Source: a candidate division FCPU426 bacterium | GTDB lineage: Bacteria > Oederibacteriota > Muellerivitia > Muellerivitales > DAHXKG01 | DNA length: 64,000 nucleotides | NCBI GenBank assembly: GCA_027366525.1 | Contig: DAHXKG010000001.1 | Span: forward strand, 62,001 to 126,000 | Direction of reading: 5' to 3' | Shown: in pieces, positions 1-64,000 of the stretch | Layout: each line of letters starts with the position of its first letter | Position numbering within the stretch: position 1 is the stretch's first letter | Program-made: the position numbers and the translations under genes | The notes under the pieces: generated by a model | The model's input: the letters and a program-made list of their open reading frames with translations, nothing else | Database searches by the model: none | Told to the model about the DNA's origin: nothing

Positions 1-65
1 TTAACTTTTCATTCACCAAAAACAATGAATTTTGAATTAAGACTATTTTAAACGCATCAATTACT

Positions 66-788
66 TTATTTCATGATTTTATTTTCATTGGACATGTTTT
101 TTTTGAACATTAGGGTTCTACTTTTTTTAACATCACCCGGATAAAAATCAACATGAACAAATTGATCTAAAATCACGCGTTCATTATGACCCAAATAGGC
201 AACAATATGTCTTGCCGCAAATTTCCCTTGGATATTTCTAACAACTGGATCGCCTGTTAAAAATATTTTATTTTCCTTTTTAAAATAAATCGCCTTTTGT
301 GCTTTGGCAACTCCAATTGGATCCACGATTGTCACATTCTGATTTGCTACAGCTTGATCGGTTTTAGAATAAAATTTCATTTGCCGAGCATACATCGTCA
401 ATGGACGGTTATGCTGATCCACAGTATTCAAAACGGGTTGATCATATGCAACGCATGATTGCATCTTATCTAAATAACTTAAAACTCCACACCGTAATGT
501 TACGCTCGATGACCTGTCAATCATAGTGACGTGCCCTTCTGCCGTGGCCTCTTGGTTCTGAGAAATCGTTCTCAACTCATCAGATTTTAAAGAAATCGAA
601 TCATGCCAAACCCTCACATGCCCCTTAAATGTTGTAAGTCCAATAGAACGTTGATAGGTTAACTCATTAGAAAAGATCTTCAGTGGTTTATGAACATTAA
701 CATTGATTAATTTATTCCGTTGCTTCATCCCATAACAGGAAGCCGTCCATATTAAAATCATACTCATCATAAGCCATCTAATGGCCAC
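66..788 (-). CDS. lptA: LptA/OstA-like periplasmic LPS-transport protein
   Basis: LptA forms the periplasmic bridge that carries lipopolysaccharide from LptC in the inner membrane to LptD in the outer membrane. The protein has an N-terminal signal-like hydrophobic stretch after an Arg-Trp (IRWLMMSMILIW) and then OstA-type beta repeats; phrases such as TFKGHVRV, ATAEGHVTM and the late FLTGDPVVRNIQGKF are typical of the family. It follows lptC in the same direction, as in many diderms. Start is uncertain: a TTG at 824 would overlap lptC by 20 bp; the GTG at 788, after the lptC stop, gives a normal signal peptide and is preferred, with ATG 770 also possible. lptB is not in the window and may lie to the left. 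Confidence 0.8.
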   Translation of the reverse strand: MAIRWLMMSMILIWTASCYGMKQRNKLINVNVHKPLKIFSNELTYQRSIGLTTFKGHVRVWHDSISLKSDELRTISQNQEATAEGHVTMIDRSSSVTLRCGVLSYLDKMQSCVAYDQPVLNTVDQHNRPLTMYARQMKFYSKTDQAVANQNVTIVDPIGVAKAQKAIYFKKENKIFLTGDPVVRNIQGKFAARHIVAYLGHNERVILDQFVHVDFYPGDVKKSRTLMFKKNMSNENKIMK

Positions 789-804
789 TGTTCTTAAAAA
801 TGTA

Positions 805-1467
805 TTAAAATTTAGATTTGTCAAAATTTTTAATCTCTTTCACATTTCTAATTTCGGTTTGAACATCTTTATCGAAATGAATGTTATCTAAATTTGCATC
901 AGACACCATCCCTATGGCAGTAATATTATTTTGGCCTTTAATAATGTGTACAAATTGGTTTGTTTCAATTAATTGTTTTGAATTGACCCACTGTAAATAA
1001 TTCGTAGTTAATCTTGTTCCATTTTCAGTAATTAGAGAAACATGGCCTTCCACTGCCGTATTATTAGTTGTTGTGTTAATAATACCTTTATCAGCTCGCA
1101 AAACTGAAACAACCTTTCCATTTTTATAATATTTAGCGAAAATATGATTCGCATAAGCTTTTTTTTGGTGTTGAAAAAGTTTGGCGGTTGATGCAATTAG
1201 ATCCCACTCTTTATGACCCTCGTAACTAGAAATTAAGTGGAAGCCAGTAATAATAGCATCCGGAGCTTCAACTCCTTCCGGAATTTTTTCCCATTTTACC
1301 TGTTTAGGATTTTTTTTTTCAATCGAAAAAAAAACTACTATCACTATCAATATTATACTCACAATACCTAAATTACTTAGAAAATTTTTTTTCTTTGATT
1401 GACGCGGAATTAACCCCGCTGGAATTGAAGGATTATCACTAGCTCGCTCTTTATTTTGAAATTTCAT
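805..1467 (-). CDS. lptC: LptC-like inner-membrane LPS export protein
   Basis: LptC is the bitopic inner-membrane partner of LptBFG that hands LPS to LptA. The protein has a cytosolic N-terminus, one transmembrane segment near residues 32-49 (rich in Ile/Val/Leu) and a periplasmic beta-jellyroll with family-like phrases (EAPDAIITGFHL, KEWDLIASTAKLF, AVEGHVSLITENG). It sits between an LpxL-type acyltransferase and lptA on one strand. ATG 1467 is preferred because GGGA lies six bases upstream; ATG 1479 is the alternative and has no visible SD. Confidence 0.8.
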   Translation of the reverse strand: MKFQNKERASDNPSIPAGLIPRQSKKKNFLSNLGIVSIILIVIVVFFSIEKKNPKQVKWEKIPEGVEAPDAIITGFHLISSYEGHKEWDLIASTAKLFQHQKKAYANHIFAKYYKNGKVVSVLRADKGIINTTTNNTAVEGHVSLITENGTRLTTNYLQWVNSKQLIETNQFVHIIKGQNNITAIGMVSDANLDNIHFDKDVQTEIRNVKEIKNFDKSKF

Positions 1468-1490
1468 AAACTTTCCCATAGTTGTTACGC

Positions 1491-2399
1491 TTAAATTTCA
1501 TGGCGGATTGGTTGAGTCCGCCATCGTTCATGCATCCACACCCACTGGTCCGGGAACCGACTAACATAATTTTGAATAATTTCAGTATATTGCTGAACTA
1601 AATTGCGAATATTGGTACTTTCATCATCAGCTAAAGAATAGTGTATTTCAGATTCAATATGTATTTCAAATTGACCACTCGCTCCTCGCACAATAAAAAC
1701 TGGAACGATGGCACACCCTGTTTTAATAGCAATACGGGCAATGCCAGTTTGCGTCCAAGCCAATTTATTGAAAAAATGAACAAAAATACCATCATTCCCA
1801 GTATCTTGATCTGCCAAAACTCCAATAACCTTGTTATTCTTAAGAGCCTTTAAAATTTTCTTTAAAGCTGCGCCTCGTTGAATAATTTCACATCCCCAAT
1901 TCTCGCGAAATTGATTAATCATTTGATTTAAACGTGGATCATATAATTTCTGGGCAATCACAGCAACCGGAAAAATTGCACTGATGTAAGCTGCCAGCAG
2001 TTCCCAATTTCCCAAATGAGCCGTAACCGCAAGCACACCTTTTTTTTTATTAACAGCACTTTGAAGATGTTCAAATCCATAATGACGAACTATTTGCTTA
2101 AGCACTCGATCTTTTGACCACGCCGACCAATTAATCATTTCAAAAAAATTTTTCCCCAAATTAACAAAAACAGATTTAGCAATTTCGTTAATTTCTTTTT
2201 CAGAATATTTATCTTTAAAAGCCAACTTCAAATTTTGAATTGTTTTTTTTCTTTCTCCTTGAGCAATATAAAATGCCCACTGTCCCAATTGTTTTCCAGC
2301 TACCGAAACCATTCCAAATGGTAACTTTTGAAGTGTAAATATCAAAATCTTAAGTCCCCCAAAAATACAATTGTTTTTAATTTTTTTAAACCATTGCAT
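1491..2399 (-). CDS. LpxL/HtrB-family lipid A acyltransferase
   Basis: This is a lysophospholipid acyltransferase-superfamily protein of the LpxL/LpxM (lauroyl/myristoyl) type, which adds secondary acyl chains to Kdo-lipid A at the inner membrane. The catalytic HX4E motif is visible in TAHLGNWELLA, and the C-terminal QWVWMHERW is a family hallmark. An N-terminal hydrophobic segment (GGLKILIFTLQKLP) should anchor it. The start is set at the second Met: the sequence just upstream reads AAGGGG seven bases before ATG 2399, whereas ATG 2420 lacks an SD and would encode that purine tract. It lies in an operon with kdsC, kdsD and lptCA. Whether the substrate is lauroyl or another acyl chain cannot be told from sequence. 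Confidence 0.88.
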   Translation of the reverse strand: MQWFKKIKNNCIFGGLKILIFTLQKLPFGMVSVAGKQLGQWAFYIAQGERKKTIQNLKLAFKDKYSEKEINEIAKSVFVNLGKNFFEMINWSAWSKDRVLKQIVRHYGFEHLQSAVNKKKGVLAVTAHLGNWELLAAYISAIFPVAVIAQKLYDPRLNQMINQFRENWGCEIIQRGAALKKILKALKNNKVIGVLADQDTGNDGIFVHFFNKLAWTQTGIARIAIKTGCAIVPVFIVRGASGQFEIHIESEIHYSLADDESTNIRNLVQQYTEIIQNYVSRFPDQWVWMHERWRTQPIRHEI

Positions 2400-2453
2400 T
2401 TTTTTCCCCTTGGGTGCCATTTTAAATTATTTCATCATTTTAAAATCAATAAT

Positions 2454-2990
2454 TTACTGCAAGGATGCACCGCCATTTGATAGTCTTAAAAATTTTTTAA
2501 TAACCTGTTTCCAACAATTTTTTTTTATCAGTAATTTTTCGACCATTTCTCGAAAAGCGCCATCCCCGCCATTTTTAGCTGTTATATAATGTGCTATGTT
2601 TTTAACCTCCGGTACAGCATTACGTACCGCCACCGCCCATCCTACCTTTTCAAGTAACGGAATATCAATTAAATCATCGCCTATAAAAGCTATTTCCGAC
2701 ATACTTAAATGTTTTTTTTGGCAATGCATTTCAGCTACTTCCAACTTATTCGTTTTACCTTGATAAACCACGGATACGTTTAAATCTTTGGCACGTTTTT
2801 CAACGGAGCTGGATTTTCTACCTGACAGCCAAACAACCTGTAGGCCGGCTAGATATGCCAATCGATGCCCAATTCCATCTTGAATATCAAACGTTATGGC
2901 AGAATCTGAACTACCAACATAAATCTTTCCGTTGGTTAAAGTCCCATCAACATCGCTAAAAATCACCTTGATTTTTTTAAAATTGACCAT
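2454..2990 (-). CDS. kdsC: 3-deoxy-D-manno-octulosonate 8-phosphate phosphatase
   Basis: KdsC removes phosphate from Kdo-8-phosphate, the last step before CMP-Kdo formation. It is a HAD-superfamily protein of 178 residues, close to the usual size for cap-less KdsC. The nucleophile motif is DVDGTLTNG near residues 13-21, motif II is the Ser in VVWLSGRKS, and motif III is IGDDLIDIPLL. The gene lies 14 bp after kdsD on the same strand, so both likely make Kdo for the LPS whose export genes follow. Confidence 0.92.
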   Translation of the reverse strand: MVNFKKIKVIFSDVDGTLTNGKIYVGSSDSAITFDIQDGIGHRLAYLAGLQVVWLSGRKSSSVEKRAKDLNVSVVYQGKTNKLEVAEMHCQKKHLSMSEIAFIGDDLIDIPLLEKVGWAVAVRNAVPEVKNIAHYITAKNGGDGAFREMVEKLLIKKNCWKQVIKKFLRLSNGGASLQ

Positions 2991-3004
2991 TTCAAAATTC
3001 CAAA

Positions 3005-3973
3005 TTATAGTATACGAATTTTCCCACGTCCCAGTAAATCATGCAAATGTAAAAATCCACAAAGCTCACCTTTAATATTTACAACTACAAGATGATAAAT
3101 CGCATTTTTTTCCATAAGTTGTAATGCTTGATTTAGTTTCATATTTTCTTGAATTACCTTTGGATACTTATTTCTTAATCGCTCAGCTGTCCAATATTTT
3201 ATATCGGGATTTTTTAAAATAGCTCGTCGAATATCGCCATCAACGATAATGCCTTTCAGTTTCTCCAAGCGTGAAACTACACATGTCGCCCCTAATTTCT
3301 TTTTATTAATCTCCTGAACAACCTTCGAAAAAGGATCTGTAATATTGACTTTCGGAATTTGTTTTCCTTTCCGCATCACCTCTTTTACTAAAAGTTGAAG
3401 GCGTCGTCCTAATTCTCCTCCTGGATGTATTGTTGAGAAGTCTTTTTGTGTGAATTTTTTTATTTGCATTAAAGAAATGGCAAGAGCATCCCCCATGGCT
3501 AGTGCTGCAATTGAACTCGTGGTCGGAACAATGTTAAACATATCTGCTTCTCGCGCAACTTCGACATTAATCACCCAATCAGCCATGCCGGCAAGAGACG
3601 AATAAACATTCCCTGTAAAAAGCGCAATTTTACAATGTTTAGATTTAAGCTTCGGGATCAACAATTGAAGCTCATCCGTCTCTCCGCTATTTGAAATAGC
3701 TAATATTAAGTCCTTTGGAGATACAAGACCTAAATCGCCATGTAAAGCATCGGCCGCATTTAAATAACATGCTCGTGTGCCCGTCGAAGTCAATGTCGCA
3801 GCAATCTTTTGACCAATGATGCCTGATTTTCCAATCCCGGTAATAACAACCAAGCCCTTTAATTTTAAAATTTTATCCGCTAATTGATTAAAATTATTCC
3901 CGACATTCAATGCTAAATGCTCAATTGCTTTAGATTCCATTTTAAGGACTTTTTTAGCTATATCAGAAAACAC
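3005..3973 (-). CDS. kdsD: D-arabinose 5-phosphate isomerase (KdsD/KpsF family)
   Basis: The enzyme interconverts ribulose-5-phosphate and arabinose-5-phosphate, the sugar precursor of Kdo. An N-terminal SIS domain (GIGKSGIIGQKIAATLTSTG, AISNSGETDEL, HPGGELGRRL) is followed by a pair of CBS domains at the C-terminus. The start needs care: the longest ORF (ATG 4099) overlaps the upstream zinc-ribbon gene by 122 bp. GTG 3973 begins 4 bp after that gene's stop and yields an N-terminus that lines up with E. coli KdsD (about 323 residues). ATG 4030 is a second alternative. Confidence 0.9.
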   Translation of the reverse strand: MFSDIAKKVLKMESKAIEHLALNVGNNFNQLADKILKLKGLVVITGIGKSGIIGQKIAATLTSTGTRACYLNAADALHGDLGLVSPKDLILAISNSGETDELQLLIPKLKSKHCKIALFTGNVYSSLAGMADWVINVEVAREADMFNIVPTTSSIAALAMGDALAISLMQIKKFTQKDFSTIHPGGELGRRLQLLVKEVMRKGKQIPKVNITDPFSKVVQEINKKKLGATCVVSRLEKLKGIIVDGDIRRAILKNPDIKYWTAERLRNKYPKVIQENMKLNQALQLMEKNAIYHLVVVNIKGELCGFLHLHDLLGRGKIRIL

Positions 3974-3977
3974 GATT

Positions 3978-4688
3978 TTATCGTTTCCAATAAAGATATC
4001 GGCCGCAAGAGCATCGGCAAAGTTTATCATCTGCCTGTATTTCAATAACCATTTGGGGCGGCACACTAATAAAACATCCACCACACATATTATTTTCAAG
4101 AATTGGTGCTATAACAATTTTTTTTCCGCTTTTTTTCATATTCTCGTATTCATCACTATAATTAGTTGGTAATAATTGTATAATTTTTGTACGGTCTGTT
4201 TTTTTTTCATCAAGATTTTTTTCCAAATCACTCATTTTTTTCTTAATCTCGTCTTGTTTCTTTAAATTTTCCTTTTTTAAAGATTCAACTTCGACCGTCA
4301 TATGCTGTATCGCTGATTTCAAATCATCTTCCTGAAATAAAAGAGTTAATAAATTTTCCTCCAACTTAGCTTTTTCATCTTTCCCCGATGCAATTTCCAA
4401 CTTCAAAGCATCATATTCCTTATTACTTTTAACATCATAGAGTTGATTCTGATACTTGGAAATTTTGGTATCCAGTGCTCCCACTTCAATTTCTAATGTT
4501 TTTCTTTTTTTATTCAAATCTTCAAGATTTTTTCTTGTATCCTGTAATTGCTGAAGCCGCGTTTTACTAGCCATCTCTTGTAAATTGATTTCATCCAAGC
4601 AGTTTTCCAAAAGTTTATTTAATTCATCCATAGAAAGATCAATGGTTTGTAAGGAAACTAAATTATTCACAATGTCCTGAATACTCAC
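3978..4688 (-). CDS. Coiled-coil C4-type zinc-ribbon protein (DUF164 family)
   Basis: The first 170 residues are a long heptad-rich coiled coil full of Lys, Glu and Leu. The C-terminus has a four-cysteine zinc ribbon (CGGC, then CRCSCGRYLYW), the arrangement of the DUF164/CT398-like family (COG1579). Members are small cytosolic proteins of uncertain role; nucleic-acid binding and a part in envelope or flagellar traffic have been proposed in other bacteria. It is the first gene of the kds-lpx-lpt run, with a divergent flavin-reductase gene upstream, so it may be cotranscribed with envelope genes. The SD (AAGGAG) is seen just before ATG 4688. Confidence 0.85.
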   Translation of the reverse strand: MSIQDIVNNLVSLQTIDLSMDELNKLLENCLDEINLQEMASKTRLQQLQDTRKNLEDLNKKRKTLEIEVGALDTKISKYQNQLYDVKSNKEYDALKLEIASGKDEKAKLEENLLTLLFQEDDLKSAIQHMTVEVESLKKENLKKQDEIKKKMSDLEKNLDEKKTDRTKIIQLLPTNYSDEYENMKKSGKKIVIAPILENNMCGGCFISVPPQMVIEIQADDKLCRCSCGRYLYWKR

Positions 4689-4763
4689 TATTTAACTCCT
4701 TAAAATTTCATTTTCTACATTCAAGAAGGTTTCCTTCATTGACTAAGCCCAATTTAAATAAGA

Positions 4764-4839
4764 GATAAAAGTTTATCATGATAGAAGTGATGTTCCAAGA
4801 GCAAATCGCTAGTATTATTGTTAAAAATATTGATATAAT
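4764..4839. promoter_or_regulatory. Possible promoter region between divergent genes
   Basis: The 186-bp divergent gap holds a short perfect inverted repeat, GATAAA-AG-TTTATC (4764-4777), and a consensus TATAAT (4834-4839) on the plus strand, 36 bp before the flavin-reductase start. I see no good -35 at the right spacing. The repeat could be an operator, but its AT-rich composition makes chance likely. Confidence 0.25.
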
Positions 4840-4874
4840 AAGACGAGGTCTATTTCATCAGCATTTGTTAATTT

Positions 4875-5357
4875 ATGAACGAATCATCTAAAAAAAAATT
4901 GCTACTTTTAATCCCGCATGCCCTTTATATCCTAACGGCTAAAAACAAGAATAATTTTATTGCTTCAAGTATTTCTTGGTTAACTCAAGTATCATTTCAC
5001 CCTCCTTTAATTGTAGTGGCGCTAAAAAAAGAAACTCAAACTGCTGTTTTAGTTCAAAAAAACAAACAATTCGTTATAAATTTCCCTCAAAAAAATCAAA
5101 AAAAAATTGTTCAAAAATTTTTTAAACATATCACTAATGAAGGTGCCATGCTTGCTGAAGAGCCATATCTGTTAAGTCCTATTTTAGCACTTCCATTTTT
5201 TAAACACATGGCAGGATTTCTCGAATGCCAAGTAATTGAAAAAATAAATCGTGGTGATCATATCGTTTTTGTTTCCGAGGTTATCGAAGCCGTTGATTTT
5301 GAAGCTCCTGCATCTCCCCTTTTATTATCAGAAACACCTTGGAAATATGGTGGTTGA
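4875..5357 (+). CDS. Flavin reductase-like (FMN-binding split barrel) protein
   Basis: A 160-residue single-domain protein of the flavin reductase-like family. The N-terminal part shows the typical order: a strand with tolerance for small residues, IASSISWLTQVSFHPPLIVVAL (where the family has a 'T.SWV..VS..PP.i.v.l' pattern), then FVINFP. The central GFLECQVIEKINRGDHIVFVSEV matches the family's 'leC.v......gdH.i..geV' strand. It probably binds FMN and reduces it or transfers electrons; the partner is unknown. It stands alone, divergent from the kds/lpt operon. Confidence 0.82.
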   Translation: MNESSKKKLLLLIPHALYILTAKNKNNFIASSISWLTQVSFHPPLIVVALKKETQTAVLVQKNKQFVINFPQKNQKKIVQKFFKHITNEGAMLAEEPYLLSPILALPFFKHMAGFLECQVIEKINRGDHIVFVSEVIEAVDFEAPASPLLLSETPWKYGG

Positions 5358-5688
5358 TTTTCATTAATTAAATATTACAAAAATAATTTTGATCCATCAT
5401 GCAACTTTATTTGGAACCAATCTTCGCCAAGCCTGGAGAGTACCCCGCGCTTTTGAATTCGATTAACTACAAATTCGTCAGCATTAGTGCAATCATGAGC
5501 CAGTCTAATCTGTAAATCCATTTCCTATTTGTTTTTTAAAAAATCGATGAGAGCCTTGGATATAAGTTGCTCCCCGATTACTATGATATCCAGCTATTAA
5601 ACTGGTATACTGTTTTATCAATTTATGATATTTTTTAGATTAGCTGTTACTTCGAAAAAATTCGATAATTTTTGGATATGACTAGGAC
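5358..5688. other. Intergenic gap of about 330 bp
   Basis: No recognised gene, RNA or strong terminator was seen. The only coding signal is the small minus-strand ORF at 5375-5521, listed separately. The remainder is AT-rich sequence between a plus-strand gene end and the 3' end of the DUF1207 gene. Confidence 0.5.
5375..5521 (-). CDS. Possible 48-residue protein, unknown
   Basis: A short ORF from ATG 5521 to TAA 5375. Its protein is balanced in composition (starts MDLQIRLAHDCTNADEF, ends KLHDGSKLFL), which looks more protein-like than neighbouring AT-rich frames. A purine tract (AGGA) lies only two bases before the ATG, too close for a good SD. It may be a real small protein, the end of a decayed gene, or chance. 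No family recognised. Confidence 0.25.
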   Translation of the reverse strand: MDLQIRLAHDCTNADEFVVNRIQKRGVLSRLGEDWFQIKLHDGSKLFL

Positions 5689-6543
5689 TTAATTATCAAA
5701 ATAAATTCCAAGTCCGAAATTACTATCTCGTTGATTAAAAAACTGTCCCCACTGATAATTGCCATCGTAATATGAAATGGCAATTCGAATGCCACGAGAA
5801 GATATTTTTGATGATTCTGCTAAACGGATTCCTAATTGAGCCGCTACATCAACAATTCCTCCCAATTCCTGTTGATACTGGAAATCGCATCCCGTATACC
5901 ATTGAATGGGTAATGTATTTGAAAATAGTGGCAATGTGAAAAATTCAAATCCTGCTTGAAAAAAAAGTGGTTTTTCTGTTGGAATACTATGAACCAGTGC
6001 TCCACCACCGCCATAAATTCGAATTTGACTTAAAAAGTTATATGAAAACAACCATCGAATGAACTCACGGCTATAAACAATAGGAGATTGTTCTTCAAAT
6101 AATGCATCGCCTAAATGGGCACTAATATGTGTGTATTCTAGACGACTTGAAAAATTCCCATTTGAATGACTGAGATATACTCCGAGCCACCAATCATTTG
6201 CGCGCATTGGAAAAGTTCGACCCTCTTGTCCCAGCCATGGAAAAGCTGCTGCTCGAATACCAAACCCCCATCGATTTCTCGAATCTGGACGGTATTGCAT
6301 GATTTCATACGATTCGCCTATAGACCCTTCCCATTGATTTATATTTGTAAATTTAACTAGACCTAACCCCAACTCTCTAGGATCAATAATCAGGGGTGCA
6401 AATATGGTTTGAGATGGTAAAAATAAAAAGGTACGCTTATTTGAACTTGCCCAAGTATGAGAAACTATGATAACTATAATTGCACCCATCAAACTAAAAA
6501 CCTTAAAATAATTTCGAAATCGATTGAATTGAATTGGACTCAT
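5689..6543 (-). CDS. DUF1207-type outer-membrane beta-barrel protein
   Basis: A 284-residue secreted protein with a signal peptide (residues about 15-32, ending SHTWA). The mature part shows the DUF1207 pattern: FAPLIIDPRELGLGLV near the start, a GESYEIMQYRPD segment, DWWLGVYLSHSNGNFSSRLEYTH with ISAHLGD, and YDGNYQWGQFFNQRDSNFGLG at the end, where alternating hydrophobic strands point to a barrel. The protein ends in aromatic IYFDN. The function of DUF1207 is not established; outer-membrane location is inference. It lies 33 bp downstream of the GT4 gene and may be cotranscribed. Confidence 0.75.
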   Translation of the reverse strand: MSPIQFNRFRNYFKVFSLMGAIIVIIVSHTWASSNKRTFLFLPSQTIFAPLIIDPRELGLGLVKFTNINQWEGSIGESYEIMQYRPDSRNRWGFGIRAAAFPWLGQEGRTFPMRANDWWLGVYLSHSNGNFSSRLEYTHISAHLGDALFEEQSPIVYSREFIRWLFSYNFLSQIRIYGGGGALVHSIPTEKPLFFQAGFEFFTLPLFSNTLPIQWYTGCDFQYQQELGGIVDVAAQLGIRLAESSKISSRGIRIAISYYDGNYQWGQFFNQRDSNFGLGIYFDN

Positions 6544-6575
6544 TGTGCTGTTCTTTTTGTAGTTTTACATTCCAT

Positions 6576-7721
6576 TTAAAGACTCTCGTAAATTTTTATC
6601 ATTTTTTTAGCCATTTCCATGGAACTCCATTTTTGGGCTTCAATAATTGTCTCTGACTTTTTCTGTTCATATAAGTCCGTATTTGTTAATAATTTGAAGA
6701 TGGCATTCGTAAAATCCTCAACATCCAGTTTTACCAATATCCCTCCACGTTCTTCCTGCATTACATCCTTGACCCCCATTGCAGACACTGCAACCACAGG
6801 AGTTCCTGCCATCATCGCTTCCGTCACTACTAAACCTTGCGTTTCGGTAATTGATGCAAATATAAATATATCCGCAGCGGCATAACAATCTTTCCAATCC
6901 TCATCTCTCAAATATCCAACAAAAAAAACTTTTTTTTCCAATTTCATCTTTTGAACTAAATTCATCAATCTTTTTTTATCTGGTCCTTCTCCTGCAATTA
7001 AAAGCCTCAAATGGGTCACTTTATTATTCAAGCCTTCAAAAACCTTTAACAAAAAATCGATATTTTTCTCTTTTGCCACCCTTCCCATGAATAGTAAAAT
7101 TCGATCAGACGAATTAAACCCGTACTTGTTTCGAAAACGCACCGGATTTTTTCCTTCGAATTTATCCACATCAATTCCTGTTGGTACTACATCAATCGGT
7201 TTTTCAATATGATAACTCAAAAGTTCTTGCTTCATTGCTTGCGAAGGGGCAATTATTCTATCACACGCATTACAATAAGTTCGACTATATCGACGAGTCC
7301 AAGGAATTGATACTAACTTCGGAATAAACCACAAATAATGTTCTACATAGGACGTAAATAGAGTGTGATAAGTATGAATAATTTTACTTTGAGTTTGACG
7401 CCCCCAGGTGATTGCTGCTTTCCCCAAGGTAAAAGGTGTTTGAGTATGAACAATGTCAAATTTTTCCTCAATAAAACTTTTGATTAAGGCCGGATTTGAA
7501 GTGCGTGCCACTCTATCTTCCGGATCAAACCAAAGATACCAAGATGGAAATCGATGAACTGTCGTTGAAGTCTCTTCATCGTCTGAATAATGTGGAGCAT
7601 AAATATGAACCTCATACCCCATTTTTTTAAAAGTCTCAGAAAAAATTTTAGTTGAAGTTGAAACCCCATTTACGCGCGGGAAGTAAGTATCGGTTACTAA
7701 TGCAATTTTCAAATTAACCAC
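6576..7721 (-). CDS. GT4-family glycosyltransferase
   Basis: A 381-residue GT-B fold glycosyltransferase. The N-terminal domain begins IALVTDTYFPRVNGVSTS, the family's acceptor-side loop. The C-terminal domain carries ILLFMGRVAKEKNIDFLL and the EX7E motif in TETQGLVVTEAMMAGTPVV. The closest general class is the alpha-glucosyl/mannosyl-transferases of glycolipid and phosphatidylinositol pathways (the '1,2-diacylglycerol 3-glucosyltransferase'-like group), but acceptor and donor cannot be fixed by sequence. It is likely cytosolic and membrane-associated, making envelope glycolipid. It lies 20 bp downstream of proS. Confidence 0.88.
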   Translation of the reverse strand: MVNLKIALVTDTYFPRVNGVSTSTKIFSETFKKMGYEVHIYAPHYSDDEETSTTVHRFPSWYLWFDPEDRVARTSNPALIKSFIEEKFDIVHTQTPFTLGKAAITWGRQTQSKIIHTYHTLFTSYVEHYLWFIPKLVSIPWTRRYSRTYCNACDRIIAPSQAMKQELLSYHIEKPIDVVPTGIDVDKFEGKNPVRFRNKYGFNSSDRILLFMGRVAKEKNIDFLLKVFEGLNNKVTHLRLLIAGEGPDKKRLMNLVQKMKLEKKVFFVGYLRDEDWKDCYAAADIFIFASITETQGLVVTEAMMAGTPVVAVSAMGVKDVMQEERGGILVKLDVEDFTNAIFKLLTNTDLYEQKKSETIIEAQKWSSMEMAKKMIKIYESL

Positions 7722-7741
7722 TTTATAATTGGATTTTTTAT

Positions 7742-9466
7742 TTAAGGCTCACAACGCTTCCATTCCTCTTGCAATAAGTCTATAAGATTTTCAAAAAATT
7801 GAGCAATAGGAACTTTCATTACCTGGGGATTGCGGCGAATTTTAATTTCTACAATTCCTTCTTTGACACTTTTAGATCCAATACGTACCGAAATGGGCAA
7901 ACCAATCAAATCTGCATCTTTAAATTTGAACCCAACCGATGCTTCCAACCGATCATCATATAGAACTTCTATTTTTTTTTCTACACACTGATCATAAATC
8001 ATTTCAGCTAGACGTACTGCTTCGGCATCATTAGGACTTAAGAGCAACAAATGAATTTGATAGGGTGCAATGGCAATTGGCCAACAAATTCCGAATTCAT
8101 CATAATGCTGTTCAATAGCAGCCGCTAACGTTCTTGAAACCCCAATGCCATAACATCCCATTGTAACTTCTTCTTCCACACCCGATTTCGATAAAAAAAC
8201 ACAATGCATTGGAGTTGAATATCGCTTGCCCAATTTAAAAGTTTGACCGACTTCTATTCCACGTCCCACATTTAATGGCTGGGAGCATCCTACGCAGGCC
8301 TCGCCCGTCACAACATTTCTAATATCAGCCCATTCTGGAGTTGGAAAGTCCCTGCCTATTTCCAAATATGTCCAATGCACATCTGGTTCTGCACCACCAG
8401 CAATGTATCCATGCCCCTCTTTTAAAACCAAATCACCTATAATGCGAATATCTTTTAATCCAACTGGTCCTACAAATCCCATCGGCATATGTGTAATTTT
8501 TTCAACTTCTTCATGTGAGGCTAATTTCAATTCAAAAACTTTCAAATAATTTTGTAGTTTAGTTTCATTAACTTCATGATCTCCCCGAATAATTACAGCA
8601 ATGGGATCACCCTCGGTAACATAAATTAAGGTCTTAATAATTTGATTAGCACTTACTTTTAAAAAATTGGATACTTCACTTACAGACTTATAATTAGGCG
8701 TTGGGACTTTGCATGCTGGCCGAATTTCATTTATCAACGATACGGTCGGAATACTTTTAGCGGTTTCTAAATTTGCTGAATAATCACAGGATTTACAAAA
8801 CGCCACTGCAGCCTCACCGGTTTCAGCCATTACCATAAATTCATGGCTGAAATTGCCGCCAATTAACCCAGAATCCGCCTCTACCGGTGAACAAAAAAGG
8901 CCACATCGCTTAAAAATACGCTTATAAGCTTCCACCATCTTCCAATAGGTCTTTTCCGCTTCTATTTCATCCACGTCAAAAGAATATCCATCTTTCATTA
9001 TAAATTCTCTACTGCGCATCACTCCAAACCTGGGTCTAACCTCATCTCTAAATTTTGTTGCAATCTGGAATAGATTTAACGGAAGTTGTTTATAACTTTT
9101 TAATTCGCTTTGAACTAAATCGGTAATTACTTCTTCATGGGTTGGCCCTAGTGCAAAATCTCGCGAGTGACGATCTTGAACACGCATTAACTCTTTCCCG
9201 TATTTTTGCCAACGCCCTGTTTTCAACCACAATTCAGCCGGAGTTAAAATAGGCAATAATACCTCTTGCGCACCCACCATCTCCATTTCTTGGCGGATAA
9301 TGTTCATGATTTTTATTAAAGAACGGTGTGCTAATGGTAAGTATTCATAAATACCTGAAGCAACTTTCCTCATCAATCCAGCTCGTAACATTAATTGATG
9401 CGATGGGATTTCAGCTTCTTGAGGTATTTCTTTGAGGGTGGGAATAAATGATTTTGATACTCTCAT
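7742..9466 (-). CDS. proS: Prolyl-tRNA synthetase, bacterial type with editing domain
   Basis: A class II aminoacyl-tRNA synthetase of 574 residues. The N-terminus MRVSKSFIPTLKE aligns with the E. coli ProS start, followed by EIPSHQLMLRAGLMRKVASG. The inserted YbaK-type editing domain spans roughly residues 215-400 and the C-terminal anticodon-binding domain follows (IAPYQIHLLLLSPN). The longest frame begins at 9493 inside ispG, but ATG 9466 starts one base after the ispG stop (TAG T ATG), fits the family and implies translational coupling. No strong SD is visible, in line with coupling. Confidence 0.95.
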   Translation of the reverse strand: MRVSKSFIPTLKEIPQEAEIPSHQLMLRAGLMRKVASGIYEYLPLAHRSLIKIMNIIRQEMEMVGAQEVLLPILTPAELWLKTGRWQKYGKELMRVQDRHSRDFALGPTHEEVITDLVQSELKSYKQLPLNLFQIATKFRDEVRPRFGVMRSREFIMKDGYSFDVDEIEAEKTYWKMVEAYKRIFKRCGLFCSPVEADSGLIGGNFSHEFMVMAETGEAAVAFCKSCDYSANLETAKSIPTVSLINEIRPACKVPTPNYKSVSEVSNFLKVSANQIIKTLIYVTEGDPIAVIIRGDHEVNETKLQNYLKVFELKLASHEEVEKITHMPMGFVGPVGLKDIRIIGDLVLKEGHGYIAGGAEPDVHWTYLEIGRDFPTPEWADIRNVVTGEACVGCSQPLNVGRGIEVGQTFKLGKRYSTPMHCVFLSKSGVEEEVTMGCYGIGVSRTLAAAIEQHYDEFGICWPIAIAPYQIHLLLLSPNDAEAVRLAEMIYDQCVEKKIEVLYDDRLEASVGFKFKDADLIGLPISVRIGSKSVKEGIVEIKIRRNPQVMKVPIAQFFENLIDLLQEEWKRCEP

Positions 9467-9467
9467 A

Positions 9468-10589
9468 CTATTTTTTTTGTTCACGATTATCAATTTTTTG
9501 ATTAATCGTCATTAAGAGTTGTGGAACAAGTTCTTCTTCGCTCAATCGCGATTTAACTTCACCTCGTTCAAATAGTATTCCGTGACCTTTTTCTGCACAA
9601 ATACCAATATCAGCTTCTGCGCTTTCTCCTAAACCGTTAACTACACATCCCATAATTGCTACTCGCATGGGATTTTTCAAATGTAAGGTCGCCGTTTCAA
9701 CTTGATCCACCATTTTTTCTAAATCAACATGGCATCGCCCACAAGTCGGACATGCCACAATATCGATCCCATCTTTTCTAAAGCCTAATGATCGTAAAAG
9801 ATAGGTCGCTACCTTGACTTCTTCCACCGGGTCTGACGTTAATGAAACTCGAATCGTATCGCCAATCCCATCGGCTAATACCGCCCCAATTCCAGCTGCA
9901 CTTTTAACAGTTCCCTGCATTTTAGTTCCAGCTTCTGTAACCCCCACATGGAATGGATAATCACATTTTTGAGCTAAAAGTCGATAGGATTGAATCATCG
10001 TTGGAACATGAGAACTTTTTACTGAAATAATCATATTATAAAATTTTAATGACTCGATAAAATGGATATGTCTTAAAGCGGATTCAACAATCGCTTCTGG
10101 CGTCGGATGATTGTATTTGTCCAAAAGATCTTTTTCTAAGGATCCCGCATTGACTCCTACACGCATCGCCACATTATGTTTTTTGCATTTTTCAACTACT
10201 TGTGCTAATCGATCCATTCCTCCAATATTACCAGGGTTAATTCGTATTTTATCCGCTCCCTCATCAATTGCTGCAAGCGCAAGTGTATATGAAAAATGAA
10301 TATCCGCTATTAGCGGCGTAGTCATTTTTGATTTAATTTTAGACAAAGCTTTCAGAGATTTTTGATCGGGAACTGTTATGCGTATAAGTTCACATCCTGC
10401 ATCTTCCAGTCTTTTAATCTGATCCATCGTTTCTTGAACTTCATGTGTAAAAGTGTTAGTCATTGATTGGATGGTGATCGGTGCGCCTCCACCAATTTGA
10501 ACTTTCCCAACCATAACCGGTCTCGTTTGTCGACGAGAAATTTCATAAAAATTTTCTGCCACTTTTTTCTCCTTACCTTGATAACTCAT
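9468..10589 (-). CDS. ispG: 4-hydroxy-3-methylbut-2-en-1-yl diphosphate synthase
   Basis: IspG (GcpE) makes HMBPP in the MEP isoprenoid pathway using a [4Fe-4S] cluster. The 373-residue protein is the short bacterial form. Cluster cysteines are seen in CPTCGRC and MGCVVNGLGES; the TIM-barrel start is IQSMTNTFTHEVQETMDQI. dxr, an earlier step of the same pathway, is also in this window (20.5 kb). It forms a tight pair with proS, an arrangement also found in other bacteria. Confidence 0.95.
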   Translation of the reverse strand: MSYQGKEKKVAENFYEISRRQTRPVMVGKVQIGGGAPITIQSMTNTFTHEVQETMDQIKRLEDAGCELIRITVPDQKSLKALSKIKSKMTTPLIADIHFSYTLALAAIDEGADKIRINPGNIGGMDRLAQVVEKCKKHNVAMRVGVNAGSLEKDLLDKYNHPTPEAIVESALRHIHFIESLKFYNMIISVKSSHVPTMIQSYRLLAQKCDYPFHVGVTEAGTKMQGTVKSAAGIGAVLADGIGDTIRVSLTSDPVEEVKVATYLLRSLGFRKDGIDIVACPTCGRCHVDLEKMVDQVETATLHLKNPMRVAIMGCVVNGLGESAEADIGICAEKGHGILFERGEVKSRLSEEELVPQLLMTINQKIDNREQKK

Positions 10590-10893
10590 TATCTTTCACT
10601 TTATATTACGTTTCAAGCAAAACACTTCAGGACCATAAAATATCTTTCAAACTTCAGATTTGGATGCAAAGCAAATTACAGCAATCTAAGAAACACCCTT
10701 CAAGAAGCATTAAAACTCCTTGAAATCGGATAAAAATAAAAAAATCGATATGAATTCATATCGATTATCGGTCTTTTCCATCAATCAATTTTCCTAATTT
10801 TTTTAACAAAAACCCCCAACCGATAATTTGTTATAAGATTTTTATTTTTGTTGGTATCTAAGAAAACAAAGTTTTTTACTGTAACACTTTATT
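10590..10893. other. Intergenic gap of about 300 bp
   Basis: This gap is the 3' side of the glycosidase gene and the promoter side of ispG-proS. It holds a 24-bp perfect palindrome (listed separately) and an imperfect repeat TTCAAGaAG...CTcCTTGAA near 10693-10720. No gene or RNA recognised. Confidence 0.5.
10743..10766 (-). terminator. 24-bp perfect palindrome with T-tract, likely terminator
   Basis: AATCGATATGAA followed directly by its reverse complement. On the minus strand it is followed by TTTTTTTATTTTTAT, so transcripts from the glycosidase gene (stop at 10894) would meet a stem followed by a U-tract about 130 bases after the stop codon. With no unpaired spacer the RNA hairpin would lose its central pairs. 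An alternative reading is a repressor site in the ispG-proS leader. Confidence 0.45.
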
Positions 10894-13362
10894 TTATTTA
10901 AGAATAATCCACTTTAAAATCTTTCGTTTCATCCCTGACGGTGCATGAATCGTGAAAAGAACATAATAAAGCCCATTGGCTAAATCAATTCCATTTTGTG
11001 CTAAATCCACGGAATAAATGTGATTCCCTGCTGTCGTCATTAAAGTTCCATCTTGAAATATTTTTCGATATGCTAATGTAAAAATCTGAACTTCAACTTG
11101 TTGAACATTGCCGGCCAATGAGTAGCTAATTTGCAGTGGACCCCCAGTATTCGGATTGGGGTAAATCGTTGGTACTTGAGAAAAAATCACTGGTGTTGGT
11201 GTAAAATCAGCAGATGCTATCGGAGTTAGCGTTGGTGTTGGAGTTGTTGACGTAGGTGTCGTTGTTAGGGTCGCCGTTGGCGTAGCTGTTGGCAAAGCAC
11301 TTGTAAATTGGAAATCAGTAATTGAACTGGTTGGAAATGTATAAGAAAAAGTATTTCCAGAAATAACAATGGTTGATTGCGTAGGTGGTAGATCCGGCGT
11401 TGCATGATATGGCAGTGATGATGTTTCCCAAGCATAATTATTAGAATCAAATGTCCAGGTTTTTACATTGGAAGAAGATGTGAATCCTTCAATGGATACA
11501 GATGTTGAATAAGTATTATTCGCGTCTTTATTATCAACAATTAATGATAATATTCCATCTGGACGATAATCCGTGTATGCATCTAACAATGTAGAAGGGT
11601 TACCTGCAACCGTTACCGCCGTTGCAACTAAAGCGTGGGCTTTATTATCACCAGGTGAAGCCCAATCATTAGTCATCATCTGCATTGCCCAATAATCTGC
11701 TCGAGGTTGAAATTGATAGGCATTACTCTCAACCTGAAGATATCCTAAATCTCCTGAAACTTGGCTTACCGCCCCCCCATTAAGGACATCCCAGAGGTTT
11801 GTAAAGCCTCGACTTCCAAAATAAGTAATAAATTGCCCTAACCAATCCACTAGCCATAATCCATTCGTTAATTCAACCGTCATCGTTGGGCCAGCACTTG
11901 AATTTGAGTTATATTCACTTAATATAATTGGAATGGTTGAAGCTTGAGGAAGCGCCGAAATCCAATTATTAATATATGATGACACCTGCGCCCATTGCTG
12001 AGGACTCGCCAAAACAGTAGCTGAGCTTGCAGAACTATAAAAAGGATACCAATGAAAATCAATAGCTCCTACATCCGTTGTTCCTCCATCATTCACTAGA
12101 TAATCCACAAAATCTTGAATCATTGAATTCCCATCATACATATTCGACGAAGCATTCCAACTACTGGCAACAGGTCCAGTAATAATTATATTGGGATCGA
12201 CCGCATACATGGCTTGGGCAAACTGCATATACCGCGTCACATAATCCTCAGCATTAATTGGTCCACCGGTTTCCCAGGTTCCATCCATTTCATTTCCAAT
12301 TTGCCAATATTTTATGTTATATCCTTCTACATTATTGGCATAATTTACCCAAGCAGCCGCTTCTTGAGGAGACCCCTCTCCGAAATTCACCGTAATCAAG
12401 GGAATCGCTTGAGGTGAAAACATCTTGACATAACTCATAAAACTTTGAAAATCAAAGCTTGGTGTATAGCTAAAATCACAAGCCGTGTCCGTACTCGAGG
12501 TTACAACTTGGGATTGCGTTCCTGCATTAGACGTATTGGTTGTTAAAACAGTAGCCCCATCATATGCATAAAACTCTGCGATCGAATATACGCCATTAGC
12601 TCCAGCTGAACTTTGTGTTAACAAAACACGAATATATTGTGTCGTTACGTTAGAAAAGGTAACCCCTTGGGTCCCTCCGCCTCCAACCACACTCACCGCA
12701 CTAGTATTCAACCAATGGCTTTGAGTATCCAAGTATGGACCCCATTGATTCGACGCCGTTGGATCCCAATATTGGATTGTAAATTGACTCGCATAAGGAT
12801 TACCCCAAATGATTGTTACCGCATTAACCGTTCGTTGACTTCCTAAATTCACATATATCCATTGTGCATCCGGAAAATTGGTATCTGAATTAGAAACCCA
12901 ATAAGTATTTACGTTGCCATCGGTAATGTTGGAGGCGGTTCCATAACTGGAAGTCGTTCCGCGATAAAGTTCATTTGCTTGAAAGCCTGGACTATATTGT
13001 GTTGAGCTCGGAACCCAATATCCATAACTTGCTCCACCATAACCCGAAGTTCCATATGGGGGGGACGTCCAGGTCCCTGTCCCATTCCAATGATAATCAT
13101 CCGATGAGGATCCACCGGGATATCTTAAAAAAAAATTTCCGGCATTTTGAACTAACGTTTGAGCATCATCGTTATCCGTCTTGGATATCCAATAAGCAAC
13201 ATTGCTCCCAAATATGTTTATTGGTTGAAACGTATTCACTGTTACGCCCGCATTAATCGTTAATGTTGCCGTTGTTGCATCAGAACTTGAAATCAAATAG
13301 CCACCTAGTATAATTTCAACTATTAAGATCAACAGAAGTTTAGTAAATTTGTTTTTAACCAT
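10894..13362 (-). CDS. Secreted multidomain glycoside hydrolase (clan A type)
   Basis: An 822-residue exported protein. It has a signal peptide (residues about 8-29), then the beginning of a TIM-barrel glycosidase (FLRYPGGSSSDDYHW, as in GH44/GH51/GH39-like arabinofuranosidase or endoglucanase families). A discoidin/F5-8C (CBM32-like) domain at about 130-270 is inserted (ASNITDGNVNTYWVS, QWIYVNLGSQRTVNAV), after which the barrel resumes. The acid/base Glu is probably in YWQIGNEMDGTW and the nucleophile Glu in IPIILSEYNSN. A Thr/Pro linker near 690-720 leads to a C-terminal beta domain (VPTIYPNPNTGGPLQISYSL ... ANGLYYVLF) resembling FlgD-like or type IX-style sorting domains. Substrate is unknown; plant-type polysaccharide is a guess. 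Confidence 0.82.
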   Translation of the reverse strand: MVKNKFTKLLLILIVEIILGGYLISSSDATTATLTINAGVTVNTFQPINIFGSNVAYWISKTDNDDAQTLVQNAGNFFLRYPGGSSSDDYHWNGTGTWTSPPYGTSGYGGASYGYWVPSSTQYSPGFQANELYRGTTSSYGTASNITDGNVNTYWVSNSDTNFPDAQWIYVNLGSQRTVNAVTIIWGNPYASQFTIQYWDPTASNQWGPYLDTQSHWLNTSAVSVVGGGGTQGVTFSNVTTQYIRVLLTQSSAGANGVYSIAEFYAYDGATVLTTNTSNAGTQSQVVTSSTDTACDFSYTPSFDFQSFMSYVKMFSPQAIPLITVNFGEGSPQEAAAWVNYANNVEGYNIKYWQIGNEMDGTWETGGPINAEDYVTRYMQFAQAMYAVDPNIIITGPVASSWNASSNMYDGNSMIQDFVDYLVNDGGTTDVGAIDFHWYPFYSSASSATVLASPQQWAQVSSYINNWISALPQASTIPIILSEYNSNSSAGPTMTVELTNGLWLVDWLGQFITYFGSRGFTNLWDVLNGGAVSQVSGDLGYLQVESNAYQFQPRADYWAMQMMTNDWASPGDNKAHALVATAVTVAGNPSTLLDAYTDYRPDGILSLIVDNKDANNTYSTSVSIEGFTSSSNVKTWTFDSNNYAWETSSLPYHATPDLPPTQSTIVISGNTFSYTFPTSSITDFQFTSALPTATPTATLTTTPTSTTPTPTLTPIASADFTPTPVIFSQVPTIYPNPNTGGPLQISYSLAGNVQQVEVQIFTLAYRKIFQDGTLMTTAGNHIYSVDLAQNGIDLANGLYYVLFTIHAPSGMKRKILKWIILK

Positions 13363-13369
13363 AAATAAT

Positions 13370-14335
13370 ATGAAACCGTTCTCTCAATTTGATTTTTTTA
13401 AAAAAGAAGACCTTGGATCACTTATACTCGCCGCCGGCTCTCTAGGGGATGCGCTTATAACTTTACCCGCAATTCGTTTGCTACAAAACAGAACCAAAGT
13501 CATTCTTGCCGGAACATCTCCCTATTGCAATCTGGGGTCAGAACTTCTTGGTGTCAATCAAGTTGTTTCTTTAGATCCCATTTTAACTTTTTTACATCTT
13601 GAAAAAATCAGTGCAAATCCTATGCACTTATACCCACCCTGTTTTCAATCTTCAGTAAATTTTGTTTATTGTTTTTTAAAAACCGGAGATTATTCATACC
13701 TGAGTAGTTTACCATATTTTAAAAAAACATGTATTGTATTGCCTTCTGAAAAATTTGATTCATTCTTAAAAAGAAAAATTTGGGCAGGGTTGTATTGGAC
13801 TGATATGCTAAAGGACATTAAAAAAAAAGATAAACTAAATAACAAATTAATAAAAAATCAAGAACTTTTTGCAGCTGGTCAATCGATACTCTCCAACTAC
13901 ACTATTAAATCTCCACTAATCTTGCATCCTGGAAGTGGAAGCACTCTAAAAAATCCATCCCTACATTTTCTTCGATCGGTTGCCTCATTTATATCAAAAA
14001 ACTTCAACCAAGAAATTCTAGTTATTTATGGTGAAGCTGAAGATCCAATACAAATTCAAAAAGCTTTTTCAAACCTAGATCATGTAAAAATTCTTAAAGA
14101 AATCGTTACGCTCAAACAGCTTGCAGGGATTTTCTGGAATGCTAAAGCCTATATAGGGAATGATAGTGGCGTCTCCCATCTTGCATCAGCTTGCGGATTA
14201 AAAAGTTTTGTCTTTTTTCAAACCACGAATCCAAACATTTGGTCGCCGCTTTTTTCAAAAACTTATTGGCTTCCTGCCGGAACACATCACCTAACGCAAG
14301 AATTAAAAAAGTGGGTAGGGACTTGGCTAACTTAG
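13370..14335 (+). CDS. GT9 (heptosyltransferase-like) glycosyltransferase
   Basis: GT9 enzymes add heptose or related sugars to the LPS core. Visible family signs are LILAAGSLGDALITLPAIRLL at the N-terminus (nucleotide-sugar enzyme Rossmann start), LILHPGSGSTLKNP in the middle and AYIGNDSGVSHLASACG near the C-terminus, the donor-binding signature. The ATG at 13370 is preferred over an in-frame TTG at 13349, which would overlap the divergent glycosidase start. Even so, the two ATGs are only seven bases apart. The gene meets the NiCoT gene tail to tail with a 4-bp overlap. Confidence 0.85.
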   Translation: MKPFSQFDFFKKEDLGSLILAAGSLGDALITLPAIRLLQNRTKVILAGTSPYCNLGSELLGVNQVVSLDPILTFLHLEKISANPMHLYPPCFQSSVNFVYCFLKTGDYSYLSSLPYFKKTCIVLPSEKFDSFLKRKIWAGLYWTDMLKDIKKKDKLNNKLIKNQELFAAGQSILSNYTIKSPLILHPGSGSTLKNPSLHFLRSVASFISKNFNQEILVIYGEAEDPIQIQKAFSNLDHVKILKEIVTLKQLAGIFWNAKAYIGNDSGVSHLASACGLKSFVFFQTTNPNIWSPLFSKTYWLPAGTHHLTQELKKWVGTWLT

Positions 14336-15321
14336 TAAACTGCTTTTTGCTTTGGATTCCTCTTATAAACGATCCCAATGAAGAAAACCCATATAAATGC
14401 AAAAAAAGCTATACTGATCATTCCAAGTTTTGAAAAACTGACCTGCAACAACTGCTGTCCAATAATTTGATGAAATCCACATTTGACAGCAATCACCTGG
14501 AAAATTTCCAATGTTCCTACCATGACTGCAAATAAAATTGATATTCCGGTCATTGCAAAATTGTAGTAATATTTTTTAATAGGGTTTGCAAATGCCCAGT
14601 TATACATTGAGGCCATCGCTATACCATCCGTCGAATCAATCAAAATCATTCCAGATGAAAATAAAAGCAGCAATGTTAGCGCCATCCATCCCGAATTGTT
14701 TTTCATGTCCACTGAAACGGTTATCGCCATTAGAACCAATTCCGTTGTTGTATCAAACCCTAAACCAAACAAAATCCCTATAAAATACATTTGAGAACTT
14801 TTCGAGATTTTTGTATATATTTTGTTGAACCCCCGAGATAAAAACCCCTCTGGAATAATGTGGTCAAAACTTTTTTCTTGCTGTATGTCAATGGTCCGTA
14901 ATTTTTGAATTACACGCACATTCATCAATGCAATAAGGAAAAGAAAACTCGCTGAAATTAATGTTCCCCATATCATCCCCCAATGCTTCAAATAACCAAG
15001 ATTAAAATACCGCAACCCTAGTTTCGAAAATGCAATAAGAATAACTGCCATAAGGAAAACTGCCGTTGAATGCCCCAACGAAAAGTAGAAACCGACTCCT
15101 AAGGGCTGTTTTTGATCCGCCATCAATTTTCTTGTTACATTATCAATGGCGACAATGTGATCCACATCTAACGCATGCTTTAGACCCAAAACAAATGCAA
15201 GTATTCCAACACCAAACAATTTCCAATTATCATGCACATTAAACCACAATGATCCCCAACTCGCAATGATGATAGCCGTTAAAAAAATATAAAACCAAAA
15301 AATTTTTGGGGCACATCTCAT
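14332..15321 (-). CDS. NiCoT-family nickel/cobalt transporter
   Basis: A 329-residue membrane protein of the HoxN/NixA family, which imports Ni2+ or Co2+. The signature in helix II, LKHALDVDHIVAIDNVTRKL, contains the metal-selecting HX4DH motif. Further family motifs are GFYFSLGHSTAVFLM and GLGFDTTTELVLM; about eight hydrophobic helices can be counted. It overlaps the upstream Crp/Fnr gene by ATGA, so the two are translationally coupled and share one mRNA. No nickel enzyme (urease, hydrogenase) is in the window, so the metal's use is unknown. Confidence 0.93.
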   Translation of the reverse strand: MRCAPKIFWFYIFLTAIIIASWGSLWFNVHDNWKLFGVGILAFVLGLKHALDVDHIVAIDNVTRKLMADQKQPLGVGFYFSLGHSTAVFLMAVILIAFSKLGLRYFNLGYLKHWGMIWGTLISASFLFLIALMNVRVIQKLRTIDIQQEKSFDHIIPEGFLSRGFNKIYTKISKSSQMYFIGILFGLGFDTTTELVLMAITVSVDMKNNSGWMALTLLLLFSSGMILIDSTDGIAMASMYNWAFANPIKKYYYNFAMTGISILFAVMVGTLEIFQVIAVKCGFHQIIGQQLLQVSFSKLGMISIAFFAFIWVFFIGIVYKRNPKQKAVY

Positions 15322-16022
15322 TCCATTTCTTCCAAGCGCTCATTCAGTTTCTGAAGATTTTTAATGTGGATTTTTTTACGGGCACTATCCACTAATCCAT
15401 CCTTCTCGAATTTTTTAAATGTTCGGATACATGTTTCCACCGTTGTTCCAGCCATTTCGGCAATTTCACGTCTCGTTAGCGGAATTGTTTCTCCAAATTC
15501 ATTTATTAAGTACACCAACACATGAAGGATTCGTCGTTCCACCGTTTCTTGATCAAAACTACGCATCTCTTGCATGCGACGTAAGCGTTCAGAAAGATAG
15601 CGAACTAATTCTTTAGAAAGTTGAGGATATTTGCCCATTAAAGAACTAAATACTTCCATGGGAAGCATAATAACTGTTGTATCGGTATCTGCAATGGCAC
15701 TGCAAGGATAGTATTGACTTTGAAAGCAACAGCAGGTGCCAAACATTTGCTTGGATCCAATACTGCAAACAATTAAATCTCGCCCTTGTAATGTGTGCTT
15801 AACCGCTCTAATTCTTCCTTCTTTAATAAACCAGAGATAATTTGCTTGATCACCTTCTGTGTAGAGTGCTTCTCCCTTTTTTATTTTCCGTTCAGTTAAT
15901 AACGGACTGATTTCTGCTAGTTGTTTAACGTCGAGGCTTTTAAAAATATCGAAGTCACCTAAAAATGTTCTTTTTCGATTAATATTAAAATCTTTGGAAT
16001 TTACTTGAATACTTGTATCCAT
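15318..16022 (-). CDS. Crp/Fnr-family regulator with a Cys cluster
   Basis: A 234-residue cytosolic regulator: cyclic-nucleotide-like beta-roll (LWFIKEGRIRAVKHTLQGR), dimer helix, and C-terminal winged helix (LTRREIAEMAGTTVETCIRTF). The beta-roll contains FGTCCCFQSQYYPCSA, four cysteines where most family members have 'FGE...F....YPATA', plus a fifth Cys in DLIVCSIG. The N-terminal Cys set of E. coli FNR is absent. The cysteines may hold a metal or Fe-S cluster or act as a thiol switch. Coupled by ATGA to the NiCoT transporter, so nickel or redox-linked control of uptake is plausible but inferred. Confidence 0.9.
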   Translation of the reverse strand: MDTSIQVNSKDFNINRKRTFLGDFDIFKSLDVKQLAEISPLLTERKIKKGEALYTEGDQANYLWFIKEGRIRAVKHTLQGRDLIVCSIGSKQMFGTCCCFQSQYYPCSAIADTDTTVIMLPMEVFSSLMGKYPQLSKELVRYLSERLRRMQEMRSFDQETVERRILHVLVYLINEFGETIPLTRREIAEMAGTTVETCIRTFKKFEKDGLVDSARKKIHIKNLQKLNERLEEME

Positions 16023-16094
16023 GAAAACCTCCTCAATATCATTTGCCTAGACAATTTACCAGCCGTATTACTTATTTTATTATAAATCTCTCAA

Positions 16095-16871
16095 TTAAGA
16101 AGCAATTTCCGCTATTTTCCTTATTTCATTGATATCCAAAATAGAAAAAATTTTGGCTCGCACATGCAAAATCCCTTTTTTTCTCCATTTTTGGATAATT
16201 CGTATAACGGTTTCCACTGTTGAATCAATAACTTCGGCTATATCTTTTCGCGTTAATGGAACAATAATCATAGTTGTCTTATTATCTGATTTAACCAAGT
16301 TTGAATCTTTTGACATTTCTAAAAATAACCGTGCAATTTTTATTTCCACGCGATCAAATCTTATCAATTTCCACTCGCTAATTTGCTCTTGAAATTTCGT
16401 CAATTGTGAAATTAACCACAATGTCGCAGTTTGTCGATGAAGGAAAATATTAAAAAAAACTGAATAAGGGATTTTAAGGCATACGGTATCCATCAGAGCA
16501 ATTGCAGAAAAACCATGGGGTATTTTGAATAAAGGATTTAATTCTGGTAAGAGTTGTCCTTTTCTTAAAAAGGCATAGGTCGTTCTTTTGCCCTGGGTGC
16601 TACTTCTAAAAATCTTTATAATGCCATCTACAATAACATAAATATGATCGGAATAAGCCCCATGGCTTAATATCATTTTATTTCTCGTAAAAAAGTCCAA
16701 AGAGCATTGTGAAGCAAACCGATGAAACTCTGGATCTTGGTCATTAAATTGAAACATGAGCTTTAACATGGTTTTAATGGTTTGTAGATCCGGACGGGCG
16801 TGGAAAGGATTTTCCCGTTTGGCAGATTTTGAATCTGCGAATGTGTCCTCTGCAATACGCGTTACTCTCAT
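16095..16871 (-). CDS. Crp/Fnr-family transcriptional regulator
   Basis: A second Crp/Fnr protein. The sensor roll is at residues about 60-140 (ILSHGAYSDHIYVIVDGIIK), followed by a dimer helix and the HTH (VPLTRKDIAEVIDSTVETVIRII). It lacks the Cys cluster of its neighbour and FNR-type ligands, so the effector is unknown. The start is set at ATG 16871, where GGAG sits five bases upstream; GTG 16895 is the longer option. A TGAC-AAAG-ATCA site about 60 bp upstream resembles a Crp/Fnr box, suggesting autoregulation or control by the neighbour. Confidence 0.87.
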   Translation of the reverse strand: MRVTRIAEDTFADSKSAKRENPFHARPDLQTIKTMLKLMFQFNDQDPEFHRFASQCSLDFFTRNKMILSHGAYSDHIYVIVDGIIKIFRSSTQGKRTTYAFLRKGQLLPELNPLFKIPHGFSAIALMDTVCLKIPYSVFFNIFLHRQTATLWLISQLTKFQEQISEWKLIRFDRVEIKIARLFLEMSKDSNLVKSDNKTTMIIVPLTRKDIAEVIDSTVETVIRIIQKWRKKGILHVRAKIFSILDINEIRKIAEIAS

Positions 16872-16930
16872 ATTTGCTCCATAATTTAATAACACACAAA
16901 GTAATTATAAGAAAATTAGTGTTTTAAATT

Positions 16931-16946
16931 TATGACAAAGATCACA
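16931..16946. promoter_or_regulatory. Crp/Fnr-type binding site candidate
   Basis: TATGACAAAGATCACA: close to the CRP pattern TGTGA-N6-TCACA (one mismatch) and to FNR TTGAT-N4-ATCAA in its core. It lies in the short gap upstream of the second Crp/Fnr gene. A nearly identical site, TATGATCAAGATCACT, is found at 61465-61480. Confidence 0.45.
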
Positions 16947-16990
16947 TGGAATAGCCTTATAAATTGGCTTAACCATTAAATTTGTTATGA

Positions 16991-17878
16991 TTATTTTGAA
17001 AACCCACGCTTTAAAGCTAAAACTAATGAAGTTCCAATTTCTCCAGGGCTTAATGCAACAATTATTCCAGCAGAGCGAAGGGCTTCAATTTTGCCCAAAG
17101 CCGTTCCGGTTCCGCCTGAAACAATTGCTCCAGCATGCCCCATTCTTTTCCCAGGAGGAGCCGTTGTGCCTGCAATAAAGGCTGCAACTGGTTTTTTCAT
17201 CTCTTTTTTTATATATAACGCGGCTTCCTCTTCTGCAGTTCCTCCAATTTCGCCGATCATAATAACTGATTGAGTTTGTGGATCTTCATTGAAAGCCTGT
17301 AATACATCAATATGATTCATCCCCACTATTGGATCCCCTCCAATACCTACACAAGTGGATTGCCCTAAACCAAGTTGCGTGACCTGCCAAACTGCCTCAT
17401 ACGTCAATGTCCCTGATCGAGATACTATTCCAACTTTCCCTGGTTTGTGGATATATCCTGGCATTATTCCGATTTTTGCCACCCCAGGCGTAATAATTCC
17501 TGGACAATTAGGGCCAATCAAGCGAACATGTGAATTCTTTTTTAATACCTGAATAACTTTAGCCATATCATTTACGGGAATCCCTTCCGTAATGCAAACA
17601 ATCAATTCAATACCAGATGCTGCCGCCTCTAAAATGGCATCAGCGGCTAAAAGGGCTGGAACAAAAATCATACTCGCATTTGCATTGGTTTTAGAAACAG
17701 CTGCGCGAACGGTATCAAATACGGGAAACCCATCAATAACACTTCCGCCTTTTCCGGGCGTTACACCTCCGACTAGATTAGTTCCGTATTCACGGCATGC
17801 TTTCGAATGAAATAAACCTGCCGAACCAGTAATTCCTTGACAAATCACTCGCGTATTTTCATTTAAACAAAGATTCAC
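16991..17878 (-). CDS. sucD: Succinyl-CoA synthetase alpha subunit
   Basis: The alpha subunit carries the CoA-binding Rossmann domain and the active-site histidine of the ATP/GTP-forming succinyl-CoA to succinate reaction. Seen: [42 protein letters not shown] and the phospho-His region [14 protein letters not shown]. The 295-residue length is normal. It begins with GTG overlapping the sucC stop (GTGA), so the subunits are translationally coupled. Confidence 0.96.
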
Positions 17879-19047
17879 ACGTTTGCTCCTTGAACTGCTA
17901 AAACCACCTCTTTAGCAGCTGTATTTAAACTATCCGCAAATTTATAATTTAACGACGATGACTTTAGTAATTCCTTTCCTTTATCCACATTGGTTCCCTC
18001 CAAACGAATCACTAAAGGAACATTAAGCTTCACTTGTTTTGCAGCATCAATAATACCTTGAGCAATCACGTCACATTTCATAATTCCGCCAAATATATTC
18101 ACCAGTATTGCTTTAACTCTTGAATCGGAAAGAATGATTTTAAACGCATGTGTCACCGATGCGGTTGATGCACCACCGCCAACATCCAAAAAATTAGCGG
18201 GCGTTCCACCAAAATATTGAATAGCATCGGCGGTAGCCATAGCCAACCCCGCGCCATTCACTAAACATCCAATATCTCCATTCAATGAGATATACGAAAG
18301 GCCACTTTTAGCGGCTTCCATTTCTCGGGGGTCTTCTTCATCCAAATCTCGCATATTTAAGTATTCGGCATGACGAAGCAATCCATTGTCTTCAAACATG
18401 ATCTTAGCATCTAGACAAAAAAGTTCTCCGCTCTTTAATATCACCATCGGATTGATTTCGATTAGCGATAGATCTAAATCCAAAAAAGTTTGTACAAGTC
18501 GTTGAAATACTTTTGTCCCCTGAGCGATATTTTCTTTCGGTAAATTTAAATTAAAATAAATTTCGCGTGCTTGAAATGGCAACATTCCTTGAGCAGGATC
18601 AATTAAAACACGTTGAATTGCTTGAGGCTTAGTGGCCGCCAGTTCTTCGATTTCCACTCCCCCCTCGGTTGAATATAAAAAAACCGGACATTGGTTTTTA
18701 CGATCTAAAACCACACTAACATAAAGTTCACGCGTATATTCTACGGCTGGGGCAATTAAAATTTTTCGTACTTTTTTACCTTGAGGTCCTGTTTGCGGTG
18801 ACACTAGATTCATGCCAAGAATTTGTTTTGCCCATTCACGCGTTTCACGTGTGGTTTTAGCCAATTTCACGCCACCAGCTTTACCGCGCCCACCGGCATG
18901 GATCTGCGCTTTAATGACCCAGGGACCCGAAGAAATTTTTTGTAAAGCTTCATCTAATTGAGCTAATTCTGAAATCACCACTCCCACTTCAACCGGCAAT
19001 CCTCTAGCTGATAATATTTCTTTGGCTTGGTATTCATGAATTTTCAA
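17875..19047 (-). CDS. sucC: Succinyl-CoA synthetase beta subunit (ADP-forming type)
   Basis: The beta subunit binds nucleotide through an ATP-grasp fold. Recognisable parts are [60 protein letters not shown] and [19 protein letters not shown]. The 390-residue length fits bacterial SucC. It follows rseP by 41 bp on the same strand. Nucleotide specificity (ATP or GTP) was not resolved. Confidence 0.96.
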
Positions 19048-19088
19048 ACGCGCCTCCCTGCCTGAATTCTATAAATTTTAAAATCACA

Positions 19089-20435
19089 TCATGGAATTTG
19101 ACTATGAAATTTTTCAATAATAAAAGACCAGATATCATTAAAGACCGCTAAAATCATCAGCGCACCGATCAAAACAATGCCAATACGCTGATAAATTTCT
19201 TGAAAACGAACTGAAACGGGTTTTTGACGAGCAGCCTCTAGGAAGCACAGAAACACTTGTCCACCATCCACTAATGGAATCGGCAAAAGATTCATAAAGC
19301 ATAAAATCAATGAAATAATGCCTACAATATTTAAGAATGATTTAAGACTTTTTTCCGCTTGGTCATACATTGTTCTTACAATAGTAATTGGTCCGGCTAA
19401 ATTGGATCTTAATGAAATTTGACCGGTGATTAATTTACCCAATGAAACAAAAAATGCTTCTGAGAAAAGTTGAATCCTCAGTTGTGAAAGTTGACATGCC
19501 TTCCAGAAATTTTCACGTTTAATAAAAAACTTACTTGGATTTGGAGCCGTAATGCCAATGGCCTTGTAAAAACCATTATAGATCCGCCGAACATGTATTA
19601 AATATTGATGTCGGCCTTTTTGAATTAATAGATGAATTTCATTTGAACTCGCATGTCGAATTAGATAAGCCATTTGAGCCCAATCAGAAACCTTAGTACC
19701 ATTAACACTTAAAACAACATCTCCTCCTCGCACTCCCGCTTGTCGAGCAGGTGTCATCAATGGAACTGACCCAATTTTGGTTGATAGATGCGGGTAAAGG
19801 CCTATAATCGTTTTTTTATTTAAGATTCCCTGAATTTTTTTTTCTAAAATTTTTCCATGACGTTTGATTATCAATAGGGAAGAATGTGTGGGACTTTTTA
19901 ACATTTGACTCACAATAATATTTTCATCAGTAAAGAAATTCTTAATTGGTTGTCCATCGGCTTTTAAAATTTCATCCCCCATTTTCAAACCTGCTTGGGC
20001 AGCCAAGCTGTGGGGAGGCACAAATCCCAAAATTGGCTTTTCAATTGGAATTTTTTGTCCCCATAAAAGTAAAATAACAAAAAAAGCAAATGCAGAAAAA
20101 TAATTCATTGCCGGCCCTGCAATAAAAATCAATATTCGTTTCCACCAACTTGCAAATAAAAAATCGCCTGGTTGAGGCTGTTTAGAATATAACTCCTTAG
20201 CCGATTCTCCACTTAAATCTCCCCCAGCAGGCTTGCAATAGCCGCCCAAAGGAATAGCTAAAACCGCATACTCTGTTTCTCCAATTTTCTTGGCGAACAA
20301 TGTGGGACCAAATCCAATTGCAAAACGTTCTACTTTCACTTTAAATAAGCGACAAGCTAAATAATGGCCAAATTCGTGAATAAAAATCATAAACCCAAAT
20401 GCTAAAATGACTTCTAGCGCTATACCAAAATTCAT
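19089..20435 (-). CDS. rseP: RseP-type intramembrane zinc metalloprotease
   Basis: A site-2 protease of the inner membrane that cleaves anti-sigma factors and remnant signal peptides. The zinc motif is FIHEFGHYLACRLF in the first helix (residues about 19-24); the second metal-ligand motif is NLLPIPLVDGGQVF near residue 390. Two PDZ domains lie between, around 130-200 and 210-285 (GFVPPHSLAAQAGLKMGDEI; TPARQAGVRGGDVVLSVNG). About four transmembrane segments. The dxr-rseP order is common in diderms, where it is often followed by bamA; here sucC follows instead. Confidence 0.94.
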   Translation of the reverse strand: MNFGIALEVILAFGFMIFIHEFGHYLACRLFKVKVERFAIGFGPTLFAKKIGETEYAVLAIPLGGYCKPAGGDLSGESAKELYSKQPQPGDFLFASWWKRILIFIAGPAMNYFSAFAFFVILLLWGQKIPIEKPILGFVPPHSLAAQAGLKMGDEILKADGQPIKNFFTDENIIVSQMLKSPTHSSLLIIKRHGKILEKKIQGILNKKTIIGLYPHLSTKIGSVPLMTPARQAGVRGGDVVLSVNGTKVSDWAQMAYLIRHASSNEIHLLIQKGRHQYLIHVRRIYNGFYKAIGITAPNPSKFFIKRENFWKACQLSQLRIQLFSEAFFVSLGKLITGQISLRSNLAGPITIVRTMYDQAEKSLKSFLNIVGIISLILCFMNLLPIPLVDGGQVFLCFLEAARQKPVSVRFQEIYQRIGIVLIGALMILAVFNDIWSFIIEKFHSQIP

Positions 20436-20472
20436 AATATTTAACCCTCATCAAAATAATAAATTGTATATC

Positions 20473-21627
20473 TCAGGCAAACGATAGAGCTTCTTGACGA
20501 GCCCACTGATCTACTTCTAATATAGCAGAAAGACGCAACTTTGTCATAACACGATGCTTTAACATAACTCGTTCAATCAGCTTGGGTATTTTCAAAAATG
20601 GAATTTTGTTTTCAAGGAACAATCGCACTCCCATTTCATTAGCCGCATTTAAAACGATCGTCATACTGCCACCTAACTTCGCCGCCGTATATGCTAAATC
20701 CAAACATGGGAATTTTCGAAAATCCGGCTTAAAAAAATGGAGCCCTGATAATTTAGTTAAATCCATTCGTTGCACTGGTGTTTTAAATCGTTTGGGATAA
20801 GTAATTGCAAATTGAATCGGTAATTGCATATCGGGAACTGCCAGTTGAGCTAAAATAGAACCGTCAATATATTCGACCATGGAATGGACTATGGACTCTG
20901 GATGAATCACCACATCAATTTTACCTAATTCCACATTAAACAAATATTTAGCCTCAATCACTTCAAGCCCTTTATTCATCAACGTTGAAGAATCTATTGT
21001 AATTTTGGGGCCCATTTTCCAAGTTGGATGAGAAAGCGCATCTTCTAACTTGATTTTTTTAAAATGACGCATTTTCCATTCTCGGAAAGGTCCTCCCGAT
21101 GCTGTAAGAATAAGCTTGTGAATTTCTAAGGGCTGTTTGTTTCCATATAAACATTGAAAAATAGCTGAATGCTCACTATCAACCGGAATAATCATGACAT
21201 TCCGTTTTTCAGCCTCAGCAGTCATTAAATCACCTGCCATAACTAGTGTTTCTTTGTTCGCTAATGCGATGTTTTGACCATTACATATAGCTGAAAGGGT
21301 GGGCTTTAATCCAGCACCACCAACAATCGCTGAAAGTAAAAGTGGTTTGGTTTCTTGAACGGCAACCTCTTCAATACCAGCTTCGCCAGCTAATACACGG
21401 GTTGGAAGTCCATGTGTTTGCTGTTTGAGTTCATTAAATAAATTTACATCTTGAATAGCTGCCAGCTTGGGTTTAAAAGCATGAATTTGCTGGATTAACA
21501 TTTTAATGTTTTTTCCCGCTGTCAACCCAACTACTTCAAATTGATCCGAAAGTTTTTGAATTACTTTTAAAGCAGAAACTCCGACACTACCTGTCGAACC
21601 TAATATAACTATTTTTTTTTTCGGCAT
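20473..21627 (-). CDS. dxr: 1-deoxy-D-xylulose 5-phosphate reductoisomerase
   Basis: Dxr (IspC) is the first committed step of the MEP pathway, NADPH-dependent. The N-terminal NADPH loop is ILGSTGSVGVSALKVI; LANKETLVMAGDL and VDSEHSAIFQCLYG mark the catalytic region with metal ligands; LTASGGPFREW is the flexible active-site lid. Its 384 residues are typical. ispG of the same pathway lies about 10 kb away. It is located between dnaK and rseP on one strand. Confidence 0.96.
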   Translation of the reverse strand: MPKKKIVILGSTGSVGVSALKVIQKLSDQFEVVGLTAGKNIKMLIQQIHAFKPKLAAIQDVNLFNELKQQTHGLPTRVLAGEAGIEEVAVQETKPLLLSAIVGGAGLKPTLSAICNGQNIALANKETLVMAGDLMTAEAEKRNVMIIPVDSEHSAIFQCLYGNKQPLEIHKLILTASGGPFREWKMRHFKKIKLEDALSHPTWKMGPKITIDSSTLMNKGLEVIEAKYLFNVELGKIDVVIHPESIVHSMVEYIDGSILAQLAVPDMQLPIQFAITYPKRFKTPVQRMDLTKLSGLHFFKPDFRKFPCLDLAYTAAKLGGSMTIVLNAANEMGVRLFLENKIPFLKIPKLIERVMLKHRVMTKLRLSAILEVDQWARQEALSFA

Positions 21628-21658
21628 TTGTCAAAGTATCCTCTAAATTTAAATAATA

Positions 21659-23584
21659 TTACTTCTGTTCATGATCAGCCGGTTGATATTCTGCATCAAC
21701 TGAATCATTTTTTTTAGATTCAGAAGCAGGCTCGGAATTCGGTTGATTTTTTTGAGCTGCAGATTGTTTTTCAGCCGCCTCACGATAAACTACTTCTCCT
21801 AATTTCATCGATGCTTCTTGAAGATCTTGAATAGCCTTTTTTATTACTTGAGGATCCGAATTTTCTAAGTTTGCTTTCAAATGATCAAGTTTCTCTTGAA
21901 TTGATTTCCGAGTTGATTCATCAAGTTTTTCGCCATATTCTTTCATGGATTTTTCTGTCGAATAGATCAATGAATCCGCTTGATTTTTAGTTTCTATTTT
22001 TTCTTTTTTATTTTTATCTTCCTCTGCGTGTTCTTCCGCTTCTTTTTGCATTCGTTTAATTTCATCCTCACTTAATCCCGATGAAGCTGTAATTTGAATG
22101 CTCTGTTCTTTTCCTGTCCCTAAATCTTTTGCTGAAACATGTAGAATTCCATTGGCATCAATATTAAAGGCCACTTCAATTTGAGGAATACCTCGAGGTG
22201 CAGGGGGGATTCCAACCAAGTCAAATCGCCCCAAGGTTCGATTATCAGATGCCATCTCTCGATCACCTTGCAAAACATGAATGGAAACTGTATTTTGATT
22301 ATCTGCCGCTGTTGAAAATACTTGACTCTTCTTAACTGGAATGGTTGTATTGCGCTCAATAATCTTAGTCATTACTCCGCCTAACGTTTCAACACCCAAT
22401 GACAGGGGGGTTACATCTAAAAGAAGAACATCCTTAACTTCGCCTTTTAGTACACCACCTTGAATCGCTGCCCCAATGGCAACCACTTCATCGGGATTAA
22501 CCCCTTTATGTGGTTCTTTTTTGAAAAAATCTTTCACTAATTTTTGTACTAATGGCATTCGAGTCATTCCACCTACCAAAACAACTTCATGAATATCTTC
22601 TACTGTTAAATTGGCATCTTTTAATGCTTTACGACAAGGTTCCAAGGTTTTCTCAACCATATCCAGAACCAATTGTTCCAAACGAGAACGACTCAACTTC
22701 ATATTCAAATGTTTTGGACCCGATGCATCTGCTGTAATAAATGGCAAATTAATTTCGGTTTCCATCGTAGTTGATAAGTCAATTTTAGCTTTTTCCGATG
22801 CCTCTTTTAATCGTTGCAAGGCCATTCGATCATTTTTGAGATCAATCCCCGAATCTTTTTTAAATTCATCAATTAACCACTGAATAATTCGTTGATCAAA
22901 ATCATCACCACCTAAATGCGTATCTCCATTAGTGGACTTCACTTCAAAAACGCCATCTCCCAATTCAAGAATGGAAATATCAAATGTACCACCGCCTAAA
23001 TCATAAACAGCAATTTTTTCGTTTTTTTGTTTTTTATCTAACCCATATGCCAAAGCTGCTGCCGTTGGTTCATTAATAATTCGCAAAACTTCTAAACCTG
23101 CAATGCGCCCCGCATCTTTGGTTGCTTGGCGTTGAGCATCATTGAAATAAGCGGGAACTGTAATCACCGCTTGTGTCACTGGTGAACCTAAATAATTTTC
23201 TGCATCCGTCTTTAGTTTTTGCAAAATCATAGCCGATATTTCCGGAGGAGAATATTCCTTATCGGTTTTGACGCGAACATCGCCATTAGACGCTTCAACT
23301 AATGTATAGGGAACTAACTTTCGATCCACTTGAACTTCAGCATCTTTTAATTTGCGCCCCATAAATCGTTTAATCGAATAAATCGTATCGGTTGGGTTCG
23401 TAATTGATTGATTTTTGGCTACCCTCCCTACTAACCGTTCGCCAGTTTTAGAAAACCCAACTACTGATGGTGTGGTTCGTGCACCCTCTGAATTCGCTAA
23501 AACTTGTGGATCTCCACCTTCCATAATAGCCATGCATGAATTTGTTGTTCCTAAATCAATTCCTAAAATTTTATTTGTTGCCAT
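21659..23584 (-). CDS. dnaK: Chaperone DnaK (Hsp70)
   Basis: A 641-residue Hsp70. Visible: the phosphate-1 loop [54 protein letters not shown], linker [16 protein letters not shown] and a C-terminal tail ending [12 protein letters not shown]. The substrate-binding and lid regions are complete. It lies directly after grpE in the hrcA-grpE-dnaK order; dnaJ does not follow and is not in the window, dxr takes its place. Confidence 0.97.
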
Positions 23585-23614
23585 TTTTTTCTCCCTGTAT
23601 TTTGATTAATTTTA

Positions 23615-24286
23615 TTACTTGGTGCCTTCAGGTTGTTTCAAGGGTTTGCTTTCTTTTCCTTCCGTTTGAATGTTTCGGGCAATTTTTACTAAGGAATGCC
23701 TCAAAACTCTATCATGTAATTGGAACCCCCCTTGAAGCTCATCTAAAATAGTCTGATCTTCCACCTGATTGGTATCTTCTTGAAGCATTACCTCATGAAA
23801 TCGCGGATCAAATTTTTTCCCTTGAACCTCTATTCGTTTAACACCATGTTTTTCCAAAGTTGCATGAAATTGTTTCAACGTCAATTCGACACCTTGTTTT
23901 AGGGCTTGAAGAGCTCCTTGATTTTGATCAACATTACTCGCTAGAGCCCTTTCTAGGTTATCCCCAACACTCAACAGTTCCTTTAAAATTGAAGCTTGTG
24001 CAAATTTAAGATATTCTTCTTTATCCTTCAAGGCTCGCTTTTTATAATTTTCAAAATCCGCTGCAAGCCAAATCAATTTTTCTTTTATCTCTTCATTTTT
24101 GCCTTTGAGCACCTGAATTTCATCGGTTAACGGTTTTAATGATTTTTCCAGATCAGTAGTCGTATCACTTGAACCCGTAGAAGCTTGCACGCCTTCTTCT
24201 TCATGATAATCTTCGGGTGCAGACGATAAAATTTCAACTTCAGAATCCTTGTCACTGTCCGGAATAATGGGTTGTTCTTGCATCAT
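23615..24286 (-). CDS. grpE: Nucleotide exchange factor GrpE
   Basis: GrpE releases ADP from DnaK. An acidic disordered N-terminus (about 60 residues) leads into a long coiled-coil helix (LKGKNEEIKEKLIWLAADFENYKKR) and the C-terminal beta-wing (GKKFDPRFHEVMLQE, LHDRVLRHSLVKIA). The start is placed at ATG 24286, 11 bp after the hrcA stop, where GAGGTGAAAGG gives a clear SD; the longer frame from 24334 would overlap hrcA by 38 bp and adds a Cys/Trp-rich leader foreign to the family. Confidence 0.94.
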   Translation of the reverse strand: MMQEQPIIPDSDKDSEVEILSSAPEDYHEEEGVQASTGSSDTTTDLEKSLKPLTDEIQVLKGKNEEIKEKLIWLAADFENYKKRALKDKEEYLKFAQASILKELLSVGDNLERALASNVDQNQGALQALKQGVELTLKQFHATLEKHGVKRIEVQGKKFDPRFHEVMLQEDTNQVEDQTILDELQGGFQLHDRVLRHSLVKIARNIQTEGKESKPLKQPEGTK

Positions 24287-24296
24287 ACCTTTCACC

Positions 24297-25292
24297 TCAA
24301 AAAAAATGTTCCAACAAATTAGTGCAATGCTCAATCAGACCAATCACGCGATCATAGTTCATACGAATCGGTCCTAAAACTCCAAATGCACCGACCGCCT
24401 GCCCATGAAAATGGCATGGCACATGTACTAATGAAAAATTTTGAAATTCATTCTCTGGATTTTCAGGACCAATTTGAACCTTTAATCCAGGATGACTCCA
24501 TTGAGTTTCAAAAATGGTTTTTAATTTTTCCTTCTGATCAAAAATTCGAACCACTTGTTCCATCCAGTGCTCATTTTTAAATTCAGGTTGATTTATTAAA
24601 TTAGCGGTTCCTGACATCCATATTTCATCATCGTTTATGATTAAAGATTGATTAAGCAATTCTACAATAGTTTGCAGTAGTTTTAATTTTTGACGTCCCT
24701 GATTATCAATTTCTGACAAAATCTGTGACTTTACTTGATCAAGAGCTAGATTACTAAACCGATTATTTAACCAGTTTCTGAAATCATCCTTAAGAAGAAA
24801 GGGTTCTTCTAACCGAATTAACTCTTCTTTGACCCAATCATTTTTTAAAATAAGGATTACCATAATTTTTTTAGGGTCAATTTGAACTAATTCGAAGTGA
24901 TCCAATATAAGATTCTTAGCAATATGAAATACCGCGATCCCAGACAGATGTGTCATTATAGAGATAATTCGAGAGGTATGACGAATTAATACCTCGGCTT
25001 CTCGTTTCAGGTTCTCATATTCTCGCTTAAATAATTGCTGTTCATGCCAAGTAACCTTCTTCACTTTCATTAATCGGTTAACATAAAAACGATATCCCTG
25101 ATGTGTGGGTATTCTTCCTGCAGATACATGTGGATGAGTTAAATATCCATCTTCCTCTAAATTCGTTAAAATATGCCTAATTGTAGCCGAAGAAACATTC
25201 ATTTCTTGAGCAATCGTCTGGGAACTAACTGGAACTGCTGATTGCACATATTCTTGAATAACCGAACTCAAAACATTTTCATGCCGATCCAT
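24297..25292 (-). CDS. hrcA: Heat-inducible transcription repressor HrcA
   Basis: HrcA normally represses groE and dnaK operons by binding CIRCE. The N-terminal winged helix is visible (IQEYVQSAVPVSSQTIAQEM, SSATIRHILTNLEEDGYLTHPH, SAGRIPTHQGYRFYVN) and the C-terminal GAF-like domain includes GAFGVLGPIRMNYDRVI. It is the first gene of the heat-shock operon. No CIRCE inverted repeat (TTAGCACTC-N9-GAGTGCTAA) is recognisable in the upstream region, which is notable. Confidence 0.94.
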   Translation of the reverse strand: MDRHENVLSSVIQEYVQSAVPVSSQTIAQEMNVSSATIRHILTNLEEDGYLTHPHVSAGRIPTHQGYRFYVNRLMKVKKVTWHEQQLFKREYENLKREAEVLIRHTSRIISIMTHLSGIAVFHIAKNLILDHFELVQIDPKKIMVILILKNDWVKEELIRLEEPFLLKDDFRNWLNNRFSNLALDQVKSQILSEIDNQGRQKLKLLQTIVELLNQSLIINDDEIWMSGTANLINQPEFKNEHWMEQVVRIFDQKEKLKTIFETQWSHPGLKVQIGPENPENEFQNFSLVHVPCHFHGQAVGAFGVLGPIRMNYDRVIGLIEHCTNLLEHFF

Positions 25293-25345
25293 TCAAATCG
25301 ATCCTTAAATTTTAAGTTTCCAACTTGCCTTTCAAGGTTTAATCA

Positions 25346-25373
25346 ATAATACGTATGAAATTTATAAAGTCAA
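25346..25373 (-). promoter_or_regulatory. Housekeeping-type promoter for hrcA-grpE-dnaK
   Basis: On the minus strand TTGACT (25373-25368) and TATTAT (25351-25346) are separated by 16 bp and lie about 55 bp before the hrcA start. A CCTTGAAA sequence further down (near 25330-25337) resembles a heat-shock sigma -35 but has no matching -10. Confidence 0.5.
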
Positions 25374-25402
25374 CATCTTCAAAACAGTTATAATACAATT
25401 TG

Positions 25403-26584
25403 TTAGATAATTTTATCCAAAATTCCGCTTAAAACAAAAAATTTTTCAGGCTGGACCACATAATAGTCTCCACGTTGAACTATATATTTTTGGGATATCA
25501 GATGTTCAAAAAAAGTTTTTTTTTGCCGGTCTTGAAAAACAAAATCCAAATTCGATTTCAAAACCCCTTGGCTAGTTCTTAATTCAAGCATCACCCTTTC
25601 AACCTGACGAGTTTGGAGAGGCAAAAATTCTTGATCAAGGAATGTGCTAAAGTGGCCATTTCGTATTTGTAAAAATTCTTTTAAGGAATCCCGATGGCTA
25701 TAGCGAATAGTACCCACTGTTCCCACAGCTCCCACCCCTAGGCCTATATAATTGTCGCCTCGCCAAATTGCCCAATTATGCCGGCAATGTTTTCCAATTT
25801 TTGAAAAATTTGAAACCTCATACTGATCAAATCCATTCGATTGTAGAATATCTTGAACCCACATATATTCATCGGCAACTTGGTCATCATCTGGAAGCGT
25901 CAGACCATTTTTAATTCGCGTGGATAATGGTGTTCCGGCTTCAACTTGAAGAGCATAAATGGACAAATGATCTGGATTTAATTTCAAAGCCTCTTGTATA
26001 GTCTTTTTAAATTGATCTGATGTTTGAAAAGGCAAGCCCATCATAATATCCAAATTAATATTTTCAAAACCAGACTTTCGAGCATCTTCAAATGCACATT
26101 GAATTCGATGCCAATCATGCTGACGCCCCAATTGCTGTAAAACATTGGTTTGAAACGCCTGAGCACCCAAGCTTAATCGTGTGACTCCACATCGACGGTA
26201 TGCTTTTAATTTTTCAAAATCAACCGTTTCTGGATTTGATTCCATGGAAATTTCAGCATGTCCTTCCAGATGATATTTATTTTGAACCGCATGAAGTATT
26301 TTCTCAAGATGGTGCGGCTCCAAGAGCGAAGGCGTTCCTCCTCCAAAATAAATTGTTTTAAGAGAACGTGATATTGGGAAGAAATCCATTTCCTCAATCA
26401 GTTTATCCACATAAAAATCGATCAGATTGGCTTTTCCTGTAAAAGAGATAAAGTCGCAGTATTGACATAGAGACACGCAAAAAGGAATGTGAAAATAAAT
26501 ATGTGATGCGTGTATCGCCTCACTTCCATTCCATGTCGTTTCCATACAGGTATCGTTTTTAAAATTTCCATCCACCGGATTCAT
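25403..26584 (-). CDS. hemW: HemW-type radical SAM heme chaperone
   Basis: A radical SAM protein related to oxygen-independent coproporphyrinogen oxidase. The cluster motif is CVSLCQYCDF; the CX3CX2CXF form (rather than CXC) distinguishes HemW from HemN. Also YFGGGTPSLL, SMESNPETVDFEKL and SLGAQAFQTNVLQQLGR. HemW binds heme and is thought to deliver it to respiratory proteins; it is not a confirmed heme-biosynthetic enzyme. It lies 15 bp after lepB on the same strand, and hrcA follows. Confidence 0.92.
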   Translation of the reverse strand: MNPVDGNFKNDTCMETTWNGSEAIHASHIYFHIPFCVSLCQYCDFISFTGKANLIDFYVDKLIEEMDFFPISRSLKTIYFGGGTPSLLEPHHLEKILHAVQNKYHLEGHAEISMESNPETVDFEKLKAYRRCGVTRLSLGAQAFQTNVLQQLGRQHDWHRIQCAFEDARKSGFENINLDIMMGLPFQTSDQFKKTIQEALKLNPDHLSIYALQVEAGTPLSTRIKNGLTLPDDDQVADEYMWVQDILQSNGFDQYEVSNFSKIGKHCRHNWAIWRGDNYIGLGVGAVGTVGTIRYSHRDSLKEFLQIRNGHFSTFLDQEFLPLQTRQVERVMLELRTSQGVLKSNLDFVFQDRQKKTFFEHLISQKYIVQRGDYYVVQPEKFFVLSGILDKII

Positions 26585-26599
26585 GCCATAAACCTCACG

Positions 26600-27304
26600 C
26601 TATTGAGGTATTAATTTGAACATGCGGCTAAAATCCGGATGAAAATTATTACTGTGCCAATAAATTATCCAAGCTTGCCCTTTAATATATTTTGCGTTCA
26701 ACTGTCCCCATACTCGAGAATCCGAACTATCATCTCGATTGTCCCCCATCATAAAATAATGATTCGGACGAACTGTAACAGGTCCCCAGTTGTCTCGTTC
26801 CCACCCTAAATCATTTTTTCGCGGAATAATATTTGGATCGGTATGAATGACGTATGGCTCATACTGTCTCTTACCATTCACATAAAGAATTTTATTTTTC
26901 ATCATTAAAACATCGCCTGGAACACCTTCTACCCTCTTAATATAATCCTTGCTATGATTCCTTGGATAAACAAAAACAATAACATCACCACGTTTAGGTT
27001 TATTAAACTCCAAAAAACGAGGAGTTTCATTAAATAGTGAGTACCCATATTCATACTTTTTAACTAGAATATAGTCGCCTGGAAGTAGAGTCGGTTCCAT
27101 TGAACCTGAGGGGATTTTATAAGCCTGAATAAATAATGTCTTAATCGTCAATGCCACTAACAGTGCAATCCAAAAAGCATCAACATATTCCAACACAATT
27201 CGCCCTGCAGTATGCTGCCGAATTTTCGGAAAACCCCAATGAATGATCGCTTCAACAATAGTTAACCCTACAGCAATTAAAAGCAAAATGGTATTTAAAT
27301 TCAT
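26600..27304 (-). CDS. lepB: Signal peptidase I
   Basis: Inner-membrane peptidase that removes Sec/Tat signal peptides. Two N-terminal hydrophobic segments (residues about 3-22 and 42-60). The catalytic Ser is in IPSGSMEPTLLPGD, the general-base Lys in DYIKRVEGVPGD, and box E is MGDNRDDSSDSRVWG. 234 residues; SD AAGGAG is just upstream of ATG 27304. It follows lepA by 23 bp, the classic lepA-lepB arrangement. Confidence 0.96.
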   Translation of the reverse strand: MNLNTILLLIAVGLTIVEAIIHWGFPKIRQHTAGRIVLEYVDAFWIALLVALTIKTLFIQAYKIPSGSMEPTLLPGDYILVKKYEYGYSLFNETPRFLEFNKPKRGDVIVFVYPRNHSKDYIKRVEGVPGDVLMMKNKILYVNGKRQYEPYVIHTDPNIIPRKNDLGWERDNWGPVTVRPNHYFMMGDNRDDSSDSRVWGQLNAKYIKGQAWIIYWHSNNFHPDFSRMFKLIPQ

Positions 27305-27327
27305 TTAAAACTCCTTAATTAATCACT

Positions 27328-29124
27328 TCAATCAATTTTTAATACAGCCATAAAAGCTTCTTGTGGAATCTCAACCTGTCCAATATTTTTCATTCGTTTT
27401 TTCCCCTCTTTTTGTTTTTCTAACAACTTGCGCTTTCGGGTAATATCACCTCCGTAGCATTTTGCCAGCACATCCTTACGACGCGCTCGAATGGTTTCCC
27501 GAGCAATAATTTTCCCACCAATTGCTGCTTGAATGGGCACCTCAAATAATTGTTGTGGAATAATTTCTTTTAATTTTTCGGCTACCGCTCGTCCCCGAAT
27601 AGCGGCTTTCGCTTCATGAACAATAAAGGAGAGTGCATCCACCACTTCGCCATTTAAAAGAATATCCACTTTAACTACATTGCTTGCCCGATAATCAAGG
27701 AGTTCATAATCCAGTGACGCATACCCTTTAGTACAGCTCTTTAATTTATCATAAAAATCGATAACCATTTCAGCCAAGGGTAATTCATATGTAATAAGCG
27801 CTCGTTGCGAGTCCAAAAATTCAGTGTTTTTATGAATGCCTCTTTTTTCTTGGCAAAGAAACATGACCGACCCTATATATTCTGCTGGAACAATTATTTT
27901 CGCAAGAATATAGGGTTCTTCTATAAATTCAATCAAGGTTATATTGGGAAGTTTCGATGGATTATCAACAACTATTGTTTCGCTATTTGTTTTTCTCACT
28001 TGGTAAATAACATTGGGTGCTGTCGCAATCAAATTCAGCTGATATTCTCTTTCCAAACGTTCTTGAACAATTTCCATATGTAAAAGACCTAAAAAGCCAC
28101 ATCTAAATCCGAATGAAAGTGCTAATGAGGTTTCTGGAACAAATGAAAGAGCCGCATCTGATAATTTGAGTTTTTGCAACGCTTCTTTAAGCTTATCAAA
28201 ATCTTCTCCATTGACCGGGTACAACCCACAAAAAACCATGGGCAAGACATCCTGAAATCCGGGAAGTGCTTGAAGCGCTTCTTTCCCGTCTTCAGTAATC
28301 GTGTCACCCACACGCGCTTCTTTAGCTTCCTTAATATTGGCGACAACGTATCCAACTTCGCCAGCTGATAATTGATCGATTTTCTCCATTTTAGGTTTAA
28401 AAATCCCCACCTCTTCGACATCAAACACGCTACCGGTCGACATTAATTTCATTCGGCATCCTTTTTGAATACCCCCATCGATAATTCGAATGAAAAGAAT
28501 GACACCACGATAAGGATCATACATGGAATCAAAAATCAAACCCTTGAGAGGGCTATCCAAATTTCCAGATGGTGGCGGAATATTTTGAACAACCGCTTCC
28601 AAAATATCTTCAACTCCACGACCTTCCTTCGCAGAAGCGAGAATCGCTTCGTTGCCATCTAAAGCTAATGATTCTTCCATTTGTCGCTTGCATCGATCAA
28701 TATCAGCCGCCGGAAGATCAATTTTATTAATCACAGGAATAACTGCCAGCTTTTGTTCAAAAGCTAAAAAAGCATTGGCTAAGGTTTGGGCCTCGACCCC
28801 CTGTGATGCATCAATAAGAAGCAGCGCACCTTCGCAGGCTTTTAAGCTTCGTGATACCTCATAGTTGAAATCAACGTGTCCTGGCGTATCAATCAGATTA
28901 AATTCGTATTGTTTTTGATTTTTAGCTGTATAAAAAATACGAACCGCTTTGGCTTTAATTGTAATGCCTCGCTCGCGCTCAAGTTCCATCTGATCCATCA
29001 CTTGATCACGCATATCACGAATCGCAATTGCGCCCGTTTTTTCAAGCAACCGATCTGCCAGAGTACTTTTTCCGTGATCAATATGAGCAATAATACAAAA
29101 ATTTCTAATCGTTGAAAGATTCAA
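27328..29124 (-). CDS. lepA: Elongation factor 4 (LepA) GTPase
   Basis: Ribosome-associated translational GTPase. G motifs: [32 protein letters not shown] and [12 protein letters not shown]. The LepA-specific C-terminal domain includes [20 protein letters not shown] and [18 protein letters not shown]. The 598-residue length is standard. It begins the lepA-lepB-hemW-hrcA run. Confidence 0.97.
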
Positions 29125-29208
29125 TTTTTACTTTCTCGTTATTAATATCAAAATATATTTATGTCATCATGAATTCTACGAAATCAGGCTCTAAAAAAGA
29201 AAGGGATT

Positions 29209-29229
29209 TATAAATTTTTTAAATTTATA
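29209..29229 (-). terminator. AT-rich hairpin after the lipoprotein operon
   Basis: A 9-bp all-A/T stem (TATAAATTT / AAATTTATA) with a three-base loop starts about four bases beyond the stop of the last gene in the 38-29 kb operon. T-rich sequence (TTTCTTTTTT) follows after a short interval. Weak as an intrinsic terminator because the stem has no G or C. Confidence 0.3.
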
Positions 29230-29232
29230 TCA

Positions 29233-30000
29233 TCAATAAAATCGGACATTATCGACTTGATAGCTAATTGGATATGAGCCCTTAACATTGTTTGAGCTAA
29301 AAAGCCACTCTAAATACAGTATCTGGGTTAAATCGGTAGGTGAAAGTGTGTTAGGTGTCAGCGGCGCAAATTGAGGAGTCATGCCTGAAAAGGGAAATGT
29401 TAAATGTTGCCAAGTTGCTGATGGTGTCGTTGATAAGTTATCCCCAAAATGATCGTAACACCCACTTGTGCATATTCCTGCCGGTGAGGCTGTAACAGGC
29501 TGCGTACGAGCAACAGCTACATTAAATCGCATCACTTGAACCTGGTTTTCAGCTTGACCACTGGCAGATTGAGCCGGAATTAACATATCCATCATCACAC
29601 CCGTAAATGTGGTAGCCGTATAGTAATTGCCATTGTTCAGAAAAATTTCGAGTTCAAACCCCGGATATTGTCCATTGCCTTGGTCTGTCAAGGTGCCAAA
29701 AATCTGTGCATCATAATAACTACCCGGTGGACCACCCGGCAATACAAAAGGATTATCAATCGTGTTACCTGCAAAAGTGGCATCAAGTGCAAAACCACCA
29801 GTTGATCCAAGTAAATTTGGATTGATCTCGGTATTTCCGGTTTCAAAGTTATCAATATAACTGGTGGGTAACGAATAAATTCCAAATGAACCGGGAGTTG
29901 GCAATTGGCTTTTGCATCCTTGGATAAGATAAAAAAGAACTCCAGTACCTAGTACCAAAAAAAGTATTGATCTGGTAATTGAAAGTTGCGTGTTATTCAT
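29233..30000 (-). CDS. Lipoprotein with carbohydrate-binding-like domain (paralogue 1)
   Basis: A 255-residue predicted lipoprotein: lipobox LIQGC near residue 29, followed by KSQ. The mature domain resembles CBM11/CIA30-type galactose-binding jelly rolls: an opening YIDNFETG, the conserved GICTSGCYDHFG motif, a 'WQHLTFPFSGMTPQF' strand and the final ISYQVDNVRFY. It shares size, lipoprotein start and the C-T-S-x-C-Y-x-H-F motif with the adjacent gene, so the two are tandem duplicates. Last gene of the six-gene operon. It probably binds glycan at the outer membrane; this is inference. Confidence 0.72.
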   Translation of the reverse strand: MNNTQLSITRSILFLVLGTGVLFYLIQGCKSQLPTPGSFGIYSLPTSYIDNFETGNTEINPNLLGSTGGFALDATFAGNTIDNPFVLPGGPPGSYYDAQIFGTLTDQGNGQYPGFELEIFLNNGNYYTATTFTGVMMDMLIPAQSASGQAENQVQVMRFNVAVARTQPVTASPAGICTSGCYDHFGDNLSTTPSATWQHLTFPFSGMTPQFAPLTPNTLSPTDLTQILYLEWLFSSNNVKGSYPISYQVDNVRFY

Positions 30001-30018
30001 TACAGTTCACCCCCGACA

Positions 30019-30786
30019 TCAATAAAATGAAACTTGATCTAAATAATAGTCAATCGTAGAAGTTCCCGCGGCATTATTCCGATCCTCATCCCATTCAATT
30101 CGAATAATCTTATTTGGAGTCCAAGGCGCGTTGTTTCCAAAGGAGGGCTCGGTCAGCAACGAAAATGGGATCTGAAAATACTGCCATTGCCCAGATCCAG
30201 GCCCAGTTGGTAACGCATATCGAAAATGATTATAACAATTCGACGTGCACGTTCCCCTTGGATCATCGGCTGCTTCATCAGTCGCTGCAATCGGAACCTC
30301 AAAAAGTCGTTGTGGCGCATTATCATCGGGCATAATTTTCAAAGCAAATTCAACTCCCGTAAAAAAACTGCAATCATAATATTTAGTGGCCTCTATGCTG
30401 CAACGCAAAGAAAATTGGGGATAGAGCCCGGTACCTGGATCGTCTACCGTCCCTGATAAATGCAAACAATTACTAGATTCATATCCAGGAGAAACAACTT
30501 GCATTAATCCAATCACATAGGGGGCATTTTGTGGCAGTGTCCATGATCCTGCACTATATAAGTAATATGTCGGTCCGTTGGTTGGTTCAAAAATATAGGG
30601 ATTTACTGAAACCTGTCCGTTATCAAAATTACAGATCGTTTGTCGATCGGGCGGATTAGCACTGTATCCCCCTAGCGTGCCTACGCTTTCCATGGTTGGA
30701 AGTTGATTTTTGCAGCCCACAACAACGAGCATGCTTATTCCCAAAAGGATTACTAGGCGCTTAAAATTTAATTGCATATTCCGCAT
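30019..30786 (-). CDS. Lipoprotein with carbohydrate-binding-like domain (paralogue 2)
   Basis: A 255-residue predicted lipoprotein with lipobox VVVGC near residue 25 (followed by KNQLPT, like its paralogue's KSQLPT). The mature part has TICNFDNGQ, GTCTSNCYNHF, a WQYFQIPFSLLTEPSF strand and the closing IDYYLDQVSFY, a CBM11/CIA30-like pattern. It overlaps the porin-like gene upstream by 26 bp, indicating coupling. ATG 30777 (fourth residue) is an alternative start. Ligand unknown; glycan binding inferred from fold and neighbours. Confidence 0.72.
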   Translation of the reverse strand: MRNMQLNFKRLVILLGISMLVVVGCKNQLPTMESVGTLGGYSANPPDRQTICNFDNGQVSVNPYIFEPTNGPTYYLYSAGSWTLPQNAPYVIGLMQVVSPGYESSNCLHLSGTVDDPGTGLYPQFSLRCSIEATKYYDCSFFTGVEFALKIMPDDNAPQRLFEVPIAATDEAADDPRGTCTSNCYNHFRYALPTGPGSGQWQYFQIPFSLLTEPSFGNNAPWTPNKIIRIEWDEDRNNAAGTSTIDYYLDQVSFY

Positions 30787-32929
30787 CCACTGTATTCGTT
30801 ACTGTTGAAAGATTTTGATTAGATCCATTGGTTGAAAAAGCTGAATTCACTTTTTCAACAATCCAATCTAAATAAAGTTTCGATTGCTTCGTAATTGAAA
30901 ACGTGTTCGACAAGAAATATTCCCAATTACTTTCATTGATCGAAAAATTAGAAAAATCACCCAAATCCCCATTATCAAACCAAAATGTATATTGGGCGGT
31001 CGGCGTTCCTTCATATCCTGACTCAACACCTTGAGAATGAAACGGACCAGTTCCAACTTCAAGCCACCATTTAGGGACAATTCTCCGATCAATACCCAAG
31101 ATAACACCAATGCTATTCAAGTTCCCAATGGAGCTTTGCGTATTCTCATCACGAATATTCAACCCAACATTAAATGGTTGATCCAAATTCAAAACATGTT
31201 GGAGATGAATTTGTGGCCCAATATTAACATAAATAAAATGTCGAATAACCGGTGTCGTTGATGTAGGATTTTCCAAAGATACAAATTCCGTTCCAGATTT
31301 ATTTACAACCATATTACCACTAATTTCACTTACAAAATAAATTTTTCCAGGAATTTGCAATTTCAAATTATGGAGAAAATGCAGGGCGAATTGCACGCCA
31401 ATTCCCTGCCGATCGGGTGTGGCTAAACCATAAGGGAAAACGTTGTCCGTCAAGCGATTATAAAACCGGTAAATTCCACTTGGGTCGGTAATTTGAGTAA
31501 AAAACGGAAATCCCAGTAACCCTGGAGCAAATGCTGAAAATGCCGCTGTTGTAGCGTCATAGCTATCATATTGTCGAAGTTGAGCGAGTGGAGAATAATA
31601 CGACGGACTAATTCGAATATAATTTAATTGAATGATTGATCGACCAAATTGGATATTTGGACCGCCAATAACCGCAGGACCACTTACATTGCGACCTGAA
31701 TTAAAAATATCATCCCGAAGCAAAGCATCGGCCAGTTCCATTTTAACTCCAATCGTGACACCTGCCGCAACGGGTATTTTTAAATTGGGAACGACACTTC
31801 CAACCTGATATTGTTGAGCCCATAAAGTCGGAACATTTGGGTTATACGTCACGGTTGGATTCGAATTAAATGGAACATCATACAAGACTGCGTATCCACT
31901 AATCGTTAGATATTTTCTAAAACTCAAAACACCTTTGCCTCCAAAAATCCAATTATTAAACGTCGTTCCAACATAGGTTCCGCCGATTTGGTAATTATTA
32001 TTAACCATATCCGCAAATACTGAAATATTGAAACTTTTTACAGCCGGAGATTGTGGCCAAAAAATGCGAGTTCCGACTTTTAACCCACGCAAAGGATATT
32101 CAGGTTCATGATTTAAATATACAAGCGATTTTGGATATTCATCAATCCGATTCAGGGTTTCTGGCTTGTATTCCAGATCTAAATCATCACGATTCCAAAG
32201 TGTTAAGGGTGTATACGCCTGATAAAAATCGCCAATGTCCATAGACATAAAACTCGGATCCAAGTGAATCGTCATACGTCGCAAAAGAATCGTCACTGAC
32301 TGCTGAGGTTCATTAGCTAAAATCTGAAATTCAGATTTCCAATTGACTTGCGGCGCCACTTCTACTGAAGCATTTAAGTTAAGCACGGTTTGAAAGTAAC
32401 GATTTGAAAAGGGATATGCCAACCCCAATCCATATTCCTTTGAATATGGAACCATCCAAAAAACTCCAGAACCATCAACACGAATAGCATGCCCAAAAAT
32501 AATATCGTTATTCAATTTTTTAAAAATTCTATATTCCCTAAGGTTAAGCGTTTGTTCTTCTTTCTGGAGCTTTTGAACATCTTTTTTCACTGCCGCAACT
32601 TCTGCCTGATATGCTTGCTGCAGTGAAGTTAAATCGGTTTGATCAATTTTTAAATCACTATCAAAAAACGGAGTTGAATGACTCTTTTGGGTCTCAAGAT
32701 TCCGATTGGCTTGAAGTATATCTTGAGCAACCTCATATCGTGTCAATGGATATCGAACTTCGTCTTTTTTCAATAAATTATCTTTGGCGAGTTGGGCTAG
32801 CTCAACATAGGCCGCATTGGATTGTGGAACTTTTTCAAACAAAGAAAGTCCAGCTGCGCTCGCCCCCGTAGAAGCAACCAACATAAAAAATAGGATTATT
32901 ATCAATCTCACTTTAGAAGGTGGATTCAC
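30761..32929 (-). CDS. Porin-like outer-membrane protein (barrel 1)
   Basis: A large exported protein (about 722 residues). Order: signal peptide (LIIILFFMLVASTGASA), a short SLH-like helical region (VELAQLAKDNLLKKDEVRYPLTRYEVA), a coiled coil (EVAAVKKDVQKLQKEEQTL), then an aromatic, alternating C-terminal region of about 550 residues ending YAIKF, typical of a barrel. SIDIGDFYQAYTPLTLWNRDD-like and VFPYGLATPDRQGIG segments recur in the next gene, so they are homologous. GTG 32929 is chosen as the start: GGAG lies eight bases upstream and it overlaps the preceding stop; the frame extends to 33007. Likely an SLH-anchored channel for oligosaccharides; substrate inferred only from context. Confidence 0.75.
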   Translation of the reverse strand: MNPPSKVRLIIILFFMLVASTGASAAGLSLFEKVPQSNAAYVELAQLAKDNLLKKDEVRYPLTRYEVAQDILQANRNLETQKSHSTPFFDSDLKIDQTDLTSLQQAYQAEVAAVKKDVQKLQKEEQTLNLREYRIFKKLNNDIIFGHAIRVDGSGVFWMVPYSKEYGLGLAYPFSNRYFQTVLNLNASVEVAPQVNWKSEFQILANEPQQSVTILLRRMTIHLDPSFMSMDIGDFYQAYTPLTLWNRDDLDLEYKPETLNRIDEYPKSLVYLNHEPEYPLRGLKVGTRIFWPQSPAVKSFNISVFADMVNNNYQIGGTYVGTTFNNWIFGGKGVLSFRKYLTISGYAVLYDVPFNSNPTVTYNPNVPTLWAQQYQVGSVVPNLKIPVAAGVTIGVKMELADALLRDDIFNSGRNVSGPAVIGGPNIQFGRSIIQLNYIRISPSYYSPLAQLRQYDSYDATTAAFSAFAPGLLGFPFFTQITDPSGIYRFYNRLTDNVFPYGLATPDRQGIGVQFALHFLHNLKLQIPGKIYFVSEISGNMVVNKSGTEFVSLENPTSTTPVIRHFIYVNIGPQIHLQHVLNLDQPFNVGLNIRDENTQSSIGNLNSIGVILGIDRRIVPKWWLEVGTGPFHSQGVESGYEGTPTAQYTFWFDNGDLGDFSNFSINESNWEYFLSNTFSITKQSKLYLDWIVEKVNSAFSTNGSNQNLSTVTNTVDAEYAIKF

Positions 32930-35057
32930 AATTAATACTCCATTCTTGAACACGCGATGCATAATTCGCCATATTGTATTGCTGTGTTTGCTCATCAAAC
33001 CACTCACCCCGCAAATCCATTTGTGAATTAATCTTATATTTCAAACCTACAGCAACTGTGGTTTCGCTTAAATTTAAATCCGTTAATGTATAGGTCCCAA
33101 CAGCTGCAGCATCGGTGTAGAATTCATAGGCCGCATAAGTAGTGCCTGTTAAAACATATTCCCAACCCTGAGCACGCGCAGACTCATAGCCCAATGAAAT
33201 CACCCAAGGTGAAAAATACGATCCGGGAGGTACAAAATCCAATTCTCCTATAATTGTTTTTACGGTTAAACTAGTTCCATTGCCGGTTGTATTTTCTTCT
33301 TTAAATTCCCCGCCAACCGTTAGTCGATTTGAAAGTTGAAGTGCGTTACCCAAATTAAGTCGTAACGCTCCATCGGAACTTGAAAATGTTCGAATCCCAG
33401 CAGTTGCAAGCCCACTGTCGGCTGCTACTAATCCGGTTGCCGTAGCGTTCAAAACCCAGTTCGGTTGAATTTCATGTGCTGATGTATAAAAAAATTCAGG
33501 CTTAATCCATCCCTGATTGCCTAACGCAGCAAGAATACCTCCAACAATTCCCTGGCGATTCGGCGTGGCATCGCCATATGGAAATATATTTTCAGCAACG
33601 CGGTCATAGACTGCAAATTGCGGTGATGAAATACTCTGAAAAACCCATTCATTTCGATACCCAATCAGCCCATTATCTTCATTATTACTTGTGGTAAAAT
33701 ACCCAACGCCAGGTTCAGGTGTATACCGCAAGGTTTGTGATCCTGGAGAATAAAAATTCGGACCTACATTTAAATATTTCACTTTCAACTGGATTGTTGA
33801 AATATTTAACTTTGCCCTAAATATAGATGACCAATCTTGATAGGTTCTGCCTGGATTATTAATATCATTATTAAAATCGCTAAAGGCCATTTCATCATTC
33901 ATCGACAGCAAAATATTTGGCGTTAGTGCTACATGTAATTTAGGCCAGAAGCTTCCCAACTGATATCGTTGAGCAAAAGTTGCGGAGTAATTTGAAATAT
34001 ATGGCACTTGAGCGGTTCCAGGGTCATCCCACAACATCAACCCCGTTTCGAGTAATTTTAGATCATTCTGAAAAAAGCCGAGCGATAATTGCCCGCCTGA
34101 AAAATATTGCCCATACTGATATGTTCCTATCGGATTAATTTGCCCAAACATTGCTTGATATCGAATATCGGATAATAAGGCATTTTTTGAAATTTTAAAT
34201 TTTTTGAAAATTTCCCCACCTTGCAGAATCCAACCCGGCCCGCCATTGATATCGGCTAAACCTTCTAAATCTTCTCTGCGCTCTTTAAAGGGAGTCGGTT
34301 CCAGCAATGTATAAACATCATTATAGTTCCATAGTGTCAGTGGGGTATAACTTATTTTAAAATCTCCCAACTGAAGATTCCCATATGAACTATCTCCACT
34401 AAGCGACATCCAACGAACATAAACATAAGGAAACAGTGGGTCCGCATAATAATATCCATATGTTTCCCAAAGCCGGATATCAGTTTGAAAAAGAATATCT
34501 GGAATAGGAATACTAGAAAGATCTAAATCCGTGTAGACCTTTGCATTTCGAGACATGGCACCTATAGGGGCATTCGCTCCAAAACCCCGAAACATATTAT
34601 AATAAGAACGAATATCGCCACTGATATTGGTTCCAGTATTGTCTTTTATAGAATTTTGAGTTCGTTCAATCGCTTGCAATCCTTTTTTTTGTTGCTGCAA
34701 TAGCTTTTGAACTTTAACAACATTTATTTGCATCAATGAAATTTCCGATCGAAATTCTTTTAGTAATTGTTGCAAACTTACATTAGCCGTTTGAGGCAAA
34801 GCTTCTTCTAATGGAGGAGGTTCATTTAAAAATTGTTGAGCCGCCACTGCAGTGAGTTGCGCAATTTGAAGATTCGATTGCGCACTAATCGGTTGATGTC
34901 CAATCTCTTGAGTCTGAATTAATCCAGCGACAACTAAATTTCGGACATCTTGATTTAAATAGGGACTTCGATCACTTGATAATAATGGACCATGAGCCGC
35001 AAAAACTCGGCCGATCCCTAATGTCATTAACGCAATGACTAGACAACATTTTTTCAT
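32913..35057 (-). CDS. Porin-like outer-membrane protein (barrel 2)
   Basis: Exported protein of about 714 residues: signal peptide (MKKCCLVIALMTLGIG ... FAAHG), SLH-like segment (LNQDVRNLVVAGLIQTQEIG), coiled coil (LQQLLKEFRSEISLMQINVV), then a long beta-rich region. It shares LGDFKISYTPLTLWNYNDV and IFPYGDATPNRQGIV with the downstream barrel 1, so they are paralogues. ATG 35057 is preferred over 35090 because AGGAAAACGGGC precedes it and the longer frame would overlap barrel 3. Translationally linked to both neighbours. Confidence 0.77.
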   Translation of the reverse strand: MKKCCLVIALMTLGIGRVFAAHGPLLSSDRSPYLNQDVRNLVVAGLIQTQEIGHQPISAQSNLQIAQLTAVAAQQFLNEPPPLEEALPQTANVSLQQLLKEFRSEISLMQINVVKVQKLLQQQKKGLQAIERTQNSIKDNTGTNISGDIRSYYNMFRGFGANAPIGAMSRNAKVYTDLDLSSIPIPDILFQTDIRLWETYGYYYADPLFPYVYVRWMSLSGDSSYGNLQLGDFKISYTPLTLWNYNDVYTLLEPTPFKERREDLEGLADINGGPGWILQGGEIFKKFKISKNALLSDIRYQAMFGQINPIGTYQYGQYFSGGQLSLGFFQNDLKLLETGLMLWDDPGTAQVPYISNYSATFAQRYQLGSFWPKLHVALTPNILLSMNDEMAFSDFNNDINNPGRTYQDWSSIFRAKLNISTIQLKVKYLNVGPNFYSPGSQTLRYTPEPGVGYFTTSNNEDNGLIGYRNEWVFQSISSPQFAVYDRVAENIFPYGDATPNRQGIVGGILAALGNQGWIKPEFFYTSAHEIQPNWVLNATATGLVAADSGLATAGIRTFSSSDGALRLNLGNALQLSNRLTVGGEFKEENTTGNGTSLTVKTIIGELDFVPPGSYFSPWVISLGYESARAQGWEYVLTGTTYAAYEFYTDAAAVGTYTLTDLNLSETTVAVGLKYKINSQMDLRGEWFDEQTQQYNMANYASRVQEWSINCESTF

Positions 35058-35073
35058 GCCCGTTTTCCTACAT

Positions 35074-37557
35074 TTAAAAGATAAATGCATATTCAGCCAG
35101 ATACTGATTTACTGTATAATCATTTTCAGGAAGATCTAAGTCCCTAAAGAAAACCCGATCAAATCGCAATTCAATCTTTCCGCCCGACCACGGTGGATCA
35201 TAAGCAAGCCCAACTCCAAATTCGTGCGTTCGGTAATGAATTTCTGGATACGTATAACTACAATCCCAATTTTCCCAAGCATAATGCGTCATAACATTAA
35301 TATGCGGTAGTACATGTCCAACCATTAGTGCCGCATCAAAAACTTTTTGCTCAAACATATCTGGAATATTTTGTTTCGATACTGCATTCGACTGAGCACT
35401 CAATCCTGGTATATTCGATGAAATCGCTTGTCCAGAAACTTTATTGTCCAAATCCGTTATAACCACATCTAACGGCGTATGAAACTGAAACATCCGATTG
35501 ATTTGCCACTTATCTGTAATCGCAAAGTAATGATATGTTTTGATTTGAGCATATTGTGCACGTGCTGCTGGGTTTGCTGGATTATACCCATTGGGGTCAA
35601 ACAGTGGTATAAATTGTGAAGCTAATCTGAACTCATAAGCAACATCGGGACTAAATCCGAGTGTATATCCGCGTGCGGCATCAATATTGTTATTAAAGGC
35701 CGCTCGAACTGGAAATGGTGTTGCATATCCACCAAATAAATCCAAACCCCAGACTCCTTCTGTATAGGTATAGTAAGGTTCAATAAATATCCATGGCTCT
35801 AACATATAATCGCCAGCCGGATCTGTGGCAGCCAAATATTCTGTCCGTTGAGCATAGTTTACATTGAAAACAATATCATCTAAAAACGAAGGTAATATCT
35901 TTTTCATCCAGTGATACTTCCGCCCATTCCACCCAAAATCAATTCTCCATCCCTTGCGATCATTTTGAACTGTATTTTCTTCTGCAATTTGTCCATAGTT
36001 ATTAATATTGACATCATCCTCACTTCCAGCATTATATTGACCATTGAAGTTTGAATAGGTCATTGAAACCTGACTTTGAATATCTGAATAATAAGGAGAA
36101 ATAGCTTGATAGAAGAAAGAAAATGGATACAAATTAATTTCTCCAAGAAATGCATTGCCCACCAACGGCGTAACATTTGTTGGATCGGCTAAGTTAACCC
36201 CTGTAAAAAAATGGCTCTGAGCTTCATCTAATGAAATAATTAAAGGATCCAAATCCAAGGTTGCATGAGCAGCATAATCCCGTAAATCCATATGAGGTGT
36301 TTGAGGAATACCTGTAGAATCTTCAAGCCAATATCCCCCTACATAGGTGTCAAGAACATTGAACCACGTTCGTTCAAATTTCATTCCATATTCAAATCGA
36401 TTTGGTTCTAACATTCGTCCCGCTAAAAATGTTGCCATTAATCCTGGTGCCCAACTGATACTCTGACTATTTAATACAAATCCATCAAAAACTCGATCCG
36501 TTGGCGAATGTCCATATCCATTCGGAGTCACATAGCCAATACTATTCATATATGTACTCCAAATTTGGGAATCCGTACTATTATCAAAGGGCAAAATATT
36601 AAACGGATCTGTGAATCGAAATGGAACTTCTGCTGATTGACCCCTTAAGAAAATACCAATATCCGGTAAAGGATTCCAAACCTGATCAAATACATTCGCC
36701 TCCCACGTTCCAAGGGGACCTTGGAACATCCAATTCAATGCCGCCGATGGATCATTAAAAGAAACTGGTGCGTTATTGCCCAGAAAAAGTGTTTCATCAA
36801 TTCCCACACTTAAACTACCTTGCCCAATGGCTGTCCACATTCCTAAATAGGTTTCTTCCGTCCATAGGGATGTATTTTCTTGTGGAATTTTTGCGACCGA
36901 CGATGTCCCATTGGAAATAGTTAATGGACCGCTATATTCGGGTTGAACTGTGTCCGTTTCATAATTAAATGTTGTATTTGAATTAAATTGTGGACTGCCT
37001 AAACTTTTGTTTGATTTAACATATTGTTTTTCGAGATTCTTGTTAACCAAATTTAATTCGTCAACAAGAACGGTTTGATTTTTCAAATTTGCTTGATTAA
37101 GATTTAACTGATCATAAAGATATTTCGCTTCGTGATGCAATTCCCGCAAAAGTCGATGAATGTCCTGGGTCGCCGCTTGAGGAAATACAGGGGGAGGCAT
37201 TGAGGGGGTGGCAACAGCCATTGGCAATCCTTGCGGTATCAAGTTCGGAGCCGTTTGAGTTGGAAAAGTGGTCGTTGAATTTGAATGTTTTAAAAGACTT
37301 GGTTGGGCCAAATAGGCTTTAGCTTTAACTGTATAAAAAGCCAATTGTAATCTTGAAACCGGCTGACCACTATTTAAAACTTTGGTGGCTTCTTTCCCTA
37401 ATAAACCATAAACTTCCAAATGCTTTACTTGTTGATAAATTTTATTTTTAGGTGTGAGCTTTTCAAACATAGATGCCGCTTGAGTAATCGAGGGCCAAGC
37501 TCCAACACCGCCAATAACTAATAGTGTTAAAAAATAAAAAAATCGCGTAACTTTCAA
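35074..37557 (-). CDS. Porin-like outer-membrane protein (barrel 3)
   Basis: The largest of the set (827 residues). It has a signal peptide (FFYFLTLLVIGGVGAW ... TQA), an SLH-like N-terminus (MFEKLTPKNKIYQQVKHLEV, then PVSRLQLAFYTVKAKAYL), a Pro/Thr-rich stretch, a coiled coil (LHHEAKYLYDQLNLNQANL) and a long beta-rich domain ending VNQYLAEYAFIF. The N-terminal design matches barrels 1 and 2 but the barrel sequence has diverged (SWAPGLMATFLAGRMLEPN). It overlaps the lipoprotein gene upstream by ATGA. Role as a channel or surface protein is inferred. Confidence 0.75.
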   Translation of the reverse strand: MKVTRFFYFLTLLVIGGVGAWPSITQAASMFEKLTPKNKIYQQVKHLEVYGLLGKEATKVLNSGQPVSRLQLAFYTVKAKAYLAQPSLLKHSNSTTTFPTQTAPNLIPQGLPMAVATPSMPPPVFPQAATQDIHRLLRELHHEAKYLYDQLNLNQANLKNQTVLVDELNLVNKNLEKQYVKSNKSLGSPQFNSNTTFNYETDTVQPEYSGPLTISNGTSSVAKIPQENTSLWTEETYLGMWTAIGQGSLSVGIDETLFLGNNAPVSFNDPSAALNWMFQGPLGTWEANVFDQVWNPLPDIGIFLRGQSAEVPFRFTDPFNILPFDNSTDSQIWSTYMNSIGYVTPNGYGHSPTDRVFDGFVLNSQSISWAPGLMATFLAGRMLEPNRFEYGMKFERTWFNVLDTYVGGYWLEDSTGIPQTPHMDLRDYAAHATLDLDPLIISLDEAQSHFFTGVNLADPTNVTPLVGNAFLGEINLYPFSFFYQAISPYYSDIQSQVSMTYSNFNGQYNAGSEDDVNINNYGQIAEENTVQNDRKGWRIDFGWNGRKYHWMKKILPSFLDDIVFNVNYAQRTEYLAATDPAGDYMLEPWIFIEPYYTYTEGVWGLDLFGGYATPFPVRAAFNNNIDAARGYTLGFSPDVAYEFRLASQFIPLFDPNGYNPANPAARAQYAQIKTYHYFAITDKWQINRMFQFHTPLDVVITDLDNKVSGQAISSNIPGLSAQSNAVSKQNIPDMFEQKVFDAALMVGHVLPHINVMTHYAWENWDCSYTYPEIHYRTHEFGVGLAYDPPWSGGKIELRFDRVFFRDLDLPENDYTVNQYLAEYAFIF

Positions 37558-38270
37558 GATGCCCCCACTTTTCCATCCGATGACTCTTTCAAAGGTGGAG
37601 AAATTGCCACTTCATTTACATATACGGTATACATACCCATACCTGATTTTTGATCAATGACTCGAAATTCCTCAATTTCGTTCCAATGAATTGGAACGCC
37701 TGTAATGTTAGCTACGCCATTCCAATAAGCACCAATATTTGAAAAATCCGAAAGAGGAATTTGATATAACTGCCAATGGCGAGTAACTGGTTTAAATTGG
37801 CTAAGCGGTAGTGAAACTTCTACTTCATGACTTAGTGTTTTGGAATCACATAAAGCAACATAAACTGGTAAATTATTTTTATTCCCTTTGATCCAAAACC
37901 GCAGAACATAGCCTTCTTGGCGTGCCTTAACTAAATTATAACTTTGGCCCGCATCAATAATAATTCCAGAATAATCATTTGAATTAAGAACACATTTTAA
38001 AGATTCACTACCATTATGAACTTCATCGCCACTCATCTGCCCAAAAGTTTCCGAACCATATGGAATTAACGATGCAACCGTATTGCTAACAAATATGACT
38101 TTAGCACCCTTGAAATCAAAAGGAATAACTTTGCGATTGGCCGCTGGATTAATAAAGCCTAAAGGTAATGAAACATTTTTAGACCCAGGGTTTACAAAAA
38201 CACCTCCACACCCTGCTGTCAAAATTATGCTTAAAATACAAGTGAGCAAAAACCATTTTTGATAATTCAA
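37554..38270 (-). CDS. Lipoprotein with jelly-roll carbohydrate-binding-like domain
   Basis: First gene of the operon: 238 residues with lipobox LTAGC near residue 21 (CGGVFVNPGS). The mature part has the order expected of CBM11-like domains (HNGSESLKCVLNSNDYSG, GYVLRFWIKGNKNNLPVYVAL, HWQLYQIPLSDF, and a terminal YTVYVNEVAIS). It lacks the CTSxCY motif of the two lipoproteins at the other end. Overlap with barrel 3 is ATGA. The closest functional guess is a glycan-binding surface lipoprotein. Confidence 0.68.
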   Translation of the reverse strand: MNYQKWFLLTCILSIILTAGCGGVFVNPGSKNVSLPLGFINPAANRKVIPFDFKGAKVIFVSNTVASLIPYGSETFGQMSGDEVHNGSESLKCVLNSNDYSGIIIDAGQSYNLVKARQEGYVLRFWIKGNKNNLPVYVALCDSKTLSHEVEVSLPLSQFKPVTRHWQLYQIPLSDFSNIGAYWNGVANITGVPIHWNEIEEFRVIDQKSGMGMYTVYVNEVAISPPLKESSDGKVGAS

Positions 38271-38297
38271 AAGCGATTCCAGTCCATTTGAGTAAAA

Positions 38298-38331
38298 TCG
38301 TTATCACTATCAATAACGAAAATGTATTGTA
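38298..38331 (-). promoter_or_regulatory. Candidate LacI-family operator overlapping a promoter
   Basis: A perfect inverted repeat TCGTTAT-N8-ATAACGA (38298-38319) lies 28-49 bp before the first lipoprotein gene. A -10-like TACAAT (38331-38326, minus strand) is placed so that transcription would begin inside the repeat. The divergent gene upstream is a LacI-family repressor, which makes this a natural operator. The -35 is not obvious, and the repeat differs from the classical central-CG LacI form. Confidence 0.5.
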
Positions 38332-38528
38332 CACCAAAATCAAAAATCATCTATAAAATTATTTGTTGGTTTTAATTATAAAAACCGTGATCTAAACCTA
38401 CATTCAAATTTTAACGCTCAATCAAAAAATGCGTTCTAAGATATCAATCTTAATGATTCAGCTTTATACTAAAAATAAAAAGATTATAAAAATCATATTT
38501 TCGGAACACAATTAATCAGGATTTCTGC

Positions 38529-39545
38529 ATGAACAAAAACACTTTACGGCCAACTATTTTTGATGTCGCTAAAAAAGTTAAGGTATCGCCAGCAATGGTT
38601 TCTCGTGTCTTAACTGGTCGTGGTTATGTTAAAAAAACTAAAAAGGAATTAATTCAAAAAACCATTGAAAAAATGCAATTCTATCCTTCCGCCATTGCAC
38701 AAAATCTTCGAAAACAAAAAACCCTGACGCTAGGCTTGTATTTATGTTGGCCCTATTCTAGTGTAAACTTTTTCCTACAAAATATTCTTATTGGCATCCT
38801 CGATGGTTGTACGGCTACAAAATATCAACTATTAGTGACCAATTTAGGAGAACGATTAGATCAGCTCTCACCTATAAACCGCCATAAATTTTTTAATGAT
38901 ACACGCGTTGATGGAATTTTATTGCTCGCGCCTTATCTCCAACAATCCAAACTATATCCGATTCTTCAACCGTATATGCAACGAGTGATGCTTGTTTGTG
39001 CTCAAAATAAATACTTGAATTTTGTCGATTCAGATCAAGTCCATGGAATATACCAAGTTGTTGAATTTCTCGTTCAACAAGGATATCGCCGTATTGGATT
39101 TCTTTCTGGTGAAATCAGTCTTGTCTCTAATGCTGATACACGATTTCGAGGATTTAAACAGGCGATAAAAAAATTCAATCTCCCTTGGAATGCTTCGCTC
39201 CGCTGGAAGGGAAGTTTTAATTTCAATAGTGGTAAAGAAGGTGCTTCATATCTTTTGGGTTTGAAAAATCCTCCAACTGCTTTAATTGCTTCTAATGATG
39301 CCTTAGCGGCTGGCGCCCAAGAAATTCTCAAACTAAAACATTTAGAAAAGAAAATTCCTTTAATCGGTGTAGATGACCATCCTTTAGCAGGCTCTCGAGG
39401 TCTTTCAACACTCAAACAACCTTTTCAAGAAATTGGTCGTCAATCTGTTTTCGAACTCATACAGTTACTCCAATCCTCGAATCAGCCTTTAATTCATCAC
39501 CTCCTTCCCATGGAGTTGATTCACCGAGAGACTTCTTTATTTTAA
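38529..39545 (+). CDS. LacI-family transcriptional repressor
   Basis: A 338-residue regulator. The N-terminal helix-turn-helix and hinge are clear (PTIFDVAKKVKVSPAMVSRVL, then YPSAIAQNLRKQKTLTLGLYL), followed by a type I periplasmic-binding fold with RRIGFLSGEISLVSNADTRFRGF, TALIASNDALAAGAQEIL and GVDDHPLAGSRGLSTLKQP. LacI relatives usually sense a sugar and regulate a linked uptake/degradation operon. It is divergent from the six-gene porin/lipoprotein operon and tail to tail with the RlmD-fusion ORF. The sugar is unknown. Confidence 0.93.
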   Translation: MNKNTLRPTIFDVAKKVKVSPAMVSRVLTGRGYVKKTKKELIQKTIEKMQFYPSAIAQNLRKQKTLTLGLYLCWPYSSVNFFLQNILIGILDGCTATKYQLLVTNLGERLDQLSPINRHKFFNDTRVDGILLLAPYLQQSKLYPILQPYMQRVMLVCAQNKYLNFVDSDQVHGIYQVVEFLVQQGYRRIGFLSGEISLVSNADTRFRGFKQAIKKFNLPWNASLRWKGSFNFNSGKEGASYLLGLKNPPTALIASNDALAAGAQEILKLKHLEKKIPLIGVDDHPLAGSRGLSTLKQPFQEIGRQSVFELIQLLQSSNQPLIHHLLPMELIHRETSLF

Positions 39546-39577
39546 ATCCTGCCCATGAAAGTATTTTCAAAAACGTT

Positions 39578-42500
39578 TCAATTTGATGTTGGAAACTTAC
39601 TGGGGTCTTCGAGAAATGGATTAATATAATTAAGACCTTGAAAATTTTGAATTTTTATAGGAACCGGGGTTCCCTGCGGAAGTACTCCCTTAACATATGT
39701 AAAAGCAAAATCTCTAGGAATTTGTCCCGGTGATCTTAATAAAACTGCAACCATATATCTATTTTCACGTCCGGGGTTATTTTCGAGTGGTAGCACAAAC
39801 TCTAAATTACTAATATGAAGAATGTTGCCGGATAGTATTTGAAATGGGCCCAATTGATTTAATACTTGATAATGATCTCCATTAGTTTTTAGTTGATATA
39901 ATTTTAAATTGGTAAAATTTCTTGTTGAATCATTTTTGATTTGAACTGAAAAGGTGGTCGGTTCTCCAACCATAGCACGCTTGGGAATTACGAGCTTCAT
40001 ATGTAATGGCAATATACCTTCCTCTTCTCTCATTTTACTAAAAGCTGCACCTCCTGCAATTGCCCACTCCATCGTATCATATGGACCTTTTACACCCCAA
40101 ATCAGTCGGTATAAATCATGCCAAAACATTCCTAGATGGTCATTCATGGGAAACCAAGTATTAAACATTTGAACTTCACGATCATACAGTTCCTCAGGAG
40201 CCGGAGGGTTCAATGATCTTTGAACCCAATTAAAGTCGACCATTTCTCCAATCAAATACATATTGCTACTTCGTTTCAAATAAGGTGGCCATTGATGGGC
40301 CATATAGTGCATTTCGCGCAAATTACTTTGATATAACATAACATTATCAAATCCAACGCCGGCATCTGAAAGCATTGCGGGATCCAATCCATGATCATGC
40401 CCCATATCCCAGCCTAACGTAAAGGCAAAAACAGGTTTTTTAGGATGAACAACATCTAAAATATGTTTAACCACTACTGCTACTTGATGTGCTCGCCACC
40501 AATCAAACAAAGCATGTAATCGTCCGTTATGGTGGACTAAAATTTGCCTCGCAAGCCATAATTCTCTTTCTGGTTTATATTCTTTGAAAAAGCCTGCCGG
40601 AACGGGAATGTTTAAACCACGCACAAACTGATCAACTAATTCGTAACCCCCATATCCGGTCCTAACATAATCCAATCCAATCATATTAACCCAAGGAGCT
40701 TGATTCAACCGTTCTAAAATATGGATAATATCGCGTTGTCGATTAACGTCTTCGAGTGATATAAATGGAGTTTCCACTAATCGATTCGTATTCTTATTAT
40801 ATCCCACAGCAAATTGATAGGGAGCTTGACGCCAACCTTGCCCGACAACTTTAAACGTGGTTAAATAAGCCCCAAACTTCAAATTATCTTTATGAATTGC
40901 AATAGCATATTTATGTGCCGTTTCCCAATCATATTTGGAAAATGGAAATTCGGATGGATGGAAGCGATGCCAAATGGCTGTTTGGCCTACTAAAAACAAA
41001 AAAGCATTTGCACCTAAAAATTTGGTCCATTGTGCTACCGCAGCCCTTGATTCTTGGTGATGTTTCGCCAAATTGGGAACAGCCCCCACAGGCGACTGAG
41101 CCCCGCCTTCCATAGTAAGAGCTGCAAATCCTGTTGGAAGAACCCAAGGCTTAAGCGGTAAAATTGAAAAATTTGATTCAAATGTTCTCGGGCGCTTCCA
41201 TTTTGGAAATTTTAGTGTAACTTGAGCAATGTAGGTCCCGGCCTTGGGATTAAAGGGGATCGGCCAGTTTACATGGAAAAAACGTTTTTGATAGTTAGGA
41301 ACTAATTTAATTCTCTTCTGCCCAGTTACAATAGGAACCGAATGTCCATCATGAAAGACTCGGACAAAAGCATGCATCGCATGCATTTTCACTTTTGATT
41401 TTATATAAATTTTAAATGGAATTAACTGATATCGTTTAAATATTCCAGAAGGCATCGTAGCAACTACATCAGAAACCGTCGTTGAATGCATCGATGACCA
41501 CTTAATCATTGAATGAACCAATGCCGCTCGCGCAATACAAAATCCAATACCCATCATCCCAATTGAGAATAATATTAATCGAACTATAGCATTTTGAGCT
41601 AGCGCTCGAATTTTATTTCCCTGCCATAAAGATTGCATTGACACGGATTCTTTTAAAAGTTCATTTGATTGGCGTTCCGCTTGTTTTATTGATCTTTCAA
41701 AATAATTGACCGCTTTAGTCTCGTTTGGATTCTGGTTTTGGTTGCTGATCGTAACGTTATTTGAGGGAAGAGATACAAGATTCGTTCCGCTTTTTTCTGC
41801 ATCTGCCGATATATGACCAAGATTCATTGAATTCCCTGGATTGGAATCAGGGGAATTGGTACGAGTTAATTTAACCACTGTTTCAACATGATATGTTTGA
41901 GGAAACATATCCAAAGGCTGAACCCAATTAATCTGATACCCGTTTTGACTAAGCCAATTCAAATCGCGCGCTAAAGTAGCCGGATCACAAGAAACATACA
42001 CTATTCGCTGAGGATGCATGGATACCACTTGAGTTAGAACTTCAATTCCTAAACCTTTTCGCGGCGGATCTAAAATAATGGCTTCAATTTGCCCAATATT
42101 TTCCGTTTTCAAGCGTTTAAGAATCGAAAGAACATCGCCTTTTAGAAAATCAATATTTTTATAATTATTTATAATGGCATTGGCATTGGCATCTTCGACA
42201 GCACTCGCATTTTCTTCCACCCCAATAACATATTTGGAATGATCGGCCACGGCTAGTGTTAGGGTTCCAATACCAGCATATAAATCTAAAACCGTGCTCC
42301 ACTCTTTATGATCTTGCGGCGTATCCAAAGCTTCACGAACAATTTGATTCAAAACTTCAGCTTGAGCAGTATTCACTTGGAAAAATGAATTAAGAGAAAC
42401 TCTCCATTTTTTCTGATCAAACATCTCATAATAAAAATTTCTTCCTGCTAAATTTTTTTGTTGAACTCCAAGTACAATATTAGTACGACTCGGATTGATA

Positions 42501-43300
42501 TTCTGAATCACCCCTTTTAAATTTGGAAACTCCTCCATGAGCTCACTAGAAATTCTGACAAGAATTTGATCTAAGGGTTCATCAATTAACGTAATTCGAT
42601 TTAATCGCTCTTCCGGAAACTCCGTTCGTGTCACAAATGCGAGTAGAAGTTCCGAAGTCCCTTTGCCATATCGGACCGATAAATGTCTTAAAAAACCACT
42701 ATGATTTTTCTCTTGATACGGTGTTAATCCTGCCAATTCCACTTTTTGTAGTGTTTTCTGAATCAGGTCATTAATAGACGATTGCTGAATTGGACAAGTT
42801 ATGTACGGAACCAAATCATGCGTACGCGTTTCATATATTCCAGCAACAAAATGTCCTTTGCGCATTGAAATGACCGGAAGCGCTTTATTACGATATCCAT
42901 AAACATCGGAAGAAGGCAAACAGGGTTGAACTTCAATACCTACTAAATGTCCAATTCGCTCTAATGAATCAGAAACAAACTTTCGTTTACTCTGGAGTTG
43001 TTTTGAATAACTTAAATTTTGCCACTGGCATCCTCCACATTCCTCAAAAATTGGGCAGGCAGGCAAAACCCGATCAGTTGACGATTCAACAACGCGAATA
43101 ATTTTCGCTCTTCCAAAATTATCTTTTATTTGAACTATTCGAACTTCAACAAGTTCTTGGGGGATACCATGAGGAACAAAAACAGTAAATCCATGAATAT
43201 GACCTATTCCCTCACCACCAAATGCAAGGTCTTCAATTCGGATTTGAAGAACTTCATCCACACGAATGGGTGGTTTTTTGGGAGCCGACATCGATTCCAT
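39578..43300 (-). CDS. RlmD-type rRNA methyltransferase fused to membrane glycosidase-like region
   Basis: One uninterrupted frame of 1240 residues. Residues about 15-480 are an RlmD/RumA-type 23S rRNA m5U methyltransferase: TRAM domain, Fe-S ligands CPIFEECGGC plus a later TCPIQQ, SAM loop LDLYAGIGTLTLAVA, DPPRKGLG, catalytic Cys in YVSCDPATLARDL and Glu in HVETVVKL, where RlmD normally ends. A polar linker follows, a transmembrane helix at about 572-596, a beta domain, a TIM-barrel-like region (KYDWETAHKYAIAIHKDNLK; VFAFTLGWDMGHDHG) and an Ig-like end. An internal ATG at 41827 has CAGGGA upstream, so the second half (39578-41827, 749 residues) may also be made separately. The glycosidase assignment is tentative; no family named. 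Confidence 0.78.
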   Translation of the reverse strand: MESMSAPKKPPIRVDEVLQIRIEDLAFGGEGIGHIHGFTVFVPHGIPQELVEVRIVQIKDNFGRAKIIRVVESSTDRVLPACPIFEECGGCQWQNLSYSKQLQSKRKFVSDSLERIGHLVGIEVQPCLPSSDVYGYRNKALPVISMRKGHFVAGIYETRTHDLVPYITCPIQQSSINDLIQKTLQKVELAGLTPYQEKNHSGFLRHLSVRYGKGTSELLLAFVTRTEFPEERLNRITLIDEPLDQILVRISSELMEEFPNLKGVIQNINPSRTNIVLGVQQKNLAGRNFYYEMFDQKKWRVSLNSFFQVNTAQAEVLNQIVREALDTPQDHKEWSTVLDLYAGIGTLTLAVADHSKYVIGVEENASAVEDANANAIINNYKNIDFLKGDVLSILKRLKTENIGQIEAIILDPPRKGLGIEVLTQVVSMHPQRIVYVSCDPATLARDLNWLSQNGYQINWVQPLDMFPQTYHVETVVKLTRTNSPDSNPGNSMNLGHISADAEKSGTNLVSLPSNNVTISNQNQNPNETKAVNYFERSIKQAERQSNELLKESVSMQSLWQGNKIRALAQNAIVRLILFSIGMMGIGFCIARAALVHSMIKWSSMHSTTVSDVVATMPSGIFKRYQLIPFKIYIKSKVKMHAMHAFVRVFHDGHSVPIVTGQKRIKLVPNYQKRFFHVNWPIPFNPKAGTYIAQVTLKFPKWKRPRTFESNFSILPLKPWVLPTGFAALTMEGGAQSPVGAVPNLAKHHQESRAAVAQWTKFLGANAFLFLVGQTAIWHRFHPSEFPFSKYDWETAHKYAIAIHKDNLKFGAYLTTFKVVGQGWRQAPYQFAVGYNKNTNRLVETPFISLEDVNRQRDIIHILERLNQAPWVNMIGLDYVRTGYGGYELVDQFVRGLNIPVPAGFFKEYKPERELWLARQILVHHNGRLHALFDWWRAHQVAVVVKHILDVVHPKKPVFAFTLGWDMGHDHGLDPAMLSDAGVGFDNVMLYQSNLREMHYMAHQWPPYLKRSSNMYLIGEMVDFNWVQRSLNPPAPEELYDREVQMFNTWFPMNDHLGMFWHDLYRLIWGVKGPYDTMEWAIAGGAAFSKMREEEGILPLHMKLVIPKRAMVGEPTTFSVQIKNDSTRNFTNLKLYQLKTNGDHYQVLNQLGPFQILSGNILHISNLEFVLPLENNPGRENRYMVAVLLRSPGQIPRDFAFTYVKGVLPQGTPVPIKIQNFQGLNYINPFLEDPSKFPTSN

Positions 43301-43531
43301 GTATACTTTTTACCTGTTATGTTTTTGAAATCAGATTGGCATTTTCGCATATTAAATCTTTGTATTCAAAGTAATTCATATAAATTTTAACGTTATTTAT
43401 ACATAATACACATATTTTTGAGGAAACCTTAAATTCAAATTTTTATCACGATCACTTATAAACTTCATTGAAAGCCTGCTCATCCCTTGTTAAAATACAA
43501 CGATTTTAAATCCTCGAATACAGGAGTCTTC

Positions 43532-44191
43532 ATGAGGCGTTTTTGGATTATTCTGGGCATTATCATTTTATTGGTCTTTGTTTATTCTGTTCTCGTGGGC
43601 TTAGGCATTGTCAATCTTCATTCTTCTCCCTCCCCCCGACAAATCCACACTTTAATTTTAGATGACTTTGAACACCCCAGTAATGATCTTCAATGGCGCA
43701 CCAATGGCTATGTACAAATTACTTCATCTCATCTCCACGTAACGCATGGAAAAAAATCAGCTCAGATTGAGTTTTTGATCCCATCTCAATTCATTGCCAC
43801 ACCAACTCCTGGAATTAATTGGCAACCACGCATCACACTTTCCTCCAGTTCCTTATTTTTACTTCGTGCATACAATTGGTCATCATTTAAAAATTTTCAA
43901 ATGGATGCTTTTAATCCTCAAAACCAACCTGTAACTTATTTTTTAAAATTTGTCGACTCGCGATCTTTTTCGTATAAAGTTTCGGGAGTACTGTTACCGA
44001 ATATCGAAAATAAAATTATTGTTCCAATTAATGATCTTCTAAAAGCTCGCTTAAACTTAAAAATGATTCGTTCCGTTTCATTTTGGGTGCATTTAACTAA
44101 AACTCAACAACCCCTTGATATTTTTATTGATTATGTTCGTTTAGATGCACCACTGAATTTTAAAAGAAGCTTACCGGTAACTACTAACTAA
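43532..44191 (+). CDS. Membrane-anchored carbohydrate-binding-like protein
   Basis: About 219 residues from ATG 43532, chosen because AGGAG lies six bases upstream (the longer frame starts at 43487). An N-terminal transmembrane anchor (FWIILGIIILLVFVYSVLVG) is followed by a beta-rich exported domain beginning LILDDFEHPSNDLQW and ending DIFIDYVRLDAP, the same strand order as CBM11-like domains in the operon lipoproteins. No lipobox. The gene is divergent from the RlmD-fusion ORF with about 230 bp between. It likely belongs to the same glycan-handling locus. Confidence 0.62.
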   Translation: MRRFWIILGIIILLVFVYSVLVGLGIVNLHSSPSPRQIHTLILDDFEHPSNDLQWRTNGYVQITSSHLHVTHGKKSAQIEFLIPSQFIATPTPGINWQPRITLSSSSLFLLRAYNWSSFKNFQMDAFNPQNQPVTYFLKFVDSRSFSYKVSGVLLPNIENKIIVPINDLLKARLNLKMIRSVSFWVHLTKTQQPLDIFIDYVRLDAPLNFKRSLPVTTN

Positions 44192-44567
44192 CATTCATAT
44201 ATGTTTTTTAGAAGAATCTAGTGTTAGGAACAAACGCCAAAGTATTCATGATTACACTTCTCTATATCGCTTAAATTTATTTTGAGGATCCGGCTCTTTT
44301 AAGGTCTTGGCTAACACGATCCATCCTTTCACCAACGGCTTTACCATTGCGAAACTTGAGCGAAGTGCGTGAGATAAATAACATGCTCGATAGAAATTAA
44401 ATATTTGAACTTTCGGAGTTTTATATTGCTTTACCCAGCGAGCTTTGGATTGCCGAAGAAATAATAGCGTTTTTAACCTGAATCTAGCTTGCCTCCTACT
44501 GAAATTGGTTGATCGGGCCATATTGCAACGCTTTATCAAGACAAAGACCAAGCGACGGCATTGATTA

Positions 44568-44758
44568 ATGATGAAGGTGAATCCGGAAGTCTTCAATCGG
44601 ATGAGTGGGCATTATTCGGAACGGCAGATTTGCGAAATCGTCTACCTGGTGGCCAGTGAGCACGTATACAAGTATACAATATGACTAACATTGGTCTCAA
44701 TATCCACTCAGATATGCTGTGTGACCTTGCTAAAAAGAAAAGGGTGCCCATTTGTTGA
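44568..44758 (+). pseudogene. Frameshifted carboxymuconolactone decarboxylase/AhpD-like remnant
   Basis: Two overlapping frames restore one protein if shifted near 44680. The first (44568-44684) reads FNRMSGHYSERQICEIVYLV then ASEHVYK; the second (44678-44758) reads NIGLNIHSDMLCDLAKKK. Together they match the C-terminal part of CMD/AhpD-like proteins (pattern 'F...dreivElv.l...eh.ynl.ni.l.i.sD.lc'). The start and N-terminal half are missing or unreadable upstream. The assignment rests on memory of the family pattern. Confidence 0.55.
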
Positions 44759-44800
44759 GCGAATCGACGAGGTTAATCCTTCTGATTTGAGGAAGATCCC

Positions 44801-44938
44801 TTATTCCATATCTTTAAACAAATCGTTCAATTTACAACCAAGTCCCTTTTTAATGGCAAGAATTGTCCTCAAGCTAGGCGATCGTCTGGCCTGCTCAACA
44901 AAACCGACCTGTTTAGTATCCAAATTGCATTTCTCGGC
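44801..44938 (-). pseudogene. Truncated XRE-family helix-turn-helix regulator
   Basis: An open stretch of 45 codons to a TAA at 44801 encodes the last two-thirds of an HTH_3 domain: AEKCNLDTKQVGFVEQARRS, then PSLRTILAIKKGLGCKLNDL and FKDME. The usual first helix (RLSQEELA) and start codon are absent: a stop codon and a probable single-base insertion lie just upstream in TTTAAGCC. This looks like a small phage- or plasmid-type regulator that has decayed. Confidence 0.7.
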
Positions 44939-45259
44939 TTAAATGAAAGAGCAACTACACAAATCATTATATCGAGGCAACGGATCTAAAGGATATTCTG
45001 GCTAATTAATCAACTCATCTATTTCCAACTCAATGTTTGAACTTTAACTTATGAACGGTTTGTCTAAAGGGGATTTCTAAAACGCATCCTAATACAAATA
45101 AGGTCAACACACGGATGGCGTGAGCTGACACCCTGGAAGAAACTGTTCAGCTTAAACCCATCTTGAAAAACAAACTCCTATCGGTGCTCAAGTAAATATT
45201 TTATACCTACTCGAGAATGCTTAAGAGTCCAGGCATAATTTCACCACTAAATAAAAAAA

Positions 45260-45985
45260 TTAAATAAATGCAGTTAAAATTACAACCATTAACACGCCTA
45301 ATAGCATTGCAACCGTAGTGGCCTTGGATTGATACTCGCGTGCTTCAGGCAAATTGGAGGCCCCTAAATAAATAAATTCACCCACAAAAATGGCGATCAA
45401 ATAAACCAAACTCGTTTGTGGTAATTGAATCAAAAATGTCACGATTATTCCGACAAGTGGCGCCAAGGCGTCCAGAACTAAAAACATCCATGCTTTCCTT
45501 TCTGAGTGACCATTTTTGATCATAATGACTACGGTGTTTAAACCATCTGTCATGTCATGCGTAATGACTGCCAAAGCCACAATCACACCTAGATGAAAAT
45601 TTGCTGAAAATGCTACACCAATGGCTGCGCCATCAAAAAAACTATGGATAACTAAACTACTGGCACCAATAGTACCCAACGGATGAATGCAATTCGCATC
45701 ATCATGAATATGATGCGTTAAAAAAAACCTTTGAAGCAAATTATAAAAACTGTAAGAAGCAATGATCGTTAAAAAAACAGCTCGCATTGAAATTAAATGT
45801 TCATCGGCGATTTTAAGTCCCTCAGGCAAAAGATCCAAAAACGCCACTGCTACAATACTGCCCGAAGCAAATGCAAAAAAATAATGTGGACTATTTTTAA
45901 ATTTTAAAAAAACAATTCCCCCCAGCAAAGTTGAAAAAAAAGTTGTAACGCCTAATGCCAAAACTAATCCATGCATCATCCGCAT
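45260..45985 (-). CDS. ZIP-family divalent metal transporter
   Basis: A 241-residue membrane protein with about eight helices. The helix IV motif VIHSFFDGAAIGVAF carries the ZIP metal ligands (HS..DG), and helix V has VITHDMTDGLN in place of the usual HE..E. A His-rich loop (LTHHIHDDANCIHP) separates helices III and IV. Imports Zn2+, Fe2+ or Mn2+; which one cannot be read from sequence. SD AAGGAGATGCGG precedes the start. Neighbour of the unknown 432-residue membrane protein. Confidence 0.87.
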   Translation of the reverse strand: MRMMHGLVLALGVTTFFSTLLGGIVFLKFKNSPHYFFAFASGSIVAVAFLDLLPEGLKIADEHLISMRAVFLTIIASYSFYNLLQRFFLTHHIHDDANCIHPLGTIGASSLVIHSFFDGAAIGVAFSANFHLGVIVALAVITHDMTDGLNTVVIMIKNGHSERKAWMFLVLDALAPLVGIIVTFLIQLPQTSLVYLIAIFVGEFIYLGASNLPEAREYQSKATTVAMLLGVLMVVILTAFI

Positions 45986-46018
45986 CTCCTTTATTACTGA
46001 TTCAATATAAGTCAGAAA

Positions 46019-47317
46019 TTATAACACGTGCTTGCCTCTTCGAAAATAATTAACCAGTAGATGACTTGCTGCAACAATCCAAATGAAAATGCAAAAAAAC
46101 AAAACTTCAATAATGACATCAAATGAAACAAATAAGCTGTCTTTTAATTTTTCAAGCAAAAAAACAAAAATGCTCAGCCAAAATCCTTCTAAACTCATCC
46201 ATAAAATACCCCACTGGATTTTTCCAGTCAAAAAATGACCTAAACCAGGGAAAATGAGCGATAAAAAAATAATTTTCAAATCTCCCCAAGAGCACCCCAA
46301 ATAGTTCCGCAGTAAAAATACACTTAAAGAAAAGGCAAACCCTAAAATCAAAAGTCCCAATGTCCAATTGGAATGTATTACCTGATCCCATTTTGATGAT
46401 GATTTCAAATTGCAAATTTTCTTAATTAACCAATTCCTTTTCCCTTCCCAAAGTCCTCCCCTCGTAGAAATAATCCAAAAATTGGATTTTGAGCCACAAA
46501 TGCCTGCAGGCCAAACACGTCGATGATTTTTTACACTTTCAAATGGCATAAAGATCTCGTGTGCCTGAATACTCGTATTGACTTTAGTGAATTTTATTAA
46601 CCGTCGATAGGAAGCATTGTGACTTCTAAAAACAACACCAAACTGATGATGTCCACACATTCCAAAAATCATAGGAATAGTAGGTTTTTCAAAATAAATA
46701 TAATTCCAGAAATGCCTAAACATGGCTCTTCCTAAAAATGGAAAATTTTTCTTTGACAACGAAATTTTTTGAAGCACTTGCCCTGCCAACGACACAAATA
46801 GCATTTCTGGCGGTTTGACAGCCAATAAAACTATTTTTTGATTCTCGCATGCCAATTGTATGAAATGAGGATGAGAACTCTTTATCGGAATCTTTTTCCA
46901 ACTGCCGTGTTCCTTTTTTATCCATATCGTTGCATCTTGCCAATCACCATACACCCATCCCAAATTATACTGTGCCCATGCTCCATAATTTAAAGACACT
47001 GCATGTGGTGGCCTAATTTTACCAATGTAGCTTCCGTGATATGAATAGCATGTTAAATCATTTTCTCCTCTATAGAGAATACCCAAGTTATGGGCTAACG
47101 GAACGAGACCTTGAATTGAATGTTGAACTTTAAATCTCAATTTTTTTTTGTTCAATGGATTAAAAATTAAAATTGAGCGATGGGTTGAACAAACCACCCG
47201 ATGATGGGTATACAAAAGGCACAGTTGCTCTTTCAGTGATATTCGTAAAATCAAATCACCTAAAATCAGCAAAAAAAAAGCAATAACCACACATAGTAAT
47301 CGTCGCAATCGTTGCAT
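46019..47317 (-). CDS. Membrane protein with N-anchor, beta-rich domain and C-terminal helices
   Basis: A 432-residue protein of unknown function. Residues about 8-27 are an anchor; 40-300 is a soluble, Trp/Tyr/His-rich region with repeated beta strands (possible propeller, but no clear repeats); 320-425 has about four helices, the first pair around LKIIFLSLIFPGLGHFLTGK, a TM2-like 'FPGLG..y.G....G' motif. It could be an envelope sensor or assembly protein. Its start is 20 bp after the AAGGAGG of an inverted repeat (47338-47374), too far to be a normal SD. Confidence 0.6.
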   Translation of the reverse strand: MQRLRRLLCVVIAFFLLILGDLILRISLKEQLCLLYTHHRVVCSTHRSILIFNPLNKKKLRFKVQHSIQGLVPLAHNLGILYRGENDLTCYSYHGSYIGKIRPPHAVSLNYGAWAQYNLGWVYGDWQDATIWIKKEHGSWKKIPIKSSHPHFIQLACENQKIVLLAVKPPEMLFVSLAGQVLQKISLSKKNFPFLGRAMFRHFWNYIYFEKPTIPMIFGMCGHHQFGVVFRSHNASYRRLIKFTKVNTSIQAHEIFMPFESVKNHRRVWPAGICGSKSNFWIISTRGGLWEGKRNWLIKKICNLKSSSKWDQVIHSNWTLGLLILGFAFSLSVFLLRNYLGCSWGDLKIIFLSLIFPGLGHFLTGKIQWGILWMSLEGFWLSIFVFLLEKLKDSLFVSFDVIIEVLFFCIFIWIVAASHLLVNYFRRGKHVL

Positions 47318-47337
47318 CCCATAATGATGCTAAATTT

Positions 47338-47374
47338 CCTCCTTCGATACCAGATAAGACTGCATCGAAGGAGG
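47338..47374 (-). repeat. Perfect 11-bp inverted repeat between hsp20 and the next gene
   Basis: CCTCCTTCGAT and ATCGAAGGAGG separated by 15 bases. On the minus strand the second arm is an SD-like AAGGAGG, followed by AAATTTA. The same GGAGGAAATTTA precedes the hsp20 start codon, so the segment may be a copy of the hsp20 leader. No T-run follows, and the loop is long, so a terminator is unlikely; an SD-masking hairpin or a protein site are options. Confidence 0.5.
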
Positions 47375-47390
47375 TTTAAAGCTTTTTACT

Positions 47391-47837
47391 TTATTTCACT
47401 TGAATAGCAATTTCCTTGGGCTTCGCTTCTTCGGTTTTCGGAACTGTAATTACAAGGATGCCATCCTTAAAGTTTGCTTCAATTTTATTTGCCTGATATA
47501 TTTGTGGCAATGAAAAACTTCTTTGAAACATCCCATACATCCTTTCCGTTCGGTGATATTTGTGTTGGTCTTTTTTTTCTTCCTTTTTCTTCTCACCAGA
47601 AAGGGTTAAAATGTTATTAACTAAAGAAACCTTCACATCCTCCTTTTTCAATCCTGGCATTTCTGCGCGAATAATAAAGGCATCTTCGCTTTCCTCAACA
47701 TCAATTGCCGGAACCCATCCTGTTCCAAATCCTGGTTCAAAAAAATTACGGTTCAAAAAGTTCTCAAACAAATCTGATTCCGTAAGCCATTGATTGTTCC
47801 GTCCCGGATTTCCTAAATATTTGGAAAGTACTGTCAT
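47391..47837 (-). CDS. Hsp20-family small heat-shock protein
   Basis: A 148-residue alpha-crystallin domain protein that holds unfolding proteins. The domain covers about residues 38-145, with AFIIRAEMPGLKKEDVKVSL, LTLSGEKKKEEK and the C-terminal strand ANFKDGILVITVPK; the IXI-like tail is EIAIQVK. The start is ATG 47837, preceded by a textbook AGGAGGAAATTTATG; the frame upstream to 47867 is not needed. A clear promoter lies about 50-80 bp upstream. Confidence 0.93.
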   Translation of the reverse strand: MTVLSKYLGNPGRNNQWLTESDLFENFLNRNFFEPGFGTGWVPAIDVEESEDAFIIRAEMPGLKKEDVKVSLVNNILTLSGEKKKEEKKDQHKYHRTERMYGMFQRSFSLPQIYQANKIEANFKDGILVITVPKTEEAKPKEIAIQVK

Positions 47838-47886
47838 AAATTTCCTCCTCTTGACTATTTTGGTCATTTTCTAAATCTTCATGAAA

Positions 47887-47915
47887 TTAATAAGAAGGAT
47901 TTCAATTTCTGTCAA
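47887..47915 (-). promoter_or_regulatory. Sigma-70-like promoter for hsp20
   Basis: On the minus strand TTGACA (47915-47910) and TATTAA (47892-47887) are 17 bp apart, with CTTGACA extended at the left. The start codon lies about 50 bp downstream. No clear sigma-32 -10 or CIRCE was seen. Confidence 0.6.
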
Positions 47916-48018
47916 GTCCAGTAATTTTAATTCGGTACTTGCCGTTTTAGCATTTTAAGCGTATCCTCGTTTCAAATTAAATATCAAATAGTTATCTACT
48001 TAAATCTAACCCTTAAGG

Positions 48019-48852
48019 ATGCGTATTGTGTCATCACCCTTCTTAGAAGTTGCTATACAAGCGGCTTTAGCATCTGGCAATATACAAAAAAAATATTTTG
48101 GACGAGTTAAAAATATTCAGTTCAAATCCAAAACATTTTTGAATCTCGTGACCGAAGTTGATCATCAATGCGAAAAAAAAATCCTTAAAATTATTCAATC
48201 CCACTTTGCGCACCATTCATTCTGGGGTGAGGAGTCTGGAAAAAAAATTATATCTCAACAATGGATTTGGGTAGTTGATCCATTAGATGGAACAACTAAC
48301 TATGCGCATTCTTACCCTTTCTTTTGCACTTCAATTGCCTTGCTCAAAGATGGACAACCGTACCTTGGCGTTATCTACGATGCTTTACGAAATGAATTAT
48401 TTACTGCAGAAACAACTCATGGATCTTATTTAAATAAAAAAGCGATTCATGTATCAACAATCACTTCCATTGAAAAATCGCTTCTTTGCACTGGATTTTC
48501 CTATAATATTCGAGATACCCACTACAATTTTGAAAATTTCAAAAATATGGTACTTCAATCTCAAGGCGTACGCCGAGATGGGTCTGCAGCACTCAATCTT
48601 GCTTATATAGCGGCTGGACGTTTTGATGGTTTTTGGGAACGCTATCTTCAACCTTGGGACATGGCCGCGGGGATTCTCCTTATTCAAGAAGCCGGAGGAA
48701 AAATTAGCGATATTTCTGGAAAACCATTTAATCTCTTTCATCAAAATATTGTTGCCACCAACGGGAAAATACATTCCAAGCTTTTACGTGAACTATTAAA
48801 AGGTGCCGATGAAAAATTATGGATGAAACGCTTTCAAAATAAAATGCTGTAA
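48019..48852 (+). CDS. Inositol monophosphatase (SuhB) family phosphatase
   Basis: A 277-residue Mg2+-dependent, Li+-sensitive-type phosphatase. Metal motifs: WGEESG, VVDPLDGTTNYAHSYPFF (residues about 92-109) and LQPWDMAAGILLIQEAGGKI near 213-232. Substrates in this family include inositol-1-phosphate, fructose-1,6-bisphosphate and 3'-phosphoadenosine phosphate (CysQ group), so the reaction is not fixed. A possible link to cysC (54.1 kb), whose pathway produces PAPS/PAP, is only suggestive. Confidence 0.88.
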   Translation: MRIVSSPFLEVAIQAALASGNIQKKYFGRVKNIQFKSKTFLNLVTEVDHQCEKKILKIIQSHFAHHSFWGEESGKKIISQQWIWVVDPLDGTTNYAHSYPFFCTSIALLKDGQPYLGVIYDALRNELFTAETTHGSYLNKKAIHVSTITSIEKSLLCTGFSYNIRDTHYNFENFKNMVLQSQGVRRDGSAALNLAYIAAGRFDGFWERYLQPWDMAAGILLIQEAGGKISDISGKPFNLFHQNIVATNGKIHSKLLRELLKGADEKLWMKRFQNKML

Positions 48853-48854
48853 AT

Positions 48855-49616
48855 TTATTTTAGAAATAGGGTTTGACCAACTTTTAAATGTAATTGTTTA
48901 GAAGCACTACCTCGCGATGATGATATTTCTAAATATCCTTGGGACCCCCATATACCCAGTAAATGATGGATCGGAACTGCAGTGTAATACGAATAAATCG
49001 AAATCTGTTTATTACCAACATAAATTTTCCGACCATTTGAGAAATGTTGTTTTGTAAAATTAGTAATGGCATTACCAAAATGATCTATCCATAAAATTTC
49101 ACCTTTATAGCCGGATGAACTAGGTTGCGGAGTTTGAATTGTATCAACTGCCCATTTTTTCAAAGGAAATCCAAGACGATTTAAAGGAACACCCTTCACT
49201 AGTTGTCCAGCCACAGGTGCAAAAATATCTCTTCCATGGAAGGTTGAACTAACTAATTTAGTTATAGGCGTTTTAATTACAATTGCATCCTCCCATTTAT
49301 TCGTTTCTAAAATAGCTGGGAAAATTCCATTATCGGGACCTACCCAGTAGTAGCCTTGCGATTTAAGCACAATCGGTAACCGAGAGCTCCCAACCCCTGG
49401 ATCAACTACACATACGAAAATACTATTGCGGGGAAAAAAACGAAAAACTCCACGCATAATAAAAGCTGCTCCAGCAATTGAAAATGGAGGAACCTCATGA
49501 GAAATATCAATGATATGTACCTTCGGACATTGGGAAAAAATTACTGCTTTCATAACACCAACATAAGCATCGTGATGACCAAAATCAGTTAATAGGCCAA
49601 TGACCTTAGAGTGCAA
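48855..49616 (-). CDS. SAM hydrolase / DUF62-type protein
   Basis: A 253-residue S-adenosyl-L-methionine hydrolase (adenosine-forming), DUF62 family, related to chlorinase and fluorinase but normally hydrolytic. Seen: GLLTDFGHHDAYVGVMKAVI, HIIDISHEVPPFSI, FVCVVDPGVGSSR and WVGPDNGIF. The conserved Asp/Arg/His set in DIFAPVAGQL is preserved, consistent with water as nucleophile. Cell role is unclear; SAM or methionine balance is a general guess. Tail-to-tail with the phosphatase. Confidence 0.87.
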   Translation of the reverse strand: MHSKVIGLLTDFGHHDAYVGVMKAVIFSQCPKVHIIDISHEVPPFSIAGAAFIMRGVFRFFPRNSIFVCVVDPGVGSSRLPIVLKSQGYYWVGPDNGIFPAILETNKWEDAIVIKTPITKLVSSTFHGRDIFAPVAGQLVKGVPLNRLGFPLKKWAVDTIQTPQPSSSGYKGEILWIDHFGNAITNFTKQHFSNGRKIYVGNKQISIYSYYTAVPIHHLLGIWGSQGYLEISSSRGSASKQLHLKVGQTLFLK

Positions 49617-49681
49617 TATCTACTCTTTCAAACGTTTTTAAATTTTCATCTAAAAATCAATGGTTAGACATAAATTCGTGG

Positions 49682-50134
49682 TTATTTTTTTTTATTGTTC
49701 CGAAGTTTTTCAGCTAATAAATACTTTTCTAACGAAATAACATCAACTCGATTAATTGCTAATATTTTAATTCCAGCTTTATGAACCCCTCCCGTCGATT
49801 TTGAATTTGGCTGAACTCGCAATACTTCAGCAATTAATGTTAATGGGGTTGGGGTTTCCGGCAAGTGCAGGTGAATTATCAACGCCGTATTGACATCAAA
49901 AACTTGATCTCCTAATAAACTCATCCCACCTATAGAAAGATCCTGTGTTACTGCATGAATAACTGAAGACTTGGTAGCAAGATCAGGCAATTGATCGGCT
50001 TGCGTTTCCAGATATTCTTTCCTATTCAATAGATGGACTAGCTCATCTCTTGAAATGGCATAATAGGTCACTTTAACAGCCGCTTCTATTCTGTCAAACT
50101 GGCGTTTTTCAATCCATCCTTTTTGAATATTCAA
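49682..50134 (-). CDS. PilZ-domain protein
   Basis: A 150-residue cytosolic PilZ domain. Both c-di-GMP contact motifs are intact: RQFDR (RxxxR) at the N-terminus and DLSIGG (D/NxSxxG) near residue 88. The rest is a beta-barrel with a short helical tail. Likely binds cyclic di-GMP; effector target unknown and no diguanylate cyclase is in the window. Next upstream is the ferredoxin, 30 bp away. Confidence 0.83.
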   Translation of the reverse strand: MNIQKGWIEKRQFDRIEAAVKVTYYAISRDELVHLLNRKEYLETQADQLPDLATKSSVIHAVTQDLSIGGMSLLGDQVFDVNTALIIHLHLPETPTPLTLIAEVLRVQPNSKSTGGVHKAGIKILAINRVDVISLEKYLLAEKLRNNKKK

Positions 50135-50164
50135 ATCATGAACTCCATGTATATGGGTATAAAA

Positions 50165-50374
50165 TTATGATTTCCAATGAATACAAGAAACCGGACAAGA
50201 ATCTATTGCATCTTGAATTTTAATTTCCGTATCCCCTTGAGAATTATAAACTTCCGAAATACCGTACGCTGTCATTCGAAACACATTGGGAACAGATGCA
50301 ACACACGCTTCGCATCCAGTGCATTCATTAGAATCAACAAACACATTTTTAGTGCTTTTTTCATTAGTCATCAT
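50165..50374 (-). CDS. Small [4Fe-4S] ferredoxin
   Basis: A 69-residue ferredoxin with a single cluster motif: ECTGCEACVASVPNVF (CxxCxxC) and a distant DSCPVSCIHW supplying the fourth ligand. The remaining part resembles monocluster ferredoxins of Desulfovibrio type. The electron partner cannot be told from context. Confidence 0.87.
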   Translation of the reverse strand: MMTNEKSTKNVFVDSNECTGCEACVASVPNVFRMTAYGISEVYNSQGDTEIKIQDAIDSCPVSCIHWKS

Positions 50375-50385
50375 AAAATCTCACT

Positions 50386-51360
50386 TTAAAAATTCAACTG
50401 AAATCCCGTATTACCCTCATAAATATTGACCCCATCTGTTTCAAACAAAACACCCCACTTTACTAATGCTCCAATTTCAAATCCAACCTCATACTTCAAT
50501 TGGGTTGCTTGAGGAAGTACACTCGTGGCTATATTGAAATTTTCGTTTGACGAAGATCCATCTGAAAGTGTTTGTTGAACATTGGCTAACAACACTGACC
50601 CTAAAGTTCCATAGTTTTTTTGAAACGCAATTTCAGCATAAGGATAAAAAATACCCATATTTTTTGCAATCATAATTTTGAATTCCCAATCATATATATT
50701 CCAAAATGTATTATAATCTGCTGTTCCATTAATCGTATCATTATATGTTTTGCCTCCCACTGTATAGGTTCCTTGCTGGTTAATACCCATTTGATAATTT
50801 GAATCCCCTTTAAGCATATTCCAACTTGTCAATATTGAAATAGAGGGCAGAAGCGGGCCTTTTATAATTTGATATTGAGCTTGAAAACCAGTCCCATGAT
50901 CACCATAAAAAACTGAACCATACCATTCGCTTGGAATCGAGGTATATTTAATGCCTAAATTCAAGTTAGACAATAATCCGATCGTTCCATATACCACGGG
51001 CAGTGGAATTGGGAAGTAGGATGGCATATTGAGATTATCGGATCCAACTAGTGCCGATAGAGGCAATTGATTAATACTACCAATGTGCACCAACTCCGCA
51101 CCAACATCAACTCCAACCGCAATTTGAGGACCTACTAGAAAATCAGATGATGAAGTATCTTGCCAACCACTTGAGGCATAAAATCCTAAGCTTCCCGCCA
51201 TTTTATTAATGACAAATGAATTAATAGTTTCATAATCGTTTTGCATACTAGCAATAAACTGTTGATCCGCAGCAGAAGTTGATGCATAAATACATGACGT
51301 AAAAACCATTAAGAAAACTAAAACGAGGAATCCCATTCCAAATTGAAAAAAATTTTTCAT
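50386..51360 (-). CDS. Putative outer-membrane barrel protein
   Basis: A 324-residue exported protein with a signal peptide (FGMGFLVLVFLMVF ... SCIYA). Beyond a short helical region (QQFIASMQNDYETINSFVIN), the protein alternates polar and hydrophobic residues with many aromatics and ends EGNTGFQLNF, an outer-membrane-type terminal Phe. No family recognised. It is possibly an adhesin or porin-like protein. It follows an untranslated gap of about 180 bp behind the divergent hydrolase and leads into the ferredoxin. Confidence 0.6.
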   Translation of the reverse strand: MKNFFQFGMGFLVLVFLMVFTSCIYASTSAADQQFIASMQNDYETINSFVINKMAGSLGFYASSGWQDTSSSDFLVGPQIAVGVDVGAELVHIGSINQLPLSALVGSDNLNMPSYFPIPLPVVYGTIGLLSNLNLGIKYTSIPSEWYGSVFYGDHGTGFQAQYQIIKGPLLPSISILTSWNMLKGDSNYQMGINQQGTYTVGGKTYNDTINGTADYNTFWNIYDWEFKIMIAKNMGIFYPYAEIAFQKNYGTLGSVLLANVQQTLSDGSSSNENFNIATSVLPQATQLKYEVGFEIGALVKWGVLFETDGVNIYEGNTGFQLNF

Positions 51361-51544
51361 TGGTAATCTCCCGCCCCGTTATCCAACTACATCATAGATC
51401 CAGTATACACTAAACCATTGACTTTTGATTGTGTTTATGGGCATTTACGAAAAATTTCTCAGCTTGCCTAAATCAATAAATATTTTGTTGAAAAAAAAAT
51501 TACTTTGTATAAGAATAAAAAAATAAACCCTTTCTAAGGAAACT

Positions 51545-52480
51545 ATGAGCCACGATTTTACTGTTACTTTTCTTGGTGTCCGTGGCAGTATTCCTGTACC
51601 GGGACCTTCAACGTTAAAGATTGGTGGCAATTCTTCCTGTGTTCAAATTGAAATTTTAAACCATACTTTTTTTTTAGATGCAGGAACGGGAATTATTTCT
51701 GCAGGGAAAAAATTAGTTAACACATTTCTAACTTCATCATCTGACTCCCACAAGCAATTATTTACTTCAATTTTAATTTCCCATACACACCATGATCATA
51801 TTATGGGGTTACCGTTTTTTGCGCCACTTTTTCTCCAGCAATCACACATCTCAATTTTTGGTCCATCGATTTATGGACCCATCAATTATCCACATACCGA
51901 TCTACAATATGTCCTCAATATGCTCATGGATCAAATGTTTTTCCCCATTGATCTTCAAGAAACCCCATCTATCAAGCAAATCATTAGTTTAAAACCACAA
52001 AATCAAATTGTTTTTTCTCCTCAAACATCCATTCCTGAATTGGTACAACAAAATAATTTCAATCCAACAAGTGATCAAATTGTGATTAGCCAATATCGAA
52101 ATTATGCCCATCCTAAAAATGGGGTGCTAGTTTATAAAATTTCATTCAATGGGAAAACTATTGTTTATGCCACAGATTTAGAAAGTTATATTTCAGGAGA
52201 TCAAAAATTAATTCAATTTTCGATGAATGCTGATTTATTAATTCATGATTCTCAATATACCGAAGAACAATATATGAAAATTCCATCTGTACAAGGTTTT
52301 GGTCACTCGACAGCTGAAATGGCTTGTTATGTTGCTAAAAAAGCAAATGTCAAACAATTACTTCTTTATCATCACGATCCCAATCACTCGGATGATGAAA
52401 TTTTTAAAAAAGAAATCAAAGCCAAGGAGCTCTTCCCTCATGCTCAAGCAGCTTACGAGGGACTAATTTTAAAAATATAA
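51545..52480 (+). CDS. Metallo-beta-lactamase-fold hydrolase
   Basis: A 311-residue hydrolase. The metal motif HTHHDH follows ILIS, then GLPFFAPLF; a second Asp lies in YATDLESY, and HDSQYTEEQY and GHSTAEMACYVA complete the site. The N-terminal FLGVRGSIPVPGP matches the 'beta-lactamase_2' group of phosphoribosyl cyclic phosphodiesterase- and RNase Z-like proteins. Substrate is unknown. Often found near sensory kinases in other genomes, but no such neighbour here. Confidence 0.85.
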   Translation: MSHDFTVTFLGVRGSIPVPGPSTLKIGGNSSCVQIEILNHTFFLDAGTGIISAGKKLVNTFLTSSSDSHKQLFTSILISHTHHDHIMGLPFFAPLFLQQSHISIFGPSIYGPINYPHTDLQYVLNMLMDQMFFPIDLQETPSIKQIISLKPQNQIVFSPQTSIPELVQQNNFNPTSDQIVISQYRNYAHPKNGVLVYKISFNGKTIVYATDLESYISGDQKLIQFSMNADLLIHDSQYTEEQYMKIPSVQGFGHSTAEMACYVAKKANVKQLLLYHHDPNHSDDEIFKKEIKAKELFPHAQAAYEGLILKI

Positions 52481-52545
52481 TTTGACTAACTATTTTTTTC
52501 AACTAGTGCATTGTTCCGTCTTCACACCTTCCATCTATACAAGCT

Positions 52546-53226
52546 TTACGTTGACCGGGGTGGAGCTTTCAATGCTACTTTTCTAAGTGCTTCAACTTCA
52601 TTTTTAAAATCTTCTAAATTTTCAAAATAGCTTTCGTCGTTTTTTAACAAGCAATCAATATCAAAAGTAATAGACCATTCTTCTTCTAGGGTGAGATTCT
52701 TCACCAATAAAACATATTGAACTAACAAATGCAATCGAATGCAATTTTCGTAAATTTCTATGCACTGAATTTTCTGCAAATCAAGGCTGACCAAACTAAA
52801 TGATTTTAAAATAATCTCCATTTCTAAAATAACATTTCTTAGAATAATTTTAAGATCCAAATTTTTTATTTCATCAAAATAATTGGTATTGAATTGGGTT
52901 TGAGATAATTGATTTTGAATTTTTAGGTTATATGCCTTAAAAATAACATGATATTCTTGACTCAATTTTTCCCATTGCTGCACACAATCAACAATCTTGG
53001 AAAGGTAGGAAAGATAGCTCTCTTTTAAGATATTATTATTCGAACTAAGTTGATTGATCGTTTGAATATATTCATAACTAACCATTAATAATTTTTTAAG
53101 TATTTGAGCCATTTCAGGTTGTACCGGGCTCATTTTTTTTTGAATTTGAGTCTCAAGATCTGCGTCAGGAATCCAAGCCTGTATATTGCTATAAAGCTCG
53201 GCTGCACTTAAAAATTCCATTATCAC
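52546..53226 (-). CDS. Unknown helical protein, 226 residues
   Basis: No family recognised. Predicted mostly helical, with alternating Leu/Ile/Gln patterns (MAQILKKLLMVSYEYIQTIN, IILRNVILEMEIILKSF) and no signal peptide or transmembrane segment. The third-residue Met (53220) is an alternative start. It lies 13 bp after the PHP phosphoesterase gene, so may be cotranscribed with it. It has some resemblance in style to the helical protein at 60716-61372, but no clear sequence match was established. Confidence 0.55.
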   Translation of the reverse strand: MIMEFLSAAELYSNIQAWIPDADLETQIQKKMSPVQPEMAQILKKLLMVSYEYIQTINQLSSNNNILKESYLSYLSKIVDCVQQWEKLSQEYHVIFKAYNLKIQNQLSQTQFNTNYFDEIKNLDLKIILRNVILEMEIILKSFSLVSLDLQKIQCIEIYENCIRLHLLVQYVLLVKNLTLEEEWSITFDIDCLLKNDESYFENLEDFKNEVEALRKVALKAPPRST

Positions 53227-53239
53227 CTGCCATGTTCAG

Positions 53240-54109
53240 CTAAGAAGAAATTCCGAATTCTGCTCTTCGGTTACGAATACAATTATAAATTTTTTCCAGC
53301 AACTCATATGGTGAACGGCCTTGACCTAATTGAATGTTCGGTTTGTGTTCGCCATGAAAATCACTTCCGCCAGTTATAACTAAATTATTCTGTTCAGCAA
53401 ATTTCTTTAAAATTTCTTGAAAATTTTGATCTTGATCTGGATGAATGATCTCAATTCCATCAAGACCCTCTTGAATTAGTTTTTGAATTTGTTGATGCAA
53501 AACTTTCCCTTGTAATTTCATTTGAATGGGATGAGCAATAATGGCAATCCCGCCCGACTCATGAATCATTTGAATGCATTCATCGGCTGTAAAAAGAGTT
53601 TTTGAAACATAAGCAGGAGCTCCCTTTTTTAAATATTTTTGAAAGGCGTCCAAATAAGAATCGACATATTTTTTTTTTACGAGAGCCGTAGCAAAGTGGG
53701 GACGCCCAATTTGGCCCTGCGCTCCTGATAAAAATCGAACTTCGTCTAAGGTAATGGAAATGCCTAGTTTTTTTAATTTTTCAATGATTTTTGGATTTCG
53801 CTCCGCCCGAATTTTCTGAAACTCTAAAAGTTTAGATCGAATTGATCCATTAATATCAAATCCATATCCTAAAATATGCAAGGTTCCTGGAGAAAATTGA
53901 GCGGACAATTCAACTCCAGCAATCGCTTCAATTCCTGCTTTTTTAGCTTGATCTTGAAACTCAGGAATCCCATCGACGGTATCGTGATCAGTCAAAGCTA
54001 ATGCAGTAATACTTTGATGCACCGCTAAATTAATGAGCACATTTGGAGCCACTGTTCCGTCAGAATGAATTGTATGTGTATGAAGATCTATTGCTTTATT
54101 CAATTTCAA
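53240..54109 (-). CDS. PHP-domain phosphoesterase (RNase AM/YciV-like)
   Basis: A 289-residue metal-dependent phosphoesterase. Metal motifs are DLHTHTIHSDGT (HxH), ALTDHDTVDG, AIIAHPIQM and ITGGSDFHGEHKP. The family includes 3',5'-nucleotide bisphosphate phosphatase (RNase AM, YciV). Its stop/start overlap with cysC (ATGA) implies coupling; PAP, a bisphosphate by-product of sulfate assimilation, would be a natural substrate, but this is inference. Confidence 0.86.
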   Translation of the reverse strand: MKLNKAIDLHTHTIHSDGTVAPNVLINLAVHQSITALALTDHDTVDGIPEFQDQAKKAGIEAIAGVELSAQFSPGTLHILGYGFDINGSIRSKLLEFQKIRAERNPKIIEKLKKLGISITLDEVRFLSGAQGQIGRPHFATALVKKKYVDSYLDAFQKYLKKGAPAYVSKTLFTADECIQMIHESGGIAIIAHPIQMKLQGKVLHQQIQKLIQEGLDGIEIIHPDQDQNFQEILKKFAEQNNLVITGGSDFHGEHKPNIQLGQGRSPYELLEKIYNCIRNRRAEFGISS

Positions 54110-54642
54110 TCCTGTATTTTCAAGTATCCAAGCGAACTTAACACTTGAAAAATCTTTTGAGCGCTTTGCTCAACTGTCTCTTGATGAGTTTCACAAATAA
54201 CTTCCGGATTCAATGGTTCTTCATAGGGATCATCTACTCCGGTCAATCCTTGCAGATGCCCATTTTTGGACTTTTGATATAGACCTTTTAAGTCACGAGC
54301 TGCACAAATTTCCAGTGGGCATTTAACATATACCTCTACAAAATTTTTTATTTTTTGACGATTATAATCTCTGGATTCTCGATACGGTGATATTAAGGAG
54401 GCTAAAGCAATAATTCCATTTCGAGTTAAAAGTTGACAAACAAAACCGACTCGCTTTACATTTTCGTTTCGATCTTCTCTTGAAAATTTCAAGTTTCCAC
54501 TCAAGTGATTTCGAATAACATCACCATCTAATAATTCAACTAACAAGTTTCTTTTTCGAAACTCTTCAGCAACATAATCGGCCAAAGTGGATTTCCCAGA
54601 TCCTGAAAGTCCTGTAAACCAAATCGTGAACCCTTTTTGCAC
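54106..54642 (-). CDS. cysC: Adenylylsulfate kinase
   Basis: CysC phosphorylates APS to PAPS. Walker A GLSGSGKSTLADYVAEEF, DGDVIRNHLS and LISPYRESRD (APS binding, usual FISPYR) and FVEVYVKCPLEICAARDLKG are all seen. It is the stand-alone kinase of 178 residues, without a fused sulfurylase. The PHP gene overlaps by 4 bp. No cysH, cysD or cysN is in the window. Confidence 0.94.
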   Translation of the reverse strand: MQKGFTIWFTGLSGSGKSTLADYVAEEFRKRNLLVELLDGDVIRNHLSGNLKFSREDRNENVKRVGFVCQLLTRNGIIALASLISPYRESRDYNRQKIKNFVEVYVKCPLEICAARDLKGLYQKSKNGHLQGLTGVDDPYEEPLNPEVICETHQETVEQSAQKIFQVLSSLGYLKIQD

Positions 54643-54748
54643 CTAATCTTTCCTATTCTCACCCTTGATTCTAGACATGGAGCTATAATTTCACTAAAAT
54701 TAACTTTAATAGGTTATTACTACTATAACTAATATTCAAGGAGTTTTC

Positions 54749-55684
54749 ATGTCTCTTAATCGAAATAAAATTACAATCGTAGGTGCCGGTAATGTTGGAG
54801 CTTCTTGTGCAAGTTGGATCATTGAACGCAATCTAGCCGATGTGGTTCTTTTGGATATTCCTGAAACTAAAAACATGCCCAAAGGAAAGGCACTTGACAT
54901 GCTTCAGATGAGTCCTATTTCAAATACTCATTGTAAAATTATTGGAACCACAAATTACGAACTAACAGCTTCATCAGATATCTGTGTTATAACTGCAGGA
55001 GTCCCAAGAAAACCTGGCATGAGTCGCGAAGATTTAGTCGCTACCAATCAAGGAATTGTTCAGACCGTAGTTAAAAACCTCACTCAATATTCCCCTCAAA
55101 CTATTCTAATTATTGTTACCAATCCACTGGATAGCATGTGTTATGTTGCTTTAAAGGCCTCAAATTTTCCAAAAAATCGTGTTATTGGTCAAGCTGGAGT
55201 CTTAGATTCAGCGCGGATGAGAACATTTATTTCCCAAGAATTAGGAATTTCGGTTGAAAATATCCATGCTTCCGTTATTGGCGGACATGGAGATGAAATG
55301 GTTCCGCTTATCCGTTATTCAACCATCTGCGGTTTACCACTTTCTCACTTTCTTTCAAAAGAAAAAATAAATGAAATTGTAGATCGAACAAGAAAAGGAG
55401 GAAGCGAACTTGTCAACCTTTTAGGCATTAGTGCATGGTATGCCCCTGGAGCAGCTGCGGGCTTCATGGTAGAAGCTATTCTTAAGGATAAAAAAATCAT
55501 ACTTCCCTGTTCGGCTTTTCTTGAAGGTGAGTATGGTCTTTCCAACCTCTATTTTGGAGTATTGGGTATTCTAGGTAATCATGGTCTTGAAAAAATTATT
55601 GATATTCCCCTCAATGAAGAAGAACAACAATTGCTCAAAAAATCAGCTGGATTAATCCAAGAAACTATGAAATCCTTAAAATAA
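54749..55684 (+). CDS. mdh: Malate dehydrogenase (LDH-like type)
   Basis: NAD-dependent oxidation of malate to oxaloacetate. Rossmann loop ITIVGAGNVGASCASW, coenzyme Asp in VVLLDIPETK, substrate Arg in GVPRKPGMSREDL and catalytic His in GGHGDEMVPLIRY. 311 residues, the dimer/tetramer LDH-like class. SD AAGGAG lies five bases before the start. Opposite in direction to aconitase and icd but in the same TCA cluster. Confidence 0.95.
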   Translation: MSLNRNKITIVGAGNVGASCASWIIERNLADVVLLDIPETKNMPKGKALDMLQMSPISNTHCKIIGTTNYELTASSDICVITAGVPRKPGMSREDLVATNQGIVQTVVKNLTQYSPQTILIIVTNPLDSMCYVALKASNFPKNRVIGQAGVLDSARMRTFISQELGISVENIHASVIGGHGDEMVPLIRYSTICGLPLSHFLSKEKINEIVDRTRKGGSELVNLLGISAWYAPGAAAGFMVEAILKDKKIILPCSAFLEGEYGLSNLYFGVLGILGNHGLEKIIDIPLNEEEQQLLKKSAGLIQETMKSLK

Positions 55685-55701
55685 TAGTTCCGGGAACTGT
55701 G

Positions 55702-55917
55702 CTATGGTTCCCAGCGGGCGCTGGTTCCACAATTATCACATAATGGAGCAAGATCACCCTTATGAAGATAGCGAGTAACTATATGTCCGTTATTTGCGCA
55801 TGATAAGCATACATGCGGACCTGTATACAAAATTTTATCACCAATAAATCTTGCTTGAATATCCACATTCATCAACGGCTTTTGATCATTTAGAAAATTT
55901 TCTGCGTGTTCTTCCAT
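55702..55917 (-). CDS. Small two-CxxC protein, unknown
   Basis: A 71-residue protein with CLSC near residue 38 and CDNC near residue 60, each followed by polar residues (CLSCANNGHIV; CDNCGTSARWEP); the spacing suggests a single zinc ribbon or a rubredoxin-like site. Located between mdh and aconitase, 19 bp after the latter's 3' end. No family recognised. Confidence 0.55.
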   Translation of the reverse strand: MEEHAENFLNDQKPLMNVDIQARFIGDKILYTGPHVCLSCANNGHIVTRYLHKGDLAPLCDNCGTSARWEP

Positions 55918-55936
55918 CGTCCAATAAACCTTTTCA

Positions 55937-57919
55937 TCATTTTTTAACTGATGCTGTCGATTTTTTTTCAGTCACTATTGGACTTAGTTTTTGCCGAGTA
56001 AAATTAAGCAATCCACCTGCCATAATGATTTCTTTTTGACGGGTAGTTAGTCCATGCGTAACTTGGAAAGAATTATTCAGACTTACATTTTTTACAGGAA
56101 ATGGATGATCGATTTTGATCACCTGTTTTAAATCAGGAATTTCCAGCTTATTCCCTTGTTTTATTGACTCATAATCCGCTGGTGAAATAAAAACCAATGG
56201 AAGTATTCCAAAATTGATCAAATTATCTCTATGAATTCGTGCAAAGCTCTTAGCAATTACTGCTTTTATTCCTAAATACATCGGAGCTAAAGCGGCATGT
56301 TCACGCGAGGAACCTTGGCCATAATTTTCTCCACCTATAATAAATCCACCATTGGCGGCTTTGGCTCTCGATGGAAAAGTTGGATCAATAATGTTAAAAA
56401 CATATTCTGAAATAGCAGGAATATTAGATCGCAGTGGAAGAATTTTCGATCCAGCAGGCATAATATGATCGGTTGTGATATTGTCGCCGACTTTCAAAAG
56501 GACTTCGCCTTCTAATTTTTCGTTCAGTGCACTTTTCATAGGCAGTGGTTTAATATTTGGGCCCCGTAGCACTTCAATATTTTTAGCATTTTTCGGTGGA
56601 TTAATTATACCGGTATCATCCCATGTAAATTTTTCTGGGAAATTTATTTTTGAAAGCTTTCCATACTTACGTGGATCTTCGATTTTTCCAGACAATGCAC
56701 ACATTACACATGTTTCTGGAGATGCTAAATAAACTTTGGCATCTCGAGTTCCTGAACGACCTTCAAAATTTCTGTTAAAGCTTCGAATCGATACTCCCCC
56801 TGTGGGCGGAGCTTGTCCCATACCAATACAAGGGCCACATGCCGACTCAATAATTCTCGCTCCTGATGCAATTATATCCGCCAATGCTCCATTATCGGCG
56901 ATCATCTGAAAAACTTGTTTTGAGCCTGGAGTAACCGTCATGGAAACATTTGGATGAACATGTTTTCCTTTAAGCATTTTTGATACAATCATCAAATCAC
57001 GATAGGAGCTATTCGTGCACGAACCCACACAAACTTGTTGTACTGGAACATCCTTTAATTTACTAACTTCTATAACATTGTCCGGGCTATGGGGTTGGGC
57101 CATTAATGGTTCGAGTTTATTTAAATCAATAACAATTTCTTCATCATACGTTGCTCCCACATCCGCCGCAATTGGAACCCAAGATTTTTCACGATTCTGA
57201 GCTTTTAAAAATATTTTTGTATTTTCATCCGAAGGGAAAATAGAAGTGGTGGCTCCTAGCTCAGCACCCATATTAGTAATTGTTGCTCGCTCCGGAACAG
57301 AAAGCCCTTTAATACCAGGACCAGAATATTCCAAAATTTTTCCAACACCTCCTTTAACTGTTAAGCGCCGAAGAACTTCTAAAATGATGTCTTTGGCAGT
57401 CACCCAAGGCTGAAGCTTTCCCTTGAGTTCAACTCGTAAAACTTTAGGCATGATTAAAAAGAAAGCACCCCCACCCATAGCTACTGCTACATCCAATCCA
57501 CCTGCACCAATAGCTAATTGACCCATTCCTCCACAGGTTGGTGTATGCGAATCCGATCCCAATAGAGTCATTCCTGGAGCAGAAAAACGTTCCAAATGAA
57601 CTTGGTGACATATTCCATTCCCTGGTCGAGAAAAATAAATACCATACTTGGCTGCAACTGTTTGCAAATAGCGATGGTCATCCGCATTTTCAAATCCAGT
57701 TTGCAACATATTGTGATCAACATAGGATACTGAAACTCGTGTTTGAACTTTTGAAATATTCATTGCTTCAAATTGAAGATACGACATGGTTCCCGTTGCG
57801 TCTTGCGTCAGCGTTTGATCAATTTTGATCCCGATTTCCCGTCCTTGAATTAATTCGCCTTCAACTAAATGTGCTTGAATGATTTTCTTTGTTAAATTTA
57901 AACGGTTTTCTAATTTCAT
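55937..57919 (-). CDS. Aconitate hydratase
   Basis: A 660-residue [4Fe-4S] aconitase interconverting citrate and isocitrate. Cluster Cys regions: CVGSCTNSSYRDL and ACGPCIGMGQAPPTGG; swivel domain motif GGENYGQGSSREHAALAP near residue 530. Its length fits the shorter bacterial aconitase group rather than the 850-900-residue AcnA/AcnB. A clear AAGGAG precedes ATG 57919. It lies next to icd on the same strand. Confidence 0.95.
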   Translation of the reverse strand: MKLENRLNLTKKIIQAHLVEGELIQGREIGIKIDQTLTQDATGTMSYLQFEAMNISKVQTRVSVSYVDHNMLQTGFENADDHRYLQTVAAKYGIYFSRPGNGICHQVHLERFSAPGMTLLGSDSHTPTCGGMGQLAIGAGGLDVAVAMGGGAFFLIMPKVLRVELKGKLQPWVTAKDIILEVLRRLTVKGGVGKILEYSGPGIKGLSVPERATITNMGAELGATTSIFPSDENTKIFLKAQNREKSWVPIAADVGATYDEEIVIDLNKLEPLMAQPHSPDNVIEVSKLKDVPVQQVCVGSCTNSSYRDLMIVSKMLKGKHVHPNVSMTVTPGSKQVFQMIADNGALADIIASGARIIESACGPCIGMGQAPPTGGVSIRSFNRNFEGRSGTRDAKVYLASPETCVMCALSGKIEDPRKYGKLSKINFPEKFTWDDTGIINPPKNAKNIEVLRGPNIKPLPMKSALNEKLEGEVLLKVGDNITTDHIMPAGSKILPLRSNIPAISEYVFNIIDPTFPSRAKAANGGFIIGGENYGQGSSREHAALAPMYLGIKAVIAKSFARIHRDNLINFGILPLVFISPADYESIKQGNKLEIPDLKQVIKIDHPFPVKNVSLNNSFQVTHGLTTRQKEIIMAGGLLNFTRQKLSPIVTEKKSTASVKK

Positions 57920-58034
57920 TTAATCTCCTTAAATAAATTAGTTAATTTTCCAAAGTCCTAAGAGAATTAAGCGGATTATCGGACGCTATCGTAATAAAAC
58001 TAATTATATTTTTAAAAGCATTTATTAATCCTGC

Positions 58035-59294
58035 CTATAAATTAGCAATAATAGCTGAAGCAAATTCTGAGCATTTCACTTCTTTAGCATTTTCCATTAA
58101 GCGAGCAAAATCATATGTTACAATTTTTTGATCAATGACTTTTCCCAAGGCATCAAAAATCATTTTAGATACTTCTGCCCAGCCTAAATATTCAAACATC
58201 ATAACGCCGGATAAAATAACCGACCCAGGATTCACTTTATCAAGATTTGCGTACTTAGGGGCCGTCCCATGCGTTGCTTCAAAAATGGCATGACCGGTTA
58301 TATAATTAATATTGCCTCCAGGAGCAATCCCAATCCCTCCCACTTGAGCAGCTAACGCATCTGATAGATAATCACCATTCAAATTCAAAGTAGCAATAAC
58401 ATCAAATTCTTCTGGCCGTGTTAAAACTTGTTGAAGTGTAATATCCGCAATCGAATCTTTTACCAATATCTGACCCGCGGGTGGTTTTCCCTGACAATCA
58501 TCCCAACTAATGGCCTGACCTTTAAACTCCTTACGAACCAACTCATAACCCCAATCTCTGAATGCGCCCTCTGTAAACTTCATGATATTGCCTTTATGAA
58601 CAAAGGTAACACTTTTTCGCCGGTGAGAAATGGCAAATTCTATTGCCGCCCGAACTAATCGTTCCGTCCCTTGCTTTGACACAGGCTTAATTCCTATTCC
58701 AGATGTTTCTGGAAACCGAATTTTTTTGACGCCCATTTCCTCTTGTAACCATTGAATTATTTTTTTAGATTCCGCTGTTTGAGCAGCCCACTCAATCCCA
58801 GCATAAATATCTTCTGTATTTTCCCTAAAGATTATCATGTCAACCTTTTCTGGGTGTTTTACAGGTGACGGAACTCCTTGAAAATATCTCACGGGTCTAA
58901 CACATACATATAAATCCAAGATTTGTCTTAGAGCAACATTCAACGATCGTATGCCCTTGCCGATCGGAGTAGTCAAGGGCCCTTTAATTCCAACCAAATA
59001 ATCTCTAAAAGCAGTTATAGTGTCATCCGGTAGCCAATTGTTAAATTTCTGAAAAGCGGTTTCGCCAGCAAAAACTTCAAACCAACTTATTTTGCGTTTT
59101 CCTTGATATGCTTTAAGAACTGCTGCATCAAAAACTCTAACTGAGGCCCTCCAGATATCAGGGCCCGTTCCATCACCTTGGATAAATGGAATAATGGGAT
59201 TATCTGGAACTTTTAACTTTTGATCTTCGATAAAAACTTTTTCACCATTTGGTGGATTTACATTTTGATATTGAACGTGTTCCTTTACAGTCAC
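58035..59294 (-). CDS. icd: Isocitrate dehydrogenase, probably NADP-dependent
   Basis: Oxidative decarboxylation of isocitrate. Residues: [22 protein letters not shown] area (substrate Ser/Arg), [13 protein letters not shown], metal Asp in [14 protein letters not shown] and [20 protein letters not shown], the E. coli-type cofactor loop that supports NADP specificity. 419 residues. 115 bp upstream of the aconitase gene on the same strand. Confidence 0.94.
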
Positions 59295-59371
59295 AGAGCA
59301 TTCCTTTACTCATAAAATTTTATTCAGCCCTCATATTTTAAAACCGATACTTTCAGCCGTCAAGAGAAGTA

Positions 59372-60652
59372 CTAATTAATTATATATTGTTTGAATTCAA
59401 CCGATCGGAGATCATATTTTTTAATTTTTCTTTGCATAGTTTTTAAGCTCAATCCCGATAAATTTGCGGCTTGTCGAATATTCCCACGCACTTTCACTAA
59501 TATATTCACTAAATATTTTTTCTCCGTTTCAGAAATCATTTCCTCCCATTTATCTAATGGGACTTCTGCAATTGGAATTTCAAGATGCTCAATTTCTGAA
59601 CTTTGAGCTAAAAGGCACGCTCGTTCTATTTCAGCTTCCAATTCTCGTATATTTCCAGGCCAGGCATACATCATAAGCTGGCGGAAAGCATTCGCAGATA
59701 AACGTTCAGCTGGAGAACCGGTAAATGCTTTACATGTTTCAATAAAATGTTGTGCAAGTGATGGCAAATCTTGCCTTCTTTCACGAAGCGGCGGAAGATA
59801 CAACAAATGATGGTCAAAACATTTATATAATTTTTCGCTGATTTTGCCTGATTGAATCAGTGATTCTATTCGCTCTTGTGTGGATCCAATAATCCTAGGT
59901 GCATCTGCACCCATATGAGAAATTTTTTCACCCAATTGGTCTTGAATTTCCAAACTCAATCTTTGGATCTCATTTAACACCAATGTTCCGCTAGATATTT
60001 TATTCCAAACCCCATTACTTCCCAATAAACTCTCATAACAGCTTGAATGTTCTAAACAATTAAAAATCCTAAATGGATATTTTGCGCGTTTACTTCGTTC
60101 ATGTAGCGCTCTTGCTACCAATTTTTTCCCAGTCCCCTTTTCCCCCTGTATAAAAATTGGAACCATTTCATCAGCCCAATGAGCAATGTGTTCAAAAATT
60201 TGATTAAATCCATTATGTCTCGAAAACAATTTTCCAACTTGCTGTGGAATATTTAATGATTGAAATAAATATGTAACATCTTGAACAATCTCAACTACAT
60301 ATAAAGGCGATTCTTTCTCAAATTTAATCGGATAGATTAAACTTTCAAACTGGTGCGTTGTGCCGTTCACAACCATGGTAAAGTAATTAATCTGCTTCTC
60401 TTTTTTATCCAATACCTTTTTCTTAATACAAAAGAAGCAAGGACTATCAAATCCGAAGAACTCTTTATGACATAGTTTACCCCGCACTTGATTTAATTTT
60501 AAATTTAGTGGGGTTAATGCATGGGTATTAGCATAAATAATCTTAAAATTGGAATCAACCACCTTGATTGAATAAGGCATGGTTCCCAATATTGCTTGCA
60601 AAAATGAATTTTTTCGATACAGAGCCGGCGGCACCCATCGTCTTGGACTCAT
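59372..60652 (-). CDS. PAS/AAA+/Fis-type regulator with degenerate ATPase
   Basis: About 426 residues. N-terminal PAS domain contains LCHKEFFGFDSPCFFC (C-x10-C-x2-C), a pattern found in redox- or metal-sensing PAS domains. The AAA+ domain (150-350) looks like NtrC-type proteins but is altered: Walker A is GEKGTGKKLVARALH, Walker B reads LVLNEIQRLS (Asn for the usual Asp), and the GAFTGA sigma-54 loop is missing between LLGSNGVW and SSGTLVLNE. A Fis HTH (IRQAANLSGLSLKTMQRKIK) ends it. So it is unlikely to activate sigma-54; TyrR is a precedent for GAFTGA loss. ATG 60652 is preferred to TTG 60682, which sits in a hairpin loop. Confidence 0.85.
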   Translation of the reverse strand: MSPRRWVPPALYRKNSFLQAILGTMPYSIKVVDSNFKIIYANTHALTPLNLKLNQVRGKLCHKEFFGFDSPCFFCIKKKVLDKKEKQINYFTMVVNGTTHQFESLIYPIKFEKESPLYVVEIVQDVTYLFQSLNIPQQVGKLFSRHNGFNQIFEHIAHWADEMVPIFIQGEKGTGKKLVARALHERSKRAKYPFRIFNCLEHSSCYESLLGSNGVWNKISSGTLVLNEIQRLSLEIQDQLGEKISHMGADAPRIIGSTQERIESLIQSGKISEKLYKCFDHHLLYLPPLRERRQDLPSLAQHFIETCKAFTGSPAERLSANAFRQLMMYAWPGNIRELEAEIERACLLAQSSEIEHLEIPIAEVPLDKWEEMISETEKKYLVNILVKVRGNIRQAANLSGLSLKTMQRKIKKYDLRSVEFKQYIIN

Positions 60653-60663
60653 TGATTTATACC

Positions 60664-60700
60664 AAAGTAACGTTTGATCCAAAAAATCAAACGTTACTTT
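60664..60700 (-). repeat. 15-bp perfect inverted repeat with 7-base spacer
   Basis: AAAGTAACGTTTGAT and its exact complement flank CCAAAAA. It lies between the helical-protein gene (stop 60716) and the regulator's ATG 60652, and covers the alternative TTG start. No T-run follows on the minus strand. As RNA it would be a strong hairpin close to the start; as DNA a large operator, possibly for the regulator itself. Confidence 0.55.
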
Positions 60701-60715
60701 TCTTAATTGAGTTTT

Positions 60716-61372
60716 TTATTTAACTTCCGAAGACACATGACTTAACTCTCTAGTCGTCGCAAAATTCTCTGGAATAAAATGTTTCATTCTTTTCCTTATT
60801 TCCAGTAATTCTTTGCGAAGTAATATTAAAGTATCTGATAATTCTTGATCTTCACCAAATATTTCTAAACTGCGTTCCAATAACTTAAGTGCTTCTTGTT
60901 GAAAATGTGATTCATTTTTCAAGAAACCCTCCATACTTTGAAAGGATTCTACCAATTCGCTTGGAAATAATATTTCCACGGGAATTCCTGTTAACCCGTA
61001 AAGCGCTTTAATCAAAATCTGATAATGGCGTTGAGCTGTTCCTATTAACTGCCAAACACATTTCATTGATTCTTCATCCTCGGCTCCAATCGAAGATACC
61101 ACCGTCGTTAAATTTATAAGCCGTTGATAAAACAGTTGAACCAACTGAAATAAAATCGACGATTTTCTAAGCGTAATCTTACTGATATGTGTTTTGGTAT
61201 TGAGCAAATGTTTAATCTCTGTAATTCGAGATCCACATTGCTCTAAAAGCTCACGATTTGCCCGAGCATCCCGAGGACTAATTCGAAGTGCTTTTCCAGC
61301 CAAGTAATTGATATTTTGCTCAATGCGGTCAATATCCTCGGTTAGTTGAAAAAAAGAAAAATAAAAATTCAT
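60716..61372 (-). CDS. Unknown helical cytosolic protein
   Basis: About 218 residues from ATG 61372, chosen because AAGGAG stands six to seven bases upstream (the frame's first codon is a GTG at 61390). Mostly helical, charged, with Leu-rich segments (LVQLFYQRLINLTTVVSSIG, ALKLLERSLEIFGEDQELSD); no signal, no membrane segment. It lies directly upstream of the PAS/Fis regulator, in the same direction, so the two may work together (for example as a partner or modulator). No family recognised. Confidence 0.55.
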   Translation of the reverse strand: MNFYFSFFQLTEDIDRIEQNINYLAGKALRISPRDARANRELLEQCGSRITEIKHLLNTKTHISKITLRKSSILFQLVQLFYQRLINLTTVVSSIGAEDEESMKCVWQLIGTAQRHYQILIKALYGLTGIPVEILFPSELVESFQSMEGFLKNESHFQQEALKLLERSLEIFGEDQELSDTLILLRKELLEIRKRMKHFIPENFATTRELSHVSSEVK

Positions 61373-61733
61373 TTTCGTCTCCTTCTTCACTCTAACTAAT
61401 AATCTCTTAGAGCTTATTAAAATAAAAAAATAAAAAATGCTTAACAGCGACTATGACATTTTTATATGATCAAGATCACTATACAATTGTACTCAATAAT
61501 TTCAATCAAAAAATAAAAATGCCTTTTTAAACGATTTTTATGATGCTTTTTAAAAAAATATTAACAAATAAAGTCAATTATGTCCTTTATATGTCATTTT
61601 TTTTACTTTAATTAGACGATAGATGATGAATATCAGTTACATAATTAATAAAAAAATGTAGTTGTTTTCATAATCCATGTAGTGTTATAAATTGAAAAGT
61701 TTCTTTAAAAATCAAATCCGGTAGGAATGGTGT
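61373..61733. other. Divergent regulatory region of about 360 bp
   Basis: Between the helical-protein gene and bcp. It has a Crp/Fnr-type palindrome (61465-61480, listed separately), several poly-A/T runs and no recognisable gene or RNA. Confidence 0.5.
61465..61480. promoter_or_regulatory. Crp/Fnr-type binding site candidate
   Basis: TATGATCAAGATCACT contains TGAT-CAAG-ATCA, matching the core of the FNR consensus (TTGAT-N4-ATCAA) on both sides. It sits about 90 bp upstream of the helical-protein gene and 250 bp before bcp. It shares 14 of 16 positions with the site in front of the second Crp/Fnr gene (16931-16946). Confidence 0.5.
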
Positions 61734-62186
61734 ATGATCCAAGAAAACCAAATAGCGCCTGATTTTGCTTTACCTAATGAAAATGGAAAAATAATTTCCT
61801 TGAACGATTTTAAGGGAAAATTTGTCGTTTTGTATTTTTATCCCAAAGATATGACACCCGGCTGCACGCAAGAAGCTTGTGATTTTCGCGATCAGTGGAA
61901 TTTATTTCAAAAACTCAAAGTCCCTATTTTAGGAATCAGTGCAGATCCCATCGAGCGTCACCAAATTTTTCATCATAAATATGAACTTCCATTCCATCTA
62001 TTAGCTGACCCGGAAAAAAAAGTGTTAAAAGATTATGGAGTTTGGCAGAAGAAAATTTTATATGGAAGAAGTTTTATGGGAATTGTTCGAACCACGGTTA
62101 TTATTGACCCCAGCAGGAAAATAAAAAAGATTTTTTCAAAAGTGAAGGTAAAAGGACACGTGCATGATGTCTTAAATTCTCTTTAA
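61734..62186 (+). CDS. bcp: Thiol peroxidase of the Bcp/PrxQ family
   Basis: A 150-residue peroxiredoxin reducing H2O2 and organic hydroperoxides with thioredoxin. The peroxidatic and resolving cysteines are in TPGCTQEACDFRD (CX4C), with FVVLYFYPKDM upstream and LLADPEKKVLKDYGVW later. Cytosolic. The MFS transporter gene follows three bases after its stop. A redox-type Crp/Fnr site lies in the shared upstream region. Confidence 0.93.
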   Translation: MIQENQIAPDFALPNENGKIISLNDFKGKFVVLYFYPKDMTPGCTQEACDFRDQWNLFQKLKVPILGISADPIERHQIFHHKYELPFHLLADPEKKVLKDYGVWQKKILYGRSFMGIVRTTVIIDPSRKIKKIFSKVKVKGHVHDVLNSL

Positions 62187-62188
62187 TC

Positions 62189-63382
62189 ATGCCTTCTACG
62201 AATTTTGCTATTGATTCATCTAATCGTCATTCCATTTTTTGCTTATTTGCTTTTCGTTTCATGAGAAGTATTGCAACCGGGATGATCGCCATTGTTTTCC
62301 CATTTCTAGTGCTTCAAAAAGATCATTGGTCTATCTGGCATCTTTCACTTATTTATATTTTTTCCATTCTCGTCTCAGCAGGCATTGGTTATGGTGCATC
62401 CTTATATGCCCATGTCCATGGAGAGAAAAAAGCACTTTTTCTATTTTCAGGTTTGTTTCCCATCAGTACAGCCTTTCTTCTCATAAATGCGCCCTGGGCT
62501 GTTTTGGTGGCGGCAATTCTTGGTGGATATTCCTCTACGGGGTCTCGAGTCGGAACACAGATTGGCGGTATTTTACAACCAGTTCAGCGATCGGCACTTT
62601 CAAAATTAATACCCGCCAATGCAAGAACCATTTGGTTTTCAATTTTTCCATTTCTGGGAGGAATATTTTCAGCTCTGGGAGTTTTACTCTCAAACCTATT
62701 TAGCATCCAAGAGGTCATTTTCATAGCAACACTTATTTCCATTCTATCTTTGGGGTGGATTGGGGCCATTCATATCCCCCAATCAAGCTCTGTGCCAGAA
62801 TCGATTTCATCTACTACTTCTAAAAAAAACATTCAAAAATTCTCCATCACGATGGCTATCAATGGTTTCACGCAGGGCCTACTATCTCCATTTTTAATAC
62901 CATTTTTTATTATCGTGTTTCATATTCCCCGAGTTCAAATGTCATATTACAGTTCCTGCGGAGCGATTTTAGGTTCAGTATCTCTCTTATCGGCCCCTTG
63001 GATTGAAAAAAAATTGGGATTTTTGAGTTCAATTTTCATTTTTCGCGGTTGTGGAACCCTGCTTTTAACAATACTGCCCTTTTGTCATTGGGTAGTCCTC
63101 GCACTTATAATTTTTATTATAAGTCCCTCGCTTAGAATTCTAACAGTTCCCATTCAACAATCAACCTTTAGCCAATTAGTCGATGCCCATCAATTAAATT
63201 TAGCATTTGGAACGAGTTTTTTATATCGGCGATTAGCCTCAACTTCTGCACTAGGCGTCTCGGGATATTTATTCAATCACTTGGATTTTAATTGGCCGTT
63301 TCTAATTTATGGTAGTTGTATGGCATCCAACTTAATGCTTTATTATTTATTTTTCAAAAAAAACAACAAAATCAAAATTTGA
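62189..63382 (+). CDS. Major facilitator superfamily transporter
   Basis: A 397-residue integral membrane protein with about 11-12 hydrophobic segments. N-terminal part: CLFAFRFMRSIATGMIAIVF and WHLSLIYIFSILVSAGIGYG; C-terminal half: GFTQGLLSPFLIPFFIIVF and HWVVLALIIFIISPSLRIL. Substrate unknown. It begins right after bcp and is probably cotranslated. Confidence 0.85.
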   Translation: MPSTNFAIDSSNRHSIFCLFAFRFMRSIATGMIAIVFPFLVLQKDHWSIWHLSLIYIFSILVSAGIGYGASLYAHVHGEKKALFLFSGLFPISTAFLLINAPWAVLVAAILGGYSSTGSRVGTQIGGILQPVQRSALSKLIPANARTIWFSIFPFLGGIFSALGVLLSNLFSIQEVIFIATLISILSLGWIGAIHIPQSSSVPESISSTTSKKNIQKFSITMAINGFTQGLLSPFLIPFFIIVFHIPRVQMSYYSSCGAILGSVSLLSAPWIEKKLGFLSSIFIFRGCGTLLLTILPFCHWVVLALIIFIISPSLRILTVPIQQSTFSQLVDAHQLNLAFGTSFLYRRLASTSALGVSGYLFNHLDFNWPFLIYGSCMASNLMLYYLFFKKNNKIKI

Positions 63383-63442
63383 AAAATTGATGATATGGTA
63401 TACTTAAATCTGTATTAGCTATTTAGGTTTGTATGAGGTTCC

Positions 63443-63709
63443 ATGGCACCTGTTAATCAAATTCTTCCTGAAATTGAAAAACTTATTTGTAAAAATGTCA
63501 TACGTTATTTTTCAAATCAACCGGATAAATTAAAAACATTGCCACATGTTGAAACATTTGCTCAAAAACAACTTGATTTTTTCATTCAAGGACTTATGCA
63601 GCAATCTCCAAATTTAATGAAACTTTGGAAAAAGGGACACCCCTTTATTGCTAAAGCAGCCATTAATCGCAAAACCTTGGATTTTGAAATCAAAATTATT
63701 GAAACCTAA
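63443..63709 (+). CDS. Unknown small protein, 88 residues
   Basis: GAGGTTCC precedes ATG 63443. The protein is basic and helical (EIEKLICKNVIRYF; HVETFAQKQLDFFIQGLMQQ) and has no signal or cysteine pair. No family recognised. It follows the MFS gene by about 60 bp. Confidence 0.5.
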   Translation: MAPVNQILPEIEKLICKNVIRYFSNQPDKLKTLPHVETFAQKQLDFFIQGLMQQSPNLMKLWKKGHPFIAKAAINRKTLDFEIKIIET

Positions 63710-63720
63710 TCTAGTTCTGT

Positions 63721-64000
63721 TTAAAACATTAACCATGCTAAAACAGTCAATGTATTATAGCCATTCGTAAACCTAGGCATAAGTGTAGCTCCATTGAAAC
63801 GGTTATATATCGTATATTGAACCGTAAATTTTGTGTTATACCATGGTAAATAGTTCGCCTCAAAAATAGAACCCTCACTATCTGGAATATTGTTAAAATA
63901 CCCAGCGGTTGCAGAATAAAGTTGAGGATCCGAAGTTCCTGTTGTATCAAAATATCCAACGGTTCCACCCACTTCGCGATTATAATAATAAGTAACATCA
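63721..64000 (-). CDS. C-terminal end of an outer-membrane protein, cut by window edge
   Basis: The minus-strand frame is open to the right edge and ends at 63721. The 92 visible residues show alternating aromatic strands and the closing ANYLPWYNTKFTVQYTIYN ... LTVLAWLMF, a pattern I recognise from large cytochrome-associated or porin-type outer-membrane proteins in environmental genomes. The start is outside the window; a GTG at 63972 inside it is not the true start. Confidence 0.7.
   Translation of the reverse strand, partial: DVTYYYNREVGGTVGYFDTTGTSDPQLYSATAGYFNNIPDSEGSIFEANYLPWYNTKFTVQYTIYNRFNGATLMPRFTNGYNTLTVLAWLMF

Follow-up and report, generated by a model that had tools for sequence, protein, structure and literature searches.

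The known members of the RlmD/RumA/RlmCD group compared here end at the point where, in the protein described below, a linker begins, and they carry no C-terminal exported module. FbcH of Bradyrhizobium (cytochrome b/c1) is a polyprotein with an internal signal peptide. We describe a gene of candidate division FCPU426, the 16S cluster of the cellulose-degrading Goldbacteria (PMC7031533), that joins an RlmD-type enzyme to an exported-type module. The gene lies in what we call the window, i.e., the whole stretch of 64,000 nucleotides that was analysed, which belongs to a 2.0 Mb genome that is 97.5% complete (G000). Judged by profiles and motifs, the fusion consists of a known enzyme and an exported family that has no name, and the functions of both are predicted. 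A literature search found no paper on such a fusion of RlmD with an envelope protein and no precedent for it, nor did it find a paper on internal-signal-peptide polyproteins of bacteria; a plasmid search gave zero matches. New here are the order-wide conservation of the fusion, its single-copy status, the probable lepA-linked origin of its C-terminal part (the C-part), a predicted site of cleavage and a GH66-like family not described before.

Parts of the fusion gene

The complete fusion gene occupies positions 39578..43300 of the minus strand, starts with ATG and encodes 1,240 amino acids with zero internal stops. The first-pass annotation had reported an unbroken in-frame join of RlmD and an exported-type module, and a single open frame of 1,240 codons, read from 43300 to 39578, indeed covers both. 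Residues 1-482 (41855..43300, minus strand) score 423.3 bits with the RlmD profile TIGR00479 (cut-off 183.55), and the Pfam search matched both the TRAM domain (PF01938, 39 bits) and the methyltransferase domain. The best solved relative is RlmCD of Streptococcus (5xj1, E 3e-67), followed by E. coli RumA (1uwv); the domain match to these enzymes is full-length, with TRAM, the SAM site and the catalytic Cys and Glu in common. Alignment with 1uwv located the SAM loop VLDLYAGIGTL, the DPPRKG motif, the catalytic Cys of VSCDP and the Glu of HVETVV, while the Fe-S cysteine set, as in RumA, consists of C82, C88 and C91 with C169 as the fourth Cys. Every RlmD landmark listed at first reading (TRAM, Fe-S cysteines, SAM loop, catalytic Cys and Glu) was thus recovered by profile and motif search. 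By these motifs the RlmD part is a complete RlmD/RumA-type enzyme, a predicted 23S rRNA uracil-C5 (m5U) methyltransferase.

A polar, Asn/Ser-rich linker (residues 483-574, 41579..41854, minus strand), which in relatives is under in-frame constraint, leads to the 18-residue hydrophobic segment LILFSIGMMGIGFCIARA (residues ~575-592, 41525..41578, minus strand), a putative internal signal peptide or signal anchor. After this segment the frame continues for ~650 more residues without a stop. The AlphaFold2 model of the C-part, built from a 40-member C-part alignment (pLDDT 88, pTM 0.86), consists of the hydrophobic helix, a first Ig-like beta domain (residues ~604-713, 41162..41491), a glycoside-hydrolase-like (beta/alpha)8 barrel (residues ~726-1093, 40022..41125) and a second Ig-like beta domain (residues ~1099-1206, 39683..40006), all on the minus strand. 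The glycosidase-like Ig and TIM-barrel character that had been read from the letters alone is therefore borne out by structure prediction.

The top Foldseek match of the model is GH66 dextranase 5axh (E 5e-15, probability 1.0, at a TM-score of 0.30 and ~10% identity), and the next matches are GH2 and CITase structures. Membership in GH66 was rejected because the GH66 profile PF13199 has no match to the C-part in any of the 39 genomes; the fold layout agrees. Pfam has no catalytic or GH family above threshold for the window C-part or among the 40 C-part members. The best scores for GHL10 (PF02638), obtained with two standalone members only, are 13.5-13.6 bits versus a cut-off of 27.9, and hhalign against the GHL10 proteins of the phylum gave a probability of 70 around the strand-4 motif LDYVR; as every C-part member stays below the curated cut-off, GHL10 membership was rejected as well. 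Across the fused and standalone forms in the 40-member alignment, D877, D973, D1022, H1061-D1062 and E1078 are invariant (D302, D398, D447, H486-D487 and E503 in the alignment numbering). In the alignment the Asp after strand 4 (D302) is invariant and strand 6 has no invariant Glu, and no pair of catalytic residues emerged for the barrel. We infer that the C-part may act enzymatically on glycans and represent a family not described before; it falls into no Pfam family, and its predicted structure is closest to the layout of GH66 dextranase.

Conservation, neighbourhood and origin

Scanning contigs with only the window C-part as query gave no match; the alignment query recovered the relatives. 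The search for the same fusion in related genomes, proposed with the first reading, found the identical in-frame join in eight of eight other genomes of the order (family f2, five genera), i.e., in 9/9 in total. The first-pass annotation had also considered that relatives might always encode two genes with a stop between them; in this order they always form one frame, with zero splits over two families and six genera. The named fusion matches are records of candidate division FCPU426 or otherwise labelled MAGs, and they come from unrelated projects (palsa, groundwater, soils). Where the contig covers the whole gene, the fusion frames of the sister family f2 are 1,418-1,527 aa long, and two f2 contigs end inside the RlmD part, that of G007 lacking the first residues and that of G008 most of RlmD. 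For the f2 fusions, identity amounts to 58-61% over the RlmD part and 45-50% over the C-part, and the RlmD motifs are intact in all relatives of the order wherever the contig covers them. Neither a second RlmD-like gene nor a second C-part was found in the nine genomes of the order. These observations confirm that the fusion is genuine and order-wide and that it involves the single RlmD of each genome.

In the C-part tree, f1 and f2 form one clade with 100/100 support. Where other families of the phylum possess both parts, these are encoded by two genes that lie on different contigs or at a great distance from each other, with the sole exception of f7. Two candidates for further fusions were rejected: the long RlmD frames of G011 carry their additional sequence at the N side and are explained by the length of open frames in GC-rich DNA, and the RlmD of f12 has no exported domain. 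The standalone f12 RlmD (L029:1399-3438, L031, L103) ends in a strongly basic, disordered-looking C-terminal tail of ~200 aa.

In many FCPU426/Goldbacteria-type genomes, the standalone C-part gene is closely associated with lepA, which encodes EF4. There are 18 loci on named contigs (L058-L082) where lepA comes directly after a standalone C-part gene, and in 17 of them the distance from the C-part stop to the lepA start is -14 to +3 bases; several of these loci continue with lepB and a hemN-like gene. The window has lepA at 27331..29127 (minus strand), lepB, the gene of the presumed processing protease signal peptidase I, at 26603..27304 (minus strand), and then hemW at 25406-26599. Between the fusion and lepA lie a LacI regulator (38529-39545, plus strand) and a block of genes (29236..38300, minus strand) encoding small CBM11/CBM30-like exported proteins and three large beta-barrel-like proteins. 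The products of this block mostly have no Pfam match, and the block is conserved between the fusion and lepA in the order. The arrangement of fusion, block and lepA recurs in G001, G003, G004 and G005; the window, G001 and G003 have the run lepA-lepB-hemW downstream of the fusion, and G004 and G005 have lepA there. In position, the C-part of the fusion thus corresponds to the exported protein whose gene is coupled to lepA. Most likely, rlmD was joined, in the ancestor of the order, to the front of the exported gene that originally stood beside lepA-lepB-hemW. LepA is reported to be largely membrane-localised, and in E. coli its gene precedes lepB (PMC4245954), so a link between a translation factor and the membrane has a precedent, although nothing here shows a functional link.

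Several other genes around these loci deserve mention. A C-part gene of Elusimicrobia (L064:7130-11749) directly follows alaS, another translation gene, and in L065 and L084, also of Elusimicrobia, alaS is followed by a C-part gene, as judged by gene sizes. The window gene at 43487-44191 and the cl9/cl5 genes of the sister family are fusion-adjacent, exported-looking and conserved in the order, with no Pfam match, and a SAM hydrolase-like gene (NF058624 family) is located near the fusion at 48858-49619.

The exception, f7 (G013; L070, JAUXIB010000064.1), has a frame of 1,148 aa in which an RlmD-like domain is joined to the same exported module. The gene is found at L070:8477-11920, identical to L039:123-3566, with a lepB-like gene upstream, and the contig ends just downstream. 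Its RlmD-like domain scores only 77 bits with TIGR00479 and keeps TRAM and the four Fe-S cysteines; the SAM loop, DPPRKG, the catalytic Cys and the Glu have been lost, and by this loss of motifs the domain is predicted to be catalytically dead. In the AlphaFold2 model of this pseudo-RlmD the methyltransferase has a pLDDT of 55 and only TRAM is solid. No intact RlmD was found in the f7 genome (G013, 89% complete), and the hydrophobic segment of its fusion has no A-x-A. The C-part tree places f7 apart from the order, but a single clade with the order is not rejected (AU p 0.33), and therefore there may have been one or two fusion events for f1/f2 and f7.

Products of the fusion gene and meaning of the join

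The hydrophobic segment is closed by A-x-A in all nine genomes of the order (ARA, ATA, AAA, AKA and AMA in the alignment). The uncharged run is 15-17 residues long in seven of the nine, 21 in G002 and 26 in G006; the window fusion has a 16-residue hydrophobic run with basic residues on the cytoplasmic (N) side. The features of a signal peptidase I substrate, i.e., A-x-A, a short run and a basic N side, are thus all present, and the cut in the window fusion is predicted after Ala592 (A-R-A). Standalone C-part homologues have an N-terminal signal peptide at the place that the hydrophobic segment takes in the fusion, and these signal peptides, read by eye, look ordinary and end in A-x-A. The short run, the A-x-A and the standalone signal peptides at the same relative position together favour cleavage by signal peptidase I. 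Of the transmembrane helix announced at first reading, the membrane segment itself stands, but with its short run and conserved A-x-A it resembles an internal signal peptide more than an anchor.

We give an about even chance to the reading in which signal peptidase I splits one chain in two, releasing an exported enzyme and leaving a tailed RlmD in the cytosol. The ribosome would make a single chain of RlmD, linker and exported module, and RlmD would fold in the cytoplasm. The hydrophobic segment would then be read as an internal signal peptide, the Ig/TIM-barrel/Ig module would cross the inner membrane, and the signal peptidase LepB would cut after the conserved A-x-A. The freed RlmD with its disordered tail, perhaps held briefly at the membrane, would methylate 23S rRNA in the cytosol, and the freed periplasmic or surface enzyme would act on a polysaccharide. 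Export, cleavage and glycan activity of the C-part are what we infer here; the A-x-A could merely be small residues that end a membrane helix. The f2 fusions (e.g., L054 and L053) have a moderately hydrophobic Ala/Gly-rich segment just after RlmD, which is absent in the window; if this second segment spans the membrane, it would change the topology.

Whichever topology applies, the join may be an incidental, operon-style fusion that provides co-expression only, with halves that act independently, a possibility that we rate as less likely than not. The standalone C-part is already translationally coupled to lepA, so that tight co-expression with a translation gene was achieved before any fusion; the long linkers, moreover, diverge rapidly. 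Conservation of the join with no split in either family of the order speaks against this, as does the second fusion, with a decayed RlmD, in f7.

The main rival of cleavage, which we hold less likely, is an uncut type II membrane protein, in which RlmD would be permanently tethered with the glycan-active module outside, possibly for rRNA methylation at the membrane or for envelope sensing. It is consistent with the basic residues on the N side of the hydrophobic segment and with the f7 fusion, where a dead RlmD with TRAM and four Fe-S cysteines is joined through a segment without A-x-A, as if RNA binding and tethering could persist without methylation. However, in the order A-x-A is rightly placed in every genome and the run is short for an anchor in 7/9, and the f7 case is a single, incomplete genome whose methyltransferase model is of low confidence.

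It is improbable, in our estimate, that the join is a functional physical link, in which an rRNA-binding or -modifying domain at the inner membrane is coupled to a glycan-binding or -cutting module outside. If true, ribosome maturation or ribosome position would be tied to the status of the envelope or its polysaccharides, and the dead-RlmD form of f7 and the lepA-coupled standalone gene would represent further forms of this link.

The linker bears on whether there is one product of translation or two. It is free of stops over 84-370 codons in the nine genomes, and in f2 it is 200-370 aa long and mostly Pro/Ala/Glu-rich. For the close pair G004/G007, dN in the linker is 0.20 and dS 0.48 (dN/dS ~0.4), with third positions changing most; the corresponding dN and dS are 0.02 and 0.18 in RlmD and 0.04 and 0.37 in the C-part. 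More distant pairs also have a third-position excess in the linker, at dS values near saturation. The lack of stops and the third-position excess therefore indicate that the linker evolves as protein, and in the sampled pairs it appears to be fast-evolving but under protein-level constraint.

The internal ATG at 41827 with its upstream CAGGGA, to which the first-pass annotation had drawn attention, does exist, but a separate second protein made from it is unsupported, and the start is not conserved in relatives. We hold it quite improbable that ribosomes also or mainly initiate at an internal ATG such as this one to give a separate exported protein. The duplex energy of -4.6 kcal/mol is the best among the starts in the window linker, but it is ordinary when set against all in-frame starts of the gene (mean -1.86, SD 2.57), none of the eight relatives has a start with a good Shine-Dalgarno sequence at the corresponding place, and initiation at 41827 would leave ~80 residues ahead of the hydrophobic segment. 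An assembly artefact, or a stop codon lost in one genome, is excluded for practical purposes because eight other genomes, assembled separately in unrelated projects, share the join.

Comparison with known systems

As an order-wide, single-copy gene, the fusion is a test case for a physical link between ribosome modification and the cell envelope. It is also a candidate bacterial polyprotein, to be split by signal peptidase into cytosolic and exported products, and it brings to light an undescribed Ig/TIM-barrel/Ig family that is translationally coupled to the LepA gene in many candidate-phylum bacteria. With GH66 dextranase and cycloisomaltooligosaccharide glucanotransferase (5axh, 5axg, 3wnp) the C-part has the Ig / (beta/alpha)8 / Ig layout in common, but the similarity to 5axh is remote and PF13199 is blind to the C-part. 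To GHL10 barrels it bears a weak profile likeness at LDYVR, but it differs from them in its extra Ig domains and in other flanking conserved motifs, and each of its members is below the GHL10 cut-off. FbcH is likewise one chain split into cytoplasmic-side and exported products, whereas in the window fusion the cut is only predicted; and the two parts of FbcH are subunits of a single membrane complex, whereas the window fusion would join a soluble rRNA enzyme to an envelope enzyme.

Follow-up and report, generated by a model that had tools for sequence, protein, structure and literature searches.

What is left for an enhancer-binding protein to do when the loops that reach sigma-54 are missing? 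The question is raised by an ORF on the minus strand at positions 59372-60652 of the window (the whole stretch of 64,000 nucleotides analysed here), which encodes a regulator of the order PAS - AAA+ - Fis-type HTH. A domain match alone commonly suffices for an enhancer-binding protein to be annotated as a sigma-54 activator, and in this case Pfam reports a sigma-54 interaction domain even though the whole order to which the host belongs has lost the contact loops. The host represents a little-known lineage of soil bacteria in the candidate phylum FCPU426, with an assembly of 2.02 Mb in 33 contigs; among the 5 of 265 papers listed by a non-exhaustive literature search on enhancer binding and sigma54, none mentions FCPU426.

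The reading favoured here, with a probability of roughly 0.6, is that of a lineage-specific atypical enhancer-binding protein which binds ATP, probably without hydrolysing it, and for which we infer a role as a local redox regulator of the sigma-70 type.

Gene and domain architecture

The ORF, the Pfam matches and the alignment of orthologues agree on a GAFTGA-less regulator. Its frame can alternatively open at a TTG (60682); the conserved start is the ATG at 60652 (MSPRR...), where the orthologues begin as well, which confirms the extent of the gene given by the first-pass annotation. All three domains are listed on the minus strand: a PAS domain with C71-x10-C82-x2-C85 at 60263..60613 (residues 24-140 of the TTG-numbered ORF), a degenerate AAA+ domain with its lid at 59567..60235 (approximately residues 150-372), and a Fis-type HTH at 59414..59530 (residues 385-423).

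The Pfam search returned PAS_9, Sigma54_activ_2 (75.8 bits), Sigma54_activat (65 bits), AAA_lid_14 and HTH_8, the last with 36.5 bits against a cut-off of 22, in agreement with the earlier proposal that the Fis HTH is kept. An NtrC-class AAA+ domain with a lid is thus present (PF00158, 65 bits; PF25601, 71.9 bits), and the protein matches ZraR at 5.5e-45. Since the full-length predicted model reached a mean pLDDT of 62.5 and a pTM of 0.37 only, the nucleotide pocket is described below from sequence and not from structure.

Full-length orthologues were found in all eight other genomes of the same order that were searched (44-48% identity). In 36 genomes from elsewhere in the phylum only weaker similarity was seen (best E 6e-34), most of it confined to the AAA+ domain. 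The nine members of the family form one clade in the AAA+ tree (support 100/99) on a long stem.

Loss of the sigma-54 contact loops

The alignment comprised the nine family members and, for comparison, 25 further regulators of the class, of which 4 come from the same genome and 21 from relatives. The G[AS][FY]TGA loop, the Walker B Asp-Glu pair and the sensor I Asn/His are each present in 24 of these 25, the exception being L004. All nine members of the family have a 12-column gap at the GAFTGA position (L1), and a displaced copy of the loop, sought elsewhere in the alignment, is absent from the regulator; the loop, reported missing in the first-pass annotation, has therefore been deleted and not displaced. 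About 10 residues have also been deleted before sensor I, in the L2 region, again in 9/9. Sequencing error or chance was ruled out as the origin of these deletions, as the eight orthologues share them. Excerpts of a study of the class (PMC7175178) describe both L1 and L2 as contacting sigma-54 and promoter DNA. Having both regions cut, the regulator should be unable to touch sigma-54.

The host encodes rpoN together with three canonical activators, which answers the check on rpoN proposed earlier and rules out a missing sigma factor as the cause of the loop loss. Matches to GG-N10-GC occur in the three intergenic regions of the locus, at no common position, so that no shared -24/-12 site was found there. 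That ATP-driven sigma-54 activation has been abandoned, as first suspected, is strongly supported by these sequence comparisons: both loops are cut in every member, and the window genome keeps rpoN and three canonical activators.

The same persistence might be taken to mean that the regulator still works with sigma-54, through another surface or as a regulatory subunit within the hexamers of the canonical activators. Such a role would suit the arginine fingers, the Arg being retained in 7/9 family members at each of the two positions, and R-finger residues act in the neighbouring subunit. However, the window protein carries Ser and Cys at these positions, and together with the loss of L1 and L2 throughout the family and the lack of a positionally conserved -24/-12 site this makes a remaining sigma-54 role quite unlikely.

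The exception named above, L004 (G000:C30:117521-118933; relatives L149-L156), is a second GAFTGA-less regulator, of the order REC - AAA+ - HTH, found in all nine genomes of the order. In the window genome its P-loop reads GEVGSHKK and its Walker B LNQV. In the seven readable relatives (the eighth is not covered) I, V or M stands in place of the P-loop lysine, and in most the Walker B Glu has given way to Gln.

The nucleotide-binding pocket

Retention of the P-loop, noted at the outset, extends to the whole family: GEKGTGKK, including the Walker A lysine, is invariant in 9/9. The lid motif WPGN.REL is kept as well. None of the nine members has the sensor I Asn/His, and the switch asparagine, read from the alignment by eye, is Asn in the window regulator and His or Gln in its eight relatives. 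The Walker B motif of the window protein reads GTLVLNEI, hence the replacement of Asp by Asn described earlier is correct for this protein. As a feature of the family it does not hold: the Asn is private to the window genome and the Asp is retained in 8/9, whereas the catalytic Glu has been lost in 7/9. The window protein carries Asn-Glu, L012 has Asp-Ser and six others have Asp-Gly; L011, with Asp-Glu, is the only member with a complete motif. What characterizes the family is the loss of the complete Asp-Glu pair (8/9), the Asn being a private detail of the window regulator, the most altered of the nine.

As the P-loop is invariant, ATP binding is probably kept. The loss of the pocket by different routes in two families, combined with this invariance, points to binding with no or poor hydrolysis; L011, with Asp and Glu intact, could hydrolyse ATP.

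It may be asked whether the AAA+ domain is now a purely structural spacer, with ATP binding and oligomerisation irrelevant and the regulator a simple PAS-HTH dimer. A spacer could be expected to lose Walker B, sensor I and the R-fingers as the window protein has done, but not to retain GEKGTGKK, the Walker B Asp (8/9) and the lid motif, and no domain is better conserved between the two families than the AAA+. Compared with two relatives, the window protein is 51-52% identical in the AAA+ domain, 38-41% in the PAS domain and 44-47% in the HTH. Seven pairs were tried for dN/dS, and the four with unsaturated dS gave 0.11-0.22 for the AAA+ domain, which is under purifying selection among the relatives; dS is saturated in the pairs that include the window, so these figures speak for the relatives and not for the window copy. 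A mere spacer thus seems unlikely.

Highly improbable is a decaying gene on its way out of a reduced, AT-rich genome. The genome size (2.02 Mb) and the degree of alteration of the window protein would agree with decay, yet the frame is open and of full length, all domains are present, the Cys triad and P-loop are invariant, and relatives that share the deletions show dN/dS well below 1 (the window pairs being saturated).

The Cys-PAS domain and the origin of the family

The PAS Cys motif noted in the first-pass annotation, C71-x10-C82-x2-C85, is invariant in 9/9 orthologues. When 145 genomes were searched with the PAS alignment, 65 gave matches, and 21 non-orthologous loci, many of which look like histidine kinases, were taken for comparison. 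Since 16 of these 21 share the exact C-x10-C-x2-C spacing (one more has a longer version), the motif represents a common PAS subtype and is no mark of the regulator. For a possible Fe-S or haem cofactor the sequence offers the three invariant Cys as its sole hint, and the Cys triad occurs in none of the 5 solved-structure alignments listed for PAS. We infer that the domain would sense a redox or metal signal, and the neighbours in the locus, a peroxiredoxin, a protein modelled as ferritin-like and isocitrate dehydrogenase, would fit a redox role.

The best PAS match outside the order (E 3e-27) belongs to a canonical activator of genome G107 (L147:7770-9134), which has the same architecture, C-x10-C-x2-C in its PAS domain, and 33% identity to L013 over nearly its full length. 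This protein possesses GAFTGA, the Walker B LDEI, the sensor I Asn and both Arg fingers, and its gene adjoins one for a DsbH-type thioredoxin-fold protein. Judged by architecture, the family is likely to descend from an ordinary PAS sigma-54 activator of this kind. Placement of the G107 activator as sister of the family was tried in the AAA+ tree and received no resolved support; in the same tree the second degenerate family (L004) forms a long branch.

The conserved locus

In all nine genomes the regulator lies together with a divergent bcp gene, a gene for a helical protein and icd, and the genes beyond differ. In the window these are the bcp-like peroxiredoxin (AhpC-TSA) gene at 61734..62186 on the plus strand, the gene of the 218-aa helical protein (MNFYFS...) at 60716..61372 on the minus strand, upstream of the regulator and co-oriented with it, and, downstream, icd at 58035..59294 (minus strand), coding for an NADP-dependent isocitrate dehydrogenase.

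The helical protein matched no Pfam family. Of the 45 genomes of the phylum that were searched, nine carry its gene, and these are exactly those of the order; four genomes have a second copy, with no such regulator within the neighbouring stretches examined. Residues 63-208 were modelled as a ferritin-like bundle. The predicted model (mean pLDDT 77.2) superimposes on 2qqy with Z 17.8 and an rmsd of 2.0 over 135 residues, and on ferritin, Dps and bacterioferritin chains with Z 16-18 at 2.0-5.7 A, the best Foldseek E being 0.013. In this model the protein resembles ferritins, and the structure comparison is compatible with other families as well. Ferritins typically display an E-x2-H iron-site motif and Dps proteins H-x11-H-x3-D; among the nine helical-protein sequences no shared E-x2-H was found, and the Dps pattern occurs in 0/9. 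The context of the locus leans towards redox or iron.

Several features of the region were recorded besides. Two stretches of the helical protein, RISPRDARANRELL and NKTHISKITLRK, are strikingly invariant across two families. Near bcp, seven relatives (L074, L075, L076, L077, L078, L079, L080) carry genes for a small 2Fe-2S ferredoxin and a DUF4149 membrane protein, neither of which was found in the examined stretch of the window genome. Between the helical-protein and regulator genes, a hairpin of 17 pairs (60664-60700, minus strand; z -5.4, 0/200 shuffles) overlaps the alternative TTG start of the regulator; it was rejected as a shared operon feature, none comparably significant being present in the eight relatives.

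Regulatory DNA and a proposed circuit

A candidate operator, the two-box element GTnnAAAnnTGAC ... GACAnnnnTGnC (approximate), is conserved between bcp and the operon at 61571..61606 (minus strand). It comprises 36 bases with two imperfect palindromic boxes, whose centres are 20 bp apart in 8/9 genomes and 31 bp apart in the ninth, hence one extra turn. A model built from eight locus sequences, the ninth (G001) being left out for its 11-base insertion, was searched against 18 genomes, nine of the order and nine selected from elsewhere in the phylum. Beyond the locus itself, the best matches had E 0.05 in the order and 0.03 in the other nine genomes, and therefore no regulon was drawn; the locus element of G001 itself scored E 0.75 only. 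The element could also be the bcp promoter or the site of another regulator.

A candidate sigma-70-type promoter of the operon, GAGTACAATTGTATAGTG, was matched by eye at 61477..61494 (minus strand) and reads GGTACAAGAGGTATAYTC in most relatives. A second candidate, TTGACG-N17-TAAAAT at 59335..59363 (minus strand), follows the regulator stop codon directly and would serve icd; its TTGAC is present in 8/9 and its TAAA in 9/9 genomes. As icd has this promoter-like sequence of its own and no copy of the two-box element upstream, its link to the regulator may be mere neighbourhood. The simplest circuit would act locally, on bcp and the operon, and could extend to icd only through an unrecognised site.

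Under the favoured reading of an ATP-binding regulator of the sigma-70 type, the N-terminal Cys-PAS domain would sense a redox, oxygen or metal signal. The AAA+ domain would bind ATP with little or no hydrolysis and no sigma-54 contact, acting as a nucleotide-dependent oligomerisation module, and the Fis-type HTH would bind the two boxes in the intergenic DNA that separates bcp from the operon. In this way the regulator may tune sigma-70-type transcription of the divergent pair.

A broader scenario is offered tentatively. On two or more occasions sigma-54 activators may have been converted into sigma-70-type regulators within the order, the Cys-PAS family freezing an ATP-bound oligomer by two routes (Asn for Asp; Gly or Ser for Glu) and the REC family losing the loop and, mostly, the P-loop lysine. 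The Cys-PAS regulator, the putative ferritin-fold protein and the peroxiredoxin would then constitute an undescribed redox module.

Comparison with known systems

Regulators of the NtrC class that lack GAFTGA and act at sigma-70 promoters are known; excerpts of PMC10274813 name NtrC of Caulobacter and of Rhodobacter capsulatus as well as VpsR of Vibrio cholerae, and state that R. capsulatus NtrC requires ATP binding and not hydrolysis. As described there, the two NtrC proteins share with the present regulator an NtrC-class AAA+ domain from which L1 is deleted, a retained DNA-binding end and ATP binding (in our case probable). They differ in having a phosphorylated REC domain in place of the Cys-PAS, whereas the present regulator is in addition cut at L2, has an incomplete Walker B and belongs to another phylum and locus. 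VpsR (7v2b) is alike as a GAFTGA-less regulator, but has another N-terminal domain and, according to the title of the 7v2b entry, binds c-di-GMP.

In domain order the regulator resembles enterobacterial TyrR, which combines PAS, AAA+ and HTH and in E. coli, according to excerpts of PMC6375630, is a sigma-70 regulator without the sigma-54 loop. TyrR responds to an amino-acid ligand, in contrast to the Cys-PAS found here. An assignment to TyrR was ruled out, as Pfam found no ACT domain in the regulator and the NCBIfam TyrR model scored 110.6 bits against a cut-off of 576. The G107 activator agrees in domain order, in the Cys motif and over nearly the full length; it differs in its intact GAFTGA, LDEI, sensor I Asn and Arg fingers and in its DsbH-type neighbour.

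The regulator represents a new family of the known GAFTGA-less class, set apart by its Cys-PAS, by deletions at both L1 and L2, by a pocket that was lost along different routes and by the conserved locus. It supplies natural Asp-to-Asn and Glu-to-Gly/Ser variants of the pocket beside an intact relative, by means of which the role of ATP in GAFTGA-less regulators becomes testable.
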